Source: Cupriavidus pauculus (GTDB taxonomy: Bacteria > Pseudomonadota > Gammaproteobacteria > Burkholderiales > Burkholderiaceae). Taken from it: a stretch of DNA of 64,000 nucleotides. The translations under genes were made by a program, and so were the position numbers. The notes beneath the pieces are model-generated. The model did not search any database and was not told the DNA's origin. It worked only from the letters and a program-made list of their open reading frames with translations. Location of the stretch: NCBI RefSeq assembly GCF_003854935.1, contig NZ_CP033970.1, positions 806,001-870,000 of the forward strand, read 5' to 3'. Below are positions 1-64,000 of this stretch, piece after piece (the first letter of the stretch is position 1; each line of letters starts with the position of its first letter).

Positions 1-816
1 CGCGTTGCCGCCCAGTTCGGTCGTGAAGATGTGCATGTCCAGGTAGCGGTCGGCCGCCAGCAGCGCCAGCGTGGCCGTCAGCACCGGGAAGATGGCCACG
101 ATCAGGATGTTGGTGATCAGCGCCGTCCACGTGAACACCGGCATCTTCATCAGCGTCAGGCCCGGCGCGCGCATGCGCAGGATCGTCACGATGAAGTTGA
201 TGCCGGTCAGCGTGGTGCCCAGCCCCGATATCTGCAGCGACCAGATGTAGTAGTCCACGCCCACGGTCGGGCTGTAACCGAGCCCGCTCAGCGGCGGATA
301 GGCCACCCATCCAGTGGCCGCGAAGTCACCGACGAACATCGACAGCATGACCAGCACCGCGCCCATGGCCGACATCCAGAAGCTCAGCGAGTTGACGAAC
401 GGGTACGCCACGTCGCGCGCGCCAATCTGCAGCGGCACGATCACGTTCATCAGACCCAGGATGAACGGCGTGGCGACGAAGAAGATCATGATCACGCCGT
501 GCGCGGTGAAGATCTGGTCGTAGTGGTGCGGCGGCAGGTAGCCGGCCGCCTCGCCCACGGCAATGGCCTGCTGCGTGCGCATCATGATGGCGTCGGCAAA
601 CCCGCGCAGCAGCATGACCAGCGCCAGCACGATGTACATCACGCCAATGCGCTTGTGGTCCACCGAGCAGATCCACTCGGTCCAGAGATAGCCCCACTTG
701 CGGTAGCGCGTGATCGCGGCCAGCAGCGCGGCGCCGCCCAGCAGCACCGCCACCAGCGTGCCCATGATGATGGGCTCGTGCAGCGGAATGGCGTCGAGAG
801 AAAGTTTTCCGAACAT
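1..816 (-). CDS. cyoB: Cytochrome bo3 ubiquinol oxidase subunit I, partial (C-terminus beyond window)
   Basis: This is the haem-copper oxidase subunit that oxidises ubiquinol, reduces oxygen and pumps protons in the inner membrane. About 272 N-terminal residues are present out of roughly 660 usual for the family; the rest lies beyond base 1. The translation from the ATG at 816 opens [15 protein letters not shown] and continues through [17 protein letters not shown] and several hydrophobic helices, with HGVIMIFF and [11 protein letters not shown]-like segments typical of subunit I. It starts 7 bp after the cyoA stop, so the two genes form an operon, and cyoC and cyoD are expected further left. 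The function is secure from sequence; the quinol (not cytochrome c) specificity is inferred from the cyoA neighbour. Confidence 0.93.
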
Positions 817-822
817 GATGGG

Positions 823-1818
823 TCAGCGCTCCAGCGTGGTCTGCTGCGCCGGGAGCGGCGGCATGTTGGCGCCGGCAATGGCGCTCAGGGTGACCGGGCT
901 GTCGGCCCGGCAGATGTCGCCGTTGCCGGCCATGTACTGGTCCACCACGCCCTGGAACAGGCGCGGGTCCACCTTGCCGTAGACGGTGACGGGGTCCTTG
1001 CTGCTGGGCTGCTCCAGCCGGCGGTAGGCCGCCGCGTCCAGCGTGTGGCCCGATGCGCGGGCGCGCGCCACCCAGGCGTCGAAATCGGCCCGCGACGTGG
1101 CAACGGTCCGGAAATGCATGTCCGAGAACCCCGCGCCGCTGTAGGCCGCCGAGCGGCCGTCGAACACGCCGGGCTGGTCGGCAATCAGGTGCAGCTTCGT
1201 CTGCATGCCGGCCATCGCATAGACCATGCTGCCCAGCCGCGGGATGAACAGCGCGTTCATCGTCGACTCGGCCGTGATGCGGAAGTTGACCGGCGTGCCC
1301 ACCGGGATCGGCAGTTCGTTCAGCGACGCCACGCCGTACTGCGGATAGATGAACAGCCACTTCCAGTCCAGCGCCACCACGTCCACCTGCAGCGGCGCGA
1401 CAGTCGATTCCAGCGGGCGGAACGGGTCCAGCTTGTGCGTGGTGTCCCAGATGATGATGCCCAGCAGCGCCACGATCACGCACGGGATGCCCCAGACCAC
1501 CACCTCGATCCGGGTGGAATGCGACCAGCGCGGCGCGTACGCGGCCCGGGTATTGCCTTCGCGGTAGCGCCACGCGAACACCAGCGTCAGGATGATCACG
1601 GGCACCACCACCAGCAGCATCAGCGCCGTGGCCAGCACGATCAGATTGCGCGTCTGAACGCCGATGGAGCCGCTGGGGTTCAGCAGGTCCCACGTGCAGC
1701 CGGTCAGGATCAGCGGCGCGATGGCGGCCAGGCAGGCGCCGGGCGGCAGGAACGATGAGGCGGCAGGACGGGACGGGGGGCGCCGACGCCCGCGCGGGTC
1801 GGCTGGTGGCTTACGCAT
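823..1818 (-). CDS. cyoA: Cytochrome bo3 ubiquinol oxidase subunit II (lipoprotein)
   Basis: Subunit II of the bo3 quinol oxidase, 331 residues. The N-terminus has an Arg-rich leader and a lipobox (LILTGC, Cys41), followed by two membrane helices (about residues 55-80 and 100-120, ending in VIVALLGIIIWDTTHKLDP) and a periplasmic cupredoxin domain with VDVVALDWKWLFIYPQYG and VNFRITAESTMNALFIPRLG. No CuA cysteine ligands are visible, as expected for a quinol rather than cytochrome c oxidase. The ATG at 1818 is preceded by AAGGTG at good spacing, so I prefer it to an upstream in-frame start at 1860. It is the first gene of the cyo operon and is divergent from the MocR-type gene. Confidence 0.94.
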   Translation of the reverse strand: MRKPPADPRGRRRPPSRPAASSFLPPGACLAAIAPLILTGCTWDLLNPSGSIGVQTRNLIVLATALMLLVVVPVIILTLVFAWRYREGNTRAAYAPRWSHSTRIEVVVWGIPCVIVALLGIIIWDTTHKLDPFRPLESTVAPLQVDVVALDWKWLFIYPQYGVASLNELPIPVGTPVNFRITAESTMNALFIPRLGSMVYAMAGMQTKLHLIADQPGVFDGRSAAYSGAGFSDMHFRTVATSRADFDAWVARARASGHTLDAAAYRRLEQPSSKDPVTVYGKVDPRLFQGVVDQYMAGNGDICRADSPVTLSAIAGANMPPLPAQQTTLER

Positions 1819-1868
1819 GTCAAACACCTTGGTTCGGGGGCGCAGGCGGGGTCCCGGCAACCGGGTAT

Positions 1869-1924
1869 TTGTATGGATTTGCCTGCGGTGTGGCGCATGC
1901 TAAGGTAAGACAACATCCATACAA
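1869..1924. promoter_or_regulatory. 10-bp inverted repeat between cyoA and the MocR-type gene (operator candidate)
   Basis: TTGTATGGAT at 1869-1878 and its exact reverse complement ATCCATACAA at 1915-1924, 36 bp apart, lie in the divergent intergenic space. The right arm ends 13 bp before the proposed TTG start. MocR regulators usually act from sites in the divergent region, so this is a reasonable autoregulatory operator; binding is an inference. Confidence 0.5.
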
Positions 1925-1937
1925 GCGGAGTCTTGTC

Positions 1938-3350
1938 TTGCCTACAACGCAGCCCGTGCGCCCCGGCAACCCGCCGCCCGCCAAACCCGCGTGGATCGGC
2001 GCGTTCGCGCCCGGCGCCGGGCCGCGCTACATCCAGATCGCCGGTTTTCTGGAAACGGCGATGGCCGACGGCCGGCTGGTGCCCGGCGACCGCCTCCCGC
2101 CCCAGCGCGAACTGGCGGCGCTGTTCGGCGTCGACCTGACCACGGTCACCCGGGCGCTGGCCGAGGCCCGCCGGCGCGGGCTGGTGGCGCCGCGCGGTTC
2201 GCTCGGCACCTTCGTCGCCGCCCCGGCCTTTGAACTGGCGCAGGCCGTGGACCTGAGCATGAACGTGCCGCCCCCGCCGGCCGGCATCGACTTTGCCGAC
2301 CTGCTGCGGCGCGGGCTGGCCCAGGTGACGCTGCGCGCCGACGCCAACCTGCTGATGACCTACCAGCTTGGCGGCGGCACCATGCCCGACCGCGTGGCCG
2401 GCGCGCAGTGGCTGGCGCCGATGCTGGGCGACGTGGCGCCCGAGCGCGTGATGGCTAGCCCCGGCGCCCAGCCCGCGCTGGCCGCCCTGATCCTGAGCCG
2501 CACCACGCCCGGCGGCACCATCGCCGCCGAACCGCTGGTCTACCCGGGCGTGCGCGGCGCGGCCGCCGAACTGGGCCGGCAGGTGGCCACCATCGCCGTC
2601 GACGCCGACGGCATGCACCCCGACGCGCTCGACGCCGCCTGCCGCAGCGGCAACGTCCAGCTCGTCTACCTCAACCCGACGCTGCAGAACCCCACCACCC
2701 ACACGATGCCCGCGGCGCGCCGGCGCGAGATCGTCCGCGTGGCGCGGCAGCATGGCGTGCTGATCGTCGAGGACGACCCGTACTGGCTGCTGACGCCCGA
2801 CGCGCCGCCGCCGCTGGCCGCCATCGCGCCGGACCAGACCGTCTACATCGCCACGCTGGCCAAATGCCTGAGTCCGGGCCTGCGCACCGCCTACGTGGTG
2901 GCGCCCGACCGCGACATGCAGGAATCGATCCTCGGCGCCCTGCGCGCGATCACGCTGATGGCGTCGCCGATTGCCACGGCGCTGGCAACCCAGTGGATCC
3001 GCGACGGCTCAGCCGCCGCGCTGCTGGCCGGCATCCGCGAGGAAGCCGCCGCGCGCCAGCAGATTGCCCGGCAATGGCTGGCGGCCAGCGGCCCGTTTGC
3101 GCCGTCGGGCATCCACGTCTGGCACGCGCTGCCCAGCTACTGGTCATCGGCCGGATTCAGCCGCGCGGCGCAGGACGCCTCGCTGCGCGTCACCGCGTCT
3201 GACGTGTTCCACGACGGCGCCGCGCCGCCCAACGCCATCCGCATCGCGCTGGGCGGCGTGCCGGACCGCGCGCAGCTATCGATGGCACTGAAGAAGCTGT
3301 CGGGCCTGCTGGCGGGCAAGCCGCCCCATGCGTCGATGCCGGTGATCTGA
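1938..3350 (+). CDS. MocR-type (GntR-aminotransferase) transcriptional regulator / PLP-dependent enzyme
   Basis: A fusion of an N-terminal winged helix-turn-helix of the GntR class (RYIQIAGFLETAMADGRLVPGD, then LPPQRELAALFGVDLTTVTRALAEA) and a C-terminal fold-type I aminotransferase domain. The aminotransferase part shows LVYLNPTLQNPTTHTM, VEDDPYW and the expected PLP-lysine region TLAKCLSPGLRTAYV. Family members (PdxR, GabR, TauR) are PLP-responsive regulators. No start codon other than TTG fits the N-terminus: the TTG at 1938 follows a purine-rich GCGGAG by 7 bp. The regulated gene is unknown. It is divergent from cyoA, but nothing in the sequence shows that it controls respiration; it could equally control a distant gene. 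Confidence 0.88.
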   Translation: MPTTQPVRPGNPPPAKPAWIGAFAPGAGPRYIQIAGFLETAMADGRLVPGDRLPPQRELAALFGVDLTTVTRALAEARRRGLVAPRGSLGTFVAAPAFELAQAVDLSMNVPPPPAGIDFADLLRRGLAQVTLRADANLLMTYQLGGGTMPDRVAGAQWLAPMLGDVAPERVMASPGAQPALAALILSRTTPGGTIAAEPLVYPGVRGAAAELGRQVATIAVDADGMHPDALDAACRSGNVQLVYLNPTLQNPTTHTMPAARRREIVRVARQHGVLIVEDDPYWLLTPDAPPPLAAIAPDQTVYIATLAKCLSPGLRTAYVVAPDRDMQESILGALRAITLMASPIATALATQWIRDGSAAALLAGIREEAAARQQIARQWLAASGPFAPSGIHVWHALPSYWSSAGFSRAAQDASLRVTASDVFHDGAAPPNAIRIALGGVPDRAQLSMALKKLSGLLAGKPPHASMPVI

Positions 3351-3357
3351 GCCGGCG

Positions 3358-5100
3358 TCAGCCCACCACGGCCAGCAGACCGGCCACGCCGAAGCCCAGC
3401 GCGGCCAGCGCGTCGCCGGCAATCAGCCCGCCGCCCACCAGCGAAGTCGTGCTCATGTCCTCGGGCAGCGCCGCGTCGCGCGATGCCCGGCGCGCCCGGC
3501 TGTCCCACAGGCTGGCCGCCACGCCGCCGGCCGCCATCCACACGGTGGCCGGCAGGTTGACAAAGCCGCCAAACGACGACGCATACGGCGACGGCAGCAC
3601 CACCGCATCGAGCACGAAATCGCAGGTCCGGCCGGCCCGGCCCGCCTGGGCAAACCGCATATAGCGCGGCCACGCGCGCAGCGCCTTGCGCAGGACCTCG
3701 GTCACCAGCCCGATACCCACGCCGATCCAGACCGCCAGCCGCTGGTAGGGCCGGTCCTCGGTCATGCTGCGCAGCGCGCCGACGATCTTGTAGGTCATGG
3801 CCGATGTCCAGCGCGCCGGCTGCTGGTCGGCCGGCAGCACGGTCTGGTCGAGCCGCAGCACCGGATAGGCATCCATGAACAGCCGCGCCAGCAGCACCGC
3901 CAGCACCGCGCCCACCACGATCCCCGCCACCTGGTAGGCAAACTGCACCGTGCGGTTGGTGCCGAGCCGCCAGCCCGTGGAGCGGTCCTGCTGCATGTCG
4001 CACGCCTCGGCCGTGGAGACCAGCAGCACCGTCGCCGCGATCAGCCCGACATGGGGCTGGCGCAGCCCCACCGCCGCCATCAGGATCACGGTCAGCACGA
4101 ACGCGGACGAAATCGGGTTCTGGTCGACCATCCCCACCGAGATGCCGTTGACCAGCGCGAAGACCAGCACCAGCCCGACGGCCATCAACTGGTAGCCGAC
4201 GGGCTGGTCGAACCATGCGGCGCCGCTGGCGACCACCGCCAGGCCCCAGACCACGACCCAGGCGACGATCCAGCGCTGCGGCGCCGACGCACGGCCCGCC
4301 GACTCGCCGGTGGCCCGCCGCGCGCGCTGCCGGGCACGCGCCAGCAGGAGCATCACGTCCACGGCGGCGGCGCCCATGATCATCCCCAGCGCCAGCAGGA
4401 ACGTGATCTTGCGATAGGGATCGCCCGGCGCCAGCCAGCCGATGGACACGAAGTACGGCGTCAGCGCCCACCCGGCCAGCCCGCCCACCAGCGCGGCGAT
4501 GCCGATGCGCGCGCCGACGATCATCCCGACCCCGAACGTCGACGCCGACAGGTCGATGGCACCCAGCCACGCCACGCGCGTGGCCCCCACCCCGGCCAGC
4601 ACGCCCGCGCCCATCCCGCCGGCCAGCCGCGCCAGCGACCGGCGCAGCAGCACCGGATCGGTCAGCGCACGCAGGATGTTGGCCACGGCCAGCCCGGACG
4701 GGAACGTGAGCTGCATGCGATCCACCAGCAACGGCGTGTAGAGCATGCCCACGCCCACGCCGTACATGCCGATGCAGAGCATGTAGCCGATCAGCTGCCA
4801 CAGCGGCGGCTGCGCAATGCCCATCCATCCCATCGCCTGGATGACGACCACCATGCCACCCATCCCCGCCACCGACGCCGCCGCGGTCTGGATGTAGTTA
4901 GCCCCATGCCGCCCCGCCGCGCCATACCCGGCCGTCACCGCCGAACCAAGGATGCCGGCCAGCACCTGCCCGCCCACGAAGAACCCCAGCGAGAAGTTCA
5001 TGTACGCCGCCGCCACGCCCCCCAGCGGCCCCAGCACAAGCATGCCGGCCGCGCCGAGCAGCAGGTGGTAGGGCCAGGTGTGGGGGGTGGGCAGGCGCAT
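3358..5100 (-). CDS. OPT-family oligopeptide/metal-chelate transporter
   Basis: A polytopic inner-membrane protein of about 580 residues with roughly 14 hydrophobic segments and OPT features such as NYIQTAAASVAGMGGM near the N-terminus, TFPSGLAVANILRAL, and EACDMQQDRSTGWRLGTN in the middle. The family imports small peptides or metal chelates; the substrate cannot be read here. The ATG at 5100 (MRLPTPHTWPYHLLLG) is chosen because upstream in-frame sequence is low-complexity and runs into the REP array. It converges on the MocR-type gene with 7 bp between stop codons. Confidence 0.85.
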   Translation of the reverse strand: MRLPTPHTWPYHLLLGAAGMLVLGPLGGVAAAYMNFSLGFFVGGQVLAGILGSAVTAGYGAAGRHGANYIQTAAASVAGMGGMVVVIQAMGWMGIAQPPLWQLIGYMLCIGMYGVGVGMLYTPLLVDRMQLTFPSGLAVANILRALTDPVLLRRSLARLAGGMGAGVLAGVGATRVAWLGAIDLSASTFGVGMIVGARIGIAALVGGLAGWALTPYFVSIGWLAPGDPYRKITFLLALGMIMGAAAVDVMLLLARARQRARRATGESAGRASAPQRWIVAWVVVWGLAVVASGAAWFDQPVGYQLMAVGLVLVFALVNGISVGMVDQNPISSAFVLTVILMAAVGLRQPHVGLIAATVLLVSTAEACDMQQDRSTGWRLGTNRTVQFAYQVAGIVVGAVLAVLLARLFMDAYPVLRLDQTVLPADQQPARWTSAMTYKIVGALRSMTEDRPYQRLAVWIGVGIGLVTEVLRKALRAWPRYMRFAQAGRAGRTCDFVLDAVVLPSPYASSFGGFVNLPATVWMAAGGVAASLWDSRARRASRDAALPEDMSTTSLVGGGLIAGDALAALGFGVAGLLAVVG

Positions 5101-5139
5101 GGCTCGATTGTGGCGGCGAATCAGGGTGGTCGGCAATTG

Positions 5140-5395
5140 GCCGGCTGGCCCTCTCCCCCGGCCCCTCTCCCGCAAGCGGGAGAGGGGAGAACCCCGCAGG
5201 TCTTCCGATCGCTCATGGTTTGCTCCCTCTCCCGCAACGCGGGAGAGGGAAAACGCCGCAGGTCTTTCGATCGCTCACGGTTTGCTCCCCTCTCCAGCAA
5301 CGCGGGAGAGGGAAAACCCCGTAGGTCCTTTGATCGCTCATGGTTTGCTCCCCTCTCCCGCAACGCGGGAGAGGGGCCGGGGGAGAGGGCAGGCG
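5140..5395. repeat. REP-like tandem array: four hairpin units, ~62-bp period
   Basis: Four copies of a near-perfect hairpin, left arm CCCCTCTCCCGC and right arm GCGGGAGAGGGG, begin at about 5162, 5225, 5287 and 5350. They are separated by conserved linkers with CGATCGCTCATGG and TTTGCTCC, so the whole unit, not only the palindrome, is tandemly repeated. Isolated members of the same palindrome occur at 13978-14180. The array fills most of the gap between the OPT gene and the dehydrogenase gene and has no coding potential. It looks like a REP/BIME-type element with a possible role as terminator or mRNA stabiliser. Confidence 0.85.
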
Positions 5396-5438
5396 CATGC
5401 GTACCGACCCCGCCAAAAACAAGACCCACCTGCAAAAG

Positions 5439-5454
5439 CGTACCCATTTCTGCG
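5439..5454 (-). repeat. Dispersed copy of the origin 16-mer
   Basis: On the minus strand this reads CGCAGAAATGGGTACG, identical to several units of the origin array at 26.8-27.9 kb. It is intergenic, next to a second copy 34 bp away. Confidence 0.85.
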
Positions 5455-5472
5455 CCCTCCGCCCCGCCACAG

Positions 5473-5488
5473 CGTACCCATTTCTGCG
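5473..5488 (-). repeat. Dispersed copy of the origin 16-mer
   Basis: Minus-strand CGCAGAAATGGGTACG, intergenic. With the copy at 5439 it is one of two pairs of dispersed copies; the other is 24605/24650. The rest of this gap (5395-5628) contains no other feature I can recognise. Confidence 0.85.
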
Positions 5489-5628
5489 CCCCGCCACGCC
5501 CGCCGATCCCGACTGATAATCGCCCACAACACCGTCGCGCCGCAGGCAGCCCGGCGCCCCCGGGCATAGAATGCGGGGTCGGCCCTGGCCGGCCTTTACG
5601 ACTTTCCTCTCTCGATCCGCTGTCACGC

Positions 5629-6564
5629 ATGAAGCCCGCCCTGCTCGTCCTGGTCCAGCTCGAACCGGACCACCTCGTCCTCGTTTCCCGCCAATACGAC
5701 GCCTGCTACGCGCCCGATGCCGCGCAGCGGGCCGAAGCCATCGCCAGCAAGGGCGGCACGTTCCGCGCGGTGCTGACCAACGGCACCACGGGCCTGACGG
5801 CCGCGGACGTTGCCGCCATGCCGCAACTGACGCTGGTGTGCGCGCTGGGCGCCGGGTACGAGAACATCGACATCGCCGCCTGCCGGGCGCGCGGCATTGC
5901 CGTGGGCAACGGCGCGGGCACCAACGATAGCTGCGTGGCCGACCACGCGATGGCGCTGCTGCTGGCTACCGTGCGCCGCGTGCCCTCGCTGGACCGCGCC
6001 ACGCGCGACGGCATCTGGCGCACGACCATCGCGCTGCCGCCCAATGTGTCCGGCAAGCGGCTGGGCATCGTCGGGCTGGGCACGATTGGCCGGCGCATCG
6101 CCCAGCGCGGCCAGGCGTTCGACCTGGAGGTGGGCTACCACAACCGCCGCCCGCGCGAGGACGCTCCGTACCGTTACTTTGCCGATGTGATGGCGCTGGC
6201 CGAATGGGCCGACTACCTCGTGGTCGCCACGCCGGGCGGCCCGGCCACGCGCCATATGGTCAATGCGGGCGTGCTGCGCGCGCTGGGGCCGGGCGGCTAT
6301 CTGGTCAACATCGCGCGCGGCAGCGTGGTCGACACGGCCGCCCTGGGCAACGCGCTGCGGGCCGGCCAGCTTGGCGGCGCCGGGCTGGACGTCTACGAGA
6401 GCGAGCCCGAGCCGCCGGCCGAACTGTTCGATTGCCCGAACGTCGTGCTGACGCCGCACGTGGGCGGATGGTCGCCCGAGGCGGTGCTGGCATCGGTGAA
6501 CCAGTTCCTGGAAAACGCCCGCCGCCACTTTGCCGGCGAGCCGCTGGTGGCCCCGGTGGGCTGA
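5629..6564 (+). CDS. D-2-hydroxyacid dehydrogenase (NAD(P)-dependent)
   Basis: 311 residues, a normal length for the family, which interconverts 2-hydroxy and 2-keto acids in the cytoplasm (for example glyoxylate/hydroxypyruvate or 2-ketogluconate reductases). The nucleotide-binding fold shows LGIVGLGTIGRRIAQR, the substrate loop LGAGYENIDIAACRARGI and VGNGAGTNDSCVADHAMALL. The catalytic Arg lies in NIARGSVVD, the Glu in GLDVYESEPEPP, and the His in LTPHVGGWSPEA. The substrate cannot be decided from sequence. The gene stands just downstream of, and convergent with, the glucose operon; a 2-ketogluconate or glyoxylate reductase role is possible but only an inference. Confidence 0.9.
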   Translation: MKPALLVLVQLEPDHLVLVSRQYDACYAPDAAQRAEAIASKGGTFRAVLTNGTTGLTAADVAAMPQLTLVCALGAGYENIDIAACRARGIAVGNGAGTNDSCVADHAMALLLATVRRVPSLDRATRDGIWRTTIALPPNVSGKRLGIVGLGTIGRRIAQRGQAFDLEVGYHNRRPREDAPYRYFADVMALAEWADYLVVATPGGPATRHMVNAGVLRALGPGGYLVNIARGSVVDTAALGNALRAGQLGGAGLDVYESEPEPPAELFDCPNVVLTPHVGGWSPEAVLASVNQFLENARRHFAGEPLVAPVG

Positions 6565-6574
6565 CGCCCCGGCC

Positions 6575-7912
6575 TCAGCCGACGGCCGGAAACACCACGC
6601 GCACGCGCAGGCCCGGCGCCGCGTCTTCCAGCGCCACCTGCGCGCCGTGGGACTGCGCCACCTCGGCGACGATCGCCAGGCCCAGGCCGCTGCCGCCCGT
6701 GGGTGCGTCGGGCGCACGGTAGAAGCGGTCGAACACGCGCGCGCGTTCGTCGGGCGGGATGCCGGGGCCGTTGTCGGTCACCACCAGCTCGATGCCGCGC
6801 CCGGTGTGCGCCACGCAGACGTCGACCCGGCCGCCGCGCGGGATGTAGTGCAGCGCGTTGTCGACGAGGTTGGTCAGCAGGATGCGCAGCGCGTCGGCAT
6901 CGCCACGCACCGTGACCGGCCCCTGCGTGCCGCCATCCTCCAGCCCCAGGTCGATGTCGCGGTCGATGGCCGCCTGCGACATCTGCACCACCACTTCGCC
7001 AGCCAGCGCCCGCAGGTTTACCGGTTCGTGCGGCGGCGGCGCGGCGCCGGGCTCCTGGCGCGCCAGCGTCAGCAACTGCGCCACCATATGCGTGAGCCGC
7101 TCCAGCCCCTGCCGTAGCTGGCCCAGCGCCGCCTGCCGCGCGTCGGCGCTTTCGGCGCGCTCCACCAGCTGGGCCTGGAGCTGCAACGCGGTCAGCGGCG
7201 TGCGCAGCGCGTGCGCGGCATCGGCCACGAAGGCACGTTGGGTGTCGATGGCATGGGCCAGCCGTGCCAGCAACTGGTTCAGCGCGGCCGACAGCGGCGC
7301 GATCTCGTCGGGCATGTCGCGCACGGCCAGCGGCGCCAGCGTGTTGGCATCGCGCGCGCGCACCTCGGTGGCAATCTCGCGCAGCGGACGCAGGCCGCGT
7401 CCCACCGCCATCCACACCAGCCACGCCAGCAGCGGCAGCAACAGCAGCAGCGGTGCCACGGTGCGCAGCGCCATATGGGCCGCCAGCGTGCGGCGCGCGC
7501 TGAGCGGCTGGGCGATCTGCACCACGGCCGGCCCCAGCTGGACGCTGTAGATGCGCCATTCGCCCGATTCTGTCTGCGCGTTGGTGAAACCCAGCTCGGC
7601 GCGCGGCGGCAGCGCCGGGCGGGAATGCGACAGATAGAGGCTGCGGCCCGAGCCGTCCCAGATATGGATCACGACGTCCTCGTCGGCACGCAGCAGGTCG
7701 GCGCCCGTGGCACTGCCGCCGCCATCGAACGGCGGCGCCATCGGGGCCTGGAACTGGCTGGGCAGCGCGGCGGCAAGCTGCTTCATCTGGTAGTCGAACA
7801 GCGCGTTGGCTTCCTGCCGCGCCTGGCCGTAGATCAGGCCCGTGGCCACGGCGATGCCCAGCGCCAGGCCCGCCGCGAGCCACCACAGCAACGTTCGCTG
7901 GATCGATCGCAT
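6575..7912 (-). CDS. Sensor histidine kinase (GltS/QseC-like), last gene of the glucose operon
   Basis: 445 residues: a first membrane helix (about residues 8-28), a periplasmic sensor of about 130 residues, a second helix (about 165-185, LLLLLPLLAWLVWMAVG), a HAMP linker, the phosphoacceptor box FVADAAHALRTPLTAL (His near residue 235), and an ATPase domain with NLVDNALHY, VTDNGPGIPPDE and GGSGLGLAIV. Its ATG overlaps the stop of the response regulator gene (ATGA at 7912), so the two are translationally coupled. Pseudomonas has a comparable edd-glk-gltR-gltS arrangement that controls glucose uptake. By analogy this kinase probably senses a sugar acid, but only synteny supports that. Confidence 0.88.
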   Translation of the reverse strand: MRSIQRTLLWWLAAGLALGIAVATGLIYGQARQEANALFDYQMKQLAAALPSQFQAPMAPPFDGGGSATGADLLRADEDVVIHIWDGSGRSLYLSHSRPALPPRAELGFTNAQTESGEWRIYSVQLGPAVVQIAQPLSARRTLAAHMALRTVAPLLLLLPLLAWLVWMAVGRGLRPLREIATEVRARDANTLAPLAVRDMPDEIAPLSAALNQLLARLAHAIDTQRAFVADAAHALRTPLTALQLQAQLVERAESADARQAALGQLRQGLERLTHMVAQLLTLARQEPGAAPPPHEPVNLRALAGEVVVQMSQAAIDRDIDLGLEDGGTQGPVTVRGDADALRILLTNLVDNALHYIPRGGRVDVCVAHTGRGIELVVTDNGPGIPPDERARVFDRFYRAPDAPTGGSGLGLAIVAEVAQSHGAQVALEDAAPGLRVRVVFPAVG

Positions 7913-8619
7913 CAGTCGGCCGCCTTGCTGGCCGCGTCATCCAGCTGCGGCATCAGGTAGCCGACGCCGCGGATGTTGCGGATCAGCCCCGCGCCGAACT
8001 TGCGGCGCAGCGCGTGGATATAGACCTCCACCGTGTTGCTGCCGACCTCGTCGTCCCAGCCGTACAGCCGCTCCTGCAGTTGTGGCACCGACCAGACCTT
8101 GCCGGGCCGGGCCATCAGCGCCGACAGCAGCGCGTACTCGCGCGCCGACAGCCGCACCGGCGTGCCGGCCTGCGTGGCCTCGCGCGTGGACGGGTTCAGC
8201 ACGATGTCGCCGTAGCGCAGCTCCGGCTCCGCCCGGCCTTCGGCGCGGCGCGCCATCGCGTGCATGCGCGCCACCAGCTCCTGCAGGTCGAATGGCTTGA
8301 TCACGTAGTCATCGGCGCCGGCGTTGAGCCCGGCCACGCGGTCCGCCACGGCGTCGCGGGCGGTGACGATCAGCACCGGCGTGCGCACGTTGCGCGCGCG
8401 CAGCGTCTTGAGCACGTCGATGCCCGAGCGGCGCGGCAGCCCCAGGTCCAGCAGCACGAGGTCGTAGCCGCCATCGGCGCGGGGGCCGTGCTGGTCGGAC
8501 GCGGCGTCCAGCCCCGCGTCGCCATCGGTCACCCAGTCCACCGTAAAGCCCTCCTGGCGCAGCGCCGTCTTCACGCTCTCGCCGATCATGGCATCGTCTT
8601 CCACCAGCAGGACTCGCAT
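7912..8619 (-). CDS. OmpR-family response regulator (GltR-like by context)
   Basis: 235 residues. The receiver domain has the acidic pair VEDDAM, the phosphorylatable Asp in LVLLDLGLP (about residue 58) and the conserved Lys in VIKPFD. The C-terminal winged helix has LSAREYALLSALM, SNTVEVYIHALRRKFG and IRNIRGVGYLM. It starts 12 bp after the glk stop and overlaps the kinase gene by one base on its other side. It is therefore in the zwf-pgl-glk operon and most likely regulates glucose transport or the Entner-Doudoroff genes. An alternative is a general TctD/QseB-type regulator carried along by the operon. Confidence 0.9.
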   Translation of the reverse strand: MRVLLVEDDAMIGESVKTALRQEGFTVDWVTDGDAGLDAASDQHGPRADGGYDLVLLDLGLPRRSGIDVLKTLRARNVRTPVLIVTARDAVADRVAGLNAGADDYVIKPFDLQELVARMHAMARRAEGRAEPELRYGDIVLNPSTREATQAGTPVRLSAREYALLSALMARPGKVWSVPQLQERLYGWDDEVGSNTVEVYIHALRRKFGAGLIRNIRGVGYLMPQLDDAASKAAD

Positions 8620-8631
8620 GGTCGTCGGCGC

Positions 8632-9621
8632 TCAGGTGGCGGGGTGGCGCATGTCGCCCTGCAGCCGGTCGGCCAGCGCGCGGGCCAGGCCCGGCAGGGC
8701 CGGGAATTCGGCGGCAATCACGAACACGGGCACTTCGGCCAGGTACTTGCCCATGCGCCCCTTGTCGACAAAGCGCGCGTTGAACGGCGAGGCATGGAAC
8801 GCCTGCACGAAGCGCGGCACGATGCCGCCGCCGATGTAGACGCCGCCGCGCGCGCCCAGCACCAGCGCGATGTCGCCCGCCACCGAGCCCAGCAGCCCGC
8901 AGAAGGCGTCGAACGCGCGGCGGCACAGCGGGTCGCCCTGCTTCAGCGCGCCGTCGGTGACCTGCGCGGGCGTGAGCGGCGTATCCAGCGGCGTACCCGT
9001 TTCTGCGGACAGCGACGCGTGGATGTGCGACAGCCCCATGCCCGACAGCAGCCGCTCGGCCGACACCCGGCCCAACTGGTCATGCGCGGCGCGCCAGGCA
9101 ATCCATTCGTCGTCCGTGACCGGCATGACCTCGATGTGGCCGCCCTCGCCCGCCAGCGCCACCGCGCCGCCGCCAGGGGCCGGCACGAGGCCGGAGACGC
9201 CCAGCCCGGTACCCGGGCCGATCAGCGCGCGCGGCGCCGTGGCCACGGCCGTGCCGGGCCGCACCTGCACGATGTCGTCGTCGGACAGGTGCGGCAGCGC
9301 CAGCGCCAGCGACGTGAAGTCGTTGATGGCCACCAGCGTCTGCAGCGCCAGCGACTGCCGCATGGCCTCGACCGAGAACGCCCAGTTGTGGTTGGTCAGC
9401 TTGACGTGGTCGCCCGTCACCGGGTTGGCCAGGCCGATGGCGGCATGGGCCGGCCGCGCGTCGTCGGGCAGCGTGGACAGGTACTGACGCATCGCCGCTT
9501 CCAGCGACACGTGATCGGCCACCTTGTAGGCCGTGACCGCGCCAATGCGCATCGGCGCGGTTTCCAGGGCAAAACGGACATTGGTGCCGCCGACATCGGC
9601 CAGCAGTCTGGGATAGGACAT
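8632..9621 (-). CDS. glk: Glucokinase
   Basis: 329 residues, bacterial ROK-unrelated glucokinase type, phosphorylating glucose to glucose 6-phosphate in the cytoplasm. Motifs are LLADVGGTNVRFAL (phosphate 1), the substrate segment LAINDFT-like VAINDFTSLAL, ALIGPGTGLGVSGLVP (ATP binding) and GEGGHIEVMP. It lies between pgl and the response regulator with short gaps and feeds glucose into Zwf. An unusual point is that the gene contains a full copy of the origin 16-mer (8992-9007), read through as SAETGTP, in a region where homologues normally vary. Confidence 0.95.
   Translation of the reverse strand: MSYPRLLADVGGTNVRFALETAPMRIGAVTAYKVADHVSLEAAMRQYLSTLPDDARPAHAAIGLANPVTGDHVKLTNHNWAFSVEAMRQSLALQTLVAINDFTSLALALPHLSDDDIVQVRPGTAVATAPRALIGPGTGLGVSGLVPAPGGGAVALAGEGGHIEVMPVTDDEWIAWRAAHDQLGRVSAERLLSGMGLSHIHASLSAETGTPLDTPLTPAQVTDGALKQGDPLCRRAFDAFCGLLGSVAGDIALVLGARGGVYIGGGIVPRFVQAFHASPFNARFVDKGRMGKYLAEVPVFVIAAEFPALPGLARALADRLQGDMRHPAT
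8992..9007 (-). repeat. Dispersed copy of the origin 16-mer inside glk
   Basis: Minus strand CGCAGAAACGGGTACG, exact match to the most common origin unit. It is the only exact dispersed copy found inside a conserved gene. Confidence 0.85.
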
Positions 9622-9683
9622 GTGGATCGCTGCGTGGATGCGTGGATGCGTTAAGGCGTTGATGCGTGGGGTGGGATGGCGGG

Positions 9684-10373
9684 TCAGCCGCCTTCGGTGC
9701 GGAAGATGTCCACGCCGCGCCGGTGCCGGGCCAGCACGACGCTGACGGGCAGCGACGGCGTGGGCGCTTCCAGCGCGCGCGCCAGCACCGCGTTCTTGCG
9801 CGCGCCCGAGATGGCCAGGAAGGTGCGTTCGGCGGCCAGCAGCGCGGCCAGGTTCAGCGTCACGCGCGCGTGCGGCGCCACGGACGGATGGGTGACCAGG
9901 TAGCCGGGCTGCGGCTCGGACAGGCCGGTCTGCAGCTCCGGCGCGTCCGGGAACAGCGACGCCGTGTGCCCGTCCTCGCCCATGCCCAGCACCACCACGT
10001 CGGGCTGCTGGAAGCTGGCGTTCAGGCGCTGCACGGCCTGCAGCGGGGCGGCGGCCTCGGCGGCGTCGCGGATCAGCGGCGCCCAGCCGGCCACGGCCGC
10101 GCCCTCGCGCAGCAGGTGGCTGCGCACCAGCGCGCCGTTGCTGTCGGCGTGGTCGGGCGGCACGGCGCGGTCGTCCACCAGCGTCACGGTCACGGCGTCC
10201 CAGCGGATGGGGCGGTAGCGCAGCCGCTCGAACATCGGCACCGGCGACTTGCCTCCCGATACCGCCAGCACGGCCCAGCCCTTGGCCTTGATGACGAGGT
10301 CCAGCGCATGGCTGACCGAGATGGCCAGCGATTCGGCCTGGTCCATCAGCGTGGGATGTTCGAACTGGCGCAT
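9684..10373 (-). CDS. pgl: 6-phosphogluconolactonase
   Basis: 229 residues, DevB/SOL type, hydrolysing 6-phosphoglucono-lactone to 6-phosphogluconate. Characteristic segments are LAVSGGKSPVPMFERL, VTVTLVDDRAVPPDHADSN and VVVLGMGEDGHTASLFPDAPEL. It is placed between zwf and glk in the same operon, 23 bp after the zwf stop. The gap to glk is about 60 bp with short direct repeats (GCGTGGATGC type) and no clear terminator. Confidence 0.93.
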   Translation of the reverse strand: MRQFEHPTLMDQAESLAISVSHALDLVIKAKGWAVLAVSGGKSPVPMFERLRYRPIRWDAVTVTLVDDRAVPPDHADSNGALVRSHLLREGAAVAGWAPLIRDAAEAAAPLQAVQRLNASFQQPDVVVLGMGEDGHTASLFPDAPELQTGLSEPQPGYLVTHPSVAPHARVTLNLAALLAAERTFLAISGARKNAVLARALEAPTPSLPVSVVLARHRRGVDIFRTEGG

Positions 10374-10396
10374 GGCGCGGCTCCTTTCGGTCGGGA

Positions 10397-11851
10397 TCAG
10401 ACTTCCTCGTGCCAGAGCGCGCCGTCGCGCGACATCAGCGCCGTGGACGCCGCCGGCCCCCAAGTGCCCGCCGTGTACGGCTTGGGCGGCACGGTGCTGG
10501 CGTCCCAGGTGTCGATGATCGGCTCCACCCAGCGCCACGCCTGCACCTGCTCGTCGCGCCGCACGAACAGGCCCAGCCGGCCGCGGATCACGTCCAGCAG
10601 CAGGCGCTCGTAGGCCCCGGCGCGGCGCGCCTTGAATGAGTTGGCGAAATCGAGATCGAGCGAGGTGGGCGTCAGCTCCAGCGTGTCGCCGGCCTGCTTG
10701 ACCAGGAAGTACAGCCGGATGCTTTCCTCGGGCTGCAGCCGGATCACCAGCCGGTTCTGCGGCGACAGGCCCAGCGGCTTGGGAAAGATGGCGTGCGGCA
10801 CGTCGCGGAAGTGCACCACGATCTCGGCCACGCGCGACTGCATGCGCTTGCCGGTGCGCAGGTAGAACGGCACGCCTTCCCAGCGCCAGTTGGCAATCTC
10901 GGCCTTGATGGCGACGAACGTCTCGGTGCGGCTGTCCGGTGCGATGCCCTGCTCTTCCAGGTAGCCCACCACCGGCTTGCCGGCGATGGCGCCCGAGCGG
11001 TACTGGCCGCGCACGGTCTTCTCGGCCACATCCTGCGGCAGGATGGGCTTGAGCGCCTTGAGGATCTTGATCTTCTCGTCGCGGATGGCGTCCTCGCTGA
11101 GGCTGGCCGGCGGCTCCATCGCCACCATGCACAGCAGCTGGAGCAGGTGGTTCTGCACCATGTCGCGCAGCGCGCCGGTCTGGTCGTAGAAGTCGCCGCG
11201 CTTCTCCACGCCCAGTTCCTCGGCAATCGTGATCTGCACGTCCTGCACCCATTCGCGCCGCCACAGCGGCTCGAACAGCGCATTGCCGAAGCGGATCGCC
11301 ATCAGGTTCTGGACCGATTCCTTGCCCAGGTAGTGGTCGATCCGGTAGATCTGGTCCTCGGCAAAGTACTTGCCCACGGCCGCGTTGATGGCCTCGGACG
11401 AATCCAGGTCGTGGCCGAGCGGCTTCTCCAGCACCACGCGCACGTTCGGCGTGTTCAGCCCGGTGCGGGCCAGCTGTTCGCAGATCGGCACGAAGATGTG
11501 AGGCGCCGTGGCCAGGTAGCAGACCACCACCTCGGGCTTGCGGGCCAGCACCTTCTGGGCCAGTGCGTCGAAGTGGGCCGGCTCGCGGGCGTCGGCCTGC
11601 ACATAGCAGATGCGGTCCAGGAACGACGCCCACGCCTCGGGCGGCGCGTGCTCCAGGCCGGGGCGCACGGTGTCTTCCAGCGTGGCCTTGTACTGCTCGG
11701 TGGTCTGCGGATGGCTGCCCGTGGCCAGGATGCGGGCCGACGGATGCAGCACGCCGCAGCGGTGGGCGTCGAAGAGGGACGGCAGCAGCTTGCGCCGCGC
11801 CAGGTCACCGGTGCCGCCAAACAGCACCATGTCGAAATCGGGCATGCTCAC
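10397..11851 (-). CDS. zwf: Glucose-6-phosphate 1-dehydrogenase
   Basis: 484 residues, normal length. Oxidises glucose 6-phosphate to 6-phosphogluconolactone with NAD(P). The coenzyme site is FGGTGDLARRKLLPSLF, the active-site signature is YRIDHYLGKESVQN, and the C-terminal part carries FANSFKARRAGAYERLLLD. The GTG at 11851 has GGAG six bases upstream; an in-frame ATG two codons later is the alternative start, with poorer spacing. It is the first gene of the zwf-pgl-glk-regulator-kinase operon and diverges from edd. Confidence 0.95.
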   Translation of the reverse strand: MSMPDFDMVLFGGTGDLARRKLLPSLFDAHRCGVLHPSARILATGSHPQTTEQYKATLEDTVRPGLEHAPPEAWASFLDRICYVQADAREPAHFDALAQKVLARKPEVVVCYLATAPHIFVPICEQLARTGLNTPNVRVVLEKPLGHDLDSSEAINAAVGKYFAEDQIYRIDHYLGKESVQNLMAIRFGNALFEPLWRREWVQDVQITIAEELGVEKRGDFYDQTGALRDMVQNHLLQLLCMVAMEPPASLSEDAIRDEKIKILKALKPILPQDVAEKTVRGQYRSGAIAGKPVVGYLEEQGIAPDSRTETFVAIKAEIANWRWEGVPFYLRTGKRMQSRVAEIVVHFRDVPHAIFPKPLGLSPQNRLVIRLQPEESIRLYFLVKQAGDTLELTPTSLDLDFANSFKARRAGAYERLLLDVIRGRLGLFVRRDEQVQAWRWVEPIIDTWDASTVPPKPYTAGTWGPAASTALMSRDGALWHEEV

Positions 11852-11916
11852 CCTGGGCTCCTTCGGGGGATCGCCCCCGGCAACTACTGAGTGCCGCCGG
11901 GCGGCGCATTGGTTCC

Positions 11917-11933
11917 AGTGATGTTACGTCACT
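11917..11933. promoter_or_regulatory. 17-bp near-palindrome between zwf and edd (operator candidate)
   Basis: AGTGATGTTACGTCACT: seven of eight base pairs about the central T are complementary. It lies in the only gap between two divergent glucose-catabolism transcription units. It does not match the HexR box, so the cognate factor is unknown. Confidence 0.4.
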
Positions 11934-11976
11934 CATGGCCGCTTGGACAGGCGGGCGCGCCGCCAGGCAGCACGGG

Positions 11977-11992
11977 CGTACCCGTTTCTGCG
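11977..11992 (-). repeat. Dispersed copy of the origin 16-mer between zwf and edd
   Basis: Minus strand CGCAGAAACGGGTACG in the divergent promoter region, about 60 bp from the near-palindrome. Confidence 0.85.
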
Positions 11993-12135
11993 GGCCGCGC
12001 CGGCGGGCCGGATGCGGAACATCCGCCCCCTTTCGTCACTCCCAACGGCTGGCAGTCCCCATTCGATGACGCCGCCGTGACGGTGGCGCCCCGTTTTTTC
12101 GGCTACGCTGAGAATCGCCCTTTCAGGAGATCACA

Positions 12136-13962
12136 ATGCCCCGCCACCCCGTTCTGGAGCAGGTCACGGCCCGTATCGTGGCCCGCAGCGCCGCCACCCG
12201 GCAGGCGTATCTGGACCGCACCCGCGCCATGGCCGGCCAGAAGGTCGAGCGCGCCAATATCTCGTGTACCAACTTGGCCCATGCCGTGGCCGCCATGCCC
12301 GACGAGGCCAAGATCCGCCTGAAGGCGCAGGAGCGGCCGAACCTGGCCATCGTGTCGGCCTACAACGACATGCTGTCGGCGCACCAGCCGCTGCAGGCGT
12401 TTCCGCAATGGATCAAGCAAGCCGCGCTCGAAGCGGGCGGCACGGCGCAGTTCGCGGGCGGCACCCCGGCCATGTGCGACGGCGTGACCCAGGGGCAGGA
12501 CGGCATGGACCTGTCACTGTTCTCGCGCGACGTGATTGCGATGGCCACGGCCGTGGCGCTGTCGCACCAGATGTTCGACGGCGTGCTGTGCCTGGGCGTG
12601 TGCGACAAGATCGTCCCCGGCCTGGTGATGGGCGCGCTGTCGTTTGGCCACCTGCCCGCCGTGTTCGTGCCGGCCGGGCCGATGACCACGGGCATGAGCA
12701 ACGACGAGAAGGCCCACATCCGCCAGCTCTACGCCGAAGGCAAGATCGACCGCGCCGGGCTGCTGGAGGCCGAATCCAGGTCGTACCACGGCCCCGGCAC
12801 CTGCACGTTCTACGGCACGGCCAATTCGAACCAGATGCTTATGGAAATCATGGGCCTGCACCTGCCGGGCACCGCATTCATCAACCCCAACACGCCGCTG
12901 CGCGAGGCGCTGACACGCGAATCGGCGCGCCATGCGCTGCGGCTGGTGCACGGCGGCGAGCGCTACACGCCGATTGCCGACGTGCTGGACGAACGCGCGT
13001 TCGTGAACGGCATCGTCGGCCTGGTGGCCACGGGCGGGTCCACCAACCACACGCTGCACCTGATCGCCATGGCCCGCGTGGCCGGCATCCAGCTTACGTG
13101 GGACGACTTCCACGAGCTGTCCGCCGCCGTGCCGCTGCTGGCGCGCGTCTATCCGAACGGCAAGGCCGACGTGAACCAGTTCCAGGCCGCCGGCGGGCTG
13201 TCGCTGGTGATCCGCGGCCTGCTGTCGCTGGGGCTGCTCCATGACGACGTGACGACGATTGTCGGGCGCGGGCTGGCCGACTACACGCGCGAGCCGACGC
13301 TGCGCGAGGGCCGGCTGACGTGGGCCGACGGCCCGGAGAAGTCGCTCGACGACACCATCGTGCGCGGCCCCGACCAGCCGTTTGCACCGGACGGCGGCAT
13401 CAAGCTGCTGGACGGAAAGCTGGGCCGCTGCGTGATCAAGACGTCGGCGGTCAAGCCCGAGCACCAGGTGGTGGAGGCGCCGGCCATCGTGTTCCAGCAT
13501 CAGGACGACGTGCTGGCCGCCTTCAAGCGCGGCGAGCTGGAGCGCGATTTCGTGGCCGTGCTGCCGTGGCAGGGGCCGTCGGCCTGCGGCATGCCCGAGC
13601 TGCACAAGCTGACGCCGACGCTGACGCTGCTGCAGGACCGCGGCTTCCAGGTGGCGCTGGTGACCGACGGCCGCATGTCGGGCGCGTCGGGCAAGGTGCC
13701 GGCCGCCATCCACGTCTGCCCGGAAGCGCTGGCCGGCGGGCCGATCGGCAAGGTCCGCACCGGCGATATCGTCCGCGTGGACGCCCCGGCCGGCGTGCTG
13801 ACCGTGCTGGCCGCCGAAGACGACTGGTCCGCGCGCACCGTCCAGATCCCCGATCTCACGGCCAACCGCCACGGCGTGGGCCGCGACCTGTTCGGCGGCT
13901 TCCGCAAGCACGTGGGCACGGCCGAGATGGGCGCGTGCTCGCTGTTCGCGGACGAGGGCTGA
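12136..13962 (+). CDS. edd: Phosphogluconate dehydratase (Entner-Doudoroff)
   Basis: 608 residues, the usual size. Converts 6-phosphogluconate to 2-keto-3-deoxy-6-phosphogluconate with a 4Fe-4S cluster. IlvD/Edd family signatures are [48 protein letters not shown] (cluster cysteines), and [23 protein letters not shown] near the C-terminus. The start follows AGGAGATCAC with proper spacing. The partner KDPG aldolase (eda) is not in this window. With zwf, pgl and glk on the other strand it completes glucose to KDPG. Confidence 0.96.
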
Positions 13963-13975
13963 GGGTTGTTGGTTA

Positions 13976-14182
13976 TTCCCCTCTCCCGCGTTGCGGGAGA
14001 GGGGAGACCACCATCGCTGGAATTCGGCTGCGAGCTCGACGTCCCGATGTCTTGTTCCCCTCTCCCGCCTGCGGGAGAGGGGTCAGGGGAGAGGGCCGGC
14101 GGCTCAAAATGCGATGTGGTCGGCAAGCAGCGCCTCAACGCCCTCTCCCCCGGCCCCTCTCCCGCGTTGCGGGAGAGGGGAG
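13976..14182. repeat. Three REP-like palindromes downstream of edd
   Basis: Hairpins with arms CCCCTCTCCCGC and GCGGGAGAGGGG at 13978-14004, 14057-14082 and 14154-14180, the same family as the array at 5.2 kb but with unrelated linkers. They lie between the convergent edd and mscS-type genes and probably end or protect both transcripts. Confidence 0.8.
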
Positions 14183-14208
14183 CAAAACCGTCAGCCGCGC
14201 GCCCAAAG

Positions 14209-14224
14209 CGTACCCAATTCTGCG
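14209..14224 (-). repeat. Dispersed copy of the origin 16-mer at the 3' end of the mscS-type gene
   Basis: Minus strand CGCAGAATTGGGTACG, the same variant as the origin unit at 27523. It abuts the stop codon of the neighbouring gene. Confidence 0.85.
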
Positions 14225-14226
14225 TG

Positions 14227-15132
14227 CTAGTTTGGCCGTCCGCGATACGGCAGGCTGCGGGCGTCGCCGTTGCCCGATTCGGCCGGTTCGGCGTCTTCCA
14301 TCTCGGGCACGTGCACTTCCTGGATCGGCACGGCGATGCGGCAGCCGGCGCCTTCCAGCACCGACTTCAGCCGCGCGAAGAAGCCGTACTGCACGGTCCA
14401 GAAGTTGTCGTTCGACGTCCAGTAGCGCGCGTTCAGCGTGACGCCGCGGTCGGTGTAGCGCACCACCATGACTTCGCGCCGGGGCTCGGGCAGCAGGCGC
14501 TTCTCGCTGTCGAGCATGGCGGCCAGCGCGTCCAGCCCGGCCTGCACGGGGCTGTCGAAGGTGACGGTGACCTCGATGTCCATCCGCCGCGTGGGGTTCT
14601 CGCTGTAGTTCATGATCGGGCTGCCCCAGATCTTGCCGTTGGGCACGCGCAGGCAGACGCCGTCGAACGTCTGCAATTCGGTCATGAACAGCCCGGTCTC
14701 GCGCACGGTGCCGGCCACGCCCTGGGCGTCGATGTACTGCCCGACGCGGAACGGCCGCAGCAGCACCAGCATGATGCCGGCGGCAATGTTCTGCAGCGTG
14801 CCCTGCAGCGCCAGGCCGATGGCCAGCCCGGCGGCGCCGAGCATGGCGATGATGCTGGCCGTCTGCACGCCGAACTGGGACAGCACCAGCACCACGGTCA
14901 GCACGCGGATCACCCACTGGGCGACGCTGGCCAGCATCGGGCGCAGCGTGTCGTCGACATGGGTGCGCTGCAGGGTCTGGCGCAGCGCGCGGGCAGCGCG
15001 GCCGGACAGCCACCAGCCGATGGTCAGGATGGCCAGGGCCGCCAGGCAGTTCAGGCCCTGGCTGACGGCGAACTGGGTCAGGTAGGCCCAGGTGGCTTCC
15101 AGCTTGGCGTGATCGATCAGGTTCAGGTCCAT
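14227..15132 (-). CDS. Small-conductance mechanosensitive channel (MscS family)
   Basis: 301 residues with three N-terminal membrane helices; the third, pore-lining one shows the Gly/Ala pattern [22 protein letters not shown]. The beta domain follows with [24 protein letters not shown] and [17 protein letters not shown]-like sequence. Such channels open on membrane tension and release solutes after osmotic downshock. The ATG at 15132 ([12 protein letters not shown]) was chosen because GGAG stands upstream and longer in-frame forms have no hydrophobic or family sequence. It converges on edd. Confidence 0.9.
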
Positions 15133-15205
15133 GCAAAGGCTCCGGGTGGCAAACCCCGCCAGACTTGCGAAGGCTGTGCCAGCCGGGCCGCCGGCGGCGC
15201 CCGGG

Positions 15206-15221
15206 CGTACCCGTTTCTGCG
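15206..15221 (-). repeat. Dispersed copy of the origin 16-mer
   Basis: Minus strand CGCAGAAACGGGTACG, between the mscS-type gene and the AraC-type gene, upstream of the former. Confidence 0.85.
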
Positions 15222-15325
15222 TGAGCCAAAGCCGCGCAACGGCTGGCGGCGAGCCGGGGTGTCGCGCAGGCGGGCGCGCCGCCGGCGTCACTATTGCTGG
15301 CGGGTCGGCCCTGCGGGTGCAGTCT

Positions 15326-16222
15326 TTACAACGCGGTGGGAATTGTTGCCGCCCCGCGCCATTGGCCGGGGGTGACGCCGTAGGCAGCGCGGAAGCGGTT
15401 GCTGAGGTGGCTGGCCGACGCAAAGCCGGCGCGGGCCGCCACCTGCTGCAACGACAGCCGGCGGTCGTCCAGCAGGCCCCGGGCCCGTTCCAGCCGCGCC
15501 CGCATGACCCAGGCGTGCGGGGCCATGCCGAACGAGACGCGGAACATCCGCGCGAAATGGAATTCCGACAGGCCGGCCAGTTCGGCAAGCTGCCCGAGCG
15601 TGGGATTGTCGGCCGGATGGGCGTGGATCCAGTCGGCCACGCGGCGCCGCGCCGTGGCGGACAGCCCGCCGCGCCAGTCGGCGGACGGCCGGCGCGCACC
15701 ATGGGACAGCAGCAGGTGCGTCACGGCCTCGTGCGCCATGGCGTTGCCGATCATGCGGCTGTCGGGGTCCTGCCAGTCCAGCGCCACCAGCCGGCGCGAC
15801 ATCGCCACCAGCCGGGCATCCTCGGCGAACAGCCGGTCCTGCAACTGCAACGCGCGCGGCTCAGCATCGAGCACGCGCACGCAGTGCCACGCCAGGTGCT
15901 CGGGCTGGAAATAGAGATGGAGAAAGCGCTGGGTGCCGCCGACGTGCCAGGCCGATTCATGGTCGGCCGGCAGCAGGCACAGCCGGTCGGGGCCGCCCTT
16001 GCGGTCCGGCGCGTCGCGGCGATAGGTGCCCTGCCCGCCTTCCAGGTAGACCGACATCGTGTGGTGGCCCGGCCGGGCGTAGGCGGTGTCGTCCTGGCGG
16101 TTGCGCCATAGCGCCAGGCCCAGGCCGTCGCCCAGCACGCAGGCGCGCTCCAGCGACGCACGCGACTGCGTGAGCGCGGAGAACACGGCGTTGCCGCTGA
16201 GGGGCTGGGGGGCGTCGGGCAT
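15326..16222 (-). CDS. AraC-family transcriptional regulator
   Basis: About 298 residues. The N-terminal half is a cupin-like effector domain (HHTMSVYLEGGQGTYRRD, HLYFQPEHLAWHCV). The C-terminal half has two helix-turn-helix units: LGQLAELAGLSEFHFARMFRVSFGMAPHAWVMRARLERA, given here in pieces as LAELAGLSEFHFARMF and FRVSFGMAPHAWVMRARL, then LSLQQVAARAGFASASHLSN and FRAAYGVTPGQWR. The ligand and targets are unknown. An in-frame GTG directly before the chosen ATG is an equally possible start, since no clear ribosome site discriminates between them. Confidence 0.88.
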   Translation of the reverse strand: MPDAPQPLSGNAVFSALTQSRASLERACVLGDGLGLALWRNRQDDTAYARPGHHTMSVYLEGGQGTYRRDAPDRKGGPDRLCLLPADHESAWHVGGTQRFLHLYFQPEHLAWHCVRVLDAEPRALQLQDRLFAEDARLVAMSRRLVALDWQDPDSRMIGNAMAHEAVTHLLLSHGARRPSADWRGGLSATARRRVADWIHAHPADNPTLGQLAELAGLSEFHFARMFRVSFGMAPHAWVMRARLERARGLLDDRRLSLQQVAARAGFASASHLSNRFRAAYGVTPGQWRGAATIPTAL

Positions 16223-16281
16223 CACGTGACTCTATCCCAAATCGGGGGCGATGGCGGACCCGGAGGACCACCCCGCATTCA

Positions 16282-16297
16282 CGCAGAAACGGGTACG
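16282..16297 (+). repeat. Dispersed copy of the origin 16-mer
   Basis: Plus strand CGCAGAAACGGGTACG, between the AraC-type gene and the 3' end of the MFS gene. Confidence 0.85.
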
Positions 16298-16307
16298 CCC
16301 GGCCATC

Positions 16308-16330
16308 GAAAAAGGGCGGTCTGGCCGCCC
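16308..16330 (-). terminator. Rho-independent terminator of the MFS gene
   Basis: Stem GGGCGG/CCGCCC with a five-base loop, followed on the minus strand by a run of T. It begins 9 bp after the MFS stop codon. Confidence 0.65.
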
Positions 16331-16338
16331 TGTTGGTC

Positions 16339-17622
16339 CTAGCGTGCCGCCGCCGCGCCCTGCCCGGCCTTGGGTTCGGTGGGATGGTCGTGCAGGCGAT
16401 CGCGGCTGGTCAGCGCCGGGAACAGCTTCATCCAGACGCCCACCACCAGCAGCGTGCCGGCGCCGCCCAGCAGCACCGCGCCCACCGGGCCCAGCAGCGC
16501 GGCCGTGACGCCCGATTCGAACTCGCCCAGCTGGTTCGACGCGCCGATGAAGACCGAATTGACCGCGCCCACGCGGCCGCGCATGTCGTCCGGGGTATCG
16601 AGCTGCACCAGCGTCTGGCGCACCACGACGCTGATCATGTCCGATGCGCCCAGCACCACCAGCGCACCCATCGACAGCGGCAGCCACGTGGAGATGCCGA
16701 ACACCATCGTCGCCACCCCGAAGATGGCCACCGCGCCGAACATCACGCGGCCCACGCGGCGGTTCAGCGGATGCCGGGCCAGCCAGAGCGCCGTGACCAG
16801 CGCGCCGATGGCCGGCGACGAGCGCAGCAGCCCCAGGCCCCACGGCCCGGTGTGCAGGATGTCGCGCGCATAGATCGGCAGCAGCGCCGTGGCGCCGCCG
16901 AGCAGCACCGCGAACAGGTCCAGCGACACCGCGCCCAGCAGCACCTGATGGCTGCGGATGTACGCAAAGCCGGCAAACAGGGTCTTGACGCTGACCGGCG
17001 CCGTCAGGCGCTGGGCCGCCTGGCGCAGCTTCAGCGTGAACACCAGGCCCGCCGCGATGGCGAACAGCACGGCGCTGATCGTGTAGACCACGCCGGGGCC
17101 GGCCACGTAGGCAAACCCGCCCAGCGCCGGGCCGATGATGATGGCCGTCTGCGCGGCCGAACTGGACAGCGCCACGGCACGCGGCAACTGGCGCGGCGTC
17201 ACCACGCTCGGCAGCAGCGCCTGGAACGTCGGCATCTCGAACGCCCGGCAGCCGCCGATGGCCGCCACGAACAGGAAGATGTGCTCGCTGGTGACCCAGC
17301 CCGAAAAACTGGCCACGGCCATCGCGGCCGCGATGACGGCCTCCAGCATCTGGCAGGTGCGCACGATGATGCGGCGGTCGAAGCGGTCGGCCACGTGGCC
17401 GGACATCAGCAGCAGCACGATCGACGGCAGGAACTGCACCAGCCCGACCATGCCGAGCATGAACGGGTCGCGCGTCAGGTCGTACATCTGCCAGCCCACG
17501 GCCACCGTGAAGATCTGGTAGCCGATGGTGGTACAGAGCCGCGCGAACCAGAAATGCCGGAAGGCGGGGTCGCGAAAGACGGTGTCCGGCTCGTCGGCCG
17601 GCTGCGCAGGGGCGTTGGACAT
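16339..17622 (-). CDS. MFS transporter (EntS/MFS_3-like exporter)
   Basis: 427 residues with 12 predicted membrane helices. The loop after helix 2 carries SGHVADRFDRRIIVRTCQ, the MFS signature, and the central part shows TFQALLPSVVTPRQLPRAVALSSS, matching the MFS_3 group of efflux permeases such as enterobactin exporter EntS. It stands alone, with no siderophore genes nearby, so the substrate is unknown. The ATG at 17622 is the first reasonable start; the upstream 150 bp separate it from prfC. Confidence 0.87.
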   Translation of the reverse strand: MSNAPAQPADEPDTVFRDPAFRHFWFARLCTTIGYQIFTVAVGWQMYDLTRDPFMLGMVGLVQFLPSIVLLLMSGHVADRFDRRIIVRTCQMLEAVIAAAMAVASFSGWVTSEHIFLFVAAIGGCRAFEMPTFQALLPSVVTPRQLPRAVALSSSAAQTAIIIGPALGGFAYVAGPGVVYTISAVLFAIAAGLVFTLKLRQAAQRLTAPVSVKTLFAGFAYIRSHQVLLGAVSLDLFAVLLGGATALLPIYARDILHTGPWGLGLLRSSPAIGALVTALWLARHPLNRRVGRVMFGAVAIFGVATMVFGISTWLPLSMGALVVLGASDMISVVVRQTLVQLDTPDDMRGRVGAVNSVFIGASNQLGEFESGVTAALLGPVGAVLLGGAGTLLVVGVWMKLFPALTSRDRLHDHPTEPKAGQGAAAAR

Positions 17623-17778
17623 GGGGCGAAGGGGCGCCGGACGGGCCGGGCGGATGCAATGTACGCAATCGCGTACAAAGCTCGGGATTCTAGCCGAGCC
17701 CGGCCGATCGCGCCGGCCGAATGTTGTATCGGCAACGATACATCGCGGCCGGGGACGCCCCGGCCCCCGCGGCGCGGA

Positions 17779-19371
17779 TCAGGCGATTTCCCGCGTCTCC
17801 AGGAAGCGGATGTTCGGAAAGCGCTCCTGCGTCAGGCGCAGGTTGACCATGCTGGGCGCCAGGTAGACGTGGTCGCCCGCGCCATCCACTGCCACGTTGT
17901 GGCCGTTCTTGTCGATCAGCTTCTCGATCTCGGCCGGGTCGCCCTTGAGCCAGCGCGCCGTGGCGCATTCGTGCGACTCGAAGATCGCATCCACGCCGTA
18001 CTCGTGCTCCAGCCGGTGCGCCACCACGTCGAACTGCAGCATGCCCACGGCGCCCAGCACCAGCTCGTTCGACATCAGCGGGCGGAACATCTGCGTGGCG
18101 CCCTCCTCGGCCAGCTGCTGCAGGCCCTTCTGGAGCTGCTTGACCTTGAGCGGGTTGTTCAGCCGCGCGCGGCGGAAGAACTCGGGCGCGAACGACGGGA
18201 TGCCGGTAAAGCGCAGCGGCTCGCCCTCGGTGAATACGTCGCCCAGCCGGATCGTGCCGTGGTTGGGCACGCCGATGATGTCGCCGGCAAACGCTTCCTC
18301 GGTCGTGTTGCGGTCCTGCGCCATGAACGTGATGGCGTTGTTGATCGCCACGGTCTTGCCCTGCGACACGTGCAGCAGCTTCATGCCGCGGTCGAAGCGG
18401 CCCGAGCACACGCGCACGAACGCAATGCGGTCGCGGTGGCGCGGGTCCATGTTGGCCTGGATCTTGAACACGAAGCCGCTGAACTTGGGTTCCTCGGGCT
18501 CCACGGTGCGCGTCTCGGTCTGGCGCGCCAGCGGCGGCGGCGAGAGCTGGCACAGCGCGTCCAGCAGCGACTGCACGCCGAAGTTGTTGATGGCCGAGCC
18601 AAAGTAGACCGGCGTCTGCTTGCCGGCCAGGAACGCGTCCTTGTCGAACGTGTGCGACGCGCCGCGCACCAGTTCGATCTCCATGCGCAGTTCGTCGGCC
18701 TGCGAACCGAGAATGCGGTCCAGCTCGGGGCTGTCCAGCCCGTCCAGGATGGCGGCGGTGCCCTTCTCCCCCTTCGGGTCGAAGAGCTGCACCTTGTCGT
18801 CGATCATGTGGTACACGCCGCGGAACGCCTTGCCCATGCCGATGGGCCACGTCATCGGCGCGCACTGGATCTTCAGCACGTCCTCGATCTCGTCGAGCAG
18901 TTCGATGGGCGAGCGGCCCTCGCGGTCCAGCTTGTTGATGAACGTCAGGATGGGCGTGTCGCGCAGCCGGCAGACGTTCAGCAGCTTGATGGTCTGCGCT
19001 TCCACGCCGTTGACCGAGTCGATCACCATCACGGCCGAGTCCACGGCCGTCAGCGTGCGGTAGGTGTCTTCCGAGAAGTCCTCGTGGCCCGGGGTGTCGA
19101 GCAGGTTGACGATGTTTTCGGGCTGGTCCGGGCGGGACTGATACGGGAACTGCATCACCGACGACGTCACCGAGATGCCGCGCTGCTTTTCCAGCTCCAT
19201 CCAGTCGGACGTGGCGTGGCGGTCGGCCTTGCGCGCGCGGACCTCGCCGGCCACCTGGATGGCGCCGCCGAACCAGAGCAGCTTCTCGGTCAGCGTGGTC
19301 TTACCCGCATCCGGGTGGGAAATGATGGCAAACGTGCGACGACGCGCAATTTCGGAAACGAGCGAACTCAC
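17779..19371 (-). CDS. prfC: Peptide chain release factor 3
   Basis: 530 residues, almost the length of the E. coli protein. A translational GTPase that recycles RF1 and RF2 from the ribosome after termination. The G1 loop is [16 protein letters not shown], the switch regions include [22 protein letters not shown]3 is [16 protein letters not shown] and G4 is [10 protein letters not shown]. The GTG at 19371 gives an N-terminus ([16 protein letters not shown]) that aligns with the family; the extra upstream in-frame residues are Pro-rich and unlikely to be translated. A core translation gene on this replicon supports calling it a chromid. Confidence 0.94.
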
Positions 19372-19488
19372 GGCTTCTGGAATCGGGTAAGGGCGATGGC
19401 CCGGGCGGAGCGCTGGCGCGGCAGGGGGCGGCGCCAAAGGCCAGGGGCAGCCCGGGACGCGTCCCGGGGATCGGATTGGGGCGCTATT

Positions 19489-20484
19489 TTACCGGTTCGC
19501 GGTGCCGGCCGGGGCATGGCCTGGCGCCGCCCGGTTTTCGCGGGCCGGATCGTGCCCGCGCAGGCTGCCGAACTGCAGCGCGTACTGGCGCGTCAGCTCG
19601 GCGCCGAAGAAGAATATTTGTGCCGAGTAATACACCCAGAGCATCAGCGCCACGACCGAGCCGGCCGCGCCATAGGACGACGCCACCGCGCTGTTGCCCA
19701 GGTAGATGCCGATCAGCCGCTTGCCCACCGAGAACAGCAGCGCGGTGATGATCGACCCCATCAGCACGTCGCGCCAGGCGATGCGCACGTTGGGCAGCAT
19801 CTTGAAGATCGTGGCGAACAGCGCGGTCACCACGGCGAACGAGAACGCGGTGGAAATGGCGTCGGCCACCGGCGCGAACCACGACGCCGTCCAGAGCTGG
19901 CCCCAAAAGCGGTTGACCACGGCCAGCGCGGCGTTGACCACCAGCGACACCAGCAGCATGAACGCCAGCGCCAGCACGATGCTGAACGACAGCAGCCGCG
20001 CCCGCAGCAGCTTCTTCCAGCCGGCGCCAGTGGGCGGCGGCGCCTGCCAGATATCGTCCAGGCTGCTCTTGAGCTCGGCAAAGGCACTGGTGGCGCCCAG
20101 CACGAGGATGCCGAACGCGATCAGGGCCGCCACGCCGCCGCCGCCGGCCCGGTGCGTGGCCGCGAGGATTTCCTGGATGGCCGCGGCGCCCTGCTCGCCG
20201 ACCAGCCCATTGAGCTGCATGAAGATCTCGCCGCGCGCGGCCTCGGCGCCGAAGAACAGGCCGGCAATCGAAATGACGAGCACCAGGATCGGCGCCAGCG
20301 AGAACAGCATGTAGAACGACAGCGCCGCGCCCTTGCTGGCGGCCCGGTGGTCGAACCACGACATCACCGCGGCGGACACCACGCGCACCGTGCGGGCGCC
20401 GGTGTGGCGGTCGGGCAGCAGGCGGCCGCGGCGGGGGCTGGGCGGCGAGCGGTCGGGATTCTCGGGCACGTGGTCGGAAGGCAT
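19489..20484 (-). CDS. YihY/virulence factor BrkB family membrane protein
   Basis: About 331 residues, inner-membrane protein with six hydrophobic segments. The family motif ASKGAALSFYMLFSLAPILVLV stands near the N-terminus, with VVNRFWGQLW and LMLWVYYSAQIFFFGAELTRQYA in the C-terminal half. The family was once annotated as ribonuclease BN; its function remains unclear. The ATG at 20484 (MPSDHVPENPD) has AAGGA upstream at normal spacing; the longer form from 20628 starts with an Arg-rich stretch unlike homologues. Confidence 0.87.
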   Translation of the reverse strand: MPSDHVPENPDRSPPSPRRGRLLPDRHTGARTVRVVSAAVMSWFDHRAASKGAALSFYMLFSLAPILVLVISIAGLFFGAEAARGEIFMQLNGLVGEQGAAAIQEILAATHRAGGGGVAALIAFGILVLGATSAFAELKSSLDDIWQAPPPTGAGWKKLLRARLLSFSIVLALAFMLLVSLVVNAALAVVNRFWGQLWTASWFAPVADAISTAFSFAVVTALFATIFKMLPNVRIAWRDVLMGSIITALLFSVGKRLIGIYLGNSAVASSYGAAGSVVALMLWVYYSAQIFFFGAELTRQYALQFGSLRGHDPARENRAAPGHAPAGTANR

Positions 20485-20735
20485 GCCGTGGCGTCCTTGA
20501 AAGGCTTGAGAGGTGTCGGGCCGAAGGTTCCGCCGGGACACCCGTGGAGTCTGGCTGGCGCCGCGCGCCGCGTCTGTCGGCCGGCGTCTGATGCCTATGC
20601 GGGCCCGAAACCGGCCTGCGTTCATCATAGTCCGCTTGGCCGCCGGCGCACGCGGCGCCTGCTACAGTTGATTCAGGCACACATGCCGGACCGCCGAGGC
20701 TGGACGCGCGGCGGCCGGCCAGAACAGGAGCCATC

Positions 20736-20915
20736 GTGATCTTCTCCCTGAACGGCCGTGGATACGCCGCGTGCGCCGGCCTGGCGCTCTGCCTGGCCCT
20801 GCTGGCCGGCTGCGAACGCAACCAGCCCGGCCCGGGCCCCAAGCCGATCTCGGGCAACGGCGCGCCCACCCCGGCCGCCAGCGGCGCCTCGGGCGCGCAA
20901 GGCACGCCGCGCTGA
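20736..20915 (+). CDS. Small lipoprotein of 59 residues
   Basis: A very short gene with all parts visible: AGGAG six bases before a GTG start, a hydrophobic signal (YAACAGLALCLALLAGC) ending in a lipobox LLAGC with Cys26, and a short Pro/Gly-rich mature tail of about 34 residues ending GAQGTPR. Small lipoproteins like this are common in the Burkholderiaceae and are of unknown function. It diverges from the BrkB-type gene with 250 bp between. The stop is followed after 9 bp by a copy of the origin 16-mer. Confidence 0.7.
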   Translation: MIFSLNGRGYAACAGLALCLALLAGCERNQPGPGPKPISGNGAPTPAASGASGAQGTPR

Positions 20916-20924
20916 CCACCCGGG

Positions 20925-20940
20925 CGTACCCGTTTCTGCG
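20925..20940 (-). repeat. Dispersed copy of the origin 16-mer
   Basis: Minus strand CGCAGAAACGGGTACG immediately downstream of the small lipoprotein gene. Confidence 0.85.
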
Positions 20941-21294
20941 GGCGCAGCGGGTTTCAGCGATGCAACCGGATGCACGCCCGGCCCACCGGCCGGGGTGGCG
21001 CGCGCCCGGTGCCGCACTTTGCGCCTGTGGCGGGCGTCCCGCGCGCTGAAAGGCAGACATAAGTGTTTGTTTAGAACGCGCCAGGGGGCCGCGCTCCCAC
21101 CGCGCGCGACATCGGCCGCACGCCCGCCGCGCGCCGCCGGTGGGCTGACGTTTCACGCCCGGCGCCGCCACGCGGCCCGCCGTCCGCATCGGGTTGCAAC
21201 GGCGTAACCGATTGCCGCCGCCTGCCGGTCATCGGCACCGCACGGTCGCGGGCGGCCTTGCCACAACCCTTTTGGAACAAGCGTTTACCGACGA

Positions 21295-21311
21295 TTGGCA
21301 CGCTTGTCGCT
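21295..21311 (+). promoter_or_regulatory. Probable sigma-54 promoter (-24/-12)
   Basis: TTGGCACGCTTGTCGCT: the -24 GG (21297-21298) and -12 GC (21309-21310) are separated by exactly ten bases, and the -24 element matches TTGGCACG completely. Only the -12 element deviates (TCGC for TTGC). A sigma-54 activator gene lies 1 kb downstream on the other strand. It would drive the small ORF at 21380 and perhaps the secreted protein at 21721. Apart from this, 20941-21379 holds nothing I can recognise. Confidence 0.55.
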
Positions 21312-21379
21312 CTTGTCCATGCCGGGAGAAGTTCGAGTCAAAAAACAATAGCGTCAGCACGCAGGAGAGGACCACTGCC

Positions 21380-21586
21380 ATGCGTCATCCACCAGCGCGA
21401 ATGACGGCCCGCCGGCGCGCCCATCGGCTAGCCGGCCCGGCCCCATCCGTCAGGGAGCTGCTGTCGCCGCCCCTGTTGCCGTCCCCGCGCCCCACGGCGC
21501 GCCCCGCGACGACCTTTTGCGCCACCGCGCAGCGTGGCGTGGCCGCGGCCGCCAGCCGCCAGCGCAACGGACATCCGGGCTGCTGA
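21380..21586 (+). CDS. Doubtful small ORF, Arg/Pro-rich, 68 residues
   Basis: Included because it begins 69 bp after the sigma-54-like promoter and has AGGAGAGG upstream of its ATG. The translation opens MRHPPARMTARRRAHRLAG and has no signal peptide, domain or hydrophobic segment. The composition is what a GC-rich non-coding frame gives, and the spacing from AGGAG to the ATG (about 12 bp) is long. It may simply be leader RNA for the next gene. Confidence 0.25.
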   Translation: MRHPPARMTARRRAHRLAGPAPSVRELLSPPLLPSPRPTARPATTFCATAQRGVAAAASRQRNGHPGC

Positions 21587-21720
21587 GGCGCGGGTGCGAC
21601 GCCTGGCGGGCATCGGGTCCGGGCAAGTCCACGTTGCTTTTTCGCGCGGCCGGACCTAAACCGGTTTACGTGCTCCGTCCCCCGGCGGGCACCTTTTTCC
21701 AGCAAGGGAGGGAGCCACCC

Positions 21721-22056
21721 ATGTACGCCAGAGTCCTTGCCGCCTTCGCGCTGGCGCTGCTCTCGACCGCTGCCGCGCCGGCGCTGGCCGGCAACTATGC
21801 CTATTTCGACCGGCCCGAGGCGGCCAACCTGAACAGCCACGCCGCCGTCAGCAACGACAGCTACGTGCGGGCATTCGGCTGGACCTGGGGCGACCTGCAG
21901 TTCAAGCAGGAGCCCGGCACGCCGCAGCCGCCGCAACCGCCCGAGCGGCAGGCGCGCGACAACCTGACCGACCCGCACGGCCTGGCGCCGGGCCGGCTGC
22001 CGCACGACGACAGCGCGCCGCCACGCGGGCGTCGCGGCAAGGTCAGCATGAGCTAG
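21721..22056 (+). CDS. Small secreted/periplasmic protein of unknown function
   Basis: 111 residues. A clear Sec signal (MYARVLAAFALALLSTAAAPALAG, cleavage after ALA about residue 23) is followed by NYAYFDRPEAANLNSHAAVS, AFGWTWGDLQFKQEP and a Pro/Arg-rich tail. GGGAGGGAGCC stands at good spacing before the ATG. I do not recognise the family. It converges on the sigma-54 regulator gene and may be its target through the upstream -24/-12 element; that link is inference from position only. Confidence 0.65.
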   Translation: MYARVLAAFALALLSTAAAPALAGNYAYFDRPEAANLNSHAAVSNDSYVRAFGWTWGDLQFKQEPGTPQPPQPPERQARDNLTDPHGLAPGRLPHDDSAPPRGRRGKVSMS

Positions 22057-22200
22057 GACGATGTTGCGCGGGCCAAGCCGCGCCAGCCTTCCGCCGCTGT
22101 CCGGGCGAAAGGACGAAGGGGCTCCGGCGAGCGGACGTCGCCGGGGCCCCCTTGGCGCCACGGGCAAGCCGTGGCGCGCCTGCCATCCCTTGCTTCGAAA

Positions 22201-23574
22201 CTACTCGCCCGGCGCGCCCGGCTGCAGATCGACGCGGATGTTGTGCTTGTGCATCAGCCGGTAGAGCGTCACGCGCGACACGTTCAGCTCGCGGGCCGCC
22301 GGCACCACGTGGAAGCCGTGGCTGGCCATCACCGTGCGGATGGCCTCGCGCTCGGCTTCCTCGCGGATCGCATCGAGCGTCTTGCGGGGCACTTCCACGC
22401 CGCTGTGGAGCTGCAGGTCCTCGGCGGTGATCTTGCGGTTGTCGGTCATCACGATGGCCCGCCGCACCCGGTTGATCAGCTCGCGCACGTTGCCAGGCCA
22501 CGTGTACTGCATCATCGACTGCGTGGCGCACGAGGAGAAGCCGCGGATGCGCCGGTGCGCCTCGTGGCCGTGCTCGGCCAGCACCGCGTTGGCCAGCAGG
22601 AGGATGTCTTCGCCGCGCTCGCGCAGCGGCGGGATCGTCAGCGTCAGCACGCACAGGCGGTGGAACAGGTCGGCCCGGAAGCGGCCGTCGGCCTGCGCCG
22701 CCACCAGGTCCACGTGCGTGGCCGAGATGATGCGCAAGTCCAGCGGGATCGACTGGTGGCCGCCCAGCCGCGTGATCGTGCCCTGCTGCAGAAAGCGCAG
22801 CAGCGCCACCTGGCTTTCGAGCGGCAGGTCGCCAATTTCGTCCAGGAACAGCGTGCCGCCCTGCGCCTGCTCGATCCAGCCGATCTTGCGCTGGTTGGCG
22901 CCGGTGAACGCGCCCTTCTCGTAGCCGAACAGTTCGGACTGCACCAGGTGCGACGGGATCGCCCCGCAGTTGATGGCGACGAACGGGCCCTTGCGGCGGC
23001 TGGATGACTCGTGGATGGCCTGCGCGGCCAGTTCCTTGCCCGTGCCCGATTCGCCCGAGATGAACACCGGCGCATCGTTGTGGGCCACCTTGGCCAGCGA
23101 GCGGAACATCGCGCGCATGGCCTGGCATTCGCCGATCATCGGGCCGCGCGCGGCCTGCTCCGGCAGCCGGGCGCCGTGCAGGCAGGCCATGCCGTGGGCG
23201 TGCTTGAGCGTGTAGAGCAGTTCGTCGAACGAGAACGGCGTGCGCACGTAATCCACGCAGTAGTCGCGGATCAGGCGGCGCACGCGTTCGTCTTCGAGCA
23301 TGGCCGTGGACGTGATGGCCACCCACATCACGTGCAGGTGCTGCAGCCCCTGTTCGAGCTGGGCCAGTTCGGCATCGGTATAGGGGGCCTGCAGGTCGAT
23401 GATGCCGGCCATGGGCGCGCTGCCGCGCACGGTGCGTTCCAGGTCTCGCACCTGTTGCACGCGCCGGATCTCCCACCCCGAACCAAACTGGTTCGCACTG
23501 AAACCAAAATCTTCGTAACGCGACACGAGCACGATCTGTGCGGTGCGTGCCGGCGCCTTGCACAGTCGGTCCAT
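22201..23574 (-). CDS. Sigma-54-dependent enhancer-binding regulator with degenerate receiver domain (VpsR-like)
   Basis: 457 residues. The N-terminal 130 residues resemble a receiver-like fold without an evident phosphorylation Asp. The central AAA+ domain has Walker A ISGESGTGKELAAQAIH, the sigma-54 contact loop GYEKGAFTGANQ, Walker B GGTLFLDEIGDLP and the arginine-finger region FRADLFHRL. The C-terminal Fis-type helix-turn-helix is VPAARELNVSRVTLYRLMHKHNI. VpsR-type relatives control exopolysaccharide genes, sometimes with cyclic di-GMP, and this window holds a large exopolysaccharide locus. The link is inference. The ATG at 23574 has GGGAGAAGG upstream. Confidence 0.88.
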   Translation of the reverse strand: MDRLCKAPARTAQIVLVSRYEDFGFSANQFGSGWEIRRVQQVRDLERTVRGSAPMAGIIDLQAPYTDAELAQLEQGLQHLHVMWVAITSTAMLEDERVRRLIRDYCVDYVRTPFSFDELLYTLKHAHGMACLHGARLPEQAARGPMIGECQAMRAMFRSLAKVAHNDAPVFISGESGTGKELAAQAIHESSSRRKGPFVAINCGAIPSHLVQSELFGYEKGAFTGANQRKIGWIEQAQGGTLFLDEIGDLPLESQVALLRFLQQGTITRLGGHQSIPLDLRIISATHVDLVAAQADGRFRADLFHRLCVLTLTIPPLRERGEDILLLANAVLAEHGHEAHRRIRGFSSCATQSMMQYTWPGNVRELINRVRRAIVMTDNRKITAEDLQLHSGVEVPRKTLDAIREEAEREAIRTVMASHGFHVVPAARELNVSRVTLYRLMHKHNIRVDLQPGAPGE

Positions 23575-23702
23575 GACCTTCTCCCTGACGTTGGACTTCT
23601 TGTTGGGTGCGGCGGGGCCGGCCGCGCGCGCGGCCACGGGCCACTGGGCCCGCTCGGGTTCCGCCGGCTGCGCGGAAGGGTCCGCGCGCAACGTCTGGTG
23701 AA

Positions 23703-24176
23703 TCACGGTCTGGACAGACTGCGAGGGGAATCGTCGGACAGCGCCGCCGGGTCGGCCCCCGCGTACAGTTCGTCGCGGATGCGCCGGCGCACCATGTCCT
23801 TCTCGCGCATCAGCTCGATGCTGGGCGCCTCGGGCTTCTGGCCCGAATACTGGTAGTAGAGCGCCTTGTAGGTAAGCTGGCTCAGGATCCATTCCTGCAG
23901 CAGCAGGCGTTGCCGGTGCAGTTCTTCGGACAGCAGCCGATGGCGCTGCAACAGGCTCTGGACGGCCGCGCGGGTGCGTGGCGAGACGTCGCGGTCTTCG
24001 GCCAGCAGCGCGGCGACGTCGGTGATGGCGTAATCCTCGTGCCCCTTTTCGCCGGCTTCCTGAAGCGCGACGTCTGCTGAGGCTTCTCCCAGGGCAGCCC
24101 AGGCACCCGGTACCGGCTGGCTGCCGGCCTGGCTGTCGGGCCCGATGGCGGGACGCCGGATTTCTCCTGCGGTCAT
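23703..24176 (-). CDS. Hypothetical protein, possibly coiled-coil, upstream of the sigma-54 regulator
   Basis: 157 residues from the ATG at 24176, which has GGGGA seven bases upstream; an ATG at 24200 is possible but lacks spacing. There is no signal peptide. The middle is helical and charged (AVQSLLQRHRLLSEELHRQR, LQEWILSQLTYKALYYQYSG), then MREKDMVRRRIRDELYAG. I do not recognise a domain. It is read in the same direction as the enhancer-binding protein gene with a 128-bp gap, so the two may be co-transcribed. Confidence 0.65.
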   Translation of the reverse strand: MTAGEIRRPAIGPDSQAGSQPVPGAWAALGEASADVALQEAGEKGHEDYAITDVAALLAEDRDVSPRTRAAVQSLLQRHRLLSEELHRQRLLLQEWILSQLTYKALYYQYSGQKPEAPSIELMREKDMVRRRIRDELYAGADPAALSDDSPRSLSRP

Positions 24177-24530
24177 GATTTGTTCCCCGTTGAACAACAT
24201 CCCCCGGCACTACACGTTCGCGGTTACCACTTTCTCTGTTCTGGAATCGAGCTGTCTTTGTCTGGTGCGCATGGCTGCGCGCACTCTTTGTATCGTGGTG
24301 GCGAAGCCGTCCTGTTGCGGACGGTCTCTTTATCGGCTGGCCGGCTTCTCTGTCACGGCTGGCGGGCCTGGCCGCGTGTCCATCGGGCAAGCACGGCCGA
24401 TGCGTCGGCGGCGCCTGCGGATCCCGGAGTCAACAAAGGGCGCTCCGACGCGCCCTCAAATTTTTGCCACGCCTCTAGTTCAGTGCATTTCACCCCTTTT
24501 GTCCAGCCCGGAATGTTCGGCTTCACCCAA

Positions 24531-24552
24531 GTCTCATACTTTTGTATGAGAC
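24531..24552. promoter_or_regulatory. Perfect 9-bp inverted repeat with TTTT spacer (operator or hairpin)
   Basis: Arms GTCTCATAC and GTATGAGAC about four T residues, in a less GC-rich 600-bp gap upstream of the 24176 gene. Compact and perfect, so probably a regulator site. The rest of the gap (24177-24791) contains two origin-type 16-mers and a terminator but no gene. Confidence 0.4.
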
Positions 24553-24604
24553 GCGAGAGCGGCTTCGCGCATCGCCCATTAGGTTAATGAGTCCTTACAT
24601 TCGA

Positions 24605-24620
24605 CGCAGAAACGGGTACG
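24605..24620 (+). repeat. Dispersed copy of the origin 16-mer
   Basis: Plus strand CGCAGAAACGGGTACG, downstream of the purine permease gene. Confidence 0.85.
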
Positions 24621-24649
24621 CCGTGTCGGCGGCGGTCGGCCGTTTGATA

Positions 24650-24665
24650 CGAAGAAACGGGTACG
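24650..24665 (+). repeat. Dispersed copy of the origin 16-mer, one mismatch
   Basis: CGAAGAAACGGGTACG; differs from the consensus at the third base. Same orientation as the copy 45 bp to its left. Confidence 0.7.
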
Positions 24666-24733
24666 CTTTCATCCCTCGGACGGGCCCGATGTCATCGTTT
24701 TCATTTTGAACATACGATGACAGCACCATGAAG

Positions 24734-24759
24734 AAGGGACAGCCAGCGGGCTGTCCCTT
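24734..24759 (-). terminator. Hairpin terminator of the purine permease gene
   Basis: Perfect 11-bp stem AAGGGACAGCC/GGCTGTCCCTT with a four-base loop, 33 bp after the stop codon. The T-tract after the stem is weak on the minus strand. Confidence 0.6.
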
Positions 24760-24791
24760 CGCACGTCCGGCGGGCGGAAGGCCGCCGCCGC

Positions 24792-26153
24792 TCAGTGACC
24801 CGGCAGGTAGTAGAACTTGAACAGGAACACCGCGGCGATGATCCAGGCCATCAGCGGCACCTCGCGCGCGCGCCCGGTGAGCAGCTTGAGCACGGCATAG
24901 GAAATGAAGCCGAACGCCACGCCGTTGGCCACCGAGTAGGTGAACGGCATGCCCAGCGCGGTCAGCACGGCGGGCACGACCTCGGTGACGTCGCTCCAGT
25001 CGATATCGACCAGTTCGCGCAGCATCAGGCACGACACGTACAGCAGCGCCGGCGCCGTGGCGTAGGCCGGCACGGTGCCGGCCAGCGGGGCGATGAACAG
25101 GCAGGCCAGGAACAGCACGGCCACGGTCACGGCGGTCAGCCCGGTGCGGCCGCCGGCCTGCACGCCGGAGGCGCTCTCGATATAGGCCGTGGTGGACGAC
25201 GTGCCGAGCAGCGAACCGGCCATGATGGCCGTGCTGTCGGCCATCAGCGCCTTGTTCAGGCGGTCCATCTTGCCGGCCTTGAGCAGCCCCGCCCGGTTGG
25301 CCACGCCCATCAGCGTGCCGGTGGCATCGAACAGCTCGACGAGGAAGAACACCAGGACCACGTTGATGATGCCGATGGACAGCGCGGCGGAGATGTCGAG
25401 CTTGAACAGCGTCGGCGAGATGGACGGCGGGGCCGACACCACGCCATGGAACTGGTTGCCCGCAAACACGAAGCTCAGCACCGTGGTCAGCAGGATGCCG
25501 ATCAGGATCGCGCCCTTCACCTTGAGCCGGTCCAGCGCGACGATGACGAAGAAGCCGATAATGGCCAGCACGGCCGGGGGCTGGTGCAGGTCGCCCAGCG
25601 TCACCAGCGTGGCCGGGTTGCCGGTGATGATGCCCGCGCTGTGCAGCGCGATGATCGCCAGGAACAGGCCGATGCCGGCCGTGATCGCCCCGCGGATGGC
25701 GGCGGGGATGCCTTTCACGATGGCTTCGCGCACGCGGAACAGCGTCACGATCAGGAACAGGCAGCCCGAGATGAACACGGCCCCAAGCGCCGCTTCCCAC
25801 GGCAGGCCCATGCCCTTGACCACGGTGTAGGCAAAGTAGGCGTTCAGCCCCATGCCCGGCGCCATCGCGATCGGATAGTTCGCGTAGAAGCCCATGATCA
25901 GCGTGCCGATGGCGGCGGCCAGGCAGGTGGCGACGAACACGGCGTCCTTCGGCACGCCGGCATCGCCCAGGATGCTGGGGTTGACGAAGATGATGTAGGC
26001 CATCGTCAGGAACGTCGTCACGCCGGCCAGCAGCTCGGTGCGCACGTTCGTGTTGTGTTCGCGCAGCTTGAACAGCCGTTCGACGAGACTGGCCGGGGCG
26101 CCGGCGGGCGGGGAGGATGGGCTGGGCCGGGGGGCCTGATCGGGCGTGGTCAT
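24792..26153 (-). CDS. NCS2-family purine permease (AzgA-like adenine/guanine/hypoxanthine uptake)
   Basis: 453 residues with 12-14 membrane segments. The N-terminus RTELLAGVTTFLTMAYIIFVNP and YPIAMAPGMGLNAYF are typical of the AzgA/PbuG branch of nucleobase-proton symporters. Further family sequence is FFLVELFDATGTLMGVANRAGLL and GTSSTTAYIESASGVQAGGRTGLTA (given in pieces: LGTSSTTAYIESASGV, QAGGRTGLTAV). The ATG at 26153 has GGAG five bases upstream; longer in-frame extensions lack family sequence. The preferred substrate within the purines cannot be read from sequence. Confidence 0.9.
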   Translation of the reverse strand: MTTPDQAPRPSPSSPPAGAPASLVERLFKLREHNTNVRTELLAGVTTFLTMAYIIFVNPSILGDAGVPKDAVFVATCLAAAIGTLIMGFYANYPIAMAPGMGLNAYFAYTVVKGMGLPWEAALGAVFISGCLFLIVTLFRVREAIVKGIPAAIRGAITAGIGLFLAIIALHSAGIITGNPATLVTLGDLHQPPAVLAIIGFFVIVALDRLKVKGAILIGILLTTVLSFVFAGNQFHGVVSAPPSISPTLFKLDISAALSIGIINVVLVFFLVELFDATGTLMGVANRAGLLKAGKMDRLNKALMADSTAIMAGSLLGTSSTTAYIESASGVQAGGRTGLTAVTVAVLFLACLFIAPLAGTVPAYATAPALLYVSCLMLRELVDIDWSDVTEVVPAVLTALGMPFTYSVANGVAFGFISYAVLKLLTGRAREVPLMAWIIAAVFLFKFYYLPGH

Positions 26154-26288
26154 GGGGTCTCCAGGTTCTTGGGTGGCGCATGCATCGCACGCGCGCCGGG
26201 CGCCTTGTTGACTGGGCAAGTCGGAAAAGGCCGGATGATCCCACAAGCCCGCGCGGGCAGCCAGTCCGGGGCCGGGGGAATCCCTGCC

Positions 26289-26317
26289 TTGACGGGGAGG
26301 ACAATCCCCCGTATAAA
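26289..26317 (+). promoter_or_regulatory. Sigma-70 promoter of the first cold-shock gene
   Basis: -35 TTGACG (26289-26294), 17-bp spacer, -10 TATAAA (26312-26317). It predicts a leader of about 140 nt, as usual for cold-inducible csp mRNAs whose leader folds in a temperature-dependent way. Confidence 0.6.
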
Positions 26318-26466
26318 TCTCCGCCAGATTCAAGCGACGAGGCAACAGTTCATTCGTTAGCCACCGTCTTGGTACTTCGGTTGTCCATGGTGTCCTTTCC
26401 TTGAGTTGGCAGTACGGTGGTGTGAGCACCATCGGTTTCTTTTTATCTTTTTTGGAAAGCAATACC

Positions 26467-26670
26467 ATGCAAACCGGTATCGTCAAGTGGTTCAACGACG
26501 CCAAGGGCTTTGGCTTCATCAAGCCGGACGCCGGCGGTGACGACCTGTTCGCGCACTTCTCGGAAGTTCGCGTCGAGGGCTTCAAGTCGCTGCAAGAAAA
26601 CCAGCGCGTGTCGTTCGAAGTGAAGAACGGCCCGAAGGGTCTGCAAGCGGCCAACATCACGCCGATCTAA
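26467..26670 (+). CDS. Cold-shock protein, CspA family
   Basis: 67 residues, a single cold-shock domain with RNP1-type KGFGFIKPD and RNP2-type DLFAHFSEV. It binds single-stranded RNA or DNA and melts secondary structure. It is 69% identical (46 of 67 residues) to the second csp product at 29421, which lies in the opposite orientation on the other side of the origin. The leader is long, and a strong terminator follows. Confidence 0.95.
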
Positions 26671-26715
26671 GTCCCGCTCAAGTCGGCCGCGCCTTCAACG
26701 GCACGGCCAGCTTCA

Positions 26716-26747
26716 GAAAAACCCGCCTTACGGCGGGTTTTTTTTCG
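26716..26747 (+). terminator. Rho-independent terminator of the cold-shock gene
   Basis: Stem AACCCGCC/GGCGGGTT with a TTAC loop and a run of eight T. It separates csp from the iteron array. Confidence 0.85.
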
Positions 26748-27067
26748 TCCGTGCGGTGGGCCTGGGTTGTCTCGCAGCTGCTTTACATCGCTTTTGTCGG
26801 CGTTGCGTCCTTCCTGCGCTGTGCCGCCGCGTCCCTCCTCGCACTCCGTCGCAGAAACGGGTACGCTCCGAATCGTCGTATTGTTGCAACGCAGAAATGG
26901 GTACGGTTGTCGCCGCTGTCCTGCGCAGAAATGGGTACGGTTGGGCGCGCTGCGGTCAGAATTGCTACGCGATGGTGCGACGCAGAAACGGGTACGCTTT
27001 CGCGCGGCGAGGGCCGAAACGCTCGCTTTGCTGTCCAGTTATCCCGCCTTCGTTTTGAGCAACCAAG

Positions 27068-27076
27068 TTATCCACG
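27068..27076 (+). other. DnaA box TTATCCACG
   Basis: One mismatch to TTATCCACA; it overlaps the start of the iteron at 27075. Confidence 0.6.
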
Positions 27077-27235
27077 CAGAACTGGGTACGTTTTCGGCCT
27101 GCGGCACGTATACGTCCCGATGCTGCCTGGCCGGCGCAGAAATGGGTACGCCCACGAAGCGTCATCCTGCGCAGAAATGGGTACGGGCCCTAGATGGAGG
27201 TGGCTCAGTGATGGGTCACCGGCCTAATCGAGCAC

Positions 27236-27244
27236 TTATCCACA
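27236..27244 (+). other. DnaA box TTATCCACA (perfect)
   Basis: Exact high-affinity DnaA box, directly followed by the iteron at 27245. A one-mismatch box (TGATCCACA) stands at 27272-27280. Confidence 0.75.
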
Positions 27245-27621
27245 CGCAGAAATAGGTACGGGGTTGCCGCCTGATCCACAGGTTGGCCGTTATTTAGTGG
27301 GCACCTACTTTACGTATACGCCCGCGTGTACGCTGGCTGCCCGTCCACCCACACCGATGCGGTACGCAGAAACGGGTACGCCCCTGTGATTTGCTGCCCC
27401 CTGTTTGCCCGCAGAAACAGGTACGGCCGCGTCGCAGTTGTCCCGCAACGCCAACTTCGCAGAATCGGGTACGCCGCAGAAACGGGTTCACTGTCGTCTT
27501 GGCGGCCGCCGAAGCCGTTTCGCGCAGAATTGGGTACGCTTCGGCAGTCCGTGCCCGCAGAATCGGGTACGCCCACCGTTTCAGGTCAGTGTTTTCGGCC
27601 ACCAATGCGTACCAGATTCTG

Positions 27622-27630
27622 CGTGGATAA
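27622..27630 (-). other. DnaA box TTATCCACG (minus strand)
   Basis: It overlaps the single inverted iteron at 27608-27623, so box and iteron keep the same relative order as at 27068 but on the other strand. Confidence 0.6.
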
Positions 27631-27715
27631 CGCGGTTTCCATCGCGGAAGGACGGCCAGGCACACACTTCACCAGCCCACGGCGCAGAAACGGGTACGCT
27701 TTCGTTCAGGCAGCC

Positions 27716-27724
27716 TGTGGAAAA
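27716..27724 (-). other. DnaA box TTTTCCACA (minus strand)
   Basis: Fits the relaxed consensus TTWTNCACA. A weaker TTATCCCCG is present at 27743-27751, just before the iteron at 27750. Confidence 0.5.
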
Positions 27725-27896
27725 GCCCGTGGGATCAATGGGTTATCCCCGCAGAATTCGGTTCGCGCCGTGCGCTGAAACGGGTTCGGTCTGCCGCAGA
27801 ATCGGGTTCGGCACTTCGCAGAAACGAGTACGGAAGCGCGCAGAATCGGGTACGCGGAGCGTCTGAAATCGCTTTCAAATCAACCGCGTGAGGACT

Positions 27897-27946
27897 CCGT
27901 ATACGGTTTACAAGTAGTTAACCCGTATCGGTATCGTTTACTTGTA
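27897..27946. promoter_or_regulatory. Inverted repeats in the repA leader (possible autoregulatory operator)
   Basis: A 10-bp palindrome CCGTATACGG (27897-27906) is followed by TACAAGTA (27909-27916) and its inverse TACTTGTA (27939-27946). Initiators of this kind usually repress their own gene through inverted half-sites near the promoter; the role here is inferred from position. Confidence 0.4.
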
Positions 27947-28150
27947 GCTGATGGACAGTCAACCGTGGACAACCCTTCGGGGTTGCCCACCGTGTGCCTG
28001 CCATCCTGCCAATCGCCGGATACCCGGCCAGGCAACCCAGACAGCCGGCAGACAAGACGGCGAGACCTGCCGCGGCATCGCAGACGACATAGGCACACCA
28101 AGCCCGAACGCCCTGCCGAAACCACGGGAAACTGCGTATACGCTGCCCGT

Positions 28151-28166
28151 CGTACCCGTTTCTGCG
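28151..28166 (-). repeat. Inverted iteron in the repA leader
   Basis: Minus strand CGCAGAAACGGGTACG, 54 bp upstream of repA and opposite in orientation to the main array. It lies between two CGTATACG octamers and may take part in repA autoregulation. Confidence 0.75.
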
Positions 28167-28219
28167 TGACAACGTATACGCGATCGCGTAAAAAGGCGGG
28201 TAATCCGAAGCCCACCAAT

Positions 28220-29314
28220 ATGTCGATCAAACGCTCTATGGCCTCCGTGGCGGACCGCTCAGCCCTGGACGCGGACGGGGAACCGTCCCGCATCATCGTT
28301 CCCGGCAGCGAGAACGTCGTCGTGCCATCCGAGAAGTTCCAGCGCCTCTTCGACGAAGCCCAAGCCATGGAGCGCGAGGACGCCTGGCAAAGCGGCGAGG
28401 TCGGCTTCCTGAGCCGCGCCAGCGTGCAAGTCACGCTGCCGTACCGCGCGCCCAAGGGCGCGCCGCCGGTCTGGACGCGCACCAGCGGCAACATCTCGCT
28501 GATGATCCAGCCCGGGTACTTCACGCAGCAACGCTCGGAACGCGCCTCCAATGGCCGTCAGAAGCTGGTGTCCGAGACCGTGTCGCTGGGCTACCCCTAT
28601 GGCTCCTATCCGCGGCTGATGCTGGCGTGGATCGGCAAGGAGATCATGGCCAAGAAGAAGCGGGGCGAGTTCACCGGCACGGTGGAGGACCGCCGCATCT
28701 CGCTGGGCAATTCGCTGTCCGAGTTCATGTACAACCTCGGCATTCCGATGGCCACGGGCGGCAAGCGCGGCACGATGACGCTGGTGCGCCAGCAGATGAT
28801 CCGGCTGTTCTCGGCCACGATCGCCATCGTCCAGAACAAGTCCACCCCGGTGCCGAACCAGGCGCCCAACCACGAGCCGCTGTCGATCGATCGCGTGGGT
28901 TACCTGCTGGCCGACCAGTTGTCAACCTGGTGGGACCCGATGCAGCCGGGCCAAGGCTCGATGTTCGAGAGCTTCGTGGTGCTGTCGGAGCCGTTCTTCA
29001 ACGAACTGGTGAACCGGCCGGTGCCGGTCGACATGCGCGCGCTGAAGGCGCTCAAACAGTCGCCGTTCGCGCTCGATGTGTATTCCTGGCTGACCTACCG
29101 CTTTTTCACGATCCAGCGCCGCACGGAGATCCCGTGGGAAGCGCTGCAGATGCAGTTCGGCACCGAGACCGAGAGCGAGCGCAAGTTCCGCGCGCTGTTC
29201 CGCAAGGCGCTCAAGGACGTGCTGGTCGTGTATCCGGGCGCCAAGGTCGACGCGGATTCGTCGAAGGCACTGATCCTGCAGCCGTCGCGCACGAGCGTCC
29301 GCAAGCTGGGGTGA
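28220..29314 (+). CDS. repA: Plasmid/chromid replication initiator RepA
   Basis: 364 residues. The sequence fits the plasmid RepA_C family of megaplasmids and chromids in the Burkholderiaceae: VQVTLPYRAPKGAPPVWTR, LGYPYGSYPRLMLAWIGKE, ISLGNSLSEFMYNLGIPMATGG and SPFALDVYSWLTYRFFTIQ. It should bind the upstream iterons and open the origin together with DnaA. The ATG at 28220 (MSIKRSMASVADR) is chosen; no strong ribosome site is present, and an ATG six codons later is possible. A strong terminator follows the gene, so it is transcribed apart from parAB, an arrangement that allows independent control of copy number. Confidence 0.9.
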   Translation: MSIKRSMASVADRSALDADGEPSRIIVPGSENVVVPSEKFQRLFDEAQAMEREDAWQSGEVGFLSRASVQVTLPYRAPKGAPPVWTRTSGNISLMIQPGYFTQQRSERASNGRQKLVSETVSLGYPYGSYPRLMLAWIGKEIMAKKKRGEFTGTVEDRRISLGNSLSEFMYNLGIPMATGGKRGTMTLVRQQMIRLFSATIAIVQNKSTPVPNQAPNHEPLSIDRVGYLLADQLSTWWDPMQPGQGSMFESFVVLSEPFFNELVNRPVPVDMRALKALKQSPFALDVYSWLTYRFFTIQRRTEIPWEALQMQFGTETESERKFRALFRKALKDVLVVYPGAKVDADSSKALILQPSRTSVRKLG

Positions 29315-29342
29315 TGGCTGCCGCCGTTCGGACGGCGCATGC

Positions 29343-29372
29343 AAAAAGGGCAAGCATTGCGCTTGCCCTTTT
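29343..29372. terminator. Bidirectional terminator between repA and the second cold-shock gene
   Basis: Perfect 12-bp stem AAAAGGGCAAGC/GCTTGCCCTTTT with a five-base loop; A and T flanks on both sides serve both convergent genes. Confidence 0.85.
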
Positions 29373-29420
29373 CACTTACCGGCCCATCAGACTGACGACC
29401 GGATGCTGCAGCGGTTCGCC

Positions 29421-29624
29421 TCAGGCGGGCTTGATCGCGGACGCCTGCAGGCCCTTCGGGCCTTGCTTGACTTCAAACGTCACGCGCTGGCCGTCCTTCA
29501 GGGTCTTGAAACCCGTACCCTGAATCTCCGAGAAGTGGGCGAACAGGTCTGCACCACCATCGTCCGGAGTAATGAAGCCAAAACCCTTGGTCTCGTTGAA
29601 CCACTTGACCGTACCGGTTGCCAT
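29421..29624 (-). CDS. Cold-shock protein, CspA family (second copy)
   Basis: 67 residues, one cold-shock domain ([18 protein letters not shown]). AAGGAA lies seven bases before the ATG at 29624. It converges on repA. It is the inverted counterpart of the csp gene at 26467, so the origin and repA are enclosed by two related genes about 3 kb apart. A good promoter is visible upstream with a leader of about 115 nt. Confidence 0.95.
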
Positions 29625-29745
29625 AAGAAATTCCTTTCGAAGCAAGTTCGTTTAAACGCAAACAACCGTTCAAGCACGCTGGGGTCTCGTAGATACCGAA
29701 CGGAGGTCAACGAGGTTGAAACGACTTGACTCGACTGTAGCGGGC

Positions 29746-29774
29746 ATCATAACCACATTGTGTTGCGGTGTCAT
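29746..29774 (-). promoter_or_regulatory. Sigma-70 promoter of the second cold-shock gene
   Basis: Minus strand -35 ATGACA (29769-29774), 17-bp spacer, -10 TATGAT (29746-29751). Confidence 0.5.
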
Positions 29775-29918
29775 GTGCGGCGTAATGCGCACTGTCTTTA
29801 CTTTAGGCGGATTCTCTACCGCTTTTCAAGAAGAAGAATCCCGCAAGGTTGATGTAGTCCGATTTTCCGGGAATGCCGTCCGACGGCCCGCTGCGGCGGC
29901 GTCTCTTTCATCCATCCA

Positions 29919-29932
29919 AAAATTTAAATTTT
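29919..29932. other. AT-rich palindrome AAAATTTAAATTTT upstream of parA
   Basis: A 14-bp A/T-only perfect palindrome in a GC-rich replicon, 90 bp before parA. It could be a parA promoter element, a bending site or a DNA-unwinding element. A weak promoter (TTGTAG, 17 bp, TAAAGT at 29943-29971) follows it. Confidence 0.35.
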
Positions 29933-30000
29933 CGACAACGGGTTGTAGCCCATGGTTGGATTGGCTAAAGTCTCGCCTTGATTGAACACCATCCCGCGCG

Positions 30001-30018
30001 ACTTTCAGCGCTGAAAGT
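30001..30018. other. parS: parS candidate 1 (18-bp perfect palindrome)
   Basis: ACTTTCAGCGCTGAAAGT, a perfect palindrome ending 10 bp before the parA start. The identical 18 bp recur inside parB. Centromere sites bound by ParB are typically 16-18-bp palindromes close to parAB. Its position also allows ParB, or a ParA-ParB complex, to repress the operon. Confidence 0.75.
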
Positions 30019-30028
30019 GAGGCCCCAA

Positions 30029-30685
30029 GTGGCAGCAAAGATCATCACCGTTTTCAACCAGAAAGGCGGTTGCGGCAAGACCACGGTCAGCATGCATCTG
30101 GCTGGCACCTTGGGCCTGCGCGGCGCGCGCTCGATGCTCGTCGACATGGACGAACAGGGCACCGCCACACGCTGGGCCGCGCAGGCCAGCGACGAGCGGC
30201 CTTTTCCGGCGTCCGTGATCGGGCTGGCCCCGTCGGGCGGCGCCATGCACCGCGAAGTCCGCAAGTTCGTCCACGACTACGACTACATCCTGGTCGATTG
30301 CCCGCCCGCCGTGCACTCGGCGGCGCCGTCGAGCGCGCTGCTGATTTCAGACCTCGCGATCATTCCCGTGGTCCCGTCGCCGCCCGATCTGTGGGCTGCC
30401 GTGGCCGCCAAGACGCTGGCCCAGCACGCCCAGGTCCAGAACGAGACGCTGCAGATCCGGGTGATGGCCAATATGGTCCAGCGCCGCGTGTCGATCGCCC
30501 GGCAGGCCATCGAGATCCTGGGTGACGACGGCGATGTGCCACTGCTGAACTCGATGATCGGGTCCCGTTCAGCGTTCCGCGAATGCCAGGCCATCGGCTG
30601 CACGGTCCACGGCGTGCCCGGCGCGCGCGAGGCTATCCAGGAAGTCGACATGATGGTGGACGAAATCCTGTCCTTGATCGAGTAA
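30029..30685 (+). CDS. parA: ParA partition ATPase
   Basis: 218 residues, short form without an N-terminal DNA-binding domain. Deviant Walker A FNQKGGCGKTTVSMHLAG, A' segment SMLVDMDEQGTATRWAA and Walker B YILVDCPPAVHS. It powers segregation of ParB-parS complexes over the nucleoid. The GTG at 30029 has GAGG six bases upstream and gives the expected start (AAKIITVFNQKGG); the upstream in-frame ATG at 29978 would translate through the parS palindrome and is less likely. parB follows after 5 bp, so the two form an operon. Confidence 0.93.
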   Translation: MAAKIITVFNQKGGCGKTTVSMHLAGTLGLRGARSMLVDMDEQGTATRWAAQASDERPFPASVIGLAPSGGAMHREVRKFVHDYDYILVDCPPAVHSAAPSSALLISDLAIIPVVPSPPDLWAAVAAKTLAQHAQVQNETLQIRVMANMVQRRVSIARQAIEILGDDGDVPLLNSMIGSRSAFRECQAIGCTVHGVPGAREAIQEVDMMVDEILSLIE

Positions 30686-30690
30686 CAAGA

Positions 30691-31707
30691 ATGCCAACGA
30701 AATTGAAAAGCCTGAAAGCCGGCATGCTCGCCGGCATGGCTGCGGAAAAGACCCGCAACGATGCGATCGACCGGTTCGCACGTGCGGAAGCCGCGCTCTC
30801 CGAGCATCCCAACGGGCTGCTGCAGTCGCAGCGTGCTGGCACCGCGGGCGCAACTTTCAGCGCTGAAAGTGCGGCGGCCGGTGTCGAGGGGCGCCAGCTC
30901 ATCCGCGTGCCGATCGCCCAGTTGCACGACAACCCGTTCAATGCGCGCCGGATCTACGACCCAGCCGTGGTGCAGGAGCGCGCCGCATCGATCGCCACGC
31001 ACGGCCAGAAGACTCCCGGTCTTGCCGCGCCGGACCCGACCCGGCCGGGCCACTACATCCTGATCGACGGCCACTACCGCAAGCGCGCGCTGGCATCGGC
31101 CGGCAAGCTGGAAATGGAATGCTTTATCGAGGACGACCTGAGCGACCTCGATTTCTACCGGTTGTCCTTCCTGCTCAACGAACAGCGGTCGGACCAGTCG
31201 GCGCTGGACAATGCCATCGCGTGGCGGCAGTTGCTGGACGAGGGCAAGGTTCTGAAGGAAGAGGAAATCTGCGAGCTGACCGGCATGTCGGCTGGCACGG
31301 TGAACAAGACGCTGGCGCTGCTGAAGCTGCCCGAATCGGTGATTGGCGTGATGCGCGAGCGGCCGAGCGCCATCGGCATCGCGGCGGGGTACGAGTTGAC
31401 GCTGTACTACAAGATCGCCGGCGAGGACCGGACCCGCGAACTGGCGGCCCGCATCATGAACGACGGGCTGTCGAGCCGCGAGGTCGAATCGATCCGCAAG
31501 CAGGCGCAGGAAGGCAAGGCGCGCAAGGTCAAGGAAATTAGCCGCCAGTACAAGATCCGGACCGAGAACGGCCAATTGCTGGGCACCATCAAGGAGTGGG
31601 ATTCCGGCCGCATCATGCTGGACGTCCAACTGACCGACCGCAACGCGCGCGAGGATTTGCTGGAAGTCCTGAAGGCCCGCTTCGGCCTCGACAAGACCTT
31701 GCTCTGA
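30691..31707 (+). CDS. parB: ParB centromere-binding partition protein
   Basis: 338 residues. ParB/Spo0J-type N-domain with IAQLHDNPFNARRIYDPAVV and IATHGQKTPGLAAPD. The CTP-binding box usually written GERRxRA reads DGHYRKRALASAG, a variant of the plasmid type. The helix-turn-helix is EEEICELTGMSAGTVNKTLALLKLP, and the C-terminus is dimerisation-like. Inside the coding sequence lies the second 18-bp palindrome (30853-30870), encoding TFSAES in a linker before the N-domain. The gene converges with the recombinase-like gene with only 3 bp between stop codons. Confidence 0.93.
   Translation: MPTKLKSLKAGMLAGMAAEKTRNDAIDRFARAEAALSEHPNGLLQSQRAGTAGATFSAESAAAGVEGRQLIRVPIAQLHDNPFNARRIYDPAVVQERAASIATHGQKTPGLAAPDPTRPGHYILIDGHYRKRALASAGKLEMECFIEDDLSDLDFYRLSFLLNEQRSDQSALDNAIAWRQLLDEGKVLKEEEICELTGMSAGTVNKTLALLKLPESVIGVMRERPSAIGIAAGYELTLYYKIAGEDRTRELAARIMNDGLSSREVESIRKQAQEGKARKVKEISRQYKIRTENGQLLGTIKEWDSGRIMLDVQLTDRNAREDLLEVLKARFGLDKTLL
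30853..30870. other. parS: parS candidate 2, inside parB
   Basis: ACTTTCAGCGCTGAAAGT, identical over all 18 bp to the copy before parA and 852 bp from it. It is in an unconserved linker of ParB, which fits selection for the DNA site rather than for the protein sequence. Confidence 0.72.
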
Positions 31708-31710
31708 CGC

Positions 31711-33306
31711 TCAGGCGAGCCGAAGCTGGCGCGGCGTGAAGGCGGCAGGCACGTCCGCGTGCGCCGCCGCAAAACGCCGCCACGTGGCCCGCAGCAGCCG
31801 GTCCAGGCCGCTCGCCGAATAACCTGCCGATGGCTGCGCCCGCTTGGCACGGCCGCGCGCCGTGTCGGGATAATCGACCGGCGCAAGCAGCGCCGCCTCG
31901 GGCGCGCCGCCGTCCGTACCCATCCCTTGCCAGTACATGCCCCGATCCTGCCAGTGAGCCAAGAGGGCGAGCCGGACATCGACGCCCAGTTCGATCTGCT
32001 CGCCACGGCCCGCCCGTTTTCCGGGGATGGAAAGCCGCCATGGCTCGGCATCGCTGACCACGTCCGCGTACCGCAACAACGGCAATTCGACGACCCGAAG
32101 CCCATGCCGGGCGATCAGCAACGCCGCCGCCAGCGCGGCGCGATCCTGCGGAGTTGTGGCATCCGTCGCTAGCCAATCAAAAAATCTGTGCACGAAAAGA
32201 CCGGTCGGCGCGGGTGATACATGCGACGCGATCGGCGGATCGGATTCATCCGATGCGGAGCCCGCCGCAGCGGGTGCGGACGGGCGCCGACGTGCCCGAG
32301 GCGCGGGCCCGGACGGCCGCACGACTCCCAGCACCAGCCGGACCACCCGCAGCGCAGCTTCCCGCGAACGCTCGCCAAGCGGGCCTTCGAACGGACGCCA
32401 ATGCACCTTGTCGCGGGCGCTTGCGGGGCCGCACCAGAAGTCGGCCGGCTGCGGATCGGCCAGGAATTCGCGATAAGCCCGCAGATCGTCGTCAGCCAGA
32501 TCTCGCAGCGACTGGCCCCGGCGCGCCGCCCAGAGCAGCAGCCGCTCGGCTTCACGGCGGTAGCTTTTCCAGGTGTTTGGCGACGCCTCCTTGGACCGCA
32601 GCCATTGCCGCACCGTACTCAGATCTTCGGCCAGCTTCCGCCGGATCAAATCCTCTCCCGGCGCCGCCCGGAGCCATTCCAGCGGGGCCGGCGCGGCCAT
32701 TGCCGTACCCAATGCTGCGTAGGTCTGGAAGGCCCGATGCGGCACATCCGACGGGGCCTGGACGAACTCCCGCAGTCGTGTGTCAAGTACGGGCCGCTGC
32801 GCCGCCAGCCACCGGACAATCGTCTCGCATGAATGCCGGCCGATACGTGGCACGTGCCGCCACCAACTGCTGCCGTGGCGATTGGCCAAGTCGACCAGAT
32901 CCGCGATCGTGTGCACGTTAGCCGACGTCAGCCGGCGCGCCAGGCTGGGCCCGAACCATAGCGTCACACGATGGGAAGCCTGCGGCCGGCCCTGTCCCAG
33001 CTGCTCGATCGACGACAGCGCCTCGACGCGCCGGGTCATCCCGCTATCCGAACGGCCGCGCAGGGCTTCGAACATCTCGGCGATGTCCGGCCGGTCGTGC
33101 TGCAAGGCGAACTGCACCAGCCGGTCGCGCAGCGCCAGGATGCGCTGCACCGCCTGGTGTTCGGTCAGTTCGTCGTCATCGTCCGGGTCCAGCAGGTACC
33201 GGTTGGCGATATCGACCGGCCGCATGCCCTGCGCATAGGCGCGCACCACGGCAAATTCGGTGCGGGTGAGCTTGGTTGCGGCGATGGTGTCGCGGTCTTC
33301 TGCCAC
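31711..33306 (-). CDS. Tyrosine recombinase-like protein with DUF3701 N-terminus, C-terminally truncated
   Basis: 531 residues from a GTG with AAGGA just upstream. The N-terminus (LTRTEFAVVRAYAQGMRPVDIANRYLL) resembles the integrase-associated DUF3701 domain. A core-binding SAM-like domain (TVRQWLRSKEASPNTWKSYRREAERLL, in pieces) and the start of the catalytic domain with the first Arg (ARHGLRVVELPLLRYAD) follow. The protein ends FTPRQLRLA, where family members continue with HxLRH and, later, the nucleophile Tyr. So the second Arg/His and the Tyr are not seen. Either it is a decayed integrase or it keeps a DNA-binding role at the origin. A degenerate 16-mer (CGCAGCATTGGGTACG, 32705-32720) lies in it. 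Confidence 0.75.
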   Translation of the reverse strand: MAEDRDTIAATKLTRTEFAVVRAYAQGMRPVDIANRYLLDPDDDDELTEHQAVQRILALRDRLVQFALQHDRPDIAEMFEALRGRSDSGMTRRVEALSSIEQLGQGRPQASHRVTLWFGPSLARRLTSANVHTIADLVDLANRHGSSWWRHVPRIGRHSCETIVRWLAAQRPVLDTRLREFVQAPSDVPHRAFQTYAALGTAMAAPAPLEWLRAAPGEDLIRRKLAEDLSTVRQWLRSKEASPNTWKSYRREAERLLLWAARRGQSLRDLADDDLRAYREFLADPQPADFWCGPASARDKVHWRPFEGPLGERSREAALRVVRLVLGVVRPSGPAPRARRRPSAPAAAGSASDESDPPIASHVSPAPTGLFVHRFFDWLATDATTPQDRAALAAALLIARHGLRVVELPLLRYADVVSDAEPWRLSIPGKRAGRGEQIELGVDVRLALLAHWQDRGMYWQGMGTDGGAPEAALLAPVDYPDTARGRAKRAQPSAGYSASGLDRLLRATWRRFAAAHADVPAAFTPRQLRLA

Positions 33307-34245
33307 GGAGTCCTTCAGTAAATATGCTGGGAAAGCTACATCACAAAGCGTGCGGATACGAGGGCAGAGCGCCAATCACGTTCCGTCGAGCCACGGCGAG
33401 AAAGTCACCTAAGTGACTGATTTGCAACCGAAACTTCGGGGCGCCACGCTGAACCGGCCCATTCTGCACATGGAAATGCTATGCAAATTATTTTACGAGA
33501 GGTGTGTCATGTCTGGGAAGCGATAGATTCAGCCATGGCCTGGGCCGCACTGGTCGTACCCAAGGGCGATTCGACCTGGACCGCAGGAGGTGAGGCGCGC
33601 TCTGCAACCCCGGCAGCGTTGTCTCTGGATGCGCCATCCGCACAACTCCGCCCAACCCATCAATCCAGCAAACGAATGTTGGGGCGTCTCGTCACAACGG
33701 CTCCATTCTTCCCGCCGACAAGCGCAGCTAGCATGTGGCCCGGCACACAGCCGAACTCCCCTCAGATAACGCCCCACACGCAGAGAAGTCCGTCCCACAT
33801 CACCCATGCCACCACCCCTGCCGGGAACTCCGTGAGACCACCCAGCAACACCCGCCACGCGTCAAAAAACTCCCCGACACAACCGCTTTCTGCGGCATTG
33901 ATTTAAAAGGAAATTCATACGCAGCAGTGAGTACGCTCCGTGCGTCGAAGCATGGAAAACGACGGCACCAGCCAACCGCTCTCGCACCGCCGAAAAACGC
34001 GAAAAGCGTATACGTATACGGGGTATGCGCATCGACCACACGTCGCGGAGCCGTCGTATACGCCATGCGATCCACCCCAAAACCAAGGCCGCCTACATCA
34101 TTCGTCGAACAAGTTTTGGCTCCCTATTTCAGGGGGCCATTACTAATCCACCGAATAGCGCCGCGCCAAACGAAAAGGGCGTGAAAGCGCCACGAATATG
34201 TGGCCCCTTCACGCCCCGAGAGTCAGGCAGTGCGGTCAGCGCGAT
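33307..34245. other. 940-bp region without a recognised gene, with three CGTATACG octamers
   Basis: Less GC-rich than the surroundings. Open frames here are short, have no family sequence and overlap each other on both strands. CGTATACG occurs at 34007, 34013 and 34055, the same octamer as in the origin, and a poor iteron-like sequence is at 33920-33935. It may mark the right-hand edge of the replication module. A nested hairpin at its end serves the next gene. Confidence 0.5.
34177..34216 (-). terminator. Nested hairpin terminator of the isochorismatase-type gene
   Basis: Outer arms GGGCGTGAA/TTCACGCCC and inner arms GCCAC/GTGGC, with a run of T after it on the minus strand (AAAA at 34173-34176). 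Confidence 0.6.
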
Positions 34246-34953
34246 TTAGTACTCCGTCACCGGCGCATGCACCGGCGCGATCGATGCGTGCTGGGTCTGC
34301 GTGCGCTGGGCGGCCTTGTGGACCATCGTGTAGGCGTAGTCGATGCCCATGCCGTAGGCGCCCGAGTGTTCCTTGGCCAGGCCGGTCACCGCGTCGTACG
34401 TTTCCTTGTTTTTCCAGTCGCGCTGCCATTCCAGCAGGACCTGCTGCCAGGTGACCGGCACCACGCCGGCCTGGATCATGCGCTGCATGGCGTAGTCGTG
34501 CGCTTCCTTGGTGGTGCCGCCCGAGGCGTCGGCCACCATGTAGATCTCGTAGTCGCCTTCCAGCATCGCCGACAGCGCGAAGGTGGTGTTGCAGACTTCG
34601 GTCCAGAGCCCGGCCACCACGATCTTCTTGCGGCCGTTGGCGGCCAGCGCGTCGCGCACCTTCTGGTCGTCCCAGGAGTTCATCGACGTGCGTTCCAGCG
34701 TTTCCTTGCCCGGGAAGACGTCGAGCAGTTCGGGGTAGGTATAGCCCGAGAACGAATCGCTCTCGACGGTGGTGATGGTGGTCGGCACGTCGAAGATCTT
34801 GGCCGCCTTGGCCAGGCCGACGACGTTGTTCTTCATCGTCTGGCGGTCCATCGACTGGACGCCGAAGGCCATCTGGGGCTGGTGGTCGATGATGATCAGT
34901 TGGCTGTTGCGCGGGGTCAGGACTTGCAGCTTGGCGTTGTTGGCGTTCGACAT
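34246..34953 (-). CDS. Isochorismatase-family cysteine hydrolase (YcaC-like)
   Basis: 235 residues. The catalytic Asp is in LIIIDHQPQM (Asp23), and the nucleophile Cys in VVAGLWTEVCNTTFAL (Cys121) follows a strand typical of the family. The sequence is closest in style to YcaC-type hydrolases of unknown natural substrate: LLDVFPGKETLERTSMNSW, ADASGGTTKEAHDYAMQRM, VPVTWQQVLLEWQRDW. It is monocistronic. Cytoplasmic; the substrate, perhaps an amide or N-acyl compound, is unknown. The start ATG at 34953 follows a purine-rich stretch. Confidence 0.87.
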   Translation of the reverse strand: MSNANNAKLQVLTPRNSQLIIIDHQPQMAFGVQSMDRQTMKNNVVGLAKAAKIFDVPTTITTVESDSFSGYTYPELLDVFPGKETLERTSMNSWDDQKVRDALAANGRKKIVVAGLWTEVCNTTFALSAMLEGDYEIYMVADASGGTTKEAHDYAMQRMIQAGVVPVTWQQVLLEWQRDWKNKETYDAVTGLAKEHSGAYGMGIDYAYTMVHKAAQRTQTQHASIAPVHAPVTEY

Positions 34954-35151
34954 GATGGGCTCCGGTATAAAAGGTGATTCAATGAATTTGAGTGGTTATT
35001 GGGCGGTGCTGGCTTCGCTTCGTCGCGCTTGGTTTCGCTTCGCTGCGTTGTCGCGCCGTCCATGTGCTGAACTATAGCGACCGCCGGCCCGGCGCAAACA
35101 GGCTATCGCTGTCATAGTTATTCAAAATAATTGAATCGAGGAAAAAGATAG

Positions 35152-35175
35152 AAAAAAGGCCGCCCGCAGGCGGCC
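35152..35175 (-). terminator. Rho-independent terminator of the chemoreceptor gene
   Basis: Stem GGCCGCC/GGCGGCC with a four-base loop and six T on the minus strand, 26 bp beyond the stop codon. Confidence 0.85.
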
Positions 35176-35200
35176 TCTCTGTCAGGGCTGACCAGCCCTC

Positions 35201-37000
35201 TCAATCGAGCCGGAATGTCCGTACCACGTCGGCCAGCGTCGCGGCTTGTCCCTGCAAGGCGGCGGCTGCGGCGGTCGACTGCTCCACCAGCGCCGCGTTC
35301 TGCTGCACCATCTGGTCCAGCTGGCTGACCGCCACGTTCACCTCCTGGATGCCGCGCGTCTGTTCTCGCGCCGCGCGGGTGATTTCCGAGATGATCTGCG
35401 TCACGCGTCCCACGTTGCCCACGATCTCGCGCATCGTCTCGCCGCTCATCCGCACCTGTCCAGACCCGGCGCTCACGCTGTCCACGGTCGATTCGATCAG
35501 CGTCTTGATCTCCTTGGCCGCCTGCGAACTGCGCTGCGCCAGCGCCCGCACCTCGCCCGCCACCACGGCAAAGCCGCGCCCCTGCTCGCCCGCGCGGGCC
35601 GCTTCCACCGCCGCGTTGAGCGCCAGGATATTGGTCTGGAAGGCGATGCCCTCGATCACGCCGATGATGTCCGACACCTTGACCGCCGCGCGCTCGATGT
35701 CGCTCATGGTCTCGATGGCCCCGGCGATGGCCTGGCCGCCGTCCGTCGCCACCTGCTGGGCGGCGCTGGCCGTCTGGTCGGCCTGGTGCGCAGAGCTTTC
35801 CGACTGGCCGACCGTCGCCGTGATTTCCTCCATCGACGCGGCGGTCTGCTCCAGGCTGGCCGCGGCGGATTCGGTGCGCCGCGACAGGTCCGCGTTGCCC
35901 TCGGCAATCTCGTTGGCCGCCACGTGTACAGATTCGCTCGCGTCGCGGATCTGGCGCATCACATGCACGAGCTTGTCGGCGAAGGCGTTGAACGCGCGCG
36001 CGATCTGCGCCACCTCGTCGGTGCCGTCGGCCGGCAGGCGGCGCGTCAGGTCGCCGTCGCCGGAGCCGATGGCGACCATCGCATCGCGGATGCCCGACAG
36101 CCGACGGAACGATACCGCCGTCACGCCGGCCACGATGACCGCGGCCGCGCACGCCACGATCACCAGCGACACCATCGACGCAATCAGCACAGACCGCATG
36201 CCGGCCGTGGCCTCGGCCTTGTCCAGTGCGATCACGGCCACCCAGTCGGTGCCGGCGATCTCGCAGCCGCGCAGCAGCTTGTCGGCGCCGCCGATCCTGG
36301 CGTCGATCGGCGCGGCGGCAGACACCAGCGCGCCCAGCCGGTCGCCCTCCAGCGCCGGTACCAGTTCGCCGATGGGCTTCAGCGTCAGCTTGTCGTCGGG
36401 ATGGGCGACGATCTTGCCGTCGCGCGCCACCAGGATGCCGAAGCTGGCTGGCGTCGGATGGATCGCGCGCACGTTGGCCACCACGGCGTCCATGGCCACG
36501 TCGCCGCCGATCACGGCCTTGACGCCGCCGTCGCGCAGCACCGGCACCGCAAATGTCACCACCAGCTTGCCGCTGCTGGCCGCGATATAGGGCGGCGTGA
36601 CAATCGGCTTGCCCGCCGCCACGGCCTGCTTGTACCAGGGCCGCGCGGTGGGGTCGTAGTCGGGCTTCAGTCCCGCCGCGTCCGAGAACCGGTGGCTTTT
36701 GTCCGGATAGCCGACATAGGTCTTGATGAAGCCGCCGGCGCTTGCCACCAGCCTGAGCGCGGGAATCGGATCGTCCTGCAGCGCCGCGTCCTGCAGCGAT
36801 TCGATCATCCGGGAATGGCCGGACACCCACGCCGCAATGGCATCCACATGGCCGGTCTGCACGGCGGCAAGATTGTTGTCGATGGCCTCGTCGTTATAGG
36901 CGCGGGCCACGAACTGGTTCACGATGGCGTTGGCCGCCAGCGCCACGATCACGATGGCCACGGATAGGGCCACGATGCGCGCGCGTAGGGAGGAAAGCAT
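35201..37000 (-). CDS. Methyl-accepting chemotaxis protein with dCACHE-type sensor
   Basis: 599 residues. Membrane helix 1 (about residues 9-29), a periplasmic Cache sensor of about 250 residues with [23 protein letters not shown] and [22 protein letters not shown], helix 2 (about 282-305), a HAMP domain and a signalling domain. The hairpin tip is [31 protein letters not shown] (given as [20 protein letters not shown] and [15 protein letters not shown]). Cache receptors of this kind often sense amino acids or organic acids. The upstream region has a good sigma-28 promoter, tying it to flagellar expression. The ATG at 37000 starts [13 protein letters not shown]. Confidence 0.92.
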
Positions 37001-37057
37001 GGTGTCTAACTCTTCTCTCGGGTTGGCCCGGGTCGGGGCAGGAAAATTGCCCACGCA

Positions 37058-37084
37058 TTGACGGCACCCCGGCCGCCGACTTTA
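37058..37084 (-). promoter_or_regulatory. Sigma-28 (FliA) promoter of the chemoreceptor gene
   Basis: Minus strand TAAAGTCG, 11 bp, GCCGTCAA, close to TAAAGTTT-N11-GCCGATAA with correct spacing. It lies about 58 bp upstream of the start codon. Confidence 0.6.
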
Positions 37085-37222
37085 GTGCGATGCAACATAG
37101 CGCTTTCGGCATCACTTTTATCACTTCCGCACGATCGTTCGCGGCAGAAGCGGCGTTTGCGATACGTTTTGCCAGCGGTTGCCATACAACCAAGGGAAAA
37201 CCCGTTGCGCCGCAGCATCCGC

Positions 37223-37251
37223 TTGCAATCACACGACGTGCTGCCTATGCT
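37223..37251 (+). promoter_or_regulatory. Possible sigma-70 promoter in the chemoreceptor/LuxR gap
   Basis: TTGCAA, 17 bp, TATGCT. It would give a 250-nt leader for the LuxR-type gene at 37512. Otherwise the 510-bp gap shows nothing distinct. Confidence 0.3.
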
Positions 37252-37511
37252 GAACACCAGAATTCAATTTAATTTGAATCTGTATTCAGAAGGATCTAAC
37301 GCGTTACATACGCAATCGGGGCGGTCGGACATCCTCCGAGGGAGGGCCAGACGGTTCGGCAGCGTGCCAGAGAGGGCTGGCGCTGCCGCGGCTCGGGAGG
37401 TGATGCAGACCGTATGGACATGCAGCCGCGCCATAAGCGGAGCATCTCCAATCAGCGCACCGCGGGACATTCCACACACCGCAGCGGGGCGCCAATAAGA
37501 AGTGAGCGGCC

Positions 37512-38318
37512 ATGGCCACCATCCTGTTGCTCGAGCCACACCCATTGTTGCGTCTCGGTCTGCGCCATCTGTTGGCACAGGCGCATGTACCGGGCGATCT
37601 CATCGACCTCGATCCCGCCGGCCTGAACGACCCGGACCCGTGGACACACCACGCCGACCTGCTGCTGTTCGGCCTGCCGGCCGATGCCGAGGCCGGCTGG
37701 CAGACGCTGGCCGACCTGTGCCGCCGCCTGTCGCCGCTGCGCGTGCTGGTGCTGGCCGATCATCTGCCCGCGCCGCTGCCCGAAGCGGGCCTGCCCGACG
37801 CCGTGCGCGGCCTGCTGGCCAAGACGTGCTCGGCCGATGCGCTGGAAGCGGCCATCCGGCTGGTGCTGGCCGGGGGCGAATGCTTCCCGTCGCAACTGCC
37901 GCCCACGCGCGCCGCCGAGCCATCGCTGCCCGACGCCCGCCACGATGCCGCGCCGATCGTCGTGCCGCTGCACGCCGTGCCCGCGCTGCCGGGCGGAGCC
38001 ACGCCGGCCGCAATGGAAACGCCGGCCGCCGGCGCGCACCTGCTCAATATCACCGAGCGCCAGTACGAGGTGCTGGCATTGCTGGCGCGCGGCTATCCGA
38101 TCAAGACGGTCAGCCGGCTGCTGAACATCTCGGTAGCCACCGCCAAGACCCACGCCTGCACGCTCTACCAGCGCCTGCACGTGCGCAACAAGGGCGAGGC
38201 GGTGTACGTGGCGCTGCAGCGCGGCGCCACGCTGAACTGGACCGGCCCCACGCCGGCCAAGCCGACGCATGTCCCGATGGCGCCCCTGGCCGCGCGGGAG
38301 GCCTGTGAGGCCGCCTGA
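37512..38318 (+). CDS. LuxR-type regulator with degenerate receiver domain
   Basis: 268 residues. The N-terminal half (MATILLLEPHPLLRLGLRHLL, then LRVLVLADHLPAP and LLAKTCSADALEAAIRLVLAGGECFPS) has the shape of a NarL receiver, but the phosphorylation pocket is not conserved. A variable Pro/Ala linker leads to a LuxR helix-turn-helix: ITERQYEVLALLARGYPIKT, VSRLLNISVATAKTHACTLYQRLHV, given in pieces. It probably acts without phosphorylation. The next gene is a similar receiver-like protein without the DNA-binding part. Possible regulator of the exopolysaccharide locus 2 kb downstream (inference from position). Confidence 0.83.
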   Translation: MATILLLEPHPLLRLGLRHLLAQAHVPGDLIDLDPAGLNDPDPWTHHADLLLFGLPADAEAGWQTLADLCRRLSPLRVLVLADHLPAPLPEAGLPDAVRGLLAKTCSADALEAAIRLVLAGGECFPSQLPPTRAAEPSLPDARHDAAPIVVPLHAVPALPGGATPAAMETPAAGAHLLNITERQYEVLALLARGYPIKTVSRLLNISVATAKTHACTLYQRLHVRNKGEAVYVALQRGATLNWTGPTPAKPTHVPMAPLAAREACEAA

Positions 38319-38586
38319 CCGCAGTCGCCTGCGCCCGGCCGCCCTTGGCCCACCACCTGTCTGCGCCATCCGCCGCCGAGCCCTCATCCAAAAGCATGAG
38401 GCGGCGGCCGGCTGGCGTTGCTAGCTTGTATCTCAGGTCCGGCGCCGGGGGCAGCCATCGGGAACATGGGCATCCCTGACACCCTCGACGCGATCCGTTC
38501 CAAAAGACAACGACGCGCCCCGGCAGGGCGCCCGCCGGCGTACCCCGCCGGCGGATACACGCGTGGCAAGCGCGGATGGCAGACAG

Positions 38587-39147
38587 ATGACGACCTACCT
38601 CATCGCCAGCAACGAAATGATGTGCCGCATCCTTGCGCGGCGCATGGAGGCGCAGGACATTCCCTCGCCGGTGCGCTGGCACGGGCCCGAATGGCTGCTG
38701 GAGGGCGACGGCGCGGATACCGCCGAGCGCGGCGCGGCCCGGCCTCCATCGATCGACAACCCTGACGCGGCCGAGCCGCTGCCGGCGCAGCCGGTGGAGA
38801 TGGCGCTGGTCGATTGCAGCGGCGTCGACGGCGATCCGCGCGCGCTGCTGGACCGCGTGCTCCAGCGCCTGGCACCGCGCCGCTGGCTGGTGTTGTCCGA
38901 CGCGCTCGATCCCACGTTGATGGCCCACGCCGCGCTGCTGGGCGCCAACGGCTGCCTGGCCGTGCCCGCGCCGGTGGAACTGGTCTGCGCGGCGGCCACG
39001 CTGGTATGGGCCGGCGGCCAGTGCTTTCCGCGCAGCGCGCTGTCGCTGCTGCGGGCGCTGCATCCGCAGGACGCGCCGGCCGCGCCGGCGGCGCGCTTCA
39101 TCCCTGCGGTACGGTCCGGCCCGGACGGGACTACTGCCATCGGATGA
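38587..39147 (+). CDS. Receiver-like protein lacking a DNA-binding domain
   Basis: 186 residues. It resembles the N-terminal half of the preceding LuxR-type protein: MTTYLIASNEMMCRILARRM, RRWLVLSDALDPTLMAHAALLG and VWAGGQCFPRSALSLL match LLLEPHPLLR, LRVLVLADHL and VLAGGECFPSQL in order. The helix-turn-helix is absent, and the protein ends shortly after. It may titrate or modulate its neighbour. The ATG at 38587 lacks a strong ribosome site; an upstream GTG at 38563 is possible. The 38319-38586 gap shows nothing else. Confidence 0.6.
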   Translation: MTTYLIASNEMMCRILARRMEAQDIPSPVRWHGPEWLLEGDGADTAERGAARPPSIDNPDAAEPLPAQPVEMALVDCSGVDGDPRALLDRVLQRLAPRRWLVLSDALDPTLMAHAALLGANGCLAVPAPVELVCAAATLVWAGGQCFPRSALSLLRALHPQDAPAAPAARFIPAVRSGPDGTTAIG

Positions 39148-39241
39148 GGGCGCGCACGCGCTGCGCCGACTATGCTGGATGTGCCCGCGGTCAGAAGCCG
39201 GTGCCTTGGCGAGACCGGCCGCCGTGGGGGCAGGGGGTCGT

Positions 39242-39502
39242 ATGGAACGCAGTCTCGATATCCTGGTCGTCCACGGGTTTGCCGTGCGCGAGGGCCGGGG
39301 CAAGTGGGCATGTTGCTATGAGATACGGCTCGCCATCATCGGCGGGCCGTTGTTGTACCGGGGCGAACTGCACGGACGCTGCTTCGCCACCGAGGACGCC
39401 GCCATCACGGCGGCCCGCGAGATCGGCGAGCGCGAGGCAAGCCGGCATCTCGATACCGCCCGCGCGATGTTCGTCGCGCTGACCCGCCTGCCGCTTCCCT
39501 GA
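39242..39502 (+). CDS. Small protein of unknown function, 86 residues
   Basis: Compact and globular-looking: MERSLDILVVHGFAVREGRG, KWACCYEIRLAIIGGPLLY, then GELHGRCFATEDAAITAARE and a helical C-terminus. There is no signal peptide or membrane segment. It follows the receiver-like gene in the same direction after 95 bp. I do not recognise the family. The coding style (third-position GC, sensible hydrophobic pattern) makes it more likely real than the overlapping frames. Confidence 0.6.
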   Translation: MERSLDILVVHGFAVREGRGKWACCYEIRLAIIGGPLLYRGELHGRCFATEDAAITAAREIGEREASRHLDTARAMFVALTRLPLP

Positions 39503-39556
39503 TCCCGCCCCAGCGCCTGCGCGCGCGTGCGGCCCCATCGCGCCGGACCAAAAAAG

Positions 39557-39587
39557 AAGCCCGCCGACCGGGGGACCATGCGGGCTT
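39557..39587. terminator. Hairpin downstream of the 86-residue gene
   Basis: Arms AAGCCCGC/GCGGGCTT with a 15-base loop and A-rich left flank. Probable terminator. The rest of 39503-39933 shows no other feature. Confidence 0.45.
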
Positions 39588-39933
39588 TGAAATGGCCGCT
39601 CACGTGGTGGGCGGCCATTGCATCGAACATAACGAATCGCGGCTACGGACAACATCAACCAGAAGACGCACTGCCCGGGCGGCCCTCAACCCTGCGCCAC
39701 GCGGCACCGCGCGGCCGTGTGCGCCATGCCTGGTGCGCGCGGGCGGGTCGGCGGCACCCCCGGACACTACGTTCAGCACCGCACATTCGGCTCATGCTTC
39801 TGGATGGAGCCCGGTGGCCGGCGGGCCCGTGGCAGCATGGATCGGGCCCCGATCGGGTGTTACGCTGCCGGTTCGCGCGGCGCTCCCGACGCACCTCGCC
39901 GCAGCCCACCCACCGCATGTGCCCGACGCAACC

Positions 39934-40611
39934 ATGAGCCGCTGGCAACTGATCTCGTTCTTCGGTGAATCCGCCTTCCTGCTGCCGTGCGCGGTCTTTC
40001 TCTACGCATGGCTGCGCTGGCATGGCGCGCACGCCGTGGCGCGCCACTGGCTGCTCGCGTTCTCGGCCACGGCGCTGGCCGTGCTGCTCTCGAAGCTGGC
40101 CTTCATGGGATGGGGCGTCGGCAGCCAGGCGCTGAACTTCACCGGTTTCTCAGGCCACGCGATGATGGCGGCGGCCATCCTGCCGGTGCTGGCCTGCCTG
40201 GCCGTGCCGGCGCGCCATCGCACGCTGAGCTGGCTGGCGGCCGGGGCCGGCGTGCTGCTGGCGCTGGCCGTGGGGCTGTCGCGGCTGGCGCTGCACGCGC
40301 ATTCGGTGTCCGAGGTGGCCAGCGGCCTGGCGCTCGGGTTCTGCGCCAGCCTGCCGTTCATCGCCCGGCGCGAGGTGCCGCGCGGCCCGGTGGCGATGCT
40401 GGTGGCCTCGGGCGCGCTGGCCATGCTGATGGTGCTGCCCATCGGCGGCGTGGCGGGCGTGACGCACGTCTGGGTCGAGGACATCGCCACGTTCCTGTCC
40501 GGCCGCGAGCGGCCGTTCCAGCGCGGCGAGTGGTCGGGCCGGCGGCCCTGTCCCGGCTGCCGCACGCTCGGCGCGCGCCCGTTGTGTGCGCCATCGCTCC
40601 AATCCGGCTGA
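39934..40611 (+). CDS. PAP2-family membrane phosphatase
   Basis: 225 residues, about six membrane helices. The phosphatase signature is partly visible as FTGFSGHAMMAAAILP (SGH motif) and LSRLALHAHSVSEVASGLALG (SRxxxxxH motif); the first KxxxxxxRP motif is not seen, so activity is not certain. Such enzymes can dephosphorylate undecaprenyl pyrophosphate or other lipid phosphates. Placed 100 bp before the undecaprenyl-phosphate sugar transferase, it may recycle the lipid carrier for exopolysaccharide synthesis. The C-terminus after residue 190 is Arg/Pro-rich and unusual. Confidence 0.75.
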   Translation: MSRWQLISFFGESAFLLPCAVFLYAWLRWHGAHAVARHWLLAFSATALAVLLSKLAFMGWGVGSQALNFTGFSGHAMMAAAILPVLACLAVPARHRTLSWLAAGAGVLLALAVGLSRLALHAHSVSEVASGLALGFCASLPFIARREVPRGPVAMLVASGALAMLMVLPIGGVAGVTHVWVEDIATFLSGRERPFQRGEWSGRRPCPGCRTLGARPLCAPSLQSG

Positions 40612-40713
40612 CACCCCCGCAGCGGGCCGGCGCTTTGTGCGTCCGCCCACAGACGCCCCGATTGCCGTACGCAACCATGACCCCAGTCATTGATGGATGG
40701 ACGGGGAGCAGTC

Positions 40714-42117
40714 ATGGCATCGAACTGGGGCGTGGCCGGCGAGCGGCGTAGTGCATTGCACTATCTCTACAGGTTATCGGACGCATTGCTGATCGCGGCG
40801 ATGGGCGTGCTGATGGGCGAGCTGTACTTCGCGGGCGGCCTGCGCGACAGCGCGCCCGTCAACGGCTTCCTGACCATGCTCTGCGCGCTGGGCGCCCTGG
40901 TCGTGTTCCCGGCGTTCGGCATCTACGAATCGTGGCGCGGCCGCAGCCTGGCCGCGCTGGTGCTGCGCATTGCGGCGGCGTGGACGCTGGTGTTCATCAC
41001 CGGCCTGCTCGGCGCGTTCCTGATCCACCAGATCGGCGCCGTGTCGCGGGTCTGGTCGATCGGCTGGTTCGTGTCGGCCGGCCTGGCGCTGCTGGTGGGA
41101 CGCGCGGTGATGTTCCGCATGCTCGGCAACGTGCGCGAGCAGGGCATCAACGCCAAGCGCGTGCTGATTTTCGGCTACGGCCCGCTCGGCCGCGAGATGT
41201 ACCGCCGCGTGCAGCAGTTCCGCTCGGCCGGCTACAGCGTGGTGGGCATCTACGACGACGGCACCGACGCCACGCCGCCCGAAGTGCCCGCGCTGCGCAC
41301 GCTGGACGAAGTCAGCGCCTTCGTGCGCGGCCAGGGCGTGCGCGAGATCTGGCTGACCCTGCCGATGGCCGCCTGCCGCGACCTGTCCGACGTGGTGCGC
41401 CAGTTCCGCAACGACCTGATCGACATCCGCTGGGTGCCCGACGTCTCGTCGGTGGAGCTGCTGGGCCACCGCTTCAGCGAATTCATGGGCCTGCCCGTGA
41501 TCGACCTGAACAGCCCGCCGGTGTCGGGCATCACGGGCGTGGTCAAGGCCAGCTTCGACCGCGTGTTCTCGTTCGCCGTGCTGGTGGGCCTGAGCCCGCT
41601 GCTGCTGGTGATCGCCGCGCTGGTGAAGCTGTCGTCGCCGGGGCCGGTGCTGTTCCGCCAGCAGCGGCTGGGCATCGATGGCCGGCCGTTCGCGGTGTAC
41701 AAGTTCCGCACCATGCGGATGCACGCGGACCACGGCGTCACGCAGGCCACGCGCGGCGATCCGCGCGTGACGCGCATCGGCGCGTTCCTGCGCCGCACTA
41801 GCCTGGACGAGCTGCCGCAGTTCCTGAACGTGCTGCGCGGCGAGATGTCGGTGGTGGGCCCGCGCCCGCACGCGATGGAGCACAACGAGCTCTACAAGGA
41901 ACTGATCGACCGCTACATGCTGCGCCACCGCGTGAAGCCGGGCATCACGGGCTGGGCGCAGATCAACGGGCTGCGCGGCCAGACCGACACCATCGACAAG
42001 ATGCGCAAGCGCATCGAGTTCGACATCTATTACATCCAGCACTGGTCGTTCCAGCTCGACCTGCGGATCATCCTGCGCACCGCGCTGCACGGCTGGACCG
42101 GCGCCACCGCTTACTGA
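40714..42117 (+). CDS. Undecaprenyl-phosphate glucose phosphotransferase (WcaJ/GumD type), initiating enzyme
   Basis: 467 residues. The N-terminal half has four to five membrane helices and a CoA-binding-like domain (RVLIFGYGPLGREMYRR). The C-terminal transferase domain has ASFDRVFSFAVLVGLSPLLL, LFRQQRLGIDGRPFAVYKFRTM, RIGAFLRRTSLDELPQFLNV and LRGEMSVVGPRPHA, then KPGITGWAQINGLRGQT. It transfers sugar 1-phosphate (usually glucose) to undecaprenyl phosphate, the first step of repeat-unit assembly. GGAG stands six bases before the ATG at 40714. It heads the exopolysaccharide locus. Confidence 0.93.
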   Translation: MASNWGVAGERRSALHYLYRLSDALLIAAMGVLMGELYFAGGLRDSAPVNGFLTMLCALGALVVFPAFGIYESWRGRSLAALVLRIAAAWTLVFITGLLGAFLIHQIGAVSRVWSIGWFVSAGLALLVGRAVMFRMLGNVREQGINAKRVLIFGYGPLGREMYRRVQQFRSAGYSVVGIYDDGTDATPPEVPALRTLDEVSAFVRGQGVREIWLTLPMAACRDLSDVVRQFRNDLIDIRWVPDVSSVELLGHRFSEFMGLPVIDLNSPPVSGITGVVKASFDRVFSFAVLVGLSPLLLVIAALVKLSSPGPVLFRQQRLGIDGRPFAVYKFRTMRMHADHGVTQATRGDPRVTRIGAFLRRTSLDELPQFLNVLRGEMSVVGPRPHAMEHNELYKELIDRYMLRHRVKPGITGWAQINGLRGQTDTIDKMRKRIEFDIYYIQHWSFQLDLRIILRTALHGWTGATAY

Positions 42118-42215
42118 AGGGCGCCCGGGCACCGGCCCGGTTTGGTGCGACGTCGCACCGAGCGACGCGGCCGGAAGTCGTCAAATGGATCACTCAACGC
42201 ATTCGGAGACCCCAG

Positions 42216-42464
42216 ATGAAAGCAACCATCCGCAACATACTCGGCGACGTCGCCCGACTCAATGTGCCAGTGGCTTCGCTTGCCGATCATGACGACCTGT
42301 ACGAGGCGGGGCTTTCCTCGCTGGCCACGGTCCACGTGATGCTGGCGCTGGAGAATGCTTTCGACATCGAGATCCCCGACCGCATGCTGACGCGGCAGCT
42401 CTTCCGCAGCGTCGATTCGCTCGCGGCCGCCGTGGAAACCATCCAGAAGCAGGAAGTGGCATGA
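42216..42464 (+). CDS. Acyl/peptidyl carrier protein, partner of the amino acid:carrier-protein ligase
   Basis: 82 residues. The phosphopantetheine site is EAGLSSLATV with Ser35, in place of the DSL of fatty acid ACP. Acidic helices (DLYEAGLSS, ALENAFDIEIPDRML) fit the four-helix fold. Its stop codon overlaps the start of the flavoenzyme gene (ATGA at 42461). Dedicated carrier proteins accompany class II aaRS-like ligases in Bradyrhizobium and Agrobacterium and receive an aminoacyl group on their pantetheine arm. So this is more likely an amino acid carrier than a fatty acid one. Confidence 0.9.
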   Translation: MKATIRNILGDVARLNVPVASLADHDDLYEAGLSSLATVHVMLALENAFDIEIPDRMLTRQLFRSVDSLAAAVETIQKQEVA

Positions 42465-43648
42465 GCGCCGCGACCAACCGGGTGGCGCTGGCGCACGCCA
42501 ATCCCGATGCCGGCCCGCTGCTGGCCGCCGCGCGCGACGCCGCCGAGGTGGCCCGCCGCCATGCCGATGCCGTGGACCAAGAGGCCCGCTTTCCGCACGA
42601 GGCGTTCGCAGCGCTGCGCGCCGCCGGCTTGCTGGGCGCCATGGTGCCGCAGGCCCAGGGTGGCGCGGGCGCGTCGCTGGCCACGGTGGCCGCGCTGTGC
42701 CGCGAACTGGGCCAGGGCTGCGCGTCCACGGGCATGATCTACGCGATGCACCAGATCCAGGTGGCCTGCCTGGTCGACCACGGCGCCGCCAGCAACTGGC
42801 ACCAGGCGCTGCTGGCCCGCGTGGCCGCCGAGCAGTTGCTGCTGGCCTCGGCCACGTCCGAGGAAGCCATCGGCGGCGCGCTGCGCAGCAGCGGCTGCGC
42901 GGTCAATGTCGACGGCGACCGCTTTCACCTGCTGAAGATGGCGCCCACGATCTCGTACGGCGCGCACGCCGACGGCATCCTGATCACGGCCCGGCGCCAT
43001 GCCGATGCGTCGCCGTCCGACCAGGTGCTGGTCTGCGCGATGCAGCCCGACTACACGCTCCAGTCGCTGAACACGTGGGACACGCTGGGCATGCGCGGCA
43101 CGTGCAGCAACGGCTTTCGGCTCGAAGCCACGGGCCACGTGGACCAGGTGCTGCCGGTGCCGTTCGGCGAGATTGCCGATGCCACGATGACGCCCGTGTC
43201 GCACATCCTCTGGAGCGCGCTCTGGGTAGGCATCTGCGGCGACGCCGTGGCGCGCGCCAAGACGTTCTTCCAGGGCCAGGCACGCGCCCGGCCCGGCACG
43301 CTGCCGCCGTCGGCCACGCGCGTGGCCGAGGCCGTGAGCATGCTGGAGATGATGGAGGCGCGGCTGGAAATGGCGCTGGCCCGCCAGCGCGCGCGGCACG
43401 CCAATGCGTCGGTGTCCGCGGCGTTCGCGCACGCGGCCGGCATGAACGGGCTCAAGACGTCGATGTCGACGATGGCGCTCGATGTCGTGCAGCAGGCGCT
43501 GCTGGTGTGCGGCATGGCCGGCTACAAGCAGGGCACGCCGTACAGCCTGGGCCGCCACCTGCGCGACCTGTGGTCCGCGCCGCTGATGATCAACAACGAC
43601 CGCATCCAGACCAATACGGCCAATCTGCTGCTGGCCGACCGTTCGTGA
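42461..43648 (+). CDS. Acyl-CoA dehydrogenase-family flavoenzyme
   Basis: 395 residues with the usual three-part fold: an N-terminal helical domain (ARFPHEAFAALRAAGLLGAMVP-like), a beta domain (LASATSEEAIGGALRS, NTWDTLGMRGTCSNGFRL) and a C-terminal helical domain (MSTMALDVVQQALLVCGMAGYK). At the place where most relatives have a catalytic Glu in YEGT, it reads MINNDRIQTN, so the base is elsewhere or the chemistry differs. Between a carrier protein and an amino acid loading enzyme, it may oxidise the carrier-bound aminoacyl group, as PigA does with prolyl-carrier. That is inference. Confidence 0.85.
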   Translation: MSAATNRVALAHANPDAGPLLAAARDAAEVARRHADAVDQEARFPHEAFAALRAAGLLGAMVPQAQGGAGASLATVAALCRELGQGCASTGMIYAMHQIQVACLVDHGAASNWHQALLARVAAEQLLLASATSEEAIGGALRSSGCAVNVDGDRFHLLKMAPTISYGAHADGILITARRHADASPSDQVLVCAMQPDYTLQSLNTWDTLGMRGTCSNGFRLEATGHVDQVLPVPFGEIADATMTPVSHILWSALWVGICGDAVARAKTFFQGQARARPGTLPPSATRVAEAVSMLEMMEARLEMALARQRARHANASVSAAFAHAAGMNGLKTSMSTMALDVVQQALLVCGMAGYKQGTPYSLGRHLRDLWSAPLMINNDRIQTNTANLLLADRS

Positions 43649-43658
43649 GGAGTGACCG

Positions 43659-44636
43659 ATGGATGCCCATGCACTGACCGACCGCGCGCAGGGCGGCGCT
43701 GCCGGTGAAATGGCCCCGGCGCCCGTCGCCGCTGTGCCCACCTACCTTGACCGGCTGCTCGCCGCCGGCCTGCTGATCGACACTGGCGTCCAGGGCCTGT
43801 ACGGCCGCAGCGCGGCGTTCGAAGCCATCGCCGACGGCCTGAACCTGGCCATCTCGCGCATCGGCGCCGACCAGCACGCCGAGGTGCTGCGCTTTCCGCC
43901 GGCCATGGGCCAGCAGGATTTCGAGACCAGCGAGTACCTGAAGAGCTTTCCGCAGCTGGCCGGCACCATCCACAGCTTCTGCGGCGACGACCGCGGGCAC
44001 CGGCGCCTGCTGGCGCGGCTGGAGGACAAGGAACCGTGGACCGACGAGCAGGCATTCACCGGCGTGGTGCTGACGCCGGCGGCCTGCTATCCGATCTATC
44101 CGGTCGTCGCGCGGCGCGGCCCGCTGCCGCCCGAGGGCAAGGTGGTGGACGTGCTGTCGTACTGCTACCGCCACGAGCCGTCGCTGGAGCCCACGCGCAT
44201 GCAGCTGTTCCGGCAGCGCGAGTACGTGTGCCTGGGATCGCCCGAGCGCATCGTGGCCTTCCGCCAGCTCTGGATGGCGCGCGGCCAGGCGCTGGCCGAG
44301 GCGCTGCAGCTGCCCGTGCAGGTGGACGTGGCCAACGACCCGTTCTTCGGGCGCGGCGGCAAGATCGTGGCCGACAGCCAGCGCGAGCTGAAGCTCAAGT
44401 TCGAGCTGCTGGTGCCGGTGAACGACGGCGCGCCGCCCACCGCCTGCATGAGCTTCAACTACCACATGGACCACTTCGGCGCGCTGTGGCACATCGGCCT
44501 GGCCGATGGCGGCGTGGCGCATACGGGCTGCGTCGGCTTCGGCATCGAGCGGCTGGCGCTGGCGCTGCTCAAGCATCACGGGCTCGATCCGGCAGCGTGG
44601 CCGCAACCGGTGCGCGAGACGCTGGGAGACCTGTAA
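43659..44636 (+). CDS. Amino acid--[carrier protein] ligase (class II aaRS homologue without anticodon domain)
   Basis: 325 residues. A stand-alone class II synthetase catalytic core: motif 2 YCYRHEPSLEPTRMQLFRQRE and motif 3 GCVGFGIERLALALLKHHG. Zinc-ligand candidates Cys143, Glu188 and Cys291 match, with a constant offset of 12, the Cys131/Glu176/Cys279 that I recall for the Bradyrhizobium enzymes. No tRNA-binding domain is present. Characterised homologues activate glycine or alanine and load a carrier protein instead of tRNA. The carrier is encoded two genes upstream. The amino acid used here is unknown. Confidence 0.9.
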   Translation: MDAHALTDRAQGGAAGEMAPAPVAAVPTYLDRLLAAGLLIDTGVQGLYGRSAAFEAIADGLNLAISRIGADQHAEVLRFPPAMGQQDFETSEYLKSFPQLAGTIHSFCGDDRGHRRLLARLEDKEPWTDEQAFTGVVLTPAACYPIYPVVARRGPLPPEGKVVDVLSYCYRHEPSLEPTRMQLFRQREYVCLGSPERIVAFRQLWMARGQALAEALQLPVQVDVANDPFFGRGGKIVADSQRELKLKFELLVPVNDGAPPTACMSFNYHMDHFGALWHIGLADGGVAHTGCVGFGIERLALALLKHHGLDPAAWPQPVRETLGDL

Positions 44637-45623
44637 ATGTTCGGTGACGGCAAGGCTGTTCGCGCGCGAGGGGGCGCCTATGCATTGCACGGCGGCAATC
44701 CGGTCTGGTCGCACGCCAACCGGCATATCGACCTGTGGATCGAGCTGCTGCATGGCTGGAACTTCGAACCGATCGCCGCGCTGCCCTTTACCGTCACGCT
44801 CGATTTCTCCGGCGACCAGTTCACGCCGTCGAACATCCCGCCGGCCGACCTGGAGCAGCTGTTCGGCATCGTGCGCGACGAGCTGTCGACCTACGGCCGG
44901 CTGGAGGCCCACGTGGCGGCGCAGACCAACCGCGGCAACGCCGTGCTGCTGGAGGTGGACAGCTACCAGCTTCCGCAGCCGGCCAGCACCTACCGCCGCC
45001 AGCATGCGCGCGCCTGCATCGCCATCGACGTGCTGGTGCCGGACGCCACGGCCGTGGGCTACTACCACCACGACGGCTACCACACCGCCAGCGGCGACGA
45101 CTACCTGGCGATCTTCCGCACGCCGGCCCACGAGACGATGTGGGGCGTGGCCACGTTCCCGCAGGCCGAGGTGGTGCGCCGGCGCTTTCCGGCGCTGACC
45201 GAGGACGACCTGCTGCAGGCATCGGTAGACCTGCTGCGCGGCCATCTGGCGCGCCGTCCGCGCGACAACCCGATCCAGGCGTTCCGCGCCGTGTTTCCCG
45301 CGCACCTGGAGCAACTGATGGCGCGCGGCGAGCCGAACTTCCAGATCTACGCCGCCAGCGTGCTGCGGCAGCTCGGGGCCAACTTCGAGCTGCTGGGCCG
45401 CTACGTGCGCTGGCTGGTGATGCACGGCCAGAGCCTGCCCGAGTCGGTGGCCGAGGCGTGCTACACGATGGCGTCCGAGGCCATGGTGATGCAGTTCCGC
45501 CTGATGCGCGCGGTCATCAGCCGCAAGCCCGATAGCTGCGACGACTGCCTGGAGCAGCTGGAGCTGGCCTACCAGGGCACGGTGCCGGCGCTGGCGGCCC
45601 ATTTCGGGGAGACCGTCACATGA
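44637..45623 (+). CDS. DUF1839 family protein (first copy)
   Basis: 328 residues with no signal or membrane segment. The ATG directly follows the stop of the ligase gene. Recognisable shared sequence with the second copy (49414) includes HIDLWIELLHGWNFEPIAALPFTV, LEAHVAAQTNRGNAVLLEVDSY, LRQLGANFELL and SEAMVMQFRLMRAV. The family is found next to amino acid:carrier-protein ligases and has no known activity. Position suggests that it transfers, releases or accepts the aminoacyl group; that is inference. Confidence 0.85.
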   Translation: MFGDGKAVRARGGAYALHGGNPVWSHANRHIDLWIELLHGWNFEPIAALPFTVTLDFSGDQFTPSNIPPADLEQLFGIVRDELSTYGRLEAHVAAQTNRGNAVLLEVDSYQLPQPASTYRRQHARACIAIDVLVPDATAVGYYHHDGYHTASGDDYLAIFRTPAHETMWGVATFPQAEVVRRRFPALTEDDLLQASVDLLRGHLARRPRDNPIQAFRAVFPAHLEQLMARGEPNFQIYAASVLRQLGANFELLGRYVRWLVMHGQSLPESVAEACYTMASEAMVMQFRLMRAVISRKPDSCDDCLEQLELAYQGTVPALAAHFGETVT

Positions 45624-48187
45624 CCGCACGCGATCCGGTACCGGCGCTGCTGCCCATCCTGCGCCCCGGCGTGGCCGTGGGCCGCGCACGCCTGGAAGGC
45701 GACTGGACCTTCCTGGAGACGTTTGCCAACGCGGCGGCGCATCCGGGCGAGCTGTCCGAGACCGGGCACTGGCTGCCCGCGCCCGTGCCGGGCACCGTGG
45801 CGGCCGCGCTGCGCGCCGCGCGGCGCTGGGACGACACCGCGCCGCCGCCGCTGCACCAGCACGACTACTGGTACCGGCTGCATTTCTCGGGCAGCGGCCG
45901 CCGCCTGCTGCGCTGCAACGGGCTGGCAACGATCGCCGAGGTCTGGCTCAACGGCGTGAACGTACTGACCACGCGCCATATGTTCGCCGCGCATCAGGTG
46001 GAGGTGGAACTGGCCGGCGCGGACAACGTGCTGCATATCTGCTTCCGCGCGCTGCATCCATACCTGCGCACGCAGCGCGGCCCGGTGCGGTGGAAGCCGC
46101 GCATGATCCAGCCGCCGTCGCTGCGCACGGTCCGCACCACGCTGCTCGGCCATATGGCCGGCTGGTGTCCGCCCGTGCATGCGGTGGGGCCGTGGCGCGA
46201 CATCGAATTGCTCGATCCGGCCGCCACCGACCTCACGCATGGCGTGCGGGCCGAGCTGTCGGGCAGCATCGACGGCGCCGATGGCATCGTCGCGCTGCAA
46301 CTGCATTTCCCGGGCGCGGCGCCGGCGCAGGCGACGTTCGCCGCCGTCGGGCCGGACCACGCGGTCTGGCATGGCGAACTGCGCCGCGCCGGCCCGCATA
46401 CGCTGGCCGGCACGCTACGCATCCCCCACGCGGAACGCTGGTGGCCGCACACACACGGCACGCCCGCGCTGTACCACGTCGACGCCGGCATCGGCGGACA
46501 GGTGCTGGCCTGCGGCAACGTGGGCTTCCGCACCGTCACCGAGGACCGCGATGGCGATCCCGGCGCGTTTGCGCTGCGCGTCAACGGCGAACGCATCTTC
46601 TGCCGCGGCGCGTGCGTGTCCAGCCACGACCTGCCCGGCCTGGCCGATACCGACGAGGCCGTGGCCCGCTGGCTACAGCTCGCGCGCGACGCCGGCGCCA
46701 ACATGGTCCGCGTCAGCGGCGTGACCTGCTATCCCGGCGAGGCGTTCTACCGCCAGTGCGACGCGCTGGGCCTGCTGGTCTGGCAGGACTTCATGTTCGC
46801 CAACTTCGACTACGGCAGCGAGACCGGCGCCAGCCCCACGCTGATGGACGACGCGCGGCGCGAGGTGTCGCAGTGGCTCACGTCCACGCGCGCGCACGCC
46901 AGCCTGGCCGTGCTGTGCGGCGGCAGCGAGTCCGAGCAACAGGCGGCGATGATGGGCGCGCCGCGCGGCACGTGGCGCCAGCCGCTGTTCGATACGCTGA
47001 TCCCGTCGCTGGTGGCCGAGCATCGTCCCGACGTGGTCTACGTGCGCAATTCGCCGTGCGAAGGCGCGTGGCCGTTCCAGGCCGATACCGGCGTGTCGCA
47101 CTACTACGGCGTGGGCGCCTACCAGCGCCCGCTGGCCGATGCGCGGCTGGCCAATGTTCGCTTCACGTCCGAATGCCTGGCGTTTGCCAACGTGCCGTGC
47201 GCGCGCACGCTGGCAGAGGCGGGGCTCACGCAGCCGCTACACGACCCGCGCTGGAAGGCCCGCGTGCCGCGCGACGCCGGCGCGGCCTGGGATTTCGAGG
47301 ACATCCGCGACTTCTACCTGCGCGCGCTGTTCGACGTCGATCCGCCGCGCCTGCGCTACGAGCGCCCGGCACGCTATCTGGCGCTGTCCCGCGCCGTGGT
47401 GGCCGAGATCATGACCGACGTGTTCGGCGAATGGCGCCGCGCCGGTTCCACCTGCCAGGGCGGGCTGGTCTGGCAGTTGCAGGACCTGCTGCCCGGCCCC
47501 GGCTGGGGCATCGTCGATGCCATGGCGCGGCCCAAGTCGGCCTGGCACGCGCTGCGGCAGGTGTGGCAGCCGCTGCAGGTCATCCTGACCGACGAGGGGC
47601 TCAACGGCCTGCACGTGCACCTGATCAACGAGACGCCCGCGCCGCGCACGGTGCGGCTGGCGCTGCGCTGCCTGCGCGATGGCGAACACGTGGCGGAGTC
47701 GGCCGTGCGTACGCTGACGCTGGCCCCGCGCGAGACGCGCCGGCTGGTGGCGGCGGAACTGTTCGATCACTTTGTCGACCTGACCTATGCCTACCGCTTC
47801 GGCCCGCCGGCCCACGACGTCGTGCTGGCCACGCTGCACGACGACGCGCCGGAAGCGGCGGACGAGACAGGCAACCGGTTGCTTAGCCAGTCCGTTTTCC
47901 TGCCCGACCGCCGCGCCGACGCGCTGCAGGACCCTGGCCTGTGCGCCAGCGTGGCGCGCCAGGACGGCGTCTGGTGGCTGACCGTCACGGCCCGGCGCTT
48001 TGCACGATGGGTGCACGTGGATGACCACGCGTACCTGCCCGAGTGCGACTGGTTCCACCTGGGACCGCGCGAAACGCGCCGCATCCGCCTGATGCACGAG
48101 GGCCCCGGCACGGCAGGTGCGGGCGCCATCCCTTCGGGCGAGGTGGCCGCATTGAACGCCGGCCGGCCCGTCAGCTACGCCGGCTGA
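45620..48187 (+). CDS. Glycoside hydrolase family 2 protein (beta-mannosidase-like)
   Basis: 855 residues, starting within the DUF1839 stop codon (ATGA at 45620). Jelly-roll N-domain (APVPGTVAAAL, YWYRLHFSG, IAEVWLNGVNVL), then the TIM barrel with FCRGACVSSHDLPG and GANMVRVSGVTCYPGEAFY. Acid/base candidates Glu437/Glu439 stand in CGGSESEQQ, and the probable nucleophile is Glu518 in RFTSECLAFANVP. Mannosidases usually read NNEN and SEFG at these places, so the active site is variant. No signal peptide is visible, so it is cytoplasmic, odd for a polymer degrader: it may act on sugar intermediates or serve as a transglycosidase. Confidence 0.85.
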   Translation: MTARDPVPALLPILRPGVAVGRARLEGDWTFLETFANAAAHPGELSETGHWLPAPVPGTVAAALRAARRWDDTAPPPLHQHDYWYRLHFSGSGRRLLRCNGLATIAEVWLNGVNVLTTRHMFAAHQVEVELAGADNVLHICFRALHPYLRTQRGPVRWKPRMIQPPSLRTVRTTLLGHMAGWCPPVHAVGPWRDIELLDPAATDLTHGVRAELSGSIDGADGIVALQLHFPGAAPAQATFAAVGPDHAVWHGELRRAGPHTLAGTLRIPHAERWWPHTHGTPALYHVDAGIGGQVLACGNVGFRTVTEDRDGDPGAFALRVNGERIFCRGACVSSHDLPGLADTDEAVARWLQLARDAGANMVRVSGVTCYPGEAFYRQCDALGLLVWQDFMFANFDYGSETGASPTLMDDARREVSQWLTSTRAHASLAVLCGGSESEQQAAMMGAPRGTWRQPLFDTLIPSLVAEHRPDVVYVRNSPCEGAWPFQADTGVSHYYGVGAYQRPLADARLANVRFTSECLAFANVPCARTLAEAGLTQPLHDPRWKARVPRDAGAAWDFEDIRDFYLRALFDVDPPRLRYERPARYLALSRAVVAEIMTDVFGEWRRAGSTCQGGLVWQLQDLLPGPGWGIVDAMARPKSAWHALRQVWQPLQVILTDEGLNGLHVHLINETPAPRTVRLALRCLRDGEHVAESAVRTLTLAPRETRRLVAAELFDHFVDLTYAYRFGPPAHDVVLATLHDDAPEAADETGNRLLSQSVFLPDRRADALQDPGLCASVARQDGVWWLTVTARRFARWVHVDDHAYLPECDWFHLGPRETRRIRLMHEGPGTAGAGAIPSGEVAALNAGRPVSYAG

Positions 48188-48597
48188 CTCATCCTTCTCA
48201 TCCTTCCACCCGCCGGTCCAGCACCGGCGCGGTGGTCCGGCAGGCGCCCCGTCCCATCCCCCCGACGCGGCCACCCCGACGGGTGCCACCGCACGCCCGT
48301 GCACGCGGCCCGTCTCAGCCGTTTTCCTCCATCCAACCTACCAAAGCATGAGCGTCTGACCTATCCGTCTGCCTACTGTCAGGTTTGTGTTCCATGCCAC
48401 TTAATACAGTCAACAACGAGAGACAACGCCGGGCCTGAAACGCCGGCGGGATTTACGGGTGGCGGCTGGAAGGCCGCCGGGCATTCGCCAGCATGCTTCG
48501 GCAACGGGTGGGGCGGCGAAGTCGGGTCACGTCACGCGCAGGGACGCCCTTGCGTGCGGACACCGATGTCGCTCCTGGCACATAGGAGGAAAGAAAA

Positions 48598-49326
48598 ATG
48601 ATCACGCATCGGTCTGACCTGCACGTCAATCATCTGCTCAACGCTCTGCCCCGCCACGAGTGGGAAGTGTTGTCGCGCCATTTCGAACTCGTCCGCCTGC
48701 GTGCAGGGGAGCTGCTGACCGATTCGGGCCAGCGCATCGTCCACGTGTACTTTCCCACCACCTCGGTCGTGTCGCTGCTGTCGCTGCTGGAAGACGGCGC
48801 CACGGTGGAATTCGCGGCAGTGGGCAACGAGGGCCTGGTCGGCATCCCGGTGGTCACGGGCGGCGACACCATGCCCAGCCGCGTGGAAGTGCGCAGTCCC
48901 GGCTTTGCCTACCGCATTCCGGCCCGCGCGCTGCGCAGCGAACTGGCGCACCTGCCGTCGCTGCAGCGCGTGACGCTGCTCTACGTGCAGGCCGTGCTGA
49001 CGCAGATCGCGCAGACCGCCGCGTGCAACCGCCACCATTCGCTGAACAAGCAGCTTTGCCGCTGGCTGCTGCTGGCGATCGACCGCATGAACTCGAACGA
49101 GCTGGTCATCACGCAGCAGGTCATCGCCAACATGCTCGGCGTGCGCCGCGAGGGGGTGACCGAGGCCGCCGGCAAGCTGGAGGACCTGGGCCTGATCCAC
49201 CACAGCCGCGGCCACATCACCGTGCTGGACCGTTGCGGGCTGGAGCATCACTCCTGCGAGTGCTACAAGCTGGTCAAGCGCGAATACGACCGCCTGCTGC
49301 CGGCGCTGACGCTGGCGCACGCCTGA
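48598..49326 (+). CDS. Crp/Fnr-family transcriptional regulator
   Basis: 242 residues. The cyclic-nucleotide-like beta-roll (VHVYFPTTSVVSLLSLLEDG, VEFAAVGNEGLVGIPVV) lacks the cAMP-binding signature, and the N-terminus has no Fnr cysteines. C-terminal winged helix: VITQQVIANMLGVRREGVTEAAGKLEDLGL, written in pieces QQVIANMLGVRREGVTE and AAGKLEDLGLIHHSRG. AGGAGG is present before the ATG. It lies between the aminoacyl-carrier operon and the second DUF1839 gene, so it may control them. The 410 bp upstream (48188-48597) hold no gene or strong motif that I can name. Confidence 0.9.
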   Translation: MITHRSDLHVNHLLNALPRHEWEVLSRHFELVRLRAGELLTDSGQRIVHVYFPTTSVVSLLSLLEDGATVEFAAVGNEGLVGIPVVTGGDTMPSRVEVRSPGFAYRIPARALRSELAHLPSLQRVTLLYVQAVLTQIAQTAACNRHHSLNKQLCRWLLLAIDRMNSNELVITQQVIANMLGVRREGVTEAAGKLEDLGLIHHSRGHITVLDRCGLEHHSCECYKLVKREYDRLLPALTLAHA

Positions 49327-49413
49327 CCGGCCCGGCGGGCAGCGCGCCGGATGTCGCCGCATGACCGCGATGTCCGGCCCGCCCGCCGCGCGCCGCGCCG
49401 GCGCCACGGGCCG

Positions 49414-50454
49414 CTAGCCATGCGCCGGATCCACGCTCCCGAAGGACGCCAGCAGCCCGGCCATCACGGTGGCGTAGGCCGCCTCCAGCGTGTCCAGGCT
49501 CTCCGTGCACGGATCGGGCCGCCGCCGCGCCAGCGCGCGGGCCAGGCGGAACTGCAGCACCTTGCATTCCGACGCGATGGTCAGCGCCGCCCCGGCCACG
49601 TCCGGCGGTGCGCGGTGGCCGTGCTCGCCCAGCCAGTGCAGCCCGTGATGCAGCATCTCGAAGTTCGCGCCAAGCTGGCGCGGCAGGTTGAAGCCATAGT
49701 GATGGAAATAGGCGTCGCCGCGCGCCAGGATCGCCGCCACGTGCTCGGGAAATTCGGCACGCCAGCGCGCCACCGGGCTCTCGGCCGGCCGGCGCCCCAG
49801 ATGGCGGCGCAGCAGTTGCGCCACGGCGTTGGACAGCGCGCGGCCCTGCAACGGCGCGCGTACCCGCTTGGCGCATTCCACGTAAGGGAACAGGATGTTG
49901 CCGTCGCCCTGCAGCGCCGGGGTCAGGCGCATCAGCCCCTGGTAGTCGTCGCCCTCGGCCGTGTGCCGGCCCAGCCCGTGAAAGTAGTGCAGCCGCTGCG
50001 CGCCAGTGTCGATCGCGTCGATGGCGATCGTCGTCTTGACGTGGGCGGCGCGGTACGCGGTGGCGCGGGTGTCCGGCAGGTAGAAGCTGTCCACTTCCAC
50101 CAGCATCGCGTGGCCGCGCCGCACCTGCGCGGCGACGTGCGCCTCCAGCGTGTCGTAGATCGCGCTTTCCTGCACCACCGTGCCATACAGCAGTTCCAGG
50201 TCGGCCTGCGGGTACTTGAAGAAGGTGAAGTGGTCGCCTTCGTAGTCCTGCGCCACCGTGAACGGCAGCGCCGCGCGCGGGTCGAGGTGCCAGCCGTACA
50301 GCAGCTCGATCCACACGTCCATGTAGCAGTTGGTCTCCTGCCAGACCGATGCCTCGCCGTGCAGCAGCCGCTGCGGCGCCACCACCGGGCGGGCCGGCGG
50401 CTGCGCGGGGGCGGGGGCGTCGGCCAGCGGCGCCAGCGCGTTTGCTTGCTCCAT
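49414..50454 (-). CDS. DUF1839 family protein (second copy)
   Basis: 346 residues, paralogue of the 44637 product. Shared blocks in the same order: YMDVWIELLYGWHLDPRAALPFTV, DTLEAHVAAQVRRGHAMLVEVDS, RQLGANFEML and SECKVLQFRLARALARRRPDPC. A Pro/Ala-rich stretch precedes the domain. It is transcribed away from the EPS kinase genes and convergent with the Crp/Fnr gene. GGAGG stands upstream of the ATG at 50454. Having two diverged copies in one locus suggests two acceptors or two steps in the pathway. Confidence 0.85.
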   Translation of the reverse strand: MEQANALAPLADAPAPAQPPARPVVAPQRLLHGEASVWQETNCYMDVWIELLYGWHLDPRAALPFTVAQDYEGDHFTFFKYPQADLELLYGTVVQESAIYDTLEAHVAAQVRRGHAMLVEVDSFYLPDTRATAYRAAHVKTTIAIDAIDTGAQRLHYFHGLGRHTAEGDDYQGLMRLTPALQGDGNILFPYVECAKRVRAPLQGRALSNAVAQLLRRHLGRRPAESPVARWRAEFPEHVAAILARGDAYFHHYGFNLPRQLGANFEMLHHGLHWLGEHGHRAPPDVAGAALTIASECKVLQFRLARALARRRPDPCTESLDTLEAAYATVMAGLLASFGSVDPAHG

Positions 50455-50726
50455 CTCGTGTCCTCCGTGTCCGTGTCGGATGGCCAACCGTATTGGAGCC
50501 CCGCTCGCGCCGGGCATCGGTACGGTGTCCAACAAAGTCGCGCTGGCCGGGGTGCCGCGCACGGCGGGCGGCAGCGTGTGCGGAATCGAACAGAGTCCCG
50601 CCGACGCACATTCCTACACTGGCCCCATCCTTCCGGGACACGGGGCGGGCATGCGCGTGGCGTCGCGCCCGCCGTGCCGGGTCCGGAAGCCAGTTCGCGC
50701 CGACAAGCAGTCACCAGCAGGGGAAC

Positions 50727-52292
50727 ATGATGAGACTTCCGACCCGGGGGAAAAGCCTTCCCTCCGCCGCCGTGCCGACGATGATGGAGCATACGGGCCA
50801 CGGCATGTCCGCGCCGCAGACGCGGCAGGCGCTGATCCAGCCCGTGATCCTGGCCGGCGGTTCCGGCACGCGGCTCTGGCCGCTGTCGCGCGAGCAGCAT
50901 CCCAAGCAGTTGCTGAACCTGGTGGCCGAGAACACGCTGCTGGAAGCCACGGCGCGCCGGCTCGAAGGGCTGGCGGTCATGGCCGGGCGCACGGTCGGGG
51001 TGGAAGCCCCGCAGATCGTGGTGTGCGGCGAGGAACATCGCTTCATGATCGAGGCAATGATGAAGCGCTGCGGCAAGCCCGCGCAGATCCTGGCCGAGCC
51101 GTGCGGCCGCAACACCGCGCCCGCGCTGACGATGGCCGCGCTGCACGCGGTGGCCAATGCCGGCGAGATGGGCGACGCGGTGCTGGTGGCCACGCCGGCC
51201 GATCACGCCGTGACCGATCCCGAGGCGTTCCGCGCCGCGCTGGCGGTGGCGGTGCGGCATGCCGACCGCGGCGCCATCGTGACGCTGGGCGTGCGGCCCA
51301 GCGTGCCGGAAACCGGCTTTGGCTACATCCGCACGGGCCAGGCGTCGCAGGAAGGCGCGCTGCCGCTGGAGCGCTTTGTCGAAAAGCCGCACCTGGAACT
51401 GGCACAGGCGTACGTGGAATCGGGCGACTACTGGTGGAACAGCGGCGTGTACGTGGTGCGCGCCACGGTCTGGCTGCGCGCGCTCGATGCACTGCAGCCC
51501 GACATGGCGCGCCAGTGCCGCGCCGCCTACGAGGCCGCCGAGCGCGCCGCCAAGGGCGACGCGCTGTGCCTGTGCAAGGAAGCGTTCGAGGCGTGCCCGT
51601 CGGACTCCATCGACTACGCGGTGATGGAACAGATCGAGACGCTGGCCGACATCCCGGCCATGCTGGTGCCGATGGACCCGGGCTGGTCCGACGTGGGCTC
51701 GTGGGCCGCGATCTGGGACATCGCCGAAAAGGACGCGGCCGGCAACGTGGCGCGCGGGCGCGTGCTGTTCGATGGCGCGTCGTCGTGCCTGGCCCATTCC
51801 GAAGGGCGGCTGATCGCCTGCGTGGGCGTGCAGGACGTGGTGGTGGTGGAAACCGCCGACGCCGTGCTGGTGGTCGACAAGGCCCACGTGCAGGACGTGA
51901 AGAACGTGGTGCAGCGGCTGCGCTCGGAGCACGGCGCCGAGATCGTCAACCACCGCAAGGTGCAGCGCCCGTGGGGCTGCTACGACTCCATCGACCATGG
52001 CGACCGCTTTCAGGTCAAGCGCATCGTGGTGGAGCCGGGCGCCAGCCTGTCGCTGCAGATGCACTACCACCGCGCGGAGCACTGGGTGGTGGTGCGCGGC
52101 ACGGCACGGGTGACCTGTGGCGACACGGTCAGCATCCTGTCGGAGAACCAGTCGACTTACATCCCCATCGGCACCCAGCACCGGCTGGAAAACCCGGGCA
52201 AGACGCCGCTGGAGATCATCGAGGTGCAGTCGGGCTCCTACCTGGGCGAGGACGACATCGTCAGGTACGAGGACAACTACGGTCGCAAGTAG
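50727..52292 (+). CDS. manC: Mannose-1-phosphate guanylyltransferase / mannose-6-phosphate isomerase (ManC/AlgA type)
   Basis: 521 residues, bifunctional. The nucleotidyltransferase N-domain opens PVILAGGSGTRLWPLSREQHPKQ and has EPCGRNTAPALT, FVEKPHLE and DPGWSDVGSW. The C-terminal cupin isomerase has QRPWGCYDSID, LQMHYHRAEHWVVVRGTA and QSTYIPIGTQHRLENPG. It makes GDP-mannose from mannose 6-phosphate by way of mannose 1-phosphate, supplying a precursor for the exopolysaccharide. Phosphomannomutase is not in the window. Two ATG codons in tandem (50727, 50730) follow GGGGAA; internal starts at residues 20 and 27 are also possible. The usual family length favours one of the later ones. Confidence 0.92.
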   Translation: MMRLPTRGKSLPSAAVPTMMEHTGHGMSAPQTRQALIQPVILAGGSGTRLWPLSREQHPKQLLNLVAENTLLEATARRLEGLAVMAGRTVGVEAPQIVVCGEEHRFMIEAMMKRCGKPAQILAEPCGRNTAPALTMAALHAVANAGEMGDAVLVATPADHAVTDPEAFRAALAVAVRHADRGAIVTLGVRPSVPETGFGYIRTGQASQEGALPLERFVEKPHLELAQAYVESGDYWWNSGVYVVRATVWLRALDALQPDMARQCRAAYEAAERAAKGDALCLCKEAFEACPSDSIDYAVMEQIETLADIPAMLVPMDPGWSDVGSWAAIWDIAEKDAAGNVARGRVLFDGASSCLAHSEGRLIACVGVQDVVVVETADAVLVVDKAHVQDVKNVVQRLRSEHGAEIVNHRKVQRPWGCYDSIDHGDRFQVKRIVVEPGASLSLQMHYHRAEHWVVVRGTARVTCGDTVSILSENQSTYIPIGTQHRLENPGKTPLEIIEVQSGSYLGEDDIVRYEDNYGRK

Positions 52293-52343
52293 TATCCGTC
52301 GCCCGGCGCGGCCGGGCGGCTTTCGAGGTAGAAGGGGGACACC

Positions 52344-54737
52344 GTGATCAACATGTCTTATGCGGGCGCAGCGGCGCCGGCCACAGCGGCCACGCCGCCC
52401 GCGGGCACCGGAAGCGCCCGGCGCGCGATGCTGGACCACGCCGGCTGGATCCTGGGCGCGGCACTGGCCGGCGGGCTCGTTGCATGGGTCTGCGCGGTCT
52501 CGCAGCCGCACGAATACAGCGCCAGCGCGCTGGTGCAGGTGCAGCAGTCGCGCGAGGGCATGGCGGCGGCGCGCAACGCGGCGGCCACCATGGCCGCCAC
52601 GCCGGTGCCGCTCGATGTCGGCATGCTGCGCAGCCGCACCGTCGTGGCGCCGGTCGTGGAGCGGCTGCATCTGGACATCTCGGTGCGTCCGCTGCGCGCG
52701 CCGCTGTTGGGCGGACTGGCCGCGTACTTCGCCACGCCGGGGCAGTTGTCCGGCCCCTGGCCCGAAAGCCTGGGCTACGCCTGGGGCGGCGAGCAACTCA
52801 CCGTGGACCGTCTGGCCGTGCCCGAGCGCCTGCTCAACGCGCCGCTGACGCTGGAAGTGCTGCAGGGCGACCGCTACCGCCTCTCCTATCGCGATGCCGA
52901 ACTGCTGACCGGCGCCGTGGGTGGCGTGGCGCAGGCCAATGGCGTGACGATGCAGGTCACGCGCATCGACGCCCGGCCGGGCACGCGCTTTACCGTGACG
53001 CGGCATGACCTGGTGCAGACCGTGGATGCTGTGGCCGACGCGCTGCGCATCGAGATGCAGCCTGGCGACGCCGGCACCGTCAGCATCGGCTGGCGCACCA
53101 CCGACCGCATGGCCGCCGCCGCGCTGGTCAACGGCATCACCGAGTCGTTCATCGGCAACCAGGCCATGCAGCGGCGCGACGACACGGCCGCCACGCTGGG
53201 CTTCCTGTCCGCCGAGATCCCGCGCGTGAAGGCCGAGCTGGAACGCGCCGAGGCCGCGCTGACGCGCTACCGCTCGAAGGCCGGCACCATCGCGCCCACG
53301 CAGGACGCCCAGTCGTACCTGACGGGCAGCATGGACTACCAGCGGCAGATCGCGCTGCTCAAGCTCGAACGCACCAAGATGCTGCAGCGCTTTACGGAAG
53401 AGGCCAACGAGGTCAAGACCATCGACAGCCAGATCCAGCAGCTGATGCGCGAGCGCAAGGACATGGATTCGCGCTACCAGAACCTGTCGTCGACCGAGCG
53501 CGAATCGGTGGCCCTGACGCGCGACGTCAAGGTGGCCGAGGACATGTACATGACGCTGCGCAACAAGGCCGAGCAGCTGTCGCTGGTGCAGCTGGACCGC
53601 ACGGGCCAGGTGCGCGTGCTGGACAGCGCGCTGGTGCCGGTGCGCCCGGTGGGCTTTGGCCCGTGGCCGGCCACGCTGGCCGGCGCCATGATGGGCCTGT
53701 GCCTGGCCATGGCGTGCGTGACCGTGCGCCAGCGCATCCGTCCCACGCTGGAAAACGTCAACGAGGCCGAGGCACGCCTGGGCCTGCCGATGCTGGGCGA
53801 CGTGGTGTTCAGCCAGGAACAGGTGGAGCTGGAGCGCCTGATCGACGCACGCGCCCAGGCCGGCTGGTCGCCGGGGTCGCTGGCGGGCCTGCTGCCGCAG
53901 CAGCCGGGCCACGCGCTGGTCAATCCCGACGAACTGGCGGAGACCACCGACGACGACATGGACGGCGCCGAGCGCCTGCTGCGCCTGGGCCTGCACGACC
54001 AGTTCCTGCTGGCCCGCAACGCCCCGCATTCGATGGCCGTGGAAGGGCTGCGCAACGTGCGCGCCGCGCTGCATTTCTCGCTGCGCGACAGCAAGCTGCG
54101 CACCGTGGCCGTGACCAGCCCCACGGCCGGCGCGGGCAAGACGTTCGCATCGGTCAACCTGGCCGTGCTGTTTGCCGAAGCGGGCCAGCGCGTGCTGCTG
54201 ATCGACGCCGACCTGCGGCGCGGCAAGGTGGCCAACTGGTTCGACCTGCCCGTCGGTGCCGGCCTGGCCGACGTGCTGGCGGGCCGCTCCACGCTGCCGG
54301 ACGCCGTCAAGCTGACCATCGTCAACGGCCTGTCGGTGCTGCCGGCCGGCGCGCCGCCCGACAACCCGTCGGAACTGCTGATGAGCCCGGCCTTTGCCAA
54401 GTGCCTGGACGCCTGCGCGGAGCGCTTCGACCTGGTCATCATCGACACCCCGCCCGTGATGGCCGTGGCCGATGCGACGCTGGTGGCCAACTGTGCCGGC
54501 GCCACGCTGCTGGTGCTGCGCGCCGATACCACGCTGCCGTCGCAGGTGGACGAATCGCTGAAGCGGCTGGCGCGCGCCAATGCCACGCTGCTGGGCGGCA
54601 TTCTCAACGGCGTGGTGCCCAAGCGCAGCAACCGCACCGACTTCACCGCCATGAACCCGTACCTGGGCATGCCCGTGGCGGCGCCGGCGATCAAGCAGAT
54701 CGGCCATACCCCGGCGGCACATAACAACACAGCCTGA
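52344..54737 (+). CDS. Wzc/GumC-type polysaccharide co-polymerase with BY-kinase domain (no Tyr cluster)
   Basis: 797 residues. Membrane helix 1 (about residues 30-52), a large periplasmic domain with coiled-coil (VKAELERAEAALTRYRSKAG), helix 2 (about 437-457), and a cytoplasmic kinase domain with Walker A TSPTAGAGKTFASVNLA (about residue 591), A' LLIDADLRRGKVANW and Walker B LVIIDTPPVMAVADAT. The C-terminus lacks the multi-tyrosine tail of typical kinases. It controls chain length and export of the polymer. It follows manC by 51 bp and appears to be in its operon; a GC-rich hairpin lies between them. Confidence 0.92.
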   Translation: MINMSYAGAAAPATAATPPAGTGSARRAMLDHAGWILGAALAGGLVAWVCAVSQPHEYSASALVQVQQSREGMAAARNAAATMAATPVPLDVGMLRSRTVVAPVVERLHLDISVRPLRAPLLGGLAAYFATPGQLSGPWPESLGYAWGGEQLTVDRLAVPERLLNAPLTLEVLQGDRYRLSYRDAELLTGAVGGVAQANGVTMQVTRIDARPGTRFTVTRHDLVQTVDAVADALRIEMQPGDAGTVSIGWRTTDRMAAAALVNGITESFIGNQAMQRRDDTAATLGFLSAEIPRVKAELERAEAALTRYRSKAGTIAPTQDAQSYLTGSMDYQRQIALLKLERTKMLQRFTEEANEVKTIDSQIQQLMRERKDMDSRYQNLSSTERESVALTRDVKVAEDMYMTLRNKAEQLSLVQLDRTGQVRVLDSALVPVRPVGFGPWPATLAGAMMGLCLAMACVTVRQRIRPTLENVNEAEARLGLPMLGDVVFSQEQVELERLIDARAQAGWSPGSLAGLLPQQPGHALVNPDELAETTDDDMDGAERLLRLGLHDQFLLARNAPHSMAVEGLRNVRAALHFSLRDSKLRTVAVTSPTAGAGKTFASVNLAVLFAEAGQRVLLIDADLRRGKVANWFDLPVGAGLADVLAGRSTLPDAVKLTIVNGLSVLPAGAPPDNPSELLMSPAFAKCLDACAERFDLVIIDTPPVMAVADATLVANCAGATLLVLRADTTLPSQVDESLKRLARANATLLGGILNGVVPKRSNRTDFTAMNPYLGMPVAAPAIKQIGHTPAAHNNTA

Positions 54738-54758
54738 CCGGATCGGCACCGGCCCGGG

Positions 54759-54774
54759 CGTACCCGTTTCTGCG
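54759..54774 (-). repeat. Dispersed copy of the origin 16-mer (only one to the right of the origin)
   Basis: Minus strand CGCAGAAACGGGTACG, exact, between the first kinase gene and the hydrolase gene. It is the only exact copy seen in the 30 kb right of the replication module. Confidence 0.85.
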
Positions 54775-54821
54775 GGGCGTCCGAGGCGGGTTCCCGGTCA
54801 GTGTTATCGGGAGACGGATGG

Positions 54822-56714
54822 ATGAAACGGGTCACGTTCGATGGCTGCGCAGGCTGGTTGCACGGCGCGCGCGGCAACACCGGGGTGGTGCTCTGCGCAC
54901 CGCACGGTCACGAGATGATGTGGGCGCACCGCGCCTTCCGCCATCTGGCCGACCACCTTGCGCAAGCCGGCGTGCCCGTGCTGCGCTTCGACTACCGGGG
55001 CACCGGCGACGCCGCCGACCTGCCGGGCGGCATTGATCCGCTGGCCGCCGCGCTGGACGACATCGCCGCCGCTACCACGCTGCTGCGCCGGACTTCGGGT
55101 GCCACGCGCGTGGTGCTGTGCGGACTGCGGCTTGGGGCATCGCTGGCCGCGCTGGCCGCCACCCGTATCGACGCAGCCGGCGTGGTCATGCTGGCGCCGG
55201 TGCTGGACGGGCGCCTCTACCTGCGCGAACTGCGCGCGCTGCACGCGGGCTGGCGCAACAGCGCGATTCCCGAACTCGACGTGCCGCCGACGCCGGCCGG
55301 CGCGCAGGACGTGCTCAGCTTCCGCCTGCCCGCCACCACGCTGGCGGCCATCCAGTCGATCCGCATCGACGCCACGCTGGTGCTGCCGCGCACGCTGCTG
55401 CTGGACGCCTGGCCCGACCCTGGCTCGCCGCTGGCCCGGCTGGCTGGCGATTTGCGCGAGGCCGGCATCGACATCGAGCTGGACGGGTTTGCCGAGTATC
55501 CGGACATGATGCGCTCGGCCGAATTCGCCGACGTGCCGGCCCAGGCATGCCGCCGCATCACCGGCTGGATCGGCGCGGATGCGGCCAATGCGGCGCCCGC
55601 CCCCGTCGGGCCCGTGCCGACGCCCGATGCGCTGGCGCCGCCTGCGCTCGACGGCGTGGCCGAGCATCCGGTGTGGATCGACAACGCGCGCCTGTTCGGC
55701 GTGCTCTGTACCCCGGCGCCGCGCGCGCGCGATGCCCGGCCCAACACGGTCGTCATCTTTCCGAACACGGGCGGCAACCACCACGTCGGCGACGGCCGGC
55801 TGTTCGTCGAGGTATCGCGCCAGTTGGCCCGGCACGGCTTTGCGGCGCTGCGGCTGGACGTGTCGTCGCTCGGTGACGCCCCCGGTGCCGCCCAGCGGAT
55901 GGACTTGCAGACGATCTACGCCGAGACACCGCGCCGCGATCTGGCGGCGGCTGTCGATGCGATGCGCGCGCGGGGCTTCCGCTGCGTGGTGCTGGCCGGC
56001 ATCTGCTCGGGCGCGTTCCTGAGCCTGCACGCGGCGCTGGCCAATCGCGGCGTCAACGGGCTCATGCTGGTCAACCTCGTCAAGTTCCGCTGGGACGCGG
56101 CCGACAACGCGGCGGCGTCCGATCATCTGCGCCCGGCGCACGTGTACCTGGCTGCCGCGTGCAAATGGGAAAACTGGCGCCGGCTGATGCGCGGCGAACT
56201 GGGCCTGCGGCGGCTGGCGGCGGCGATGGCGCGCCGCGTGCGCCAGCGGCTGCGCGAGCGCCGCGAGACGGCGCCGGCCGAGGTGGCCGAGCCGTCGCCG
56301 CAGACGGTGCCGGCGTTCGCCAGCGCGGCCGTGCGCGAGTTCGAGCGGCGCGGCGTGCGCACGTTGTTCCTGTACGGCGCCAGCGACGTGGGCCTGCACG
56401 AGGCACACCTGGGCCTCGGCAAGCGGCTGGAGGCGCTGGAAGGGCTGCGCCACGTGCGGCTGCAGACGCTGCCGCTGCTGGATCATTCGCTGTTCCTGAC
56501 CGAAAGCCGCGACGCGTTTGCCGCGCAGTTGCTGGCGCACCTGGGGCAGATGCCGCAGGCCAAGGCCGCGCCGGTGGCGCACAAGCCGCCTGCCACGCAG
56601 TGGCGCCCGGCATCGCCGCGCAAGTCGAACCATGGCATGGCGGCGGAAACGCGCGGCGAGCGCGCCCGCGCATCGGCCGATGCCAGCAAGCCGGCGCGCG
56701 GCCGGGCACGATAG
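54822..56714 (+). CDS. Tandem alpha/beta hydrolase domain protein of the exopolysaccharide locus
   Basis: 630 residues with two alpha/beta-hydrolase-like halves (about 1-265 and 285-575). Each keeps early-fold elements: RFDYRGTGDAADLPGG in the first, LRLDVSSLGDAPG in the second. The nucleophile elbows deviate: GLRLGAS in the first half and GICSGAF in the second, without the usual GxSxG serine in the first. A His in LLDHSLFLTES closes the second. Similar proteins accompany exosortase or polysaccharide loci; their role is not established. The C-terminal 50 residues are basic and disordered-looking. Confidence 0.78.
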   Translation: MKRVTFDGCAGWLHGARGNTGVVLCAPHGHEMMWAHRAFRHLADHLAQAGVPVLRFDYRGTGDAADLPGGIDPLAAALDDIAAATTLLRRTSGATRVVLCGLRLGASLAALAATRIDAAGVVMLAPVLDGRLYLRELRALHAGWRNSAIPELDVPPTPAGAQDVLSFRLPATTLAAIQSIRIDATLVLPRTLLLDAWPDPGSPLARLAGDLREAGIDIELDGFAEYPDMMRSAEFADVPAQACRRITGWIGADAANAAPAPVGPVPTPDALAPPALDGVAEHPVWIDNARLFGVLCTPAPRARDARPNTVVIFPNTGGNHHVGDGRLFVEVSRQLARHGFAALRLDVSSLGDAPGAAQRMDLQTIYAETPRRDLAAAVDAMRARGFRCVVLAGICSGAFLSLHAALANRGVNGLMLVNLVKFRWDAADNAAASDHLRPAHVYLAAACKWENWRRLMRGELGLRRLAAAMARRVRQRLRERRETAPAEVAEPSPQTVPAFASAAVREFERRGVRTLFLYGASDVGLHEAHLGLGKRLEALEGLRHVRLQTLPLLDHSLFLTESRDAFAAQLLAHLGQMPQAKAAPVAHKPPATQWRPASPRKSNHGMAAETRGERARASADASKPARGRAR

Positions 56715-56720
56715 TGCAGA

Positions 56721-56740
56721 GGCCCCCGCAGCCGGGGGCC
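56721..56740. terminator. Terminator between convergent genes
   Basis: Stem GGCCCCCG/CGGGGGCC with a four-base loop, between the stop codons of the hydrolase and the glycosyltransferase genes. Confidence 0.7.
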
Positions 56741-56746
56741 ATCGGC

Positions 56747-57658
56747 TCAGAGTTCGGCGCCGCGCTCGGGCTGGCAGCGTCCGGACAGCAGTTCGCGCAG
56801 GCCCAGCAGGTTGCCGGCCAGGCGGCCGCGACGGTCGATGTGCGGCTCGGGGAACAGCGCCTTGGCCCCGTTGGCCAGGAACGCGCGGGCCGTATAGCTC
56901 CACGCCTCGCGCGCGGACAGCGCACCCTTGCCGTACAGGTACCACGCGTTGACGATCTGCGAGAACCCGAAGCGCTTGCCCGACGTGCGGCCGCCCGAGC
57001 GCAGCCCCAGATGCACGCCCCGGCACGCCAGCACCTGCAGCAGCGGCCCCTTGGCATGCATCGCGCGCGAGAAATCCATGTCTTCCAGCCAGCCGTACAG
57101 CACCAGTCGCTCGTCGAAGCGCAGGTCGCCGATGGCGCTGCAGCGGTAGGCCATGTTGCAGCCGTAGAGCTTCTGCACCGGCACCAGGCCCATCGGCTGC
57201 GGATGCGCGGCGTCGTCGGACAGCAGCTCGGCGGCCTCGTCCCAGTCGATCGCGTCGCCGCGCACGCCGTCCTGCACCACGCCGCCGGTGACGCCCACGG
57301 CATGGGGGCGTGCCGCGAACGCCTCGGCGCAGCGTGCCAGCCATTCGCGCGCGGGCACGAAGTCGTCGTCCAGGAACACGACGATGTCGCTCTCCGGCAG
57401 CACGCGCTCCAGGCCACGGTTGCGCTGCGCGGGCAGCCCGGCCGGGCCGAACAGATATTCCACCGGCAGGTGCTGGGGCGCGGCGAACTCGCCGACGTCG
57501 AGCCGCGTGTTGGCCGAGATCACGACGATCGACGGCTGCAGGGTCTGCTGCTCCAGCAGGCGCAGCATGCGCGGCACCGCCTGCGGCCGGCCCTTGGTGG
57601 CGATGACGACGGCAACGCGGCACGCGCGCGGCGCACCTTGAAGGTGTTGTGGTATCAC
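56747..57658 (-). CDS. Glycosyltransferase family 2
   Basis: 303 residues. GT-A fold: VAVVIATKGRPQAVPRMLRL, PAQRNRGLERV, and the metal-binding VVFLDDDFVPAREWL. Acceptor-side sequence includes YGWLEDMDFSRAMHAKG. There is no membrane segment, so it is a cytoplasmic or peripheral enzyme that adds one sugar to the lipid-linked repeat unit. The start is a GTG at 57658 preceded by GGGAG; no ATG fits the fold start. It is the only glycosyltransferase in the window, so the others and the polymerase and flippase must lie further right or elsewhere. Confidence 0.88.
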   Translation of the reverse strand: MIPQHLQGAPRACRVAVVIATKGRPQAVPRMLRLLEQQTLQPSIVVISANTRLDVGEFAAPQHLPVEYLFGPAGLPAQRNRGLERVLPESDIVVFLDDDFVPAREWLARCAEAFAARPHAVGVTGGVVQDGVRGDAIDWDEAAELLSDDAAHPQPMGLVPVQKLYGCNMAYRCSAIGDLRFDERLVLYGWLEDMDFSRAMHAKGPLLQVLACRGVHLGLRSGGRTSGKRFGFSQIVNAWYLYGKGALSAREAWSYTARAFLANGAKALFPEPHIDRRGRLAGNLLGLRELLSGRCQPERGAEL

Positions 57659-57899
57659 GCGGCTCTCCCTTTGTTGTTGTGCAGCATCCGGTTGGGTCTG
57701 GCCCGAGTATAGGAATCGATGTGCGGGGCTTTCAGTGTGTTTGCCAACGCAGCAGATGCAGTCACCCGTACGGGCGTTTCGCGGCCATGCGTGCGTGTGT
57801 TTCCGCACGGATGGCGCAGGTCCACGCTCGCAAGATGGCGTGGATGGCCTGGCGCGGTTGCCGAGGCCGCCTGTCGCCCTGACGCACCGGAGCAATGCC

Positions 57900-58481
57900 A
57901 TGAACTGGACCCGCCGCGCGTGGTTGAGCGCCCTCCCGGCCGGCGCGCTGACGCTGGCATCGCGTGGCGCGCTGGCCCATGTCAGCGCCGGCGCGGTGGA
58001 GCCGCTGGTGCCGGCGCCCGATGCCTGGGTGGTCGACGCCACGGGGCAGCGCCAGAAGCTCGGCACGCTGATGCAGGGCCGCGTCACCGCGCTGCAGACG
58101 ATGTTCACGGGCTGCAGCTCGGTGTGCCCGCTGCAGGGCGCCATGTTCGGCGCGGTGCAGCAGGGGCTGGCCGACAGGCGCGGCAAGTATCCGATGCAGC
58201 TGCTGTCGCTGAGCATCGATCCGCTCGGCGATACGCCGCCGGCCATGCAGGCATGGCTGCGCAGGATGGGGGCGGGCCGCGCATGGCGCGGCGTCATCCC
58301 GTCGGGCGACGTGATGGCGCTGCGCGGCACGCTGGCCGGGCGCCCGCCGTCCGAGAACCTCGACAAGCACGCCACCCAGGTCTACTTCTTCGATGCGTCG
58401 GCACGCATGTGCTGGCGCAGCCAGGCGTTGCCGCAACCAGAGGATGTGGTGAACGTCATGGCCTTTCTTGCCAGGGCGTGA
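57900..58481 (+). CDS. SCO1/SenC-family copper chaperone-like thioredoxin-fold protein
   Basis: 193 residues. A leader with WTRRAWLSALPAGALTLA (Sec or Tat, twin Arg at residues 5-6) precedes a periplasmic thioredoxin fold. The copper ligands of the family are all visible: Cys72 and Cys76 in FTGCSSVCPLQG, and His156 in NLDKHATQVYFFD. SCO proteins deliver copper to oxidases. Next to a galactose-oxidase-like copper enzyme rather than a cytochrome oxidase, this one probably serves that enzyme; this is inference from position. GGAG stands eight bases before the ATG. Confidence 0.87.
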   Translation: MNWTRRAWLSALPAGALTLASRGALAHVSAGAVEPLVPAPDAWVVDATGQRQKLGTLMQGRVTALQTMFTGCSSVCPLQGAMFGAVQQGLADRRGKYPMQLLSLSIDPLGDTPPAMQAWLRRMGAGRAWRGVIPSGDVMALRGTLAGRPPSENLDKHATQVYFFDASARMCWRSQALPQPEDVVNVMAFLARA

Positions 58482-58534
58482 ACCGGGGCCGCCCAACACC
58501 TTTCATCAAGTCGTTGCTTCAGGGGGAAGCCATC

Positions 58535-60478
58535 ATGAATTCCATTCTGCGATCGGGGCTCGCGCGCGCGCTGGCGAGATGGTTGAGGTGCACCGGGCCG
58601 TGCCTGCTGGCGCTGTGGCTCTGGCTGGCGCCGACTGGCGTGCAGGCCCAGACCACCACCGAGATCAAGGTTAGCGGCACCAACTACTGTCTCGACATCA
58701 GCGGCGGCGTGCCGGACAACGACGCGCCGGCCATCATCTGGACCTGCCATGGCGACCTGAACCAGCAATGGGCGCTGACGCTGTTCGGCAGCCAGTACCA
58801 GATGTCGCCACAGCACAGCGGCAAGTGCCTGGACATCCAGTACGCCAGCACTGGCGTGGGCTCGCCGGCGTTGCAGTGGCAGTGCAGCGGCACGGCCAAC
58901 CAGCGTTTCACGCTGCGCGCGCAGAACGGCGGCTATGCCATCGTGGCGGCGCACAGCGGCCTGTGCCTGGCGCCCAACACGGTGGCCGAGGGCCAGGCCG
59001 TGGTGCAGAAGACCTGTAACGGCAGCGTGGCGCAGACCTGGAACGTCACGGTGGCGCAGACCACGGTGCTGCCGTCGAAATGGACCGCGCCGAAGGCGCT
59101 GACCGTGATCCCGGTGGCTGCGTCGAACCTGCCGGACGGCCGCGTGCTGGTCTGGTCGGCCTACGAGCGCAACAACTTCGGCGGCGACAACGGCCGCACG
59201 TACACGGCGATCTTCAACCCGACGACCGGCGCGTCGAGCGAAAAGCTGGTGACCAACACCTACCACGACATGTTCTGCCCCGGCACCGCCAACCTGCCGG
59301 ACGGCCGCATCCTCGTGAACGGCGGCAGCAGCAGCGCCAAGACCAGCATCTACAACCCGGCCACCAACGCATGGACCACGGCGGCCGAGATGGTGCGCGG
59401 ACGCGGCTACCAGGGGTCGGTCACGCTCAGCAACGGCGGCGTGTTCACCGTGGGCGGGTCGTGGAGCGGCAATATCGGCGACAAGGACGGCGAGACCTGG
59501 ACCGCGGCCACCGGCTGGCGGCTCAATAGCGCCATCTGGGACGACTACATCCTGACCGGCGACGCCGGCGGCATCTATCGCTCCGACAATCATGCCTGGC
59601 TGTTCGCCGCCAGCAACGGCCGCGTGTTCCACGCCGGCCCGAGCAAGCAGATGAACTGGATGGACACGGCCGGCAACGGCAACGTGACGGCGGCCGGCAC
59701 CCGTGCCGCCGATGGCGACGCGATGAACGGCAACGCGGTCATGTACGACATCGGCCGCATCCTGACGCTGGGCGGCGCGCCCGATTATGAGAACGCGGCG
59801 GCCACCACCAATGCGCACGTCATCGACATCCGCACGGCCACGCCGACGGTGCGCAAGGTGGGGTCGATGGCCTACGCCCGCGCGTTCCAGAACAGCGTGG
59901 TGCTGCCGAACGGGCAGGTGGTGGTGATCGGCGGGCAGGCGTGGCCGGTGACGTTCAGCGACGACGGCGCCGTGATGGTGGCCGAGCTGTGGGACCCGGC
60001 GACCGAGAAGTTCTCGCGCCTGGCGCCCATGCAGACCCCGCGCACGTACCACAGCGTGGCGCTGCTGCTGCCTGACGGCCGCGTGCTCAGCGGTGGCGGC
60101 GGCCTGTGCGGCACCTGCACGACCAACCATTCGAACGTGGAGATCCTGACCCCGCCGTACCTGCTCAACGCCGATGGCACCAACGCCACGCGGCCGTCGA
60201 TCACGTCGGCGCCCACGGAGGCATACCTGGGCACCACGATCTCGGTCAACGCCACGGCCAACATGAAGTCGTTCGCGCTGGTGCGGCTGTCGTCGGTCAC
60301 GCACTCGGTCAACAACGAGATGCGCCGCGTGCCGCTGGCGTTCACCGTCGGCACCGCCGGCGAGTACCGGCTGCAGATCCCGTCCGATCCGGGCGTGGCC
60401 GTGCCGGGCTACTACATGCTGTTCGCGATGAACGCGGCCGGCGTGCCCAGCGTGGCCGCCACGGTCCGGGTTCGCTGA
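58535..60478 (+). CDS. Galactose oxidase-like copper-radical enzyme with N-terminal ricin-type lectin domain
   Basis: 647 residues, with a Sec signal (to about residue 38), a ricin-type beta-trefoil (about 40-170, CLDISGGVPDNDAPAIIW, QQWALTLFGSQYQ), then a seven-bladed Kelch/galactose-oxidase domain and a C-terminal DUF1929 domain. The radical site is complete in order and spacing: Cys248 (HDMFCPGTA) and Tyr292 (GRGYQGSV) are 44 apart like Cys228-Tyr272 of the fungal enzyme; Trp310 follows at +18; Tyr505-His506 (RTYHSVALLLPDGRV) and His590 (SVTHSVNNEMRR). It should oxidise a primary alcohol of a sugar to an aldehyde with oxygen. GGGGGAA precedes the ATG. Confidence 0.92.
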   Translation: MNSILRSGLARALARWLRCTGPCLLALWLWLAPTGVQAQTTTEIKVSGTNYCLDISGGVPDNDAPAIIWTCHGDLNQQWALTLFGSQYQMSPQHSGKCLDIQYASTGVGSPALQWQCSGTANQRFTLRAQNGGYAIVAAHSGLCLAPNTVAEGQAVVQKTCNGSVAQTWNVTVAQTTVLPSKWTAPKALTVIPVAASNLPDGRVLVWSAYERNNFGGDNGRTYTAIFNPTTGASSEKLVTNTYHDMFCPGTANLPDGRILVNGGSSSAKTSIYNPATNAWTTAAEMVRGRGYQGSVTLSNGGVFTVGGSWSGNIGDKDGETWTAATGWRLNSAIWDDYILTGDAGGIYRSDNHAWLFAASNGRVFHAGPSKQMNWMDTAGNGNVTAAGTRAADGDAMNGNAVMYDIGRILTLGGAPDYENAAATTNAHVIDIRTATPTVRKVGSMAYARAFQNSVVLPNGQVVVIGGQAWPVTFSDDGAVMVAELWDPATEKFSRLAPMQTPRTYHSVALLLPDGRVLSGGGGLCGTCTTNHSNVEILTPPYLLNADGTNATRPSITSAPTEAYLGTTISVNATANMKSFALVRLSSVTHSVNNEMRRVPLAFTVGTAGEYRLQIPSDPGVAVPGYYMLFAMNAAGVPSVAATVRVR

Positions 60479-60915
60479 TGCGCACGCGCCTGACCGGCGC
60501 GCTGGCGGTGGCCATGGCCGCCGCCAGCCTGGCGGTGCCTGCGCTGGCGCAGGCACCCACGCCCAACCTCGTCGAGCTGGGCCGGTCGCTGTTCTACGGC
60601 AGCGTAACCCCGGCCACGCCGGCGCGGCTGCGCTGGGAAGAGCGCCCGGTGCCGGCCGCCGCCGCGCGCTGCGCGAACTGCCACGTGGCCACCCAGGGCG
60701 CCCAGCCGTTCGGGCCGCCGCTGACCGCCGACGCGCTGCTGACGCTGGCGCCCCGGCGCGGCGGGCCGCCGTCCGCCTACGACCGCGACAGCTTCTGCCG
60801 CGTGGTGGCGCAGGGCGTCGACAACACCGGCGTGATGCTGTCCAAGGTCATGCCGCAATACCGGCTATCCGATCCGGAGTGCACGGCGCTCTGGTCCTTC
60901 CTGCTGACCCAGTAG
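60478..60915 (+). CDS. Small c-type cytochrome
   Basis: 145 residues. A Sec signal ends about AQAPTP (residue 25). One haem motif CANCH (residues 65-69) is followed by a Met in the C-terminal part (GVMLSKVMPQYRLSD) as probable axial ligand. The gene overlaps the oxidase stop codon (TGATG at 60476-60480), so the two are co-translated. A periplasmic cytochrome coupled to the radical oxidase could carry its electrons or activate the cofactor; inference. Confidence 0.85.
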   Translation: MRTRLTGALAVAMAAASLAVPALAQAPTPNLVELGRSLFYGSVTPATPARLRWEERPVPAAAARCANCHVATQGAQPFGPPLTADALLTLAPRRGGPPSAYDRDSFCRVVAQGVDNTGVMLSKVMPQYRLSDPECTALWSFLLTQ

Positions 60916-60955
60916 CGCGGCAACGGGCCGCGCCCAAGTTTCCGGAGCCCCCCGC

Positions 60956-62578
60956 ATGCCCAATCTTCGAAGAAGTTTCCTGGCCAGGCTTGGCGTGCTG
61001 ACCGGCGCGGGGGTGGCCACGGCCGCCGGCGCGCGCGAGGCCGCCGAGGCGGTGCTGCCGGCATCGCGCGAGCGCATGGTGTCCGTGGCGGACTTCGACG
61101 GGTGCGACCCCAGCGGCCGCACGCCGTCGGACGCGGCATTTTCCAGCGCCATGCGCGCCGTCGCGCGGCAGGCCCGCAAGGCCCAGTTTGGCGAGAATCC
61201 GAACCAGATCGGCGGCCGGCGCATCGTCGTGCCGCCCGGCACGTACCGGCTGACCCGCCCCGGCGCGCTGTTCGACGGCGCGCTGCTGTCCGGCCGCACG
61301 CAGGGCCTGACGATCGAGGGCGACGGCCCCTCGGGCACCGTGGTGATCCTCTACGAACCGCGCGGCGATGGCGCGCTGTTCCGCAACCAGGACGCCGCGC
61401 TGGTCGTGCGGCTGCGCAACCTCCAGTTCCACGGCAACGCGCCGAACAACGACCTGGTGGAAAGCGTCAGCAGCGGCGGCGCGCAGGACTATGCGTTCGA
61501 CGACTGCCTGTTCACGGGCCAGTGGCGCTATGGCGTGAACCTGACCGGCGATAACTGCAACAGCGAGTGGAAGTTCTGGCGCTGCGCCTGGGCGGGGTCG
61601 TGGAAGGCGTTCCTGTACGTGGGCGACAAGCGCACGTCGGACCAGTTCCTGAACTACTGGTTCGACCATTGCAAGTACTGGTGTTCCAGCGCGTGGATCG
61701 ACATGCACCGCGGCGGCAACATCAAGCTGACCGACTGCGACGTGAGCGGCTACGAGCCGTCGACCCAGACCTACCTCTTCAACCTGCGCGGCAACAACCA
61801 CGCGATGGGCGTGTGCTCGTTCAAGGCGGAAGGCGTGCGCGTGGAGCAGAAATCGCGCCACGCGGGCGTGATGTTCTGCGAATGGGAACAGGGCAACATC
61901 GGCTTCAAGGACTGCGACTTCGGCTCGCAGGGTTACCAGGGCTTTGCGGCGGGCACGGTGTCGGCGGTGTTCTCGCCGGGCAACACGGCCGGCGCCCAGG
62001 TGGTGTTCGACAACTGCCAGGTCATGGGCCGCCACCAGTACGTGTCCGGCCAGGGGCCCACGGCGCAGGGGCGGGCCGTCTATCGCAACTGCGATTTCGT
62101 GAACTACACGCACCCGGACGAGGCGCTGATGTTCGCCGAATCGGGCAACCAGCTCGGCCGGCGCCGGGTGGTAACGCTGGAGGGCTGCCGCGGCAACAGC
62201 GCGGCGGGCGTCTATGCCGATGCGGAAATCGGCTGGCATGTGGCGGCGTCGGCCACGGTGCGTACCAAGGTGGTCTCGCTGCGCAACGCGTTTGGCCGGC
62301 TGCCGTCGCGTGCCGATGGCGCCCAGACCGTGATCCTGCCGCTCAACGCCATCGTCACCCGCGTCATGCTCGACGTGGGCGGCGGGGCGGGCAACTACGC
62401 GATCGTGTCCGGCGACGCCGGCGCGGGGCCGCTGCTCAAGGCGGCGCGCCAGGCCGACGAGCGCATGCTGTTCCGCTGCAATACGCGCCAGCGCTGCACG
62501 CTGAGCCTGGTGCCCGGCGCCGGCACCGAGCAGGCCGCCGGCGCCGATGCGGTGGCGCTGGTCGAATACATCGGCTGA
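60956..62578 (+). CDS. Right-handed beta-helix (pectate lyase superfamily) protein, exported
   Basis: 540 residues. A leader RRSFLARLGVLTGAGVATAAG resembles a Tat signal. The body has the start of a pectate-lyase_3-type domain (VSVADFDGCDPSGRTPSDAAF, RIVVPPGTYRLTRPG) and several coils of the helix (LTIEGDGPSGTVVIL, AVYRNCDFVNY). Such proteins cut or bind acidic polysaccharides. It lies 40 bp after the cytochrome gene. As part of the exopolysaccharide locus it may depolymerise or process the polymer; its activity is not readable from the sequence alone. Confidence 0.8.
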   Translation: MPNLRRSFLARLGVLTGAGVATAAGAREAAEAVLPASRERMVSVADFDGCDPSGRTPSDAAFSSAMRAVARQARKAQFGENPNQIGGRRIVVPPGTYRLTRPGALFDGALLSGRTQGLTIEGDGPSGTVVILYEPRGDGALFRNQDAALVVRLRNLQFHGNAPNNDLVESVSSGGAQDYAFDDCLFTGQWRYGVNLTGDNCNSEWKFWRCAWAGSWKAFLYVGDKRTSDQFLNYWFDHCKYWCSSAWIDMHRGGNIKLTDCDVSGYEPSTQTYLFNLRGNNHAMGVCSFKAEGVRVEQKSRHAGVMFCEWEQGNIGFKDCDFGSQGYQGFAAGTVSAVFSPGNTAGAQVVFDNCQVMGRHQYVSGQGPTAQGRAVYRNCDFVNYTHPDEALMFAESGNQLGRRRVVTLEGCRGNSAAGVYADAEIGWHVAASATVRTKVVSLRNAFGRLPSRADGAQTVILPLNAIVTRVMLDVGGGAGNYAIVSGDAGAGPLLKAARQADERMLFRCNTRQRCTLSLVPGAGTEQAAGADAVALVEYIG

Positions 62579-62671
62579 TCCTCCGTATTCTCCTACCGCC
62601 CTGTCGAACGCCCCGCGAAGCCGGGGGCGTTTCTCTTTCGCCCCGCCCACTCCCGACCGTACGGAACAAAC

Positions 62672-62698
62672 AAAAAGGCCGCTTCCGGAGAAGCGGCC
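62672..62698 (-). terminator. Rho-independent terminator of the second Wzc-type gene
   Basis: Stem GGCCGCTT/AAGCGGCC with a six-base loop and five T on the minus strand. Confidence 0.8.
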
Positions 62699-62721
62699 TG
62701 CGTGGTGGGCTGCGGCGCGGA

Positions 62722-64000
62722 TCAGGCGCGCTTGGCCTGCTCGCTGCCGTAGCGGTTCAGGTAGCGGTACTTGCCGAAGTGGTAGTGCGACCGGTACCAG
62801 CGTCCCTCGACCTTCAGGCCGTTGAACAGCACGCCCTTGACCTCGCCCCCGGCCTGCTCGACCATGCGGCGCGCGGCGGTCAGTTCGGCGGCGGTGGTCT
62901 TGTCGGCCCGGGCCACCATGAACACGGCGCCGGCCTTCGGGGCCAGGATGCCCGCGTCGGAGGCGGCCAGCACCGGCGGCGTGTCGATCAGCACCAGGTC
63001 GTAGCGAGTGCGCAGTTCGGCCAGCAGGTCGTCCATGTGCGGGCTCTGCAGCACATCGGCGGCCAGCGGGGGCTCCGCACCGGTGGCGATGAAGTCCAGC
63101 CCCGGCGCCACGTTCTTCTGGATGACGTCGTCCAGCCGCGCGCCGGTCAGCGCCTCGGTCAGGCCCGGCTTGCGCGTGACGTTGAAGCGCTCGTTCAGCG
63201 CGCCGCGGCGCAGGTCGGCATCGACCAGCACCACCTTGCGGCCGGCCGCGGCAGCCACCACCGCGAAGTTGGCGCTCAGGAACGACTTGCCGGCCTCGGG
63301 CGCGGGGCCCGTGAAGACCACCACGTGGTTGCGCGGCGCGCCCAGCAGCGCGAACTGCAGCGCCGTGCGGAAGCCGCGCAGGCTCTCGATGGCCGGGTCG
63401 TCTGGCTCGCCCAGCGCCAGCACGTCGCCGCCACCGCCCTTGGTGCGGGTCAGGCGGGCCTGCTGGGCGCTCATCGGGATCGTCGCGTAGACCGTCATGC
63501 CGCATTGCGATTCGATCTCGTCGGCATCGGTCACGCCGCCGTCGAACATGCGCCGGATCGCCACCACCAGCAGCGCCACCACGATGGCCATCACGCCGGA
63601 CGTGGCGCTGATCAGCATGCGGTTCGGGCGCACCGGCTTGAGCGGCACGTCGGCACCGTCGATCAGGCGCGCCGTGCCGACCTTGCTGGCCTTCACCAGG
63701 CGCAGTTGCTGGACGTCGTTGAGCAGCGACTGGTACAGCTCGGTGTTGACCTTCAGGTCGCGCATCAGGCGCAGCACGTTCTGCTCGACGTCTGGCAACT
63801 TCTGGATCTTGCCGGTCACGCCGTTGAGCTGGCCGGTCAGGCCGGCAATCTGGTTGTCCAGGATCTCGATGGTCGGGTGGTTGGTCGTGAACCGGGCGAT
63901 CAGTTCCTGGCGCTTCTGGCGCAGTTCCTGCAGCTTGGTCTGGATCTGCACCGACTGCGCCAGGATCAGCTTCGATTCCTCGCTCAGGTCGATGGTGCCG
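62722..64000 (-). CDS. Second Wzc/GumC-type polysaccharide co-polymerase BY-kinase, partial (N-terminus beyond window)
   Basis: About 426 C-terminal residues are present; the 5' part lies past base 64000. Coiled-coil and second membrane helix (LISATSGVMAIVVALLVVAI) are followed by a kinase domain with Walker A FTGPAPEAGKSFLSANFA, A' VVLVDADLRRGALNERF and Walker B LVLIDTPPVLAASDAG. Unlike the first copy, it ends in a tyrosine cluster (WYRSHYHFGKYRYLNRYG), the site of cyclic autophosphorylation in typical kinases. It is transcribed toward the other exopolysaccharide genes and has its own terminator. Confidence 0.92.
   Translation of the reverse strand, partial: GTIDLSEESKLILAQSVQIQTKLQELRQKRQELIARFTTNHPTIEILDNQIAGLTGQLNGVTGKIQKLPDVEQNVLRLMRDLKVNTELYQSLLNDVQQLRLVKASKVGTARLIDGADVPLKPVRPNRMLISATSGVMAIVVALLVVAIRRMFDGGVTDADEIESQCGMTVYATIPMSAQQARLTRTKGGGGDVLALGEPDDPAIESLRGFRTALQFALLGAPRNHVVVFTGPAPEAGKSFLSANFAVVAAAAGRKVVLVDADLRRGALNERFNVTRKPGLTEALTGARLDDVIQKNVAPGLDFIATGAEPPLAADVLQSPHMDDLLAELRTRYDLVLIDTPPVLAASDAGILAPKAGAVFMVARADKTTAAELTAARRMVEQAGGEVKGVLFNGLKVEGRWYRSHYHFGKYRYLNRYGSEQAKRA

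Follow-up and report, generated by a model that had tools for sequence, protein, structure and literature searches.

Carrier proteins deliver amino acids to cell-surface polymers in the D-alanylation of teichoic acids, the function of the dlt operon, in which DltA belongs to the AMP-binding enzymes and DltB and DltD carry out the transfer. Homologs of the ligase considered here activate amino acids with ATP and load them onto the phosphopantetheine of a carrier. To our knowledge, what amino acid:[carrier protein] ligases do in the cell has yet to be settled: the known activity of Bll0957 and Atu2573 is loading in vitro, and we know of no transferase or acceptor for either. In a Note added in proof, Aravind, de Souza and Iyer (2010) predicted that a neighbourhood comprising a SerRS-like ligase, an ACP, a redox enzyme, a conserved protein of uncharacterised function (Atu2574), a glycosidase and saccharide genes couples an amino acid to a sugar of the cell surface, and assigned formation of the bond to Atu2574, the DUF1839 protein (PMC2922099); a weaker form of the same idea appears in a 2023 survey (PMC10318531). 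Two papain-like systems are described as performing comparable transfers: CcbD of celesticetin biosynthesis uses a Cys-His-Glu ping-pong reaction to move an amino acid from its carrier, CcbZ, onto an amino sugar (PMC12945683), and the BtrH acyltransferases of butirosin biosynthesis transfer from an acyl carrier protein to an aminoglycoside (PMC10318531).

The window analyzed here, a 64,000-nucleotide stretch of Cupriavidus pauculus DNA, contains the following genes:

40690-42117, + strand: WcaJ-type undecaprenyl-phosphate glucose phosphotransferase (exopolysaccharide initiation; TIGR03023 535.1 bits, cut-off 410.75)
42216-42464, + strand: aminoacyl carrier protein, 82 aa, phosphopantetheine Ser35 (PF00550, PP-binding, 42.3 bits; NF005480 128.6 bits, cut-off 72)
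42461-43648, + strand: acyl-CoA dehydrogenase (ACAD)-fold flavoenzyme, 395 aa (PF02771, Acyl-CoA_dh_N, 56.1 bits)
43659-44636, + strand: amino acid:[carrier protein] ligase, atypical SerRS catalytic-domain homolog, 325 aa (NF005479, amino acid--[ACP] ligase, 513.7 bits, over the cut-off of 357)
44637-45623, + strand: DUF1839 copy 1, predicted pseudoenzyme, 328 aa (PF08893 430.2 bits, cut-off 22.5)
45620-48187, + strand: GH2 beta-mannosidase-like enzyme, 855 aa (PF22666, Glyco_hydro_2_N2, 58.9 bits)
48598-49326, + strand: CRP/FNR-family regulator (PF13545 55.2 bits)
49414-50562, - strand: DUF1839 copy 2, proposed catalytic aminoacyl transferase, probable start 50454 (PF08893 451.4 bits, cut-off 22.5)
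50349-52292, + strand: ManC GDP-mannose pyrophosphorylase/isomerase open reading frame, similarity from about residue 160 (TIGR01479 614.6 bits, cut-off 372.95)
52344-54737, + strand: Wzc-type chain-length tyrosine kinase (WZC_N 103.6 bits; TIGR01007 155 bits, cut-off 108.05)
54801-56714, + strand: fused double alpha/beta hydrolase, optional companion of the module (TIGR03101 78.8 and TIGR03100 121.4 bits, both below cut-off)

The open reading frames, their strand and their family matches agree with the earlier note that five coupled genes directly follow the initiating sugar transferase, which ends 98 bp upstream of the carrier protein gene; the successive junctions from carrier protein to GH2 enzyme are a 4 bp overlap, a 10 bp gap, an abutment and a 4 bp overlap. 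That note made no mention of DUF1839 copy 2, of the loss of the proposed catalytic Cys from the operonic copy or of the hydrolase fusion. As proposed here, the operon resembles dlt in moving an amino acid from a carrier onto a polymer of the cell surface, but no AMP-binding, DltB or DltD family was matched among its five proteins. It shares with the 2010 system every component named above and the proposed function, and differs in that the 2010 passage reasons from gene context alone and includes neither a dead/intact DUF1839 pair nor a hydrolase. The claim of a "new type" of polysaccharide decoration is therefore overstated, since the aminoacyl-to-sugar idea was already in print; what is new is the matched intact and disabled copy of the likely transfer enzyme.

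The ligase matched the Bll0957 structures with an E-value of 1.5e-86 in a PDB search, and its three expected zinc ligands, C143, E188 and C291, align with positions 151, 196 and 299 of the crystallised Bll0957 chain (presumably C131/E176/C279 in native numbering) and are kept as Cys/Glu/Cys in 142/142 distinct ligase segments. The adjoining carrier protein gene (42216-42464) encodes a phosphopantetheine Ser, Ser35, that is kept in 116 of 117 aligned relatives, and the best PDB matches of its product are 4h2w chain C and Atu2571 (2jq4). Both proteins are thus homologous to the Bll0957/Atu2573 ligases and carriers (PDB 3mey, 4h2s, 4h2w). Family score and conserved residues support the predicted activation of an amino acid on the carrier, as the earlier note had proposed.

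The two DUF1839 copies are 47% identical. Copy 2 holds the proposed catalytic C(T/S)H triad (C43/T141/H159), whereas copy 1 has R, A and H at these places, and Arg, Ala and Gln at the places of C43, T141 and H251. Because Arg and Ala replace C43 and T141, copy 1 cannot be a Cys-dependent transferase. Disabled copies form a single clade that is under purifying selection, and in 21 of 23 two-copy loci the disabled copy adjoins an intact DUF1839; the Burkholderia-like loci examined have one DUF1839, with the Cys. On this evidence of loss and constraint, we take the operonic DUF1839 of this Cupriavidus lineage to be a pseudoenzyme.

The predicted structure of copy 2 has a pLDDT of 87.8. A Foldseek search of the PDB with the DUF1839 model returned 19 matches at E ≤1e-3, all of them CtaG, AziU2/U3 or CcbD chains (E 1.2e-7 to 5.6e-4, TM-scores 0.50-0.63, 330-371 alignment columns), making DUF1839 a plausible candidate transferase. 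With CcbD it would share a papain-like fold, a Cys nucleophile and carrier-dependent aminoacyl transfer to a sugar amine, the latter predicted here; CcbD differs in its antibiotic product, its Cys-His-Glu triad and its sequence, to which DUF1839 is only 10-14% alike. Unlike BtrH, DUF1839 belongs to another DUF family: a Pfam search of the DUF1839 proteins gave no BtrH_N match, and DUF1839 was the sole family at E ≤0.01. The Cys is present, His138 is also invariant in alignment A4, and the 2023 survey places Thr/Ser and His in swapped positions relative to the usual papain-like order (PMC10318531). Transfer to a sugar or polymer, the last step foreseen by the earlier note, hence gains from the fold matches, but the DUF1839 protein it listed lacks the Cys and the intact copy lies at 49414-50562.

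We considered whether the flavoenzyme is a canonical acyl-CoA dehydrogenase and rejected this, as both catalytic glutamate places hold other residues. Position 377, at the place of the MCAD glutamate, is Ile in 132 and Val in 1 of 133 aligned proteins, and position 247, at that of the IVD glutamate, is Ser in 121, Ala in 10, Cys in 1 and Thr in 1; the places were read by eye from the alignment, positioned by what we take to be the MCAD and IVD motifs, and the canonical Glu was found at either place in 0/133. H97, S165 and H248 are invariant (133/133). An ordinary dehydrogenase acting on the carrier-bound group, the oxidation step of the earlier note, is consequently unsupported, and the missing glutamates make oxygenation or another non-canonical oxidation likelier than alpha,beta-dehydrogenation. 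Scores for the group D flavin monooxygenase families SfnB (65.5 against a cut-off of 430.9 bits), DszC (62.3/850) and HsaA (46.4/450) all fell below cut-off; PDB entry 3m9v, presumably KijD3 and the only match representing it, was hit at E 1.2e-9.

In a phylum sample of 398 genomes, DUF1839 occurs in 16, the window's own included, and a ligase over cut-off in 28, among them 16/16 with DUF1839; in all 16 the two genes adjoin, with 33-126 bp between profile matches (hypergeometric 2e-21 for co-occurrence, uncorrected for relatedness). The order carrier protein, ACAD, ligase, DUF1839, GH2 recurs in Cupriavidus, Paraburkholderia, Caballeronia and Burkholderia and in other families and classes, and of the 77 named DUF1839 loci spanning 15 kb or more, 72 hold all four partners. 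A ligase accompanies 113 of 125 distinct DUF1839 loci and is missing from the fetched stretch in the other 12; seven of these are from Cupriavidus, and six of those seven genomes have no ligase match anywhere.

Among the 77 named Burkholderiaceae loci spanning 15 kb or more, 71 have WcaJ, Wzc or ManC within 8.5 kb of DUF1839, compared with 0/20 control stretches of 18 kb. By synteny, the module sits in the bec (B. pseudomallei complex) and bep (B. cenocepacia) biofilm clusters, where gene order places the same module near CRP-type regulators, WcaJ and ManC; the cluster descriptions in the bec/bep papers contain no discussion of an aminoacyl module. A transposon mutant of becG, annotated as an acyl-CoA dehydrogenase and by gene order probably the ACAD of this module, formed less biofilm than wild type (0.84 vs 1.25; PMC5507470). 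That insertion, selected because becG is the first gene of an operon, may be polar; becF, by gene order the carrier protein, was in the transposon library yet was not picked as biofilm-deficient. The sole solved polymer of such a cluster that we found has a repeat reported without amino sugar or aminoacyl group, but 0.3 M NaOH served for its extraction and NaOD for the measurement (PMC7084887), and NaOH extraction would remove esters.

The refuting condition set by the earlier note, homologous operons mostly outside polysaccharide loci, gives a mixed answer: of ten module loci outside Burkholderiaceae, five have a glycosyltransferase within about 10 kb and none was found in the other five, and a PF02397 transferase is absent from all ten (up to 60 kb on the same contig, some loci being near contig ends). 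Homologous operons are thus mostly inside polysaccharide loci in Burkholderiaceae and divided elsewhere. In eight loci of another class, picked for lacking DUF1839, ACAD and ligase occur without DUF1839, GH2 or hydrolase (8/8), with neighbours that include EAL/GGDEF and AMP-binding proteins. These settings, together with the five loci where no glycosyltransferase was found nearby and the closest DUF1839 fold relatives, which come from small-molecule pathways (to which we take CtaG and AziU to belong), would fit a module whose product is a released modified amino acid, aminoacyl-sugar metabolite or signal, its adjacency to exopolysaccharide genes reflecting shared biofilm regulation. We regard this as unlikely, if deserving some weight, given the 71/77 against 0/20 contrast, the reduced biofilm of the becG mutant and the beta-mannosidase-like GH2 encoded by the operon itself. 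The varied neighbours in other classes, and the acyltransferase-3, GNAT and methyltransferase genes flanking the module at locus L210, would also suit an acceptor other than the exopolysaccharide repeat (LPS, a lipid carrier or cyclic glucan), which the "cell-surface sugar derivative" of the 2010 proposal allows; recurrent embedding in WcaJ/Wzc/ManC loci of Burkholderiaceae speaks against it, and we give it little credence.

The GH2 enzyme, probably cytoplasmic, matched beta-mannosidase 5n6u by profile at E 6e-83, and its proposed catalytic glutamates, which by GH2 motifs we take to be the catalytic pair, are kept in nearly all aligned sequences (E437 in 109/111, E518 in 110/111). The two-domain Cys-hydrolase often found with the module has Arg110 in place of the Ser nucleophile in its N half and a Cys402-Asp529-His562 triad in its C half. 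It scored below the exosortase A-associated cut-offs (TIGR03100 121.4/168.45, TIGR03101 78.8/202.75 bits). This triad is conserved in 29/29 Burkholderiaceae hydrolases of alignment A8, a GxCxG motif is present in 57/57 distinct hydrolases, and of nine Burkholderiaceae-family ligase loci that lack DUF1839, four have the hydrolase. These observations raise the alternative that transfer falls to the hydrolase, with DUF1839 serving in editing or hydrolysis. We doubt this strongly: of 62 Paraburkholderia/Burkholderia/Caballeronia DUF1839 loci, only 13 showed the hydrolase within the fetched flanks, and the structural matches of its model (pLDDT 80.0) are generic esterases, lipases and one thioesterase.

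The reading we prefer, which we hold to be about evenly balanced between true and false, is that a type II aminoacyl module, joined to an exopolysaccharide locus, loads an amino acid, modifies it and hands it to a sugar. The ligase would use ATP to load a small amino acid onto the phosphopantetheine of the carrier, and the flavoenzyme would alter the bound aminoacyl group. From its fold and neighbourhood, the intact DUF1839 would accept the acyl group on Cys43 and transfer it to a cytoplasmic sugar intermediate of the polysaccharide, at either a hydroxyl or an amino group, with the pseudoenzyme retained in the Cupriavidus lineage as a putative structural or regulatory partner. More speculatively, GH2 might act on a glycosylated intermediate, trimming or recycling it, and the Cys-hydrolase might clear wrongly loaded carrier or aid transfer. 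Counting against this reading are the solved polymer without an aminoacyl group, the five outside loci without a glycosyltransferase, becF and the possibly polar becG insertion, as well as the ligase-less DUF1839 loci, the ACAD-ligase pairs without DUF1839 and the unusual His/Thr order. A bolder form, which we think rather improbable, is that a base-labile oxidised aminoacyl ester, hidden by alkaline extraction, decorates the biofilm exopolysaccharides of Cupriavidus, Paraburkholderia and Burkholderia and is attached by a carrier-protein pathway ending in a papain-like transferase, the Cupriavidus transferase being an obligate heteromer of one catalytic and one disabled DUF1839 subunit.

This locus links these ligases to a specific polymer class by gene order, by fold and by a biofilm mutant from the literature, and it singles out a likely transferase, so that their role becomes open to direct testing. 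If the ester exists, a structure determined on such a biofilm polymer after alkali extraction lacks a group with a possible influence on charge and solubility. The pairing of a dead with an intact DUF1839 offers a natural experiment on the construction of papain-like transferases that depend on a carrier.

We found the locus around the operon to be an exopolysaccharide locus. As the earlier note had described, five tightly coupled genes lie on the + strand at 42216-48187, 98 bp downstream of the gene for a WcaJ-type initiating transferase, and profile matches identify their products as a carrier protein, an acyl-CoA-dehydrogenase-like (ACAD-fold) flavoenzyme, an amino acid:[carrier protein] ligase, a DUF1839 protein and a GH2 enzyme. 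Genes for ManC, Wzc and a CRP/FNR regulator also surround the operon, and the end of the window and the sequence beyond it encode a second Wzc, a polysaccharide export protein, two GT1 glycosyltransferases, a GDP-mannose 4,6-dehydratase and an epimerase. A scan for promoters and terminators found 0 and 2, respectively, versus 0.5 and 2.8 in shuffled sequence. The features discussed here are:

42216-48187, + strand: five-gene aminoacyl-carrier operon (the module)
42461-43648, + strand: ACAD-fold flavoenzyme, in the operon
44637-45623, + strand: first DUF1839 gene (copy 1), in the operon
48598-49326: CRP/FNR regulator, beside the operon
49414-50562, - strand: second DUF1839 gene (copy 2), between the regulator and ManC
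54801-56714: fusion of two alpha/beta hydrolase domains
57719-60478: Kelch/galactose-oxidase-like protein with ricin-type lectin repeats
60956-62578: weakly pectate-lyase-like (right-handed beta-helix) protein, 3' of the oxidase-like gene

The Kelch/galactose-oxidase-like protein belongs to the same exopolysaccharide locus, resembles the radical copper oxidase GlxA (165.7 bits, under the cut-off) and could oxidize the polymer; its pectate-lyase-like neighbor scored 25.3 bits against a Pfam cut-off of 27. The GH2 profile led to beta-mannosidases (5n6u, E 6e-83), with both proposed glutamates kept, and because no signal peptide was seen by eye, this enzyme is probably cytoplasmic.

The proposal that the module belongs to polysaccharide loci held within the Burkholderiaceae and in part outside the family. 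WcaJ, Wzc or ManC was encoded within 8.5 kb of 71 of 77 Burkholderiaceae DUF1839 loci with a genus name (the best 80 of 272, all close relatives, less three under 15 kb), versus none of 20 stretches taken arbitrarily from ten genomes that carry the module. Outside the family, a glycosyltransferase gene lay within ~10 kb of at least five of ten loci (L201, L202, L203, L208 and L209). The 81 selected frames of these ten loci together contained PF00534 (GT1) in five and PF00535 (GT2) in two, and of these, four GT1 frames and one GT2 frame were assigned to a locus. Some of the frames of L204, L207 and L210 were also scanned singly. Neighbors found at L204-L207 were sensor kinase, transporter, ThiC, GH5 or release-factor genes, and those at L210 were acyltransferase-3, GNAT and methyltransferase genes; no glycosyltransferase was found among the scanned frames of these five loci.

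Most of the distinct DUF1839 loci also have a ligase gene. DUF1839 was present in 142 and the ligase (above cut-off) in 133 of 300 genomes sampled from the family; in the class sample (185 genomes) DUF1839 occurred in two, the window's own and G071, each with the ligase. In the phylum sample the ligase adjoined DUF1839 in 16 of 16 DUF1839 genomes, and DUF1839 was absent from 12 of 28 genomes with a ligase above cut-off. After removal of short duplicate loci and repeated sets, 125 distinct DUF1839 loci remained, and the ligase was absent from the fetched stretch in 12, seven from the window's genus and five others (including L044, which is ended by a contig end); a motif pattern missed two of the 125, L114 and L144. 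Several relative regions were hand-picked from longer lists, among them eight loci (L193-L200) picked for lacking DUF1839, from another class of the same phylum (an alphaproteobacterial placement is a guess). In all eight the ACAD gene adjoins the ligase gene, in seven a weak carrier-like gene lies divergently upstream, and no DUF1839, GH2 or hydrolase gene was found; neighbors across the set include EAL/GGDEF and AMP-binding proteins. Two loci carry a pair of ligase genes; the pair is a tandem at L213, and at L215 it flanks the hydrolase gene in convergent orientation.

The ligase aligned to Bll0957 structures (E 1.5e-86), and its zinc ligands were conserved in 142 of 142 segments (these counts, like those for the flavoenzyme and hydrolase, are of distinct trimmed segments, and one genome may count twice). 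The carrier's nearest matches were 4h2w chain C and Atu2571. The ligase would load the carrier, and our guess for the amino acid is glycine or alanine. In mostly non-subscription literature, we found nothing on the physiological role of this ligase apart from a Note added in proof by Aravind, de Souza and Iyer (2010; PMC2922099), in which the redox enzyme is called a probable monooxygenase. The name DUF1839 occurred in a single paper of that literature. The earlier note had envisaged oxidation on the carrier, and comparison with relatives did not support an ordinary dehydrogenase for this step: none of 133 has Glu at either canonical dehydrogenase position, making plain dehydrogenation by this enzyme unlikely as judged from sequence. 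H97, S165 and H248 are kept in 133 of 133. PDB matches were weak and mixed (31 at E <=1e-5), spanning dehydrogenases, TdsC/DszC, HSA hydroxylase, DnmZ, a nitrososynthase and 3m9v. Membership in the group D monooxygenase family was unsupported by family scores. Monooxygenation is compatible with all of our results, and the chemistry would take place on the carrier-bound group.

The second DUF1839 gene, absent from the earlier account, scored 451.4 bits, and a search of the 6.18-Mb genome found no third. The two copies are 47% identical. According to a 2023 survey of papain-like proteins, the DUF1839 triad consists of Cys, Thr and His (PMC10318531). Copy 2 retains all three (C43, T141 and H159), and operonic copy 1 has Arg and Ala at the first two places. 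Among 160 non-identical DUF1839 rows (226 sequences collapsed by identical ends), 135 have the Cys (133 with Thr, two with Ser) and 25 do not. Twenty-three of these 25 are operonic copies with Arg (18) or Gln (5), from the window's genus or its close relatives; L115 (Gly) and L136 (Ala) are isolated cases. Two-copy loci (23 distinct, from the same set of 125) paired a Cys-less with a Cys copy in 21 cases and had Cys in both copies in two. A tree of 55 rows groups the Arg/Gln copies in a single supported clade of 15 rows (100/96), nested in a larger Cupriavidus-like clade whose remaining members, except L136, retain Cys.

We rejected the reading of copy 1 as a decaying pseudogene. Its frame is intact. 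Of the positions that hardly vary among the 135 Cys rows, C43, T141 and H251 are the main ones changed in the 25 non-Cys rows (H251 being Gln in 23 of 25), and L31, E72 and Y90 vary slightly. Copy 1 had a median dN/dS of 0.15 (484 pairs), against 0.24 in the Cys copy and 0.16 in the ligase (487 pairs each), in a set of 32 loci that includes twice-fetched genomes as well as L052 and L118, whose operonic-clade copy has Cys. Constraint on the dead copy is thus stronger than on the live one. We infer that copy 2 is a catalytic subunit and copy 1 its non-catalytic partner. There is precedent in CcbD, where residues of the neighboring monomer contribute to the acceptor site (PMC12945683). Among the loci listed, L053 and L054 have the module with a Cys copy alone, indicating that the partner is not always needed. 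At L047, a two-copy named locus among those listed, the ACAD and GH2 genes are broken remnants and the ligase, carrier and both DUF1839 genes persist. Seven loci of the window's genus (L135, L136, L219, L222, L223, L224 and L225) have an operonic-clade DUF1839 (six Cys, one Ala) with no adjoining ligase; one of these genomes (G440, locus L219) has carrier, ACAD and ligase genes elsewhere, at L218, and the six others, including that of L136, gave no ligase match.

As a sequence, DUF1839 found a single PDB match (E 0.22), which we regarded as chance. We modeled copy 2 with AlphaFold2 (59 sequences, pLDDT 87.8, pTM 0.84), and the model matched 19 PDB chains at E <=1e-3, all of them CtaG, AziU2/U3 or CcbD (E 1.2e-7 to 5.6e-4, TM-scores 0.50-0.63); other papain-like proteins appeared only from E ~0.3 upward, and by Pfam DUF1839 lies outside the BtrH family. 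The substrates of CtaG and AziU3/U2 are carrier-bound. CcbD uses a Cys-His-Glu triad and a ping-pong mechanism to join proline, tethered to a carrier, to the amine of a thiooctose through an amide bond (PMC12945683). Judging from the predicted fold, DUF1839 probably acts like these enzymes, in which case an aminoacyl group would be transferred from the carrier to an acceptor.

The hydrolase fusion is akin to exosortase A-associated hydrolases (under the cut-off), on which a literature search found nothing useful, and its structure search returned generic alpha/beta hydrolases. The C half has C402-D529-H562 in 29 of 29 Burkholderiaceae sequences; in the N half, Arg replaces Ser in the same 29 of 29, and 14 diverse sequences have Arg (12) or Gly (2). 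Residues 110 and 402 form a second dead/live arrangement, with Arg for Ser in the N half and a Cys nucleophile in the C half. In the fetched flanks of DUF1839 loci, the hydrolase was detected in 15 of 18 Cupriavidus/Ralstonia-type, 13 of 62 Paraburkholderia/Burkholderia/Caballeronia, 2 of 5 Burkholderia-like and 8 of 10 more distant loci. Without DUF1839, it occurred at four of nine Burkholderiaceae-family ligase loci and none of the eight other-class loci; control stretches had none (0/20).

The earlier note had called the decoration a new type, but its central idea was printed in the 2010 Note added in proof, which names Atu2574 as the bond-forming enzyme (PMC2922099). In the searched, mostly non-subscription literature, we did not find the pairing of a dead with an intact DUF1839 copy, the fold match to CcbD-type enzymes, the companion hydrolase or the argument from alkali made below.

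The module may also be present in a known biofilm cluster. In the Burkholderia-like loci listed, genes for CRP, carrier, ACAD, ligase, DUF1839 and GH2 occur in that order, with WcaJ and ManC close by, and the B. pseudomallei bec cluster runs becE (cyclic-nucleotide-binding), becF, becG (acyl-CoA dehydrogenase) (PMC5507470). We infer that becF-becJ is this aminoacyl module. Insertion in becG gave biofilm of 0.84 versus 1.25, and the primary screen recovered all but three of 18 cluster genes: the library lacked becM and becO, and it contained becF, which was not picked (PMC5507470). The bep polymer of B. cenocepacia is reported to have a Gal-Glc-Gal-Man repeat (PMC7084887). Both its isolation, with 0.3 M NaOH, and its measurement, in NaOD, exposed the polymer to alkali that would strip off an ester. 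The repeat contains no amino sugar, so the 2010 proposal of an amide to a sugar amine does not fit it; an ester, or a different acceptor, would be compatible with it.
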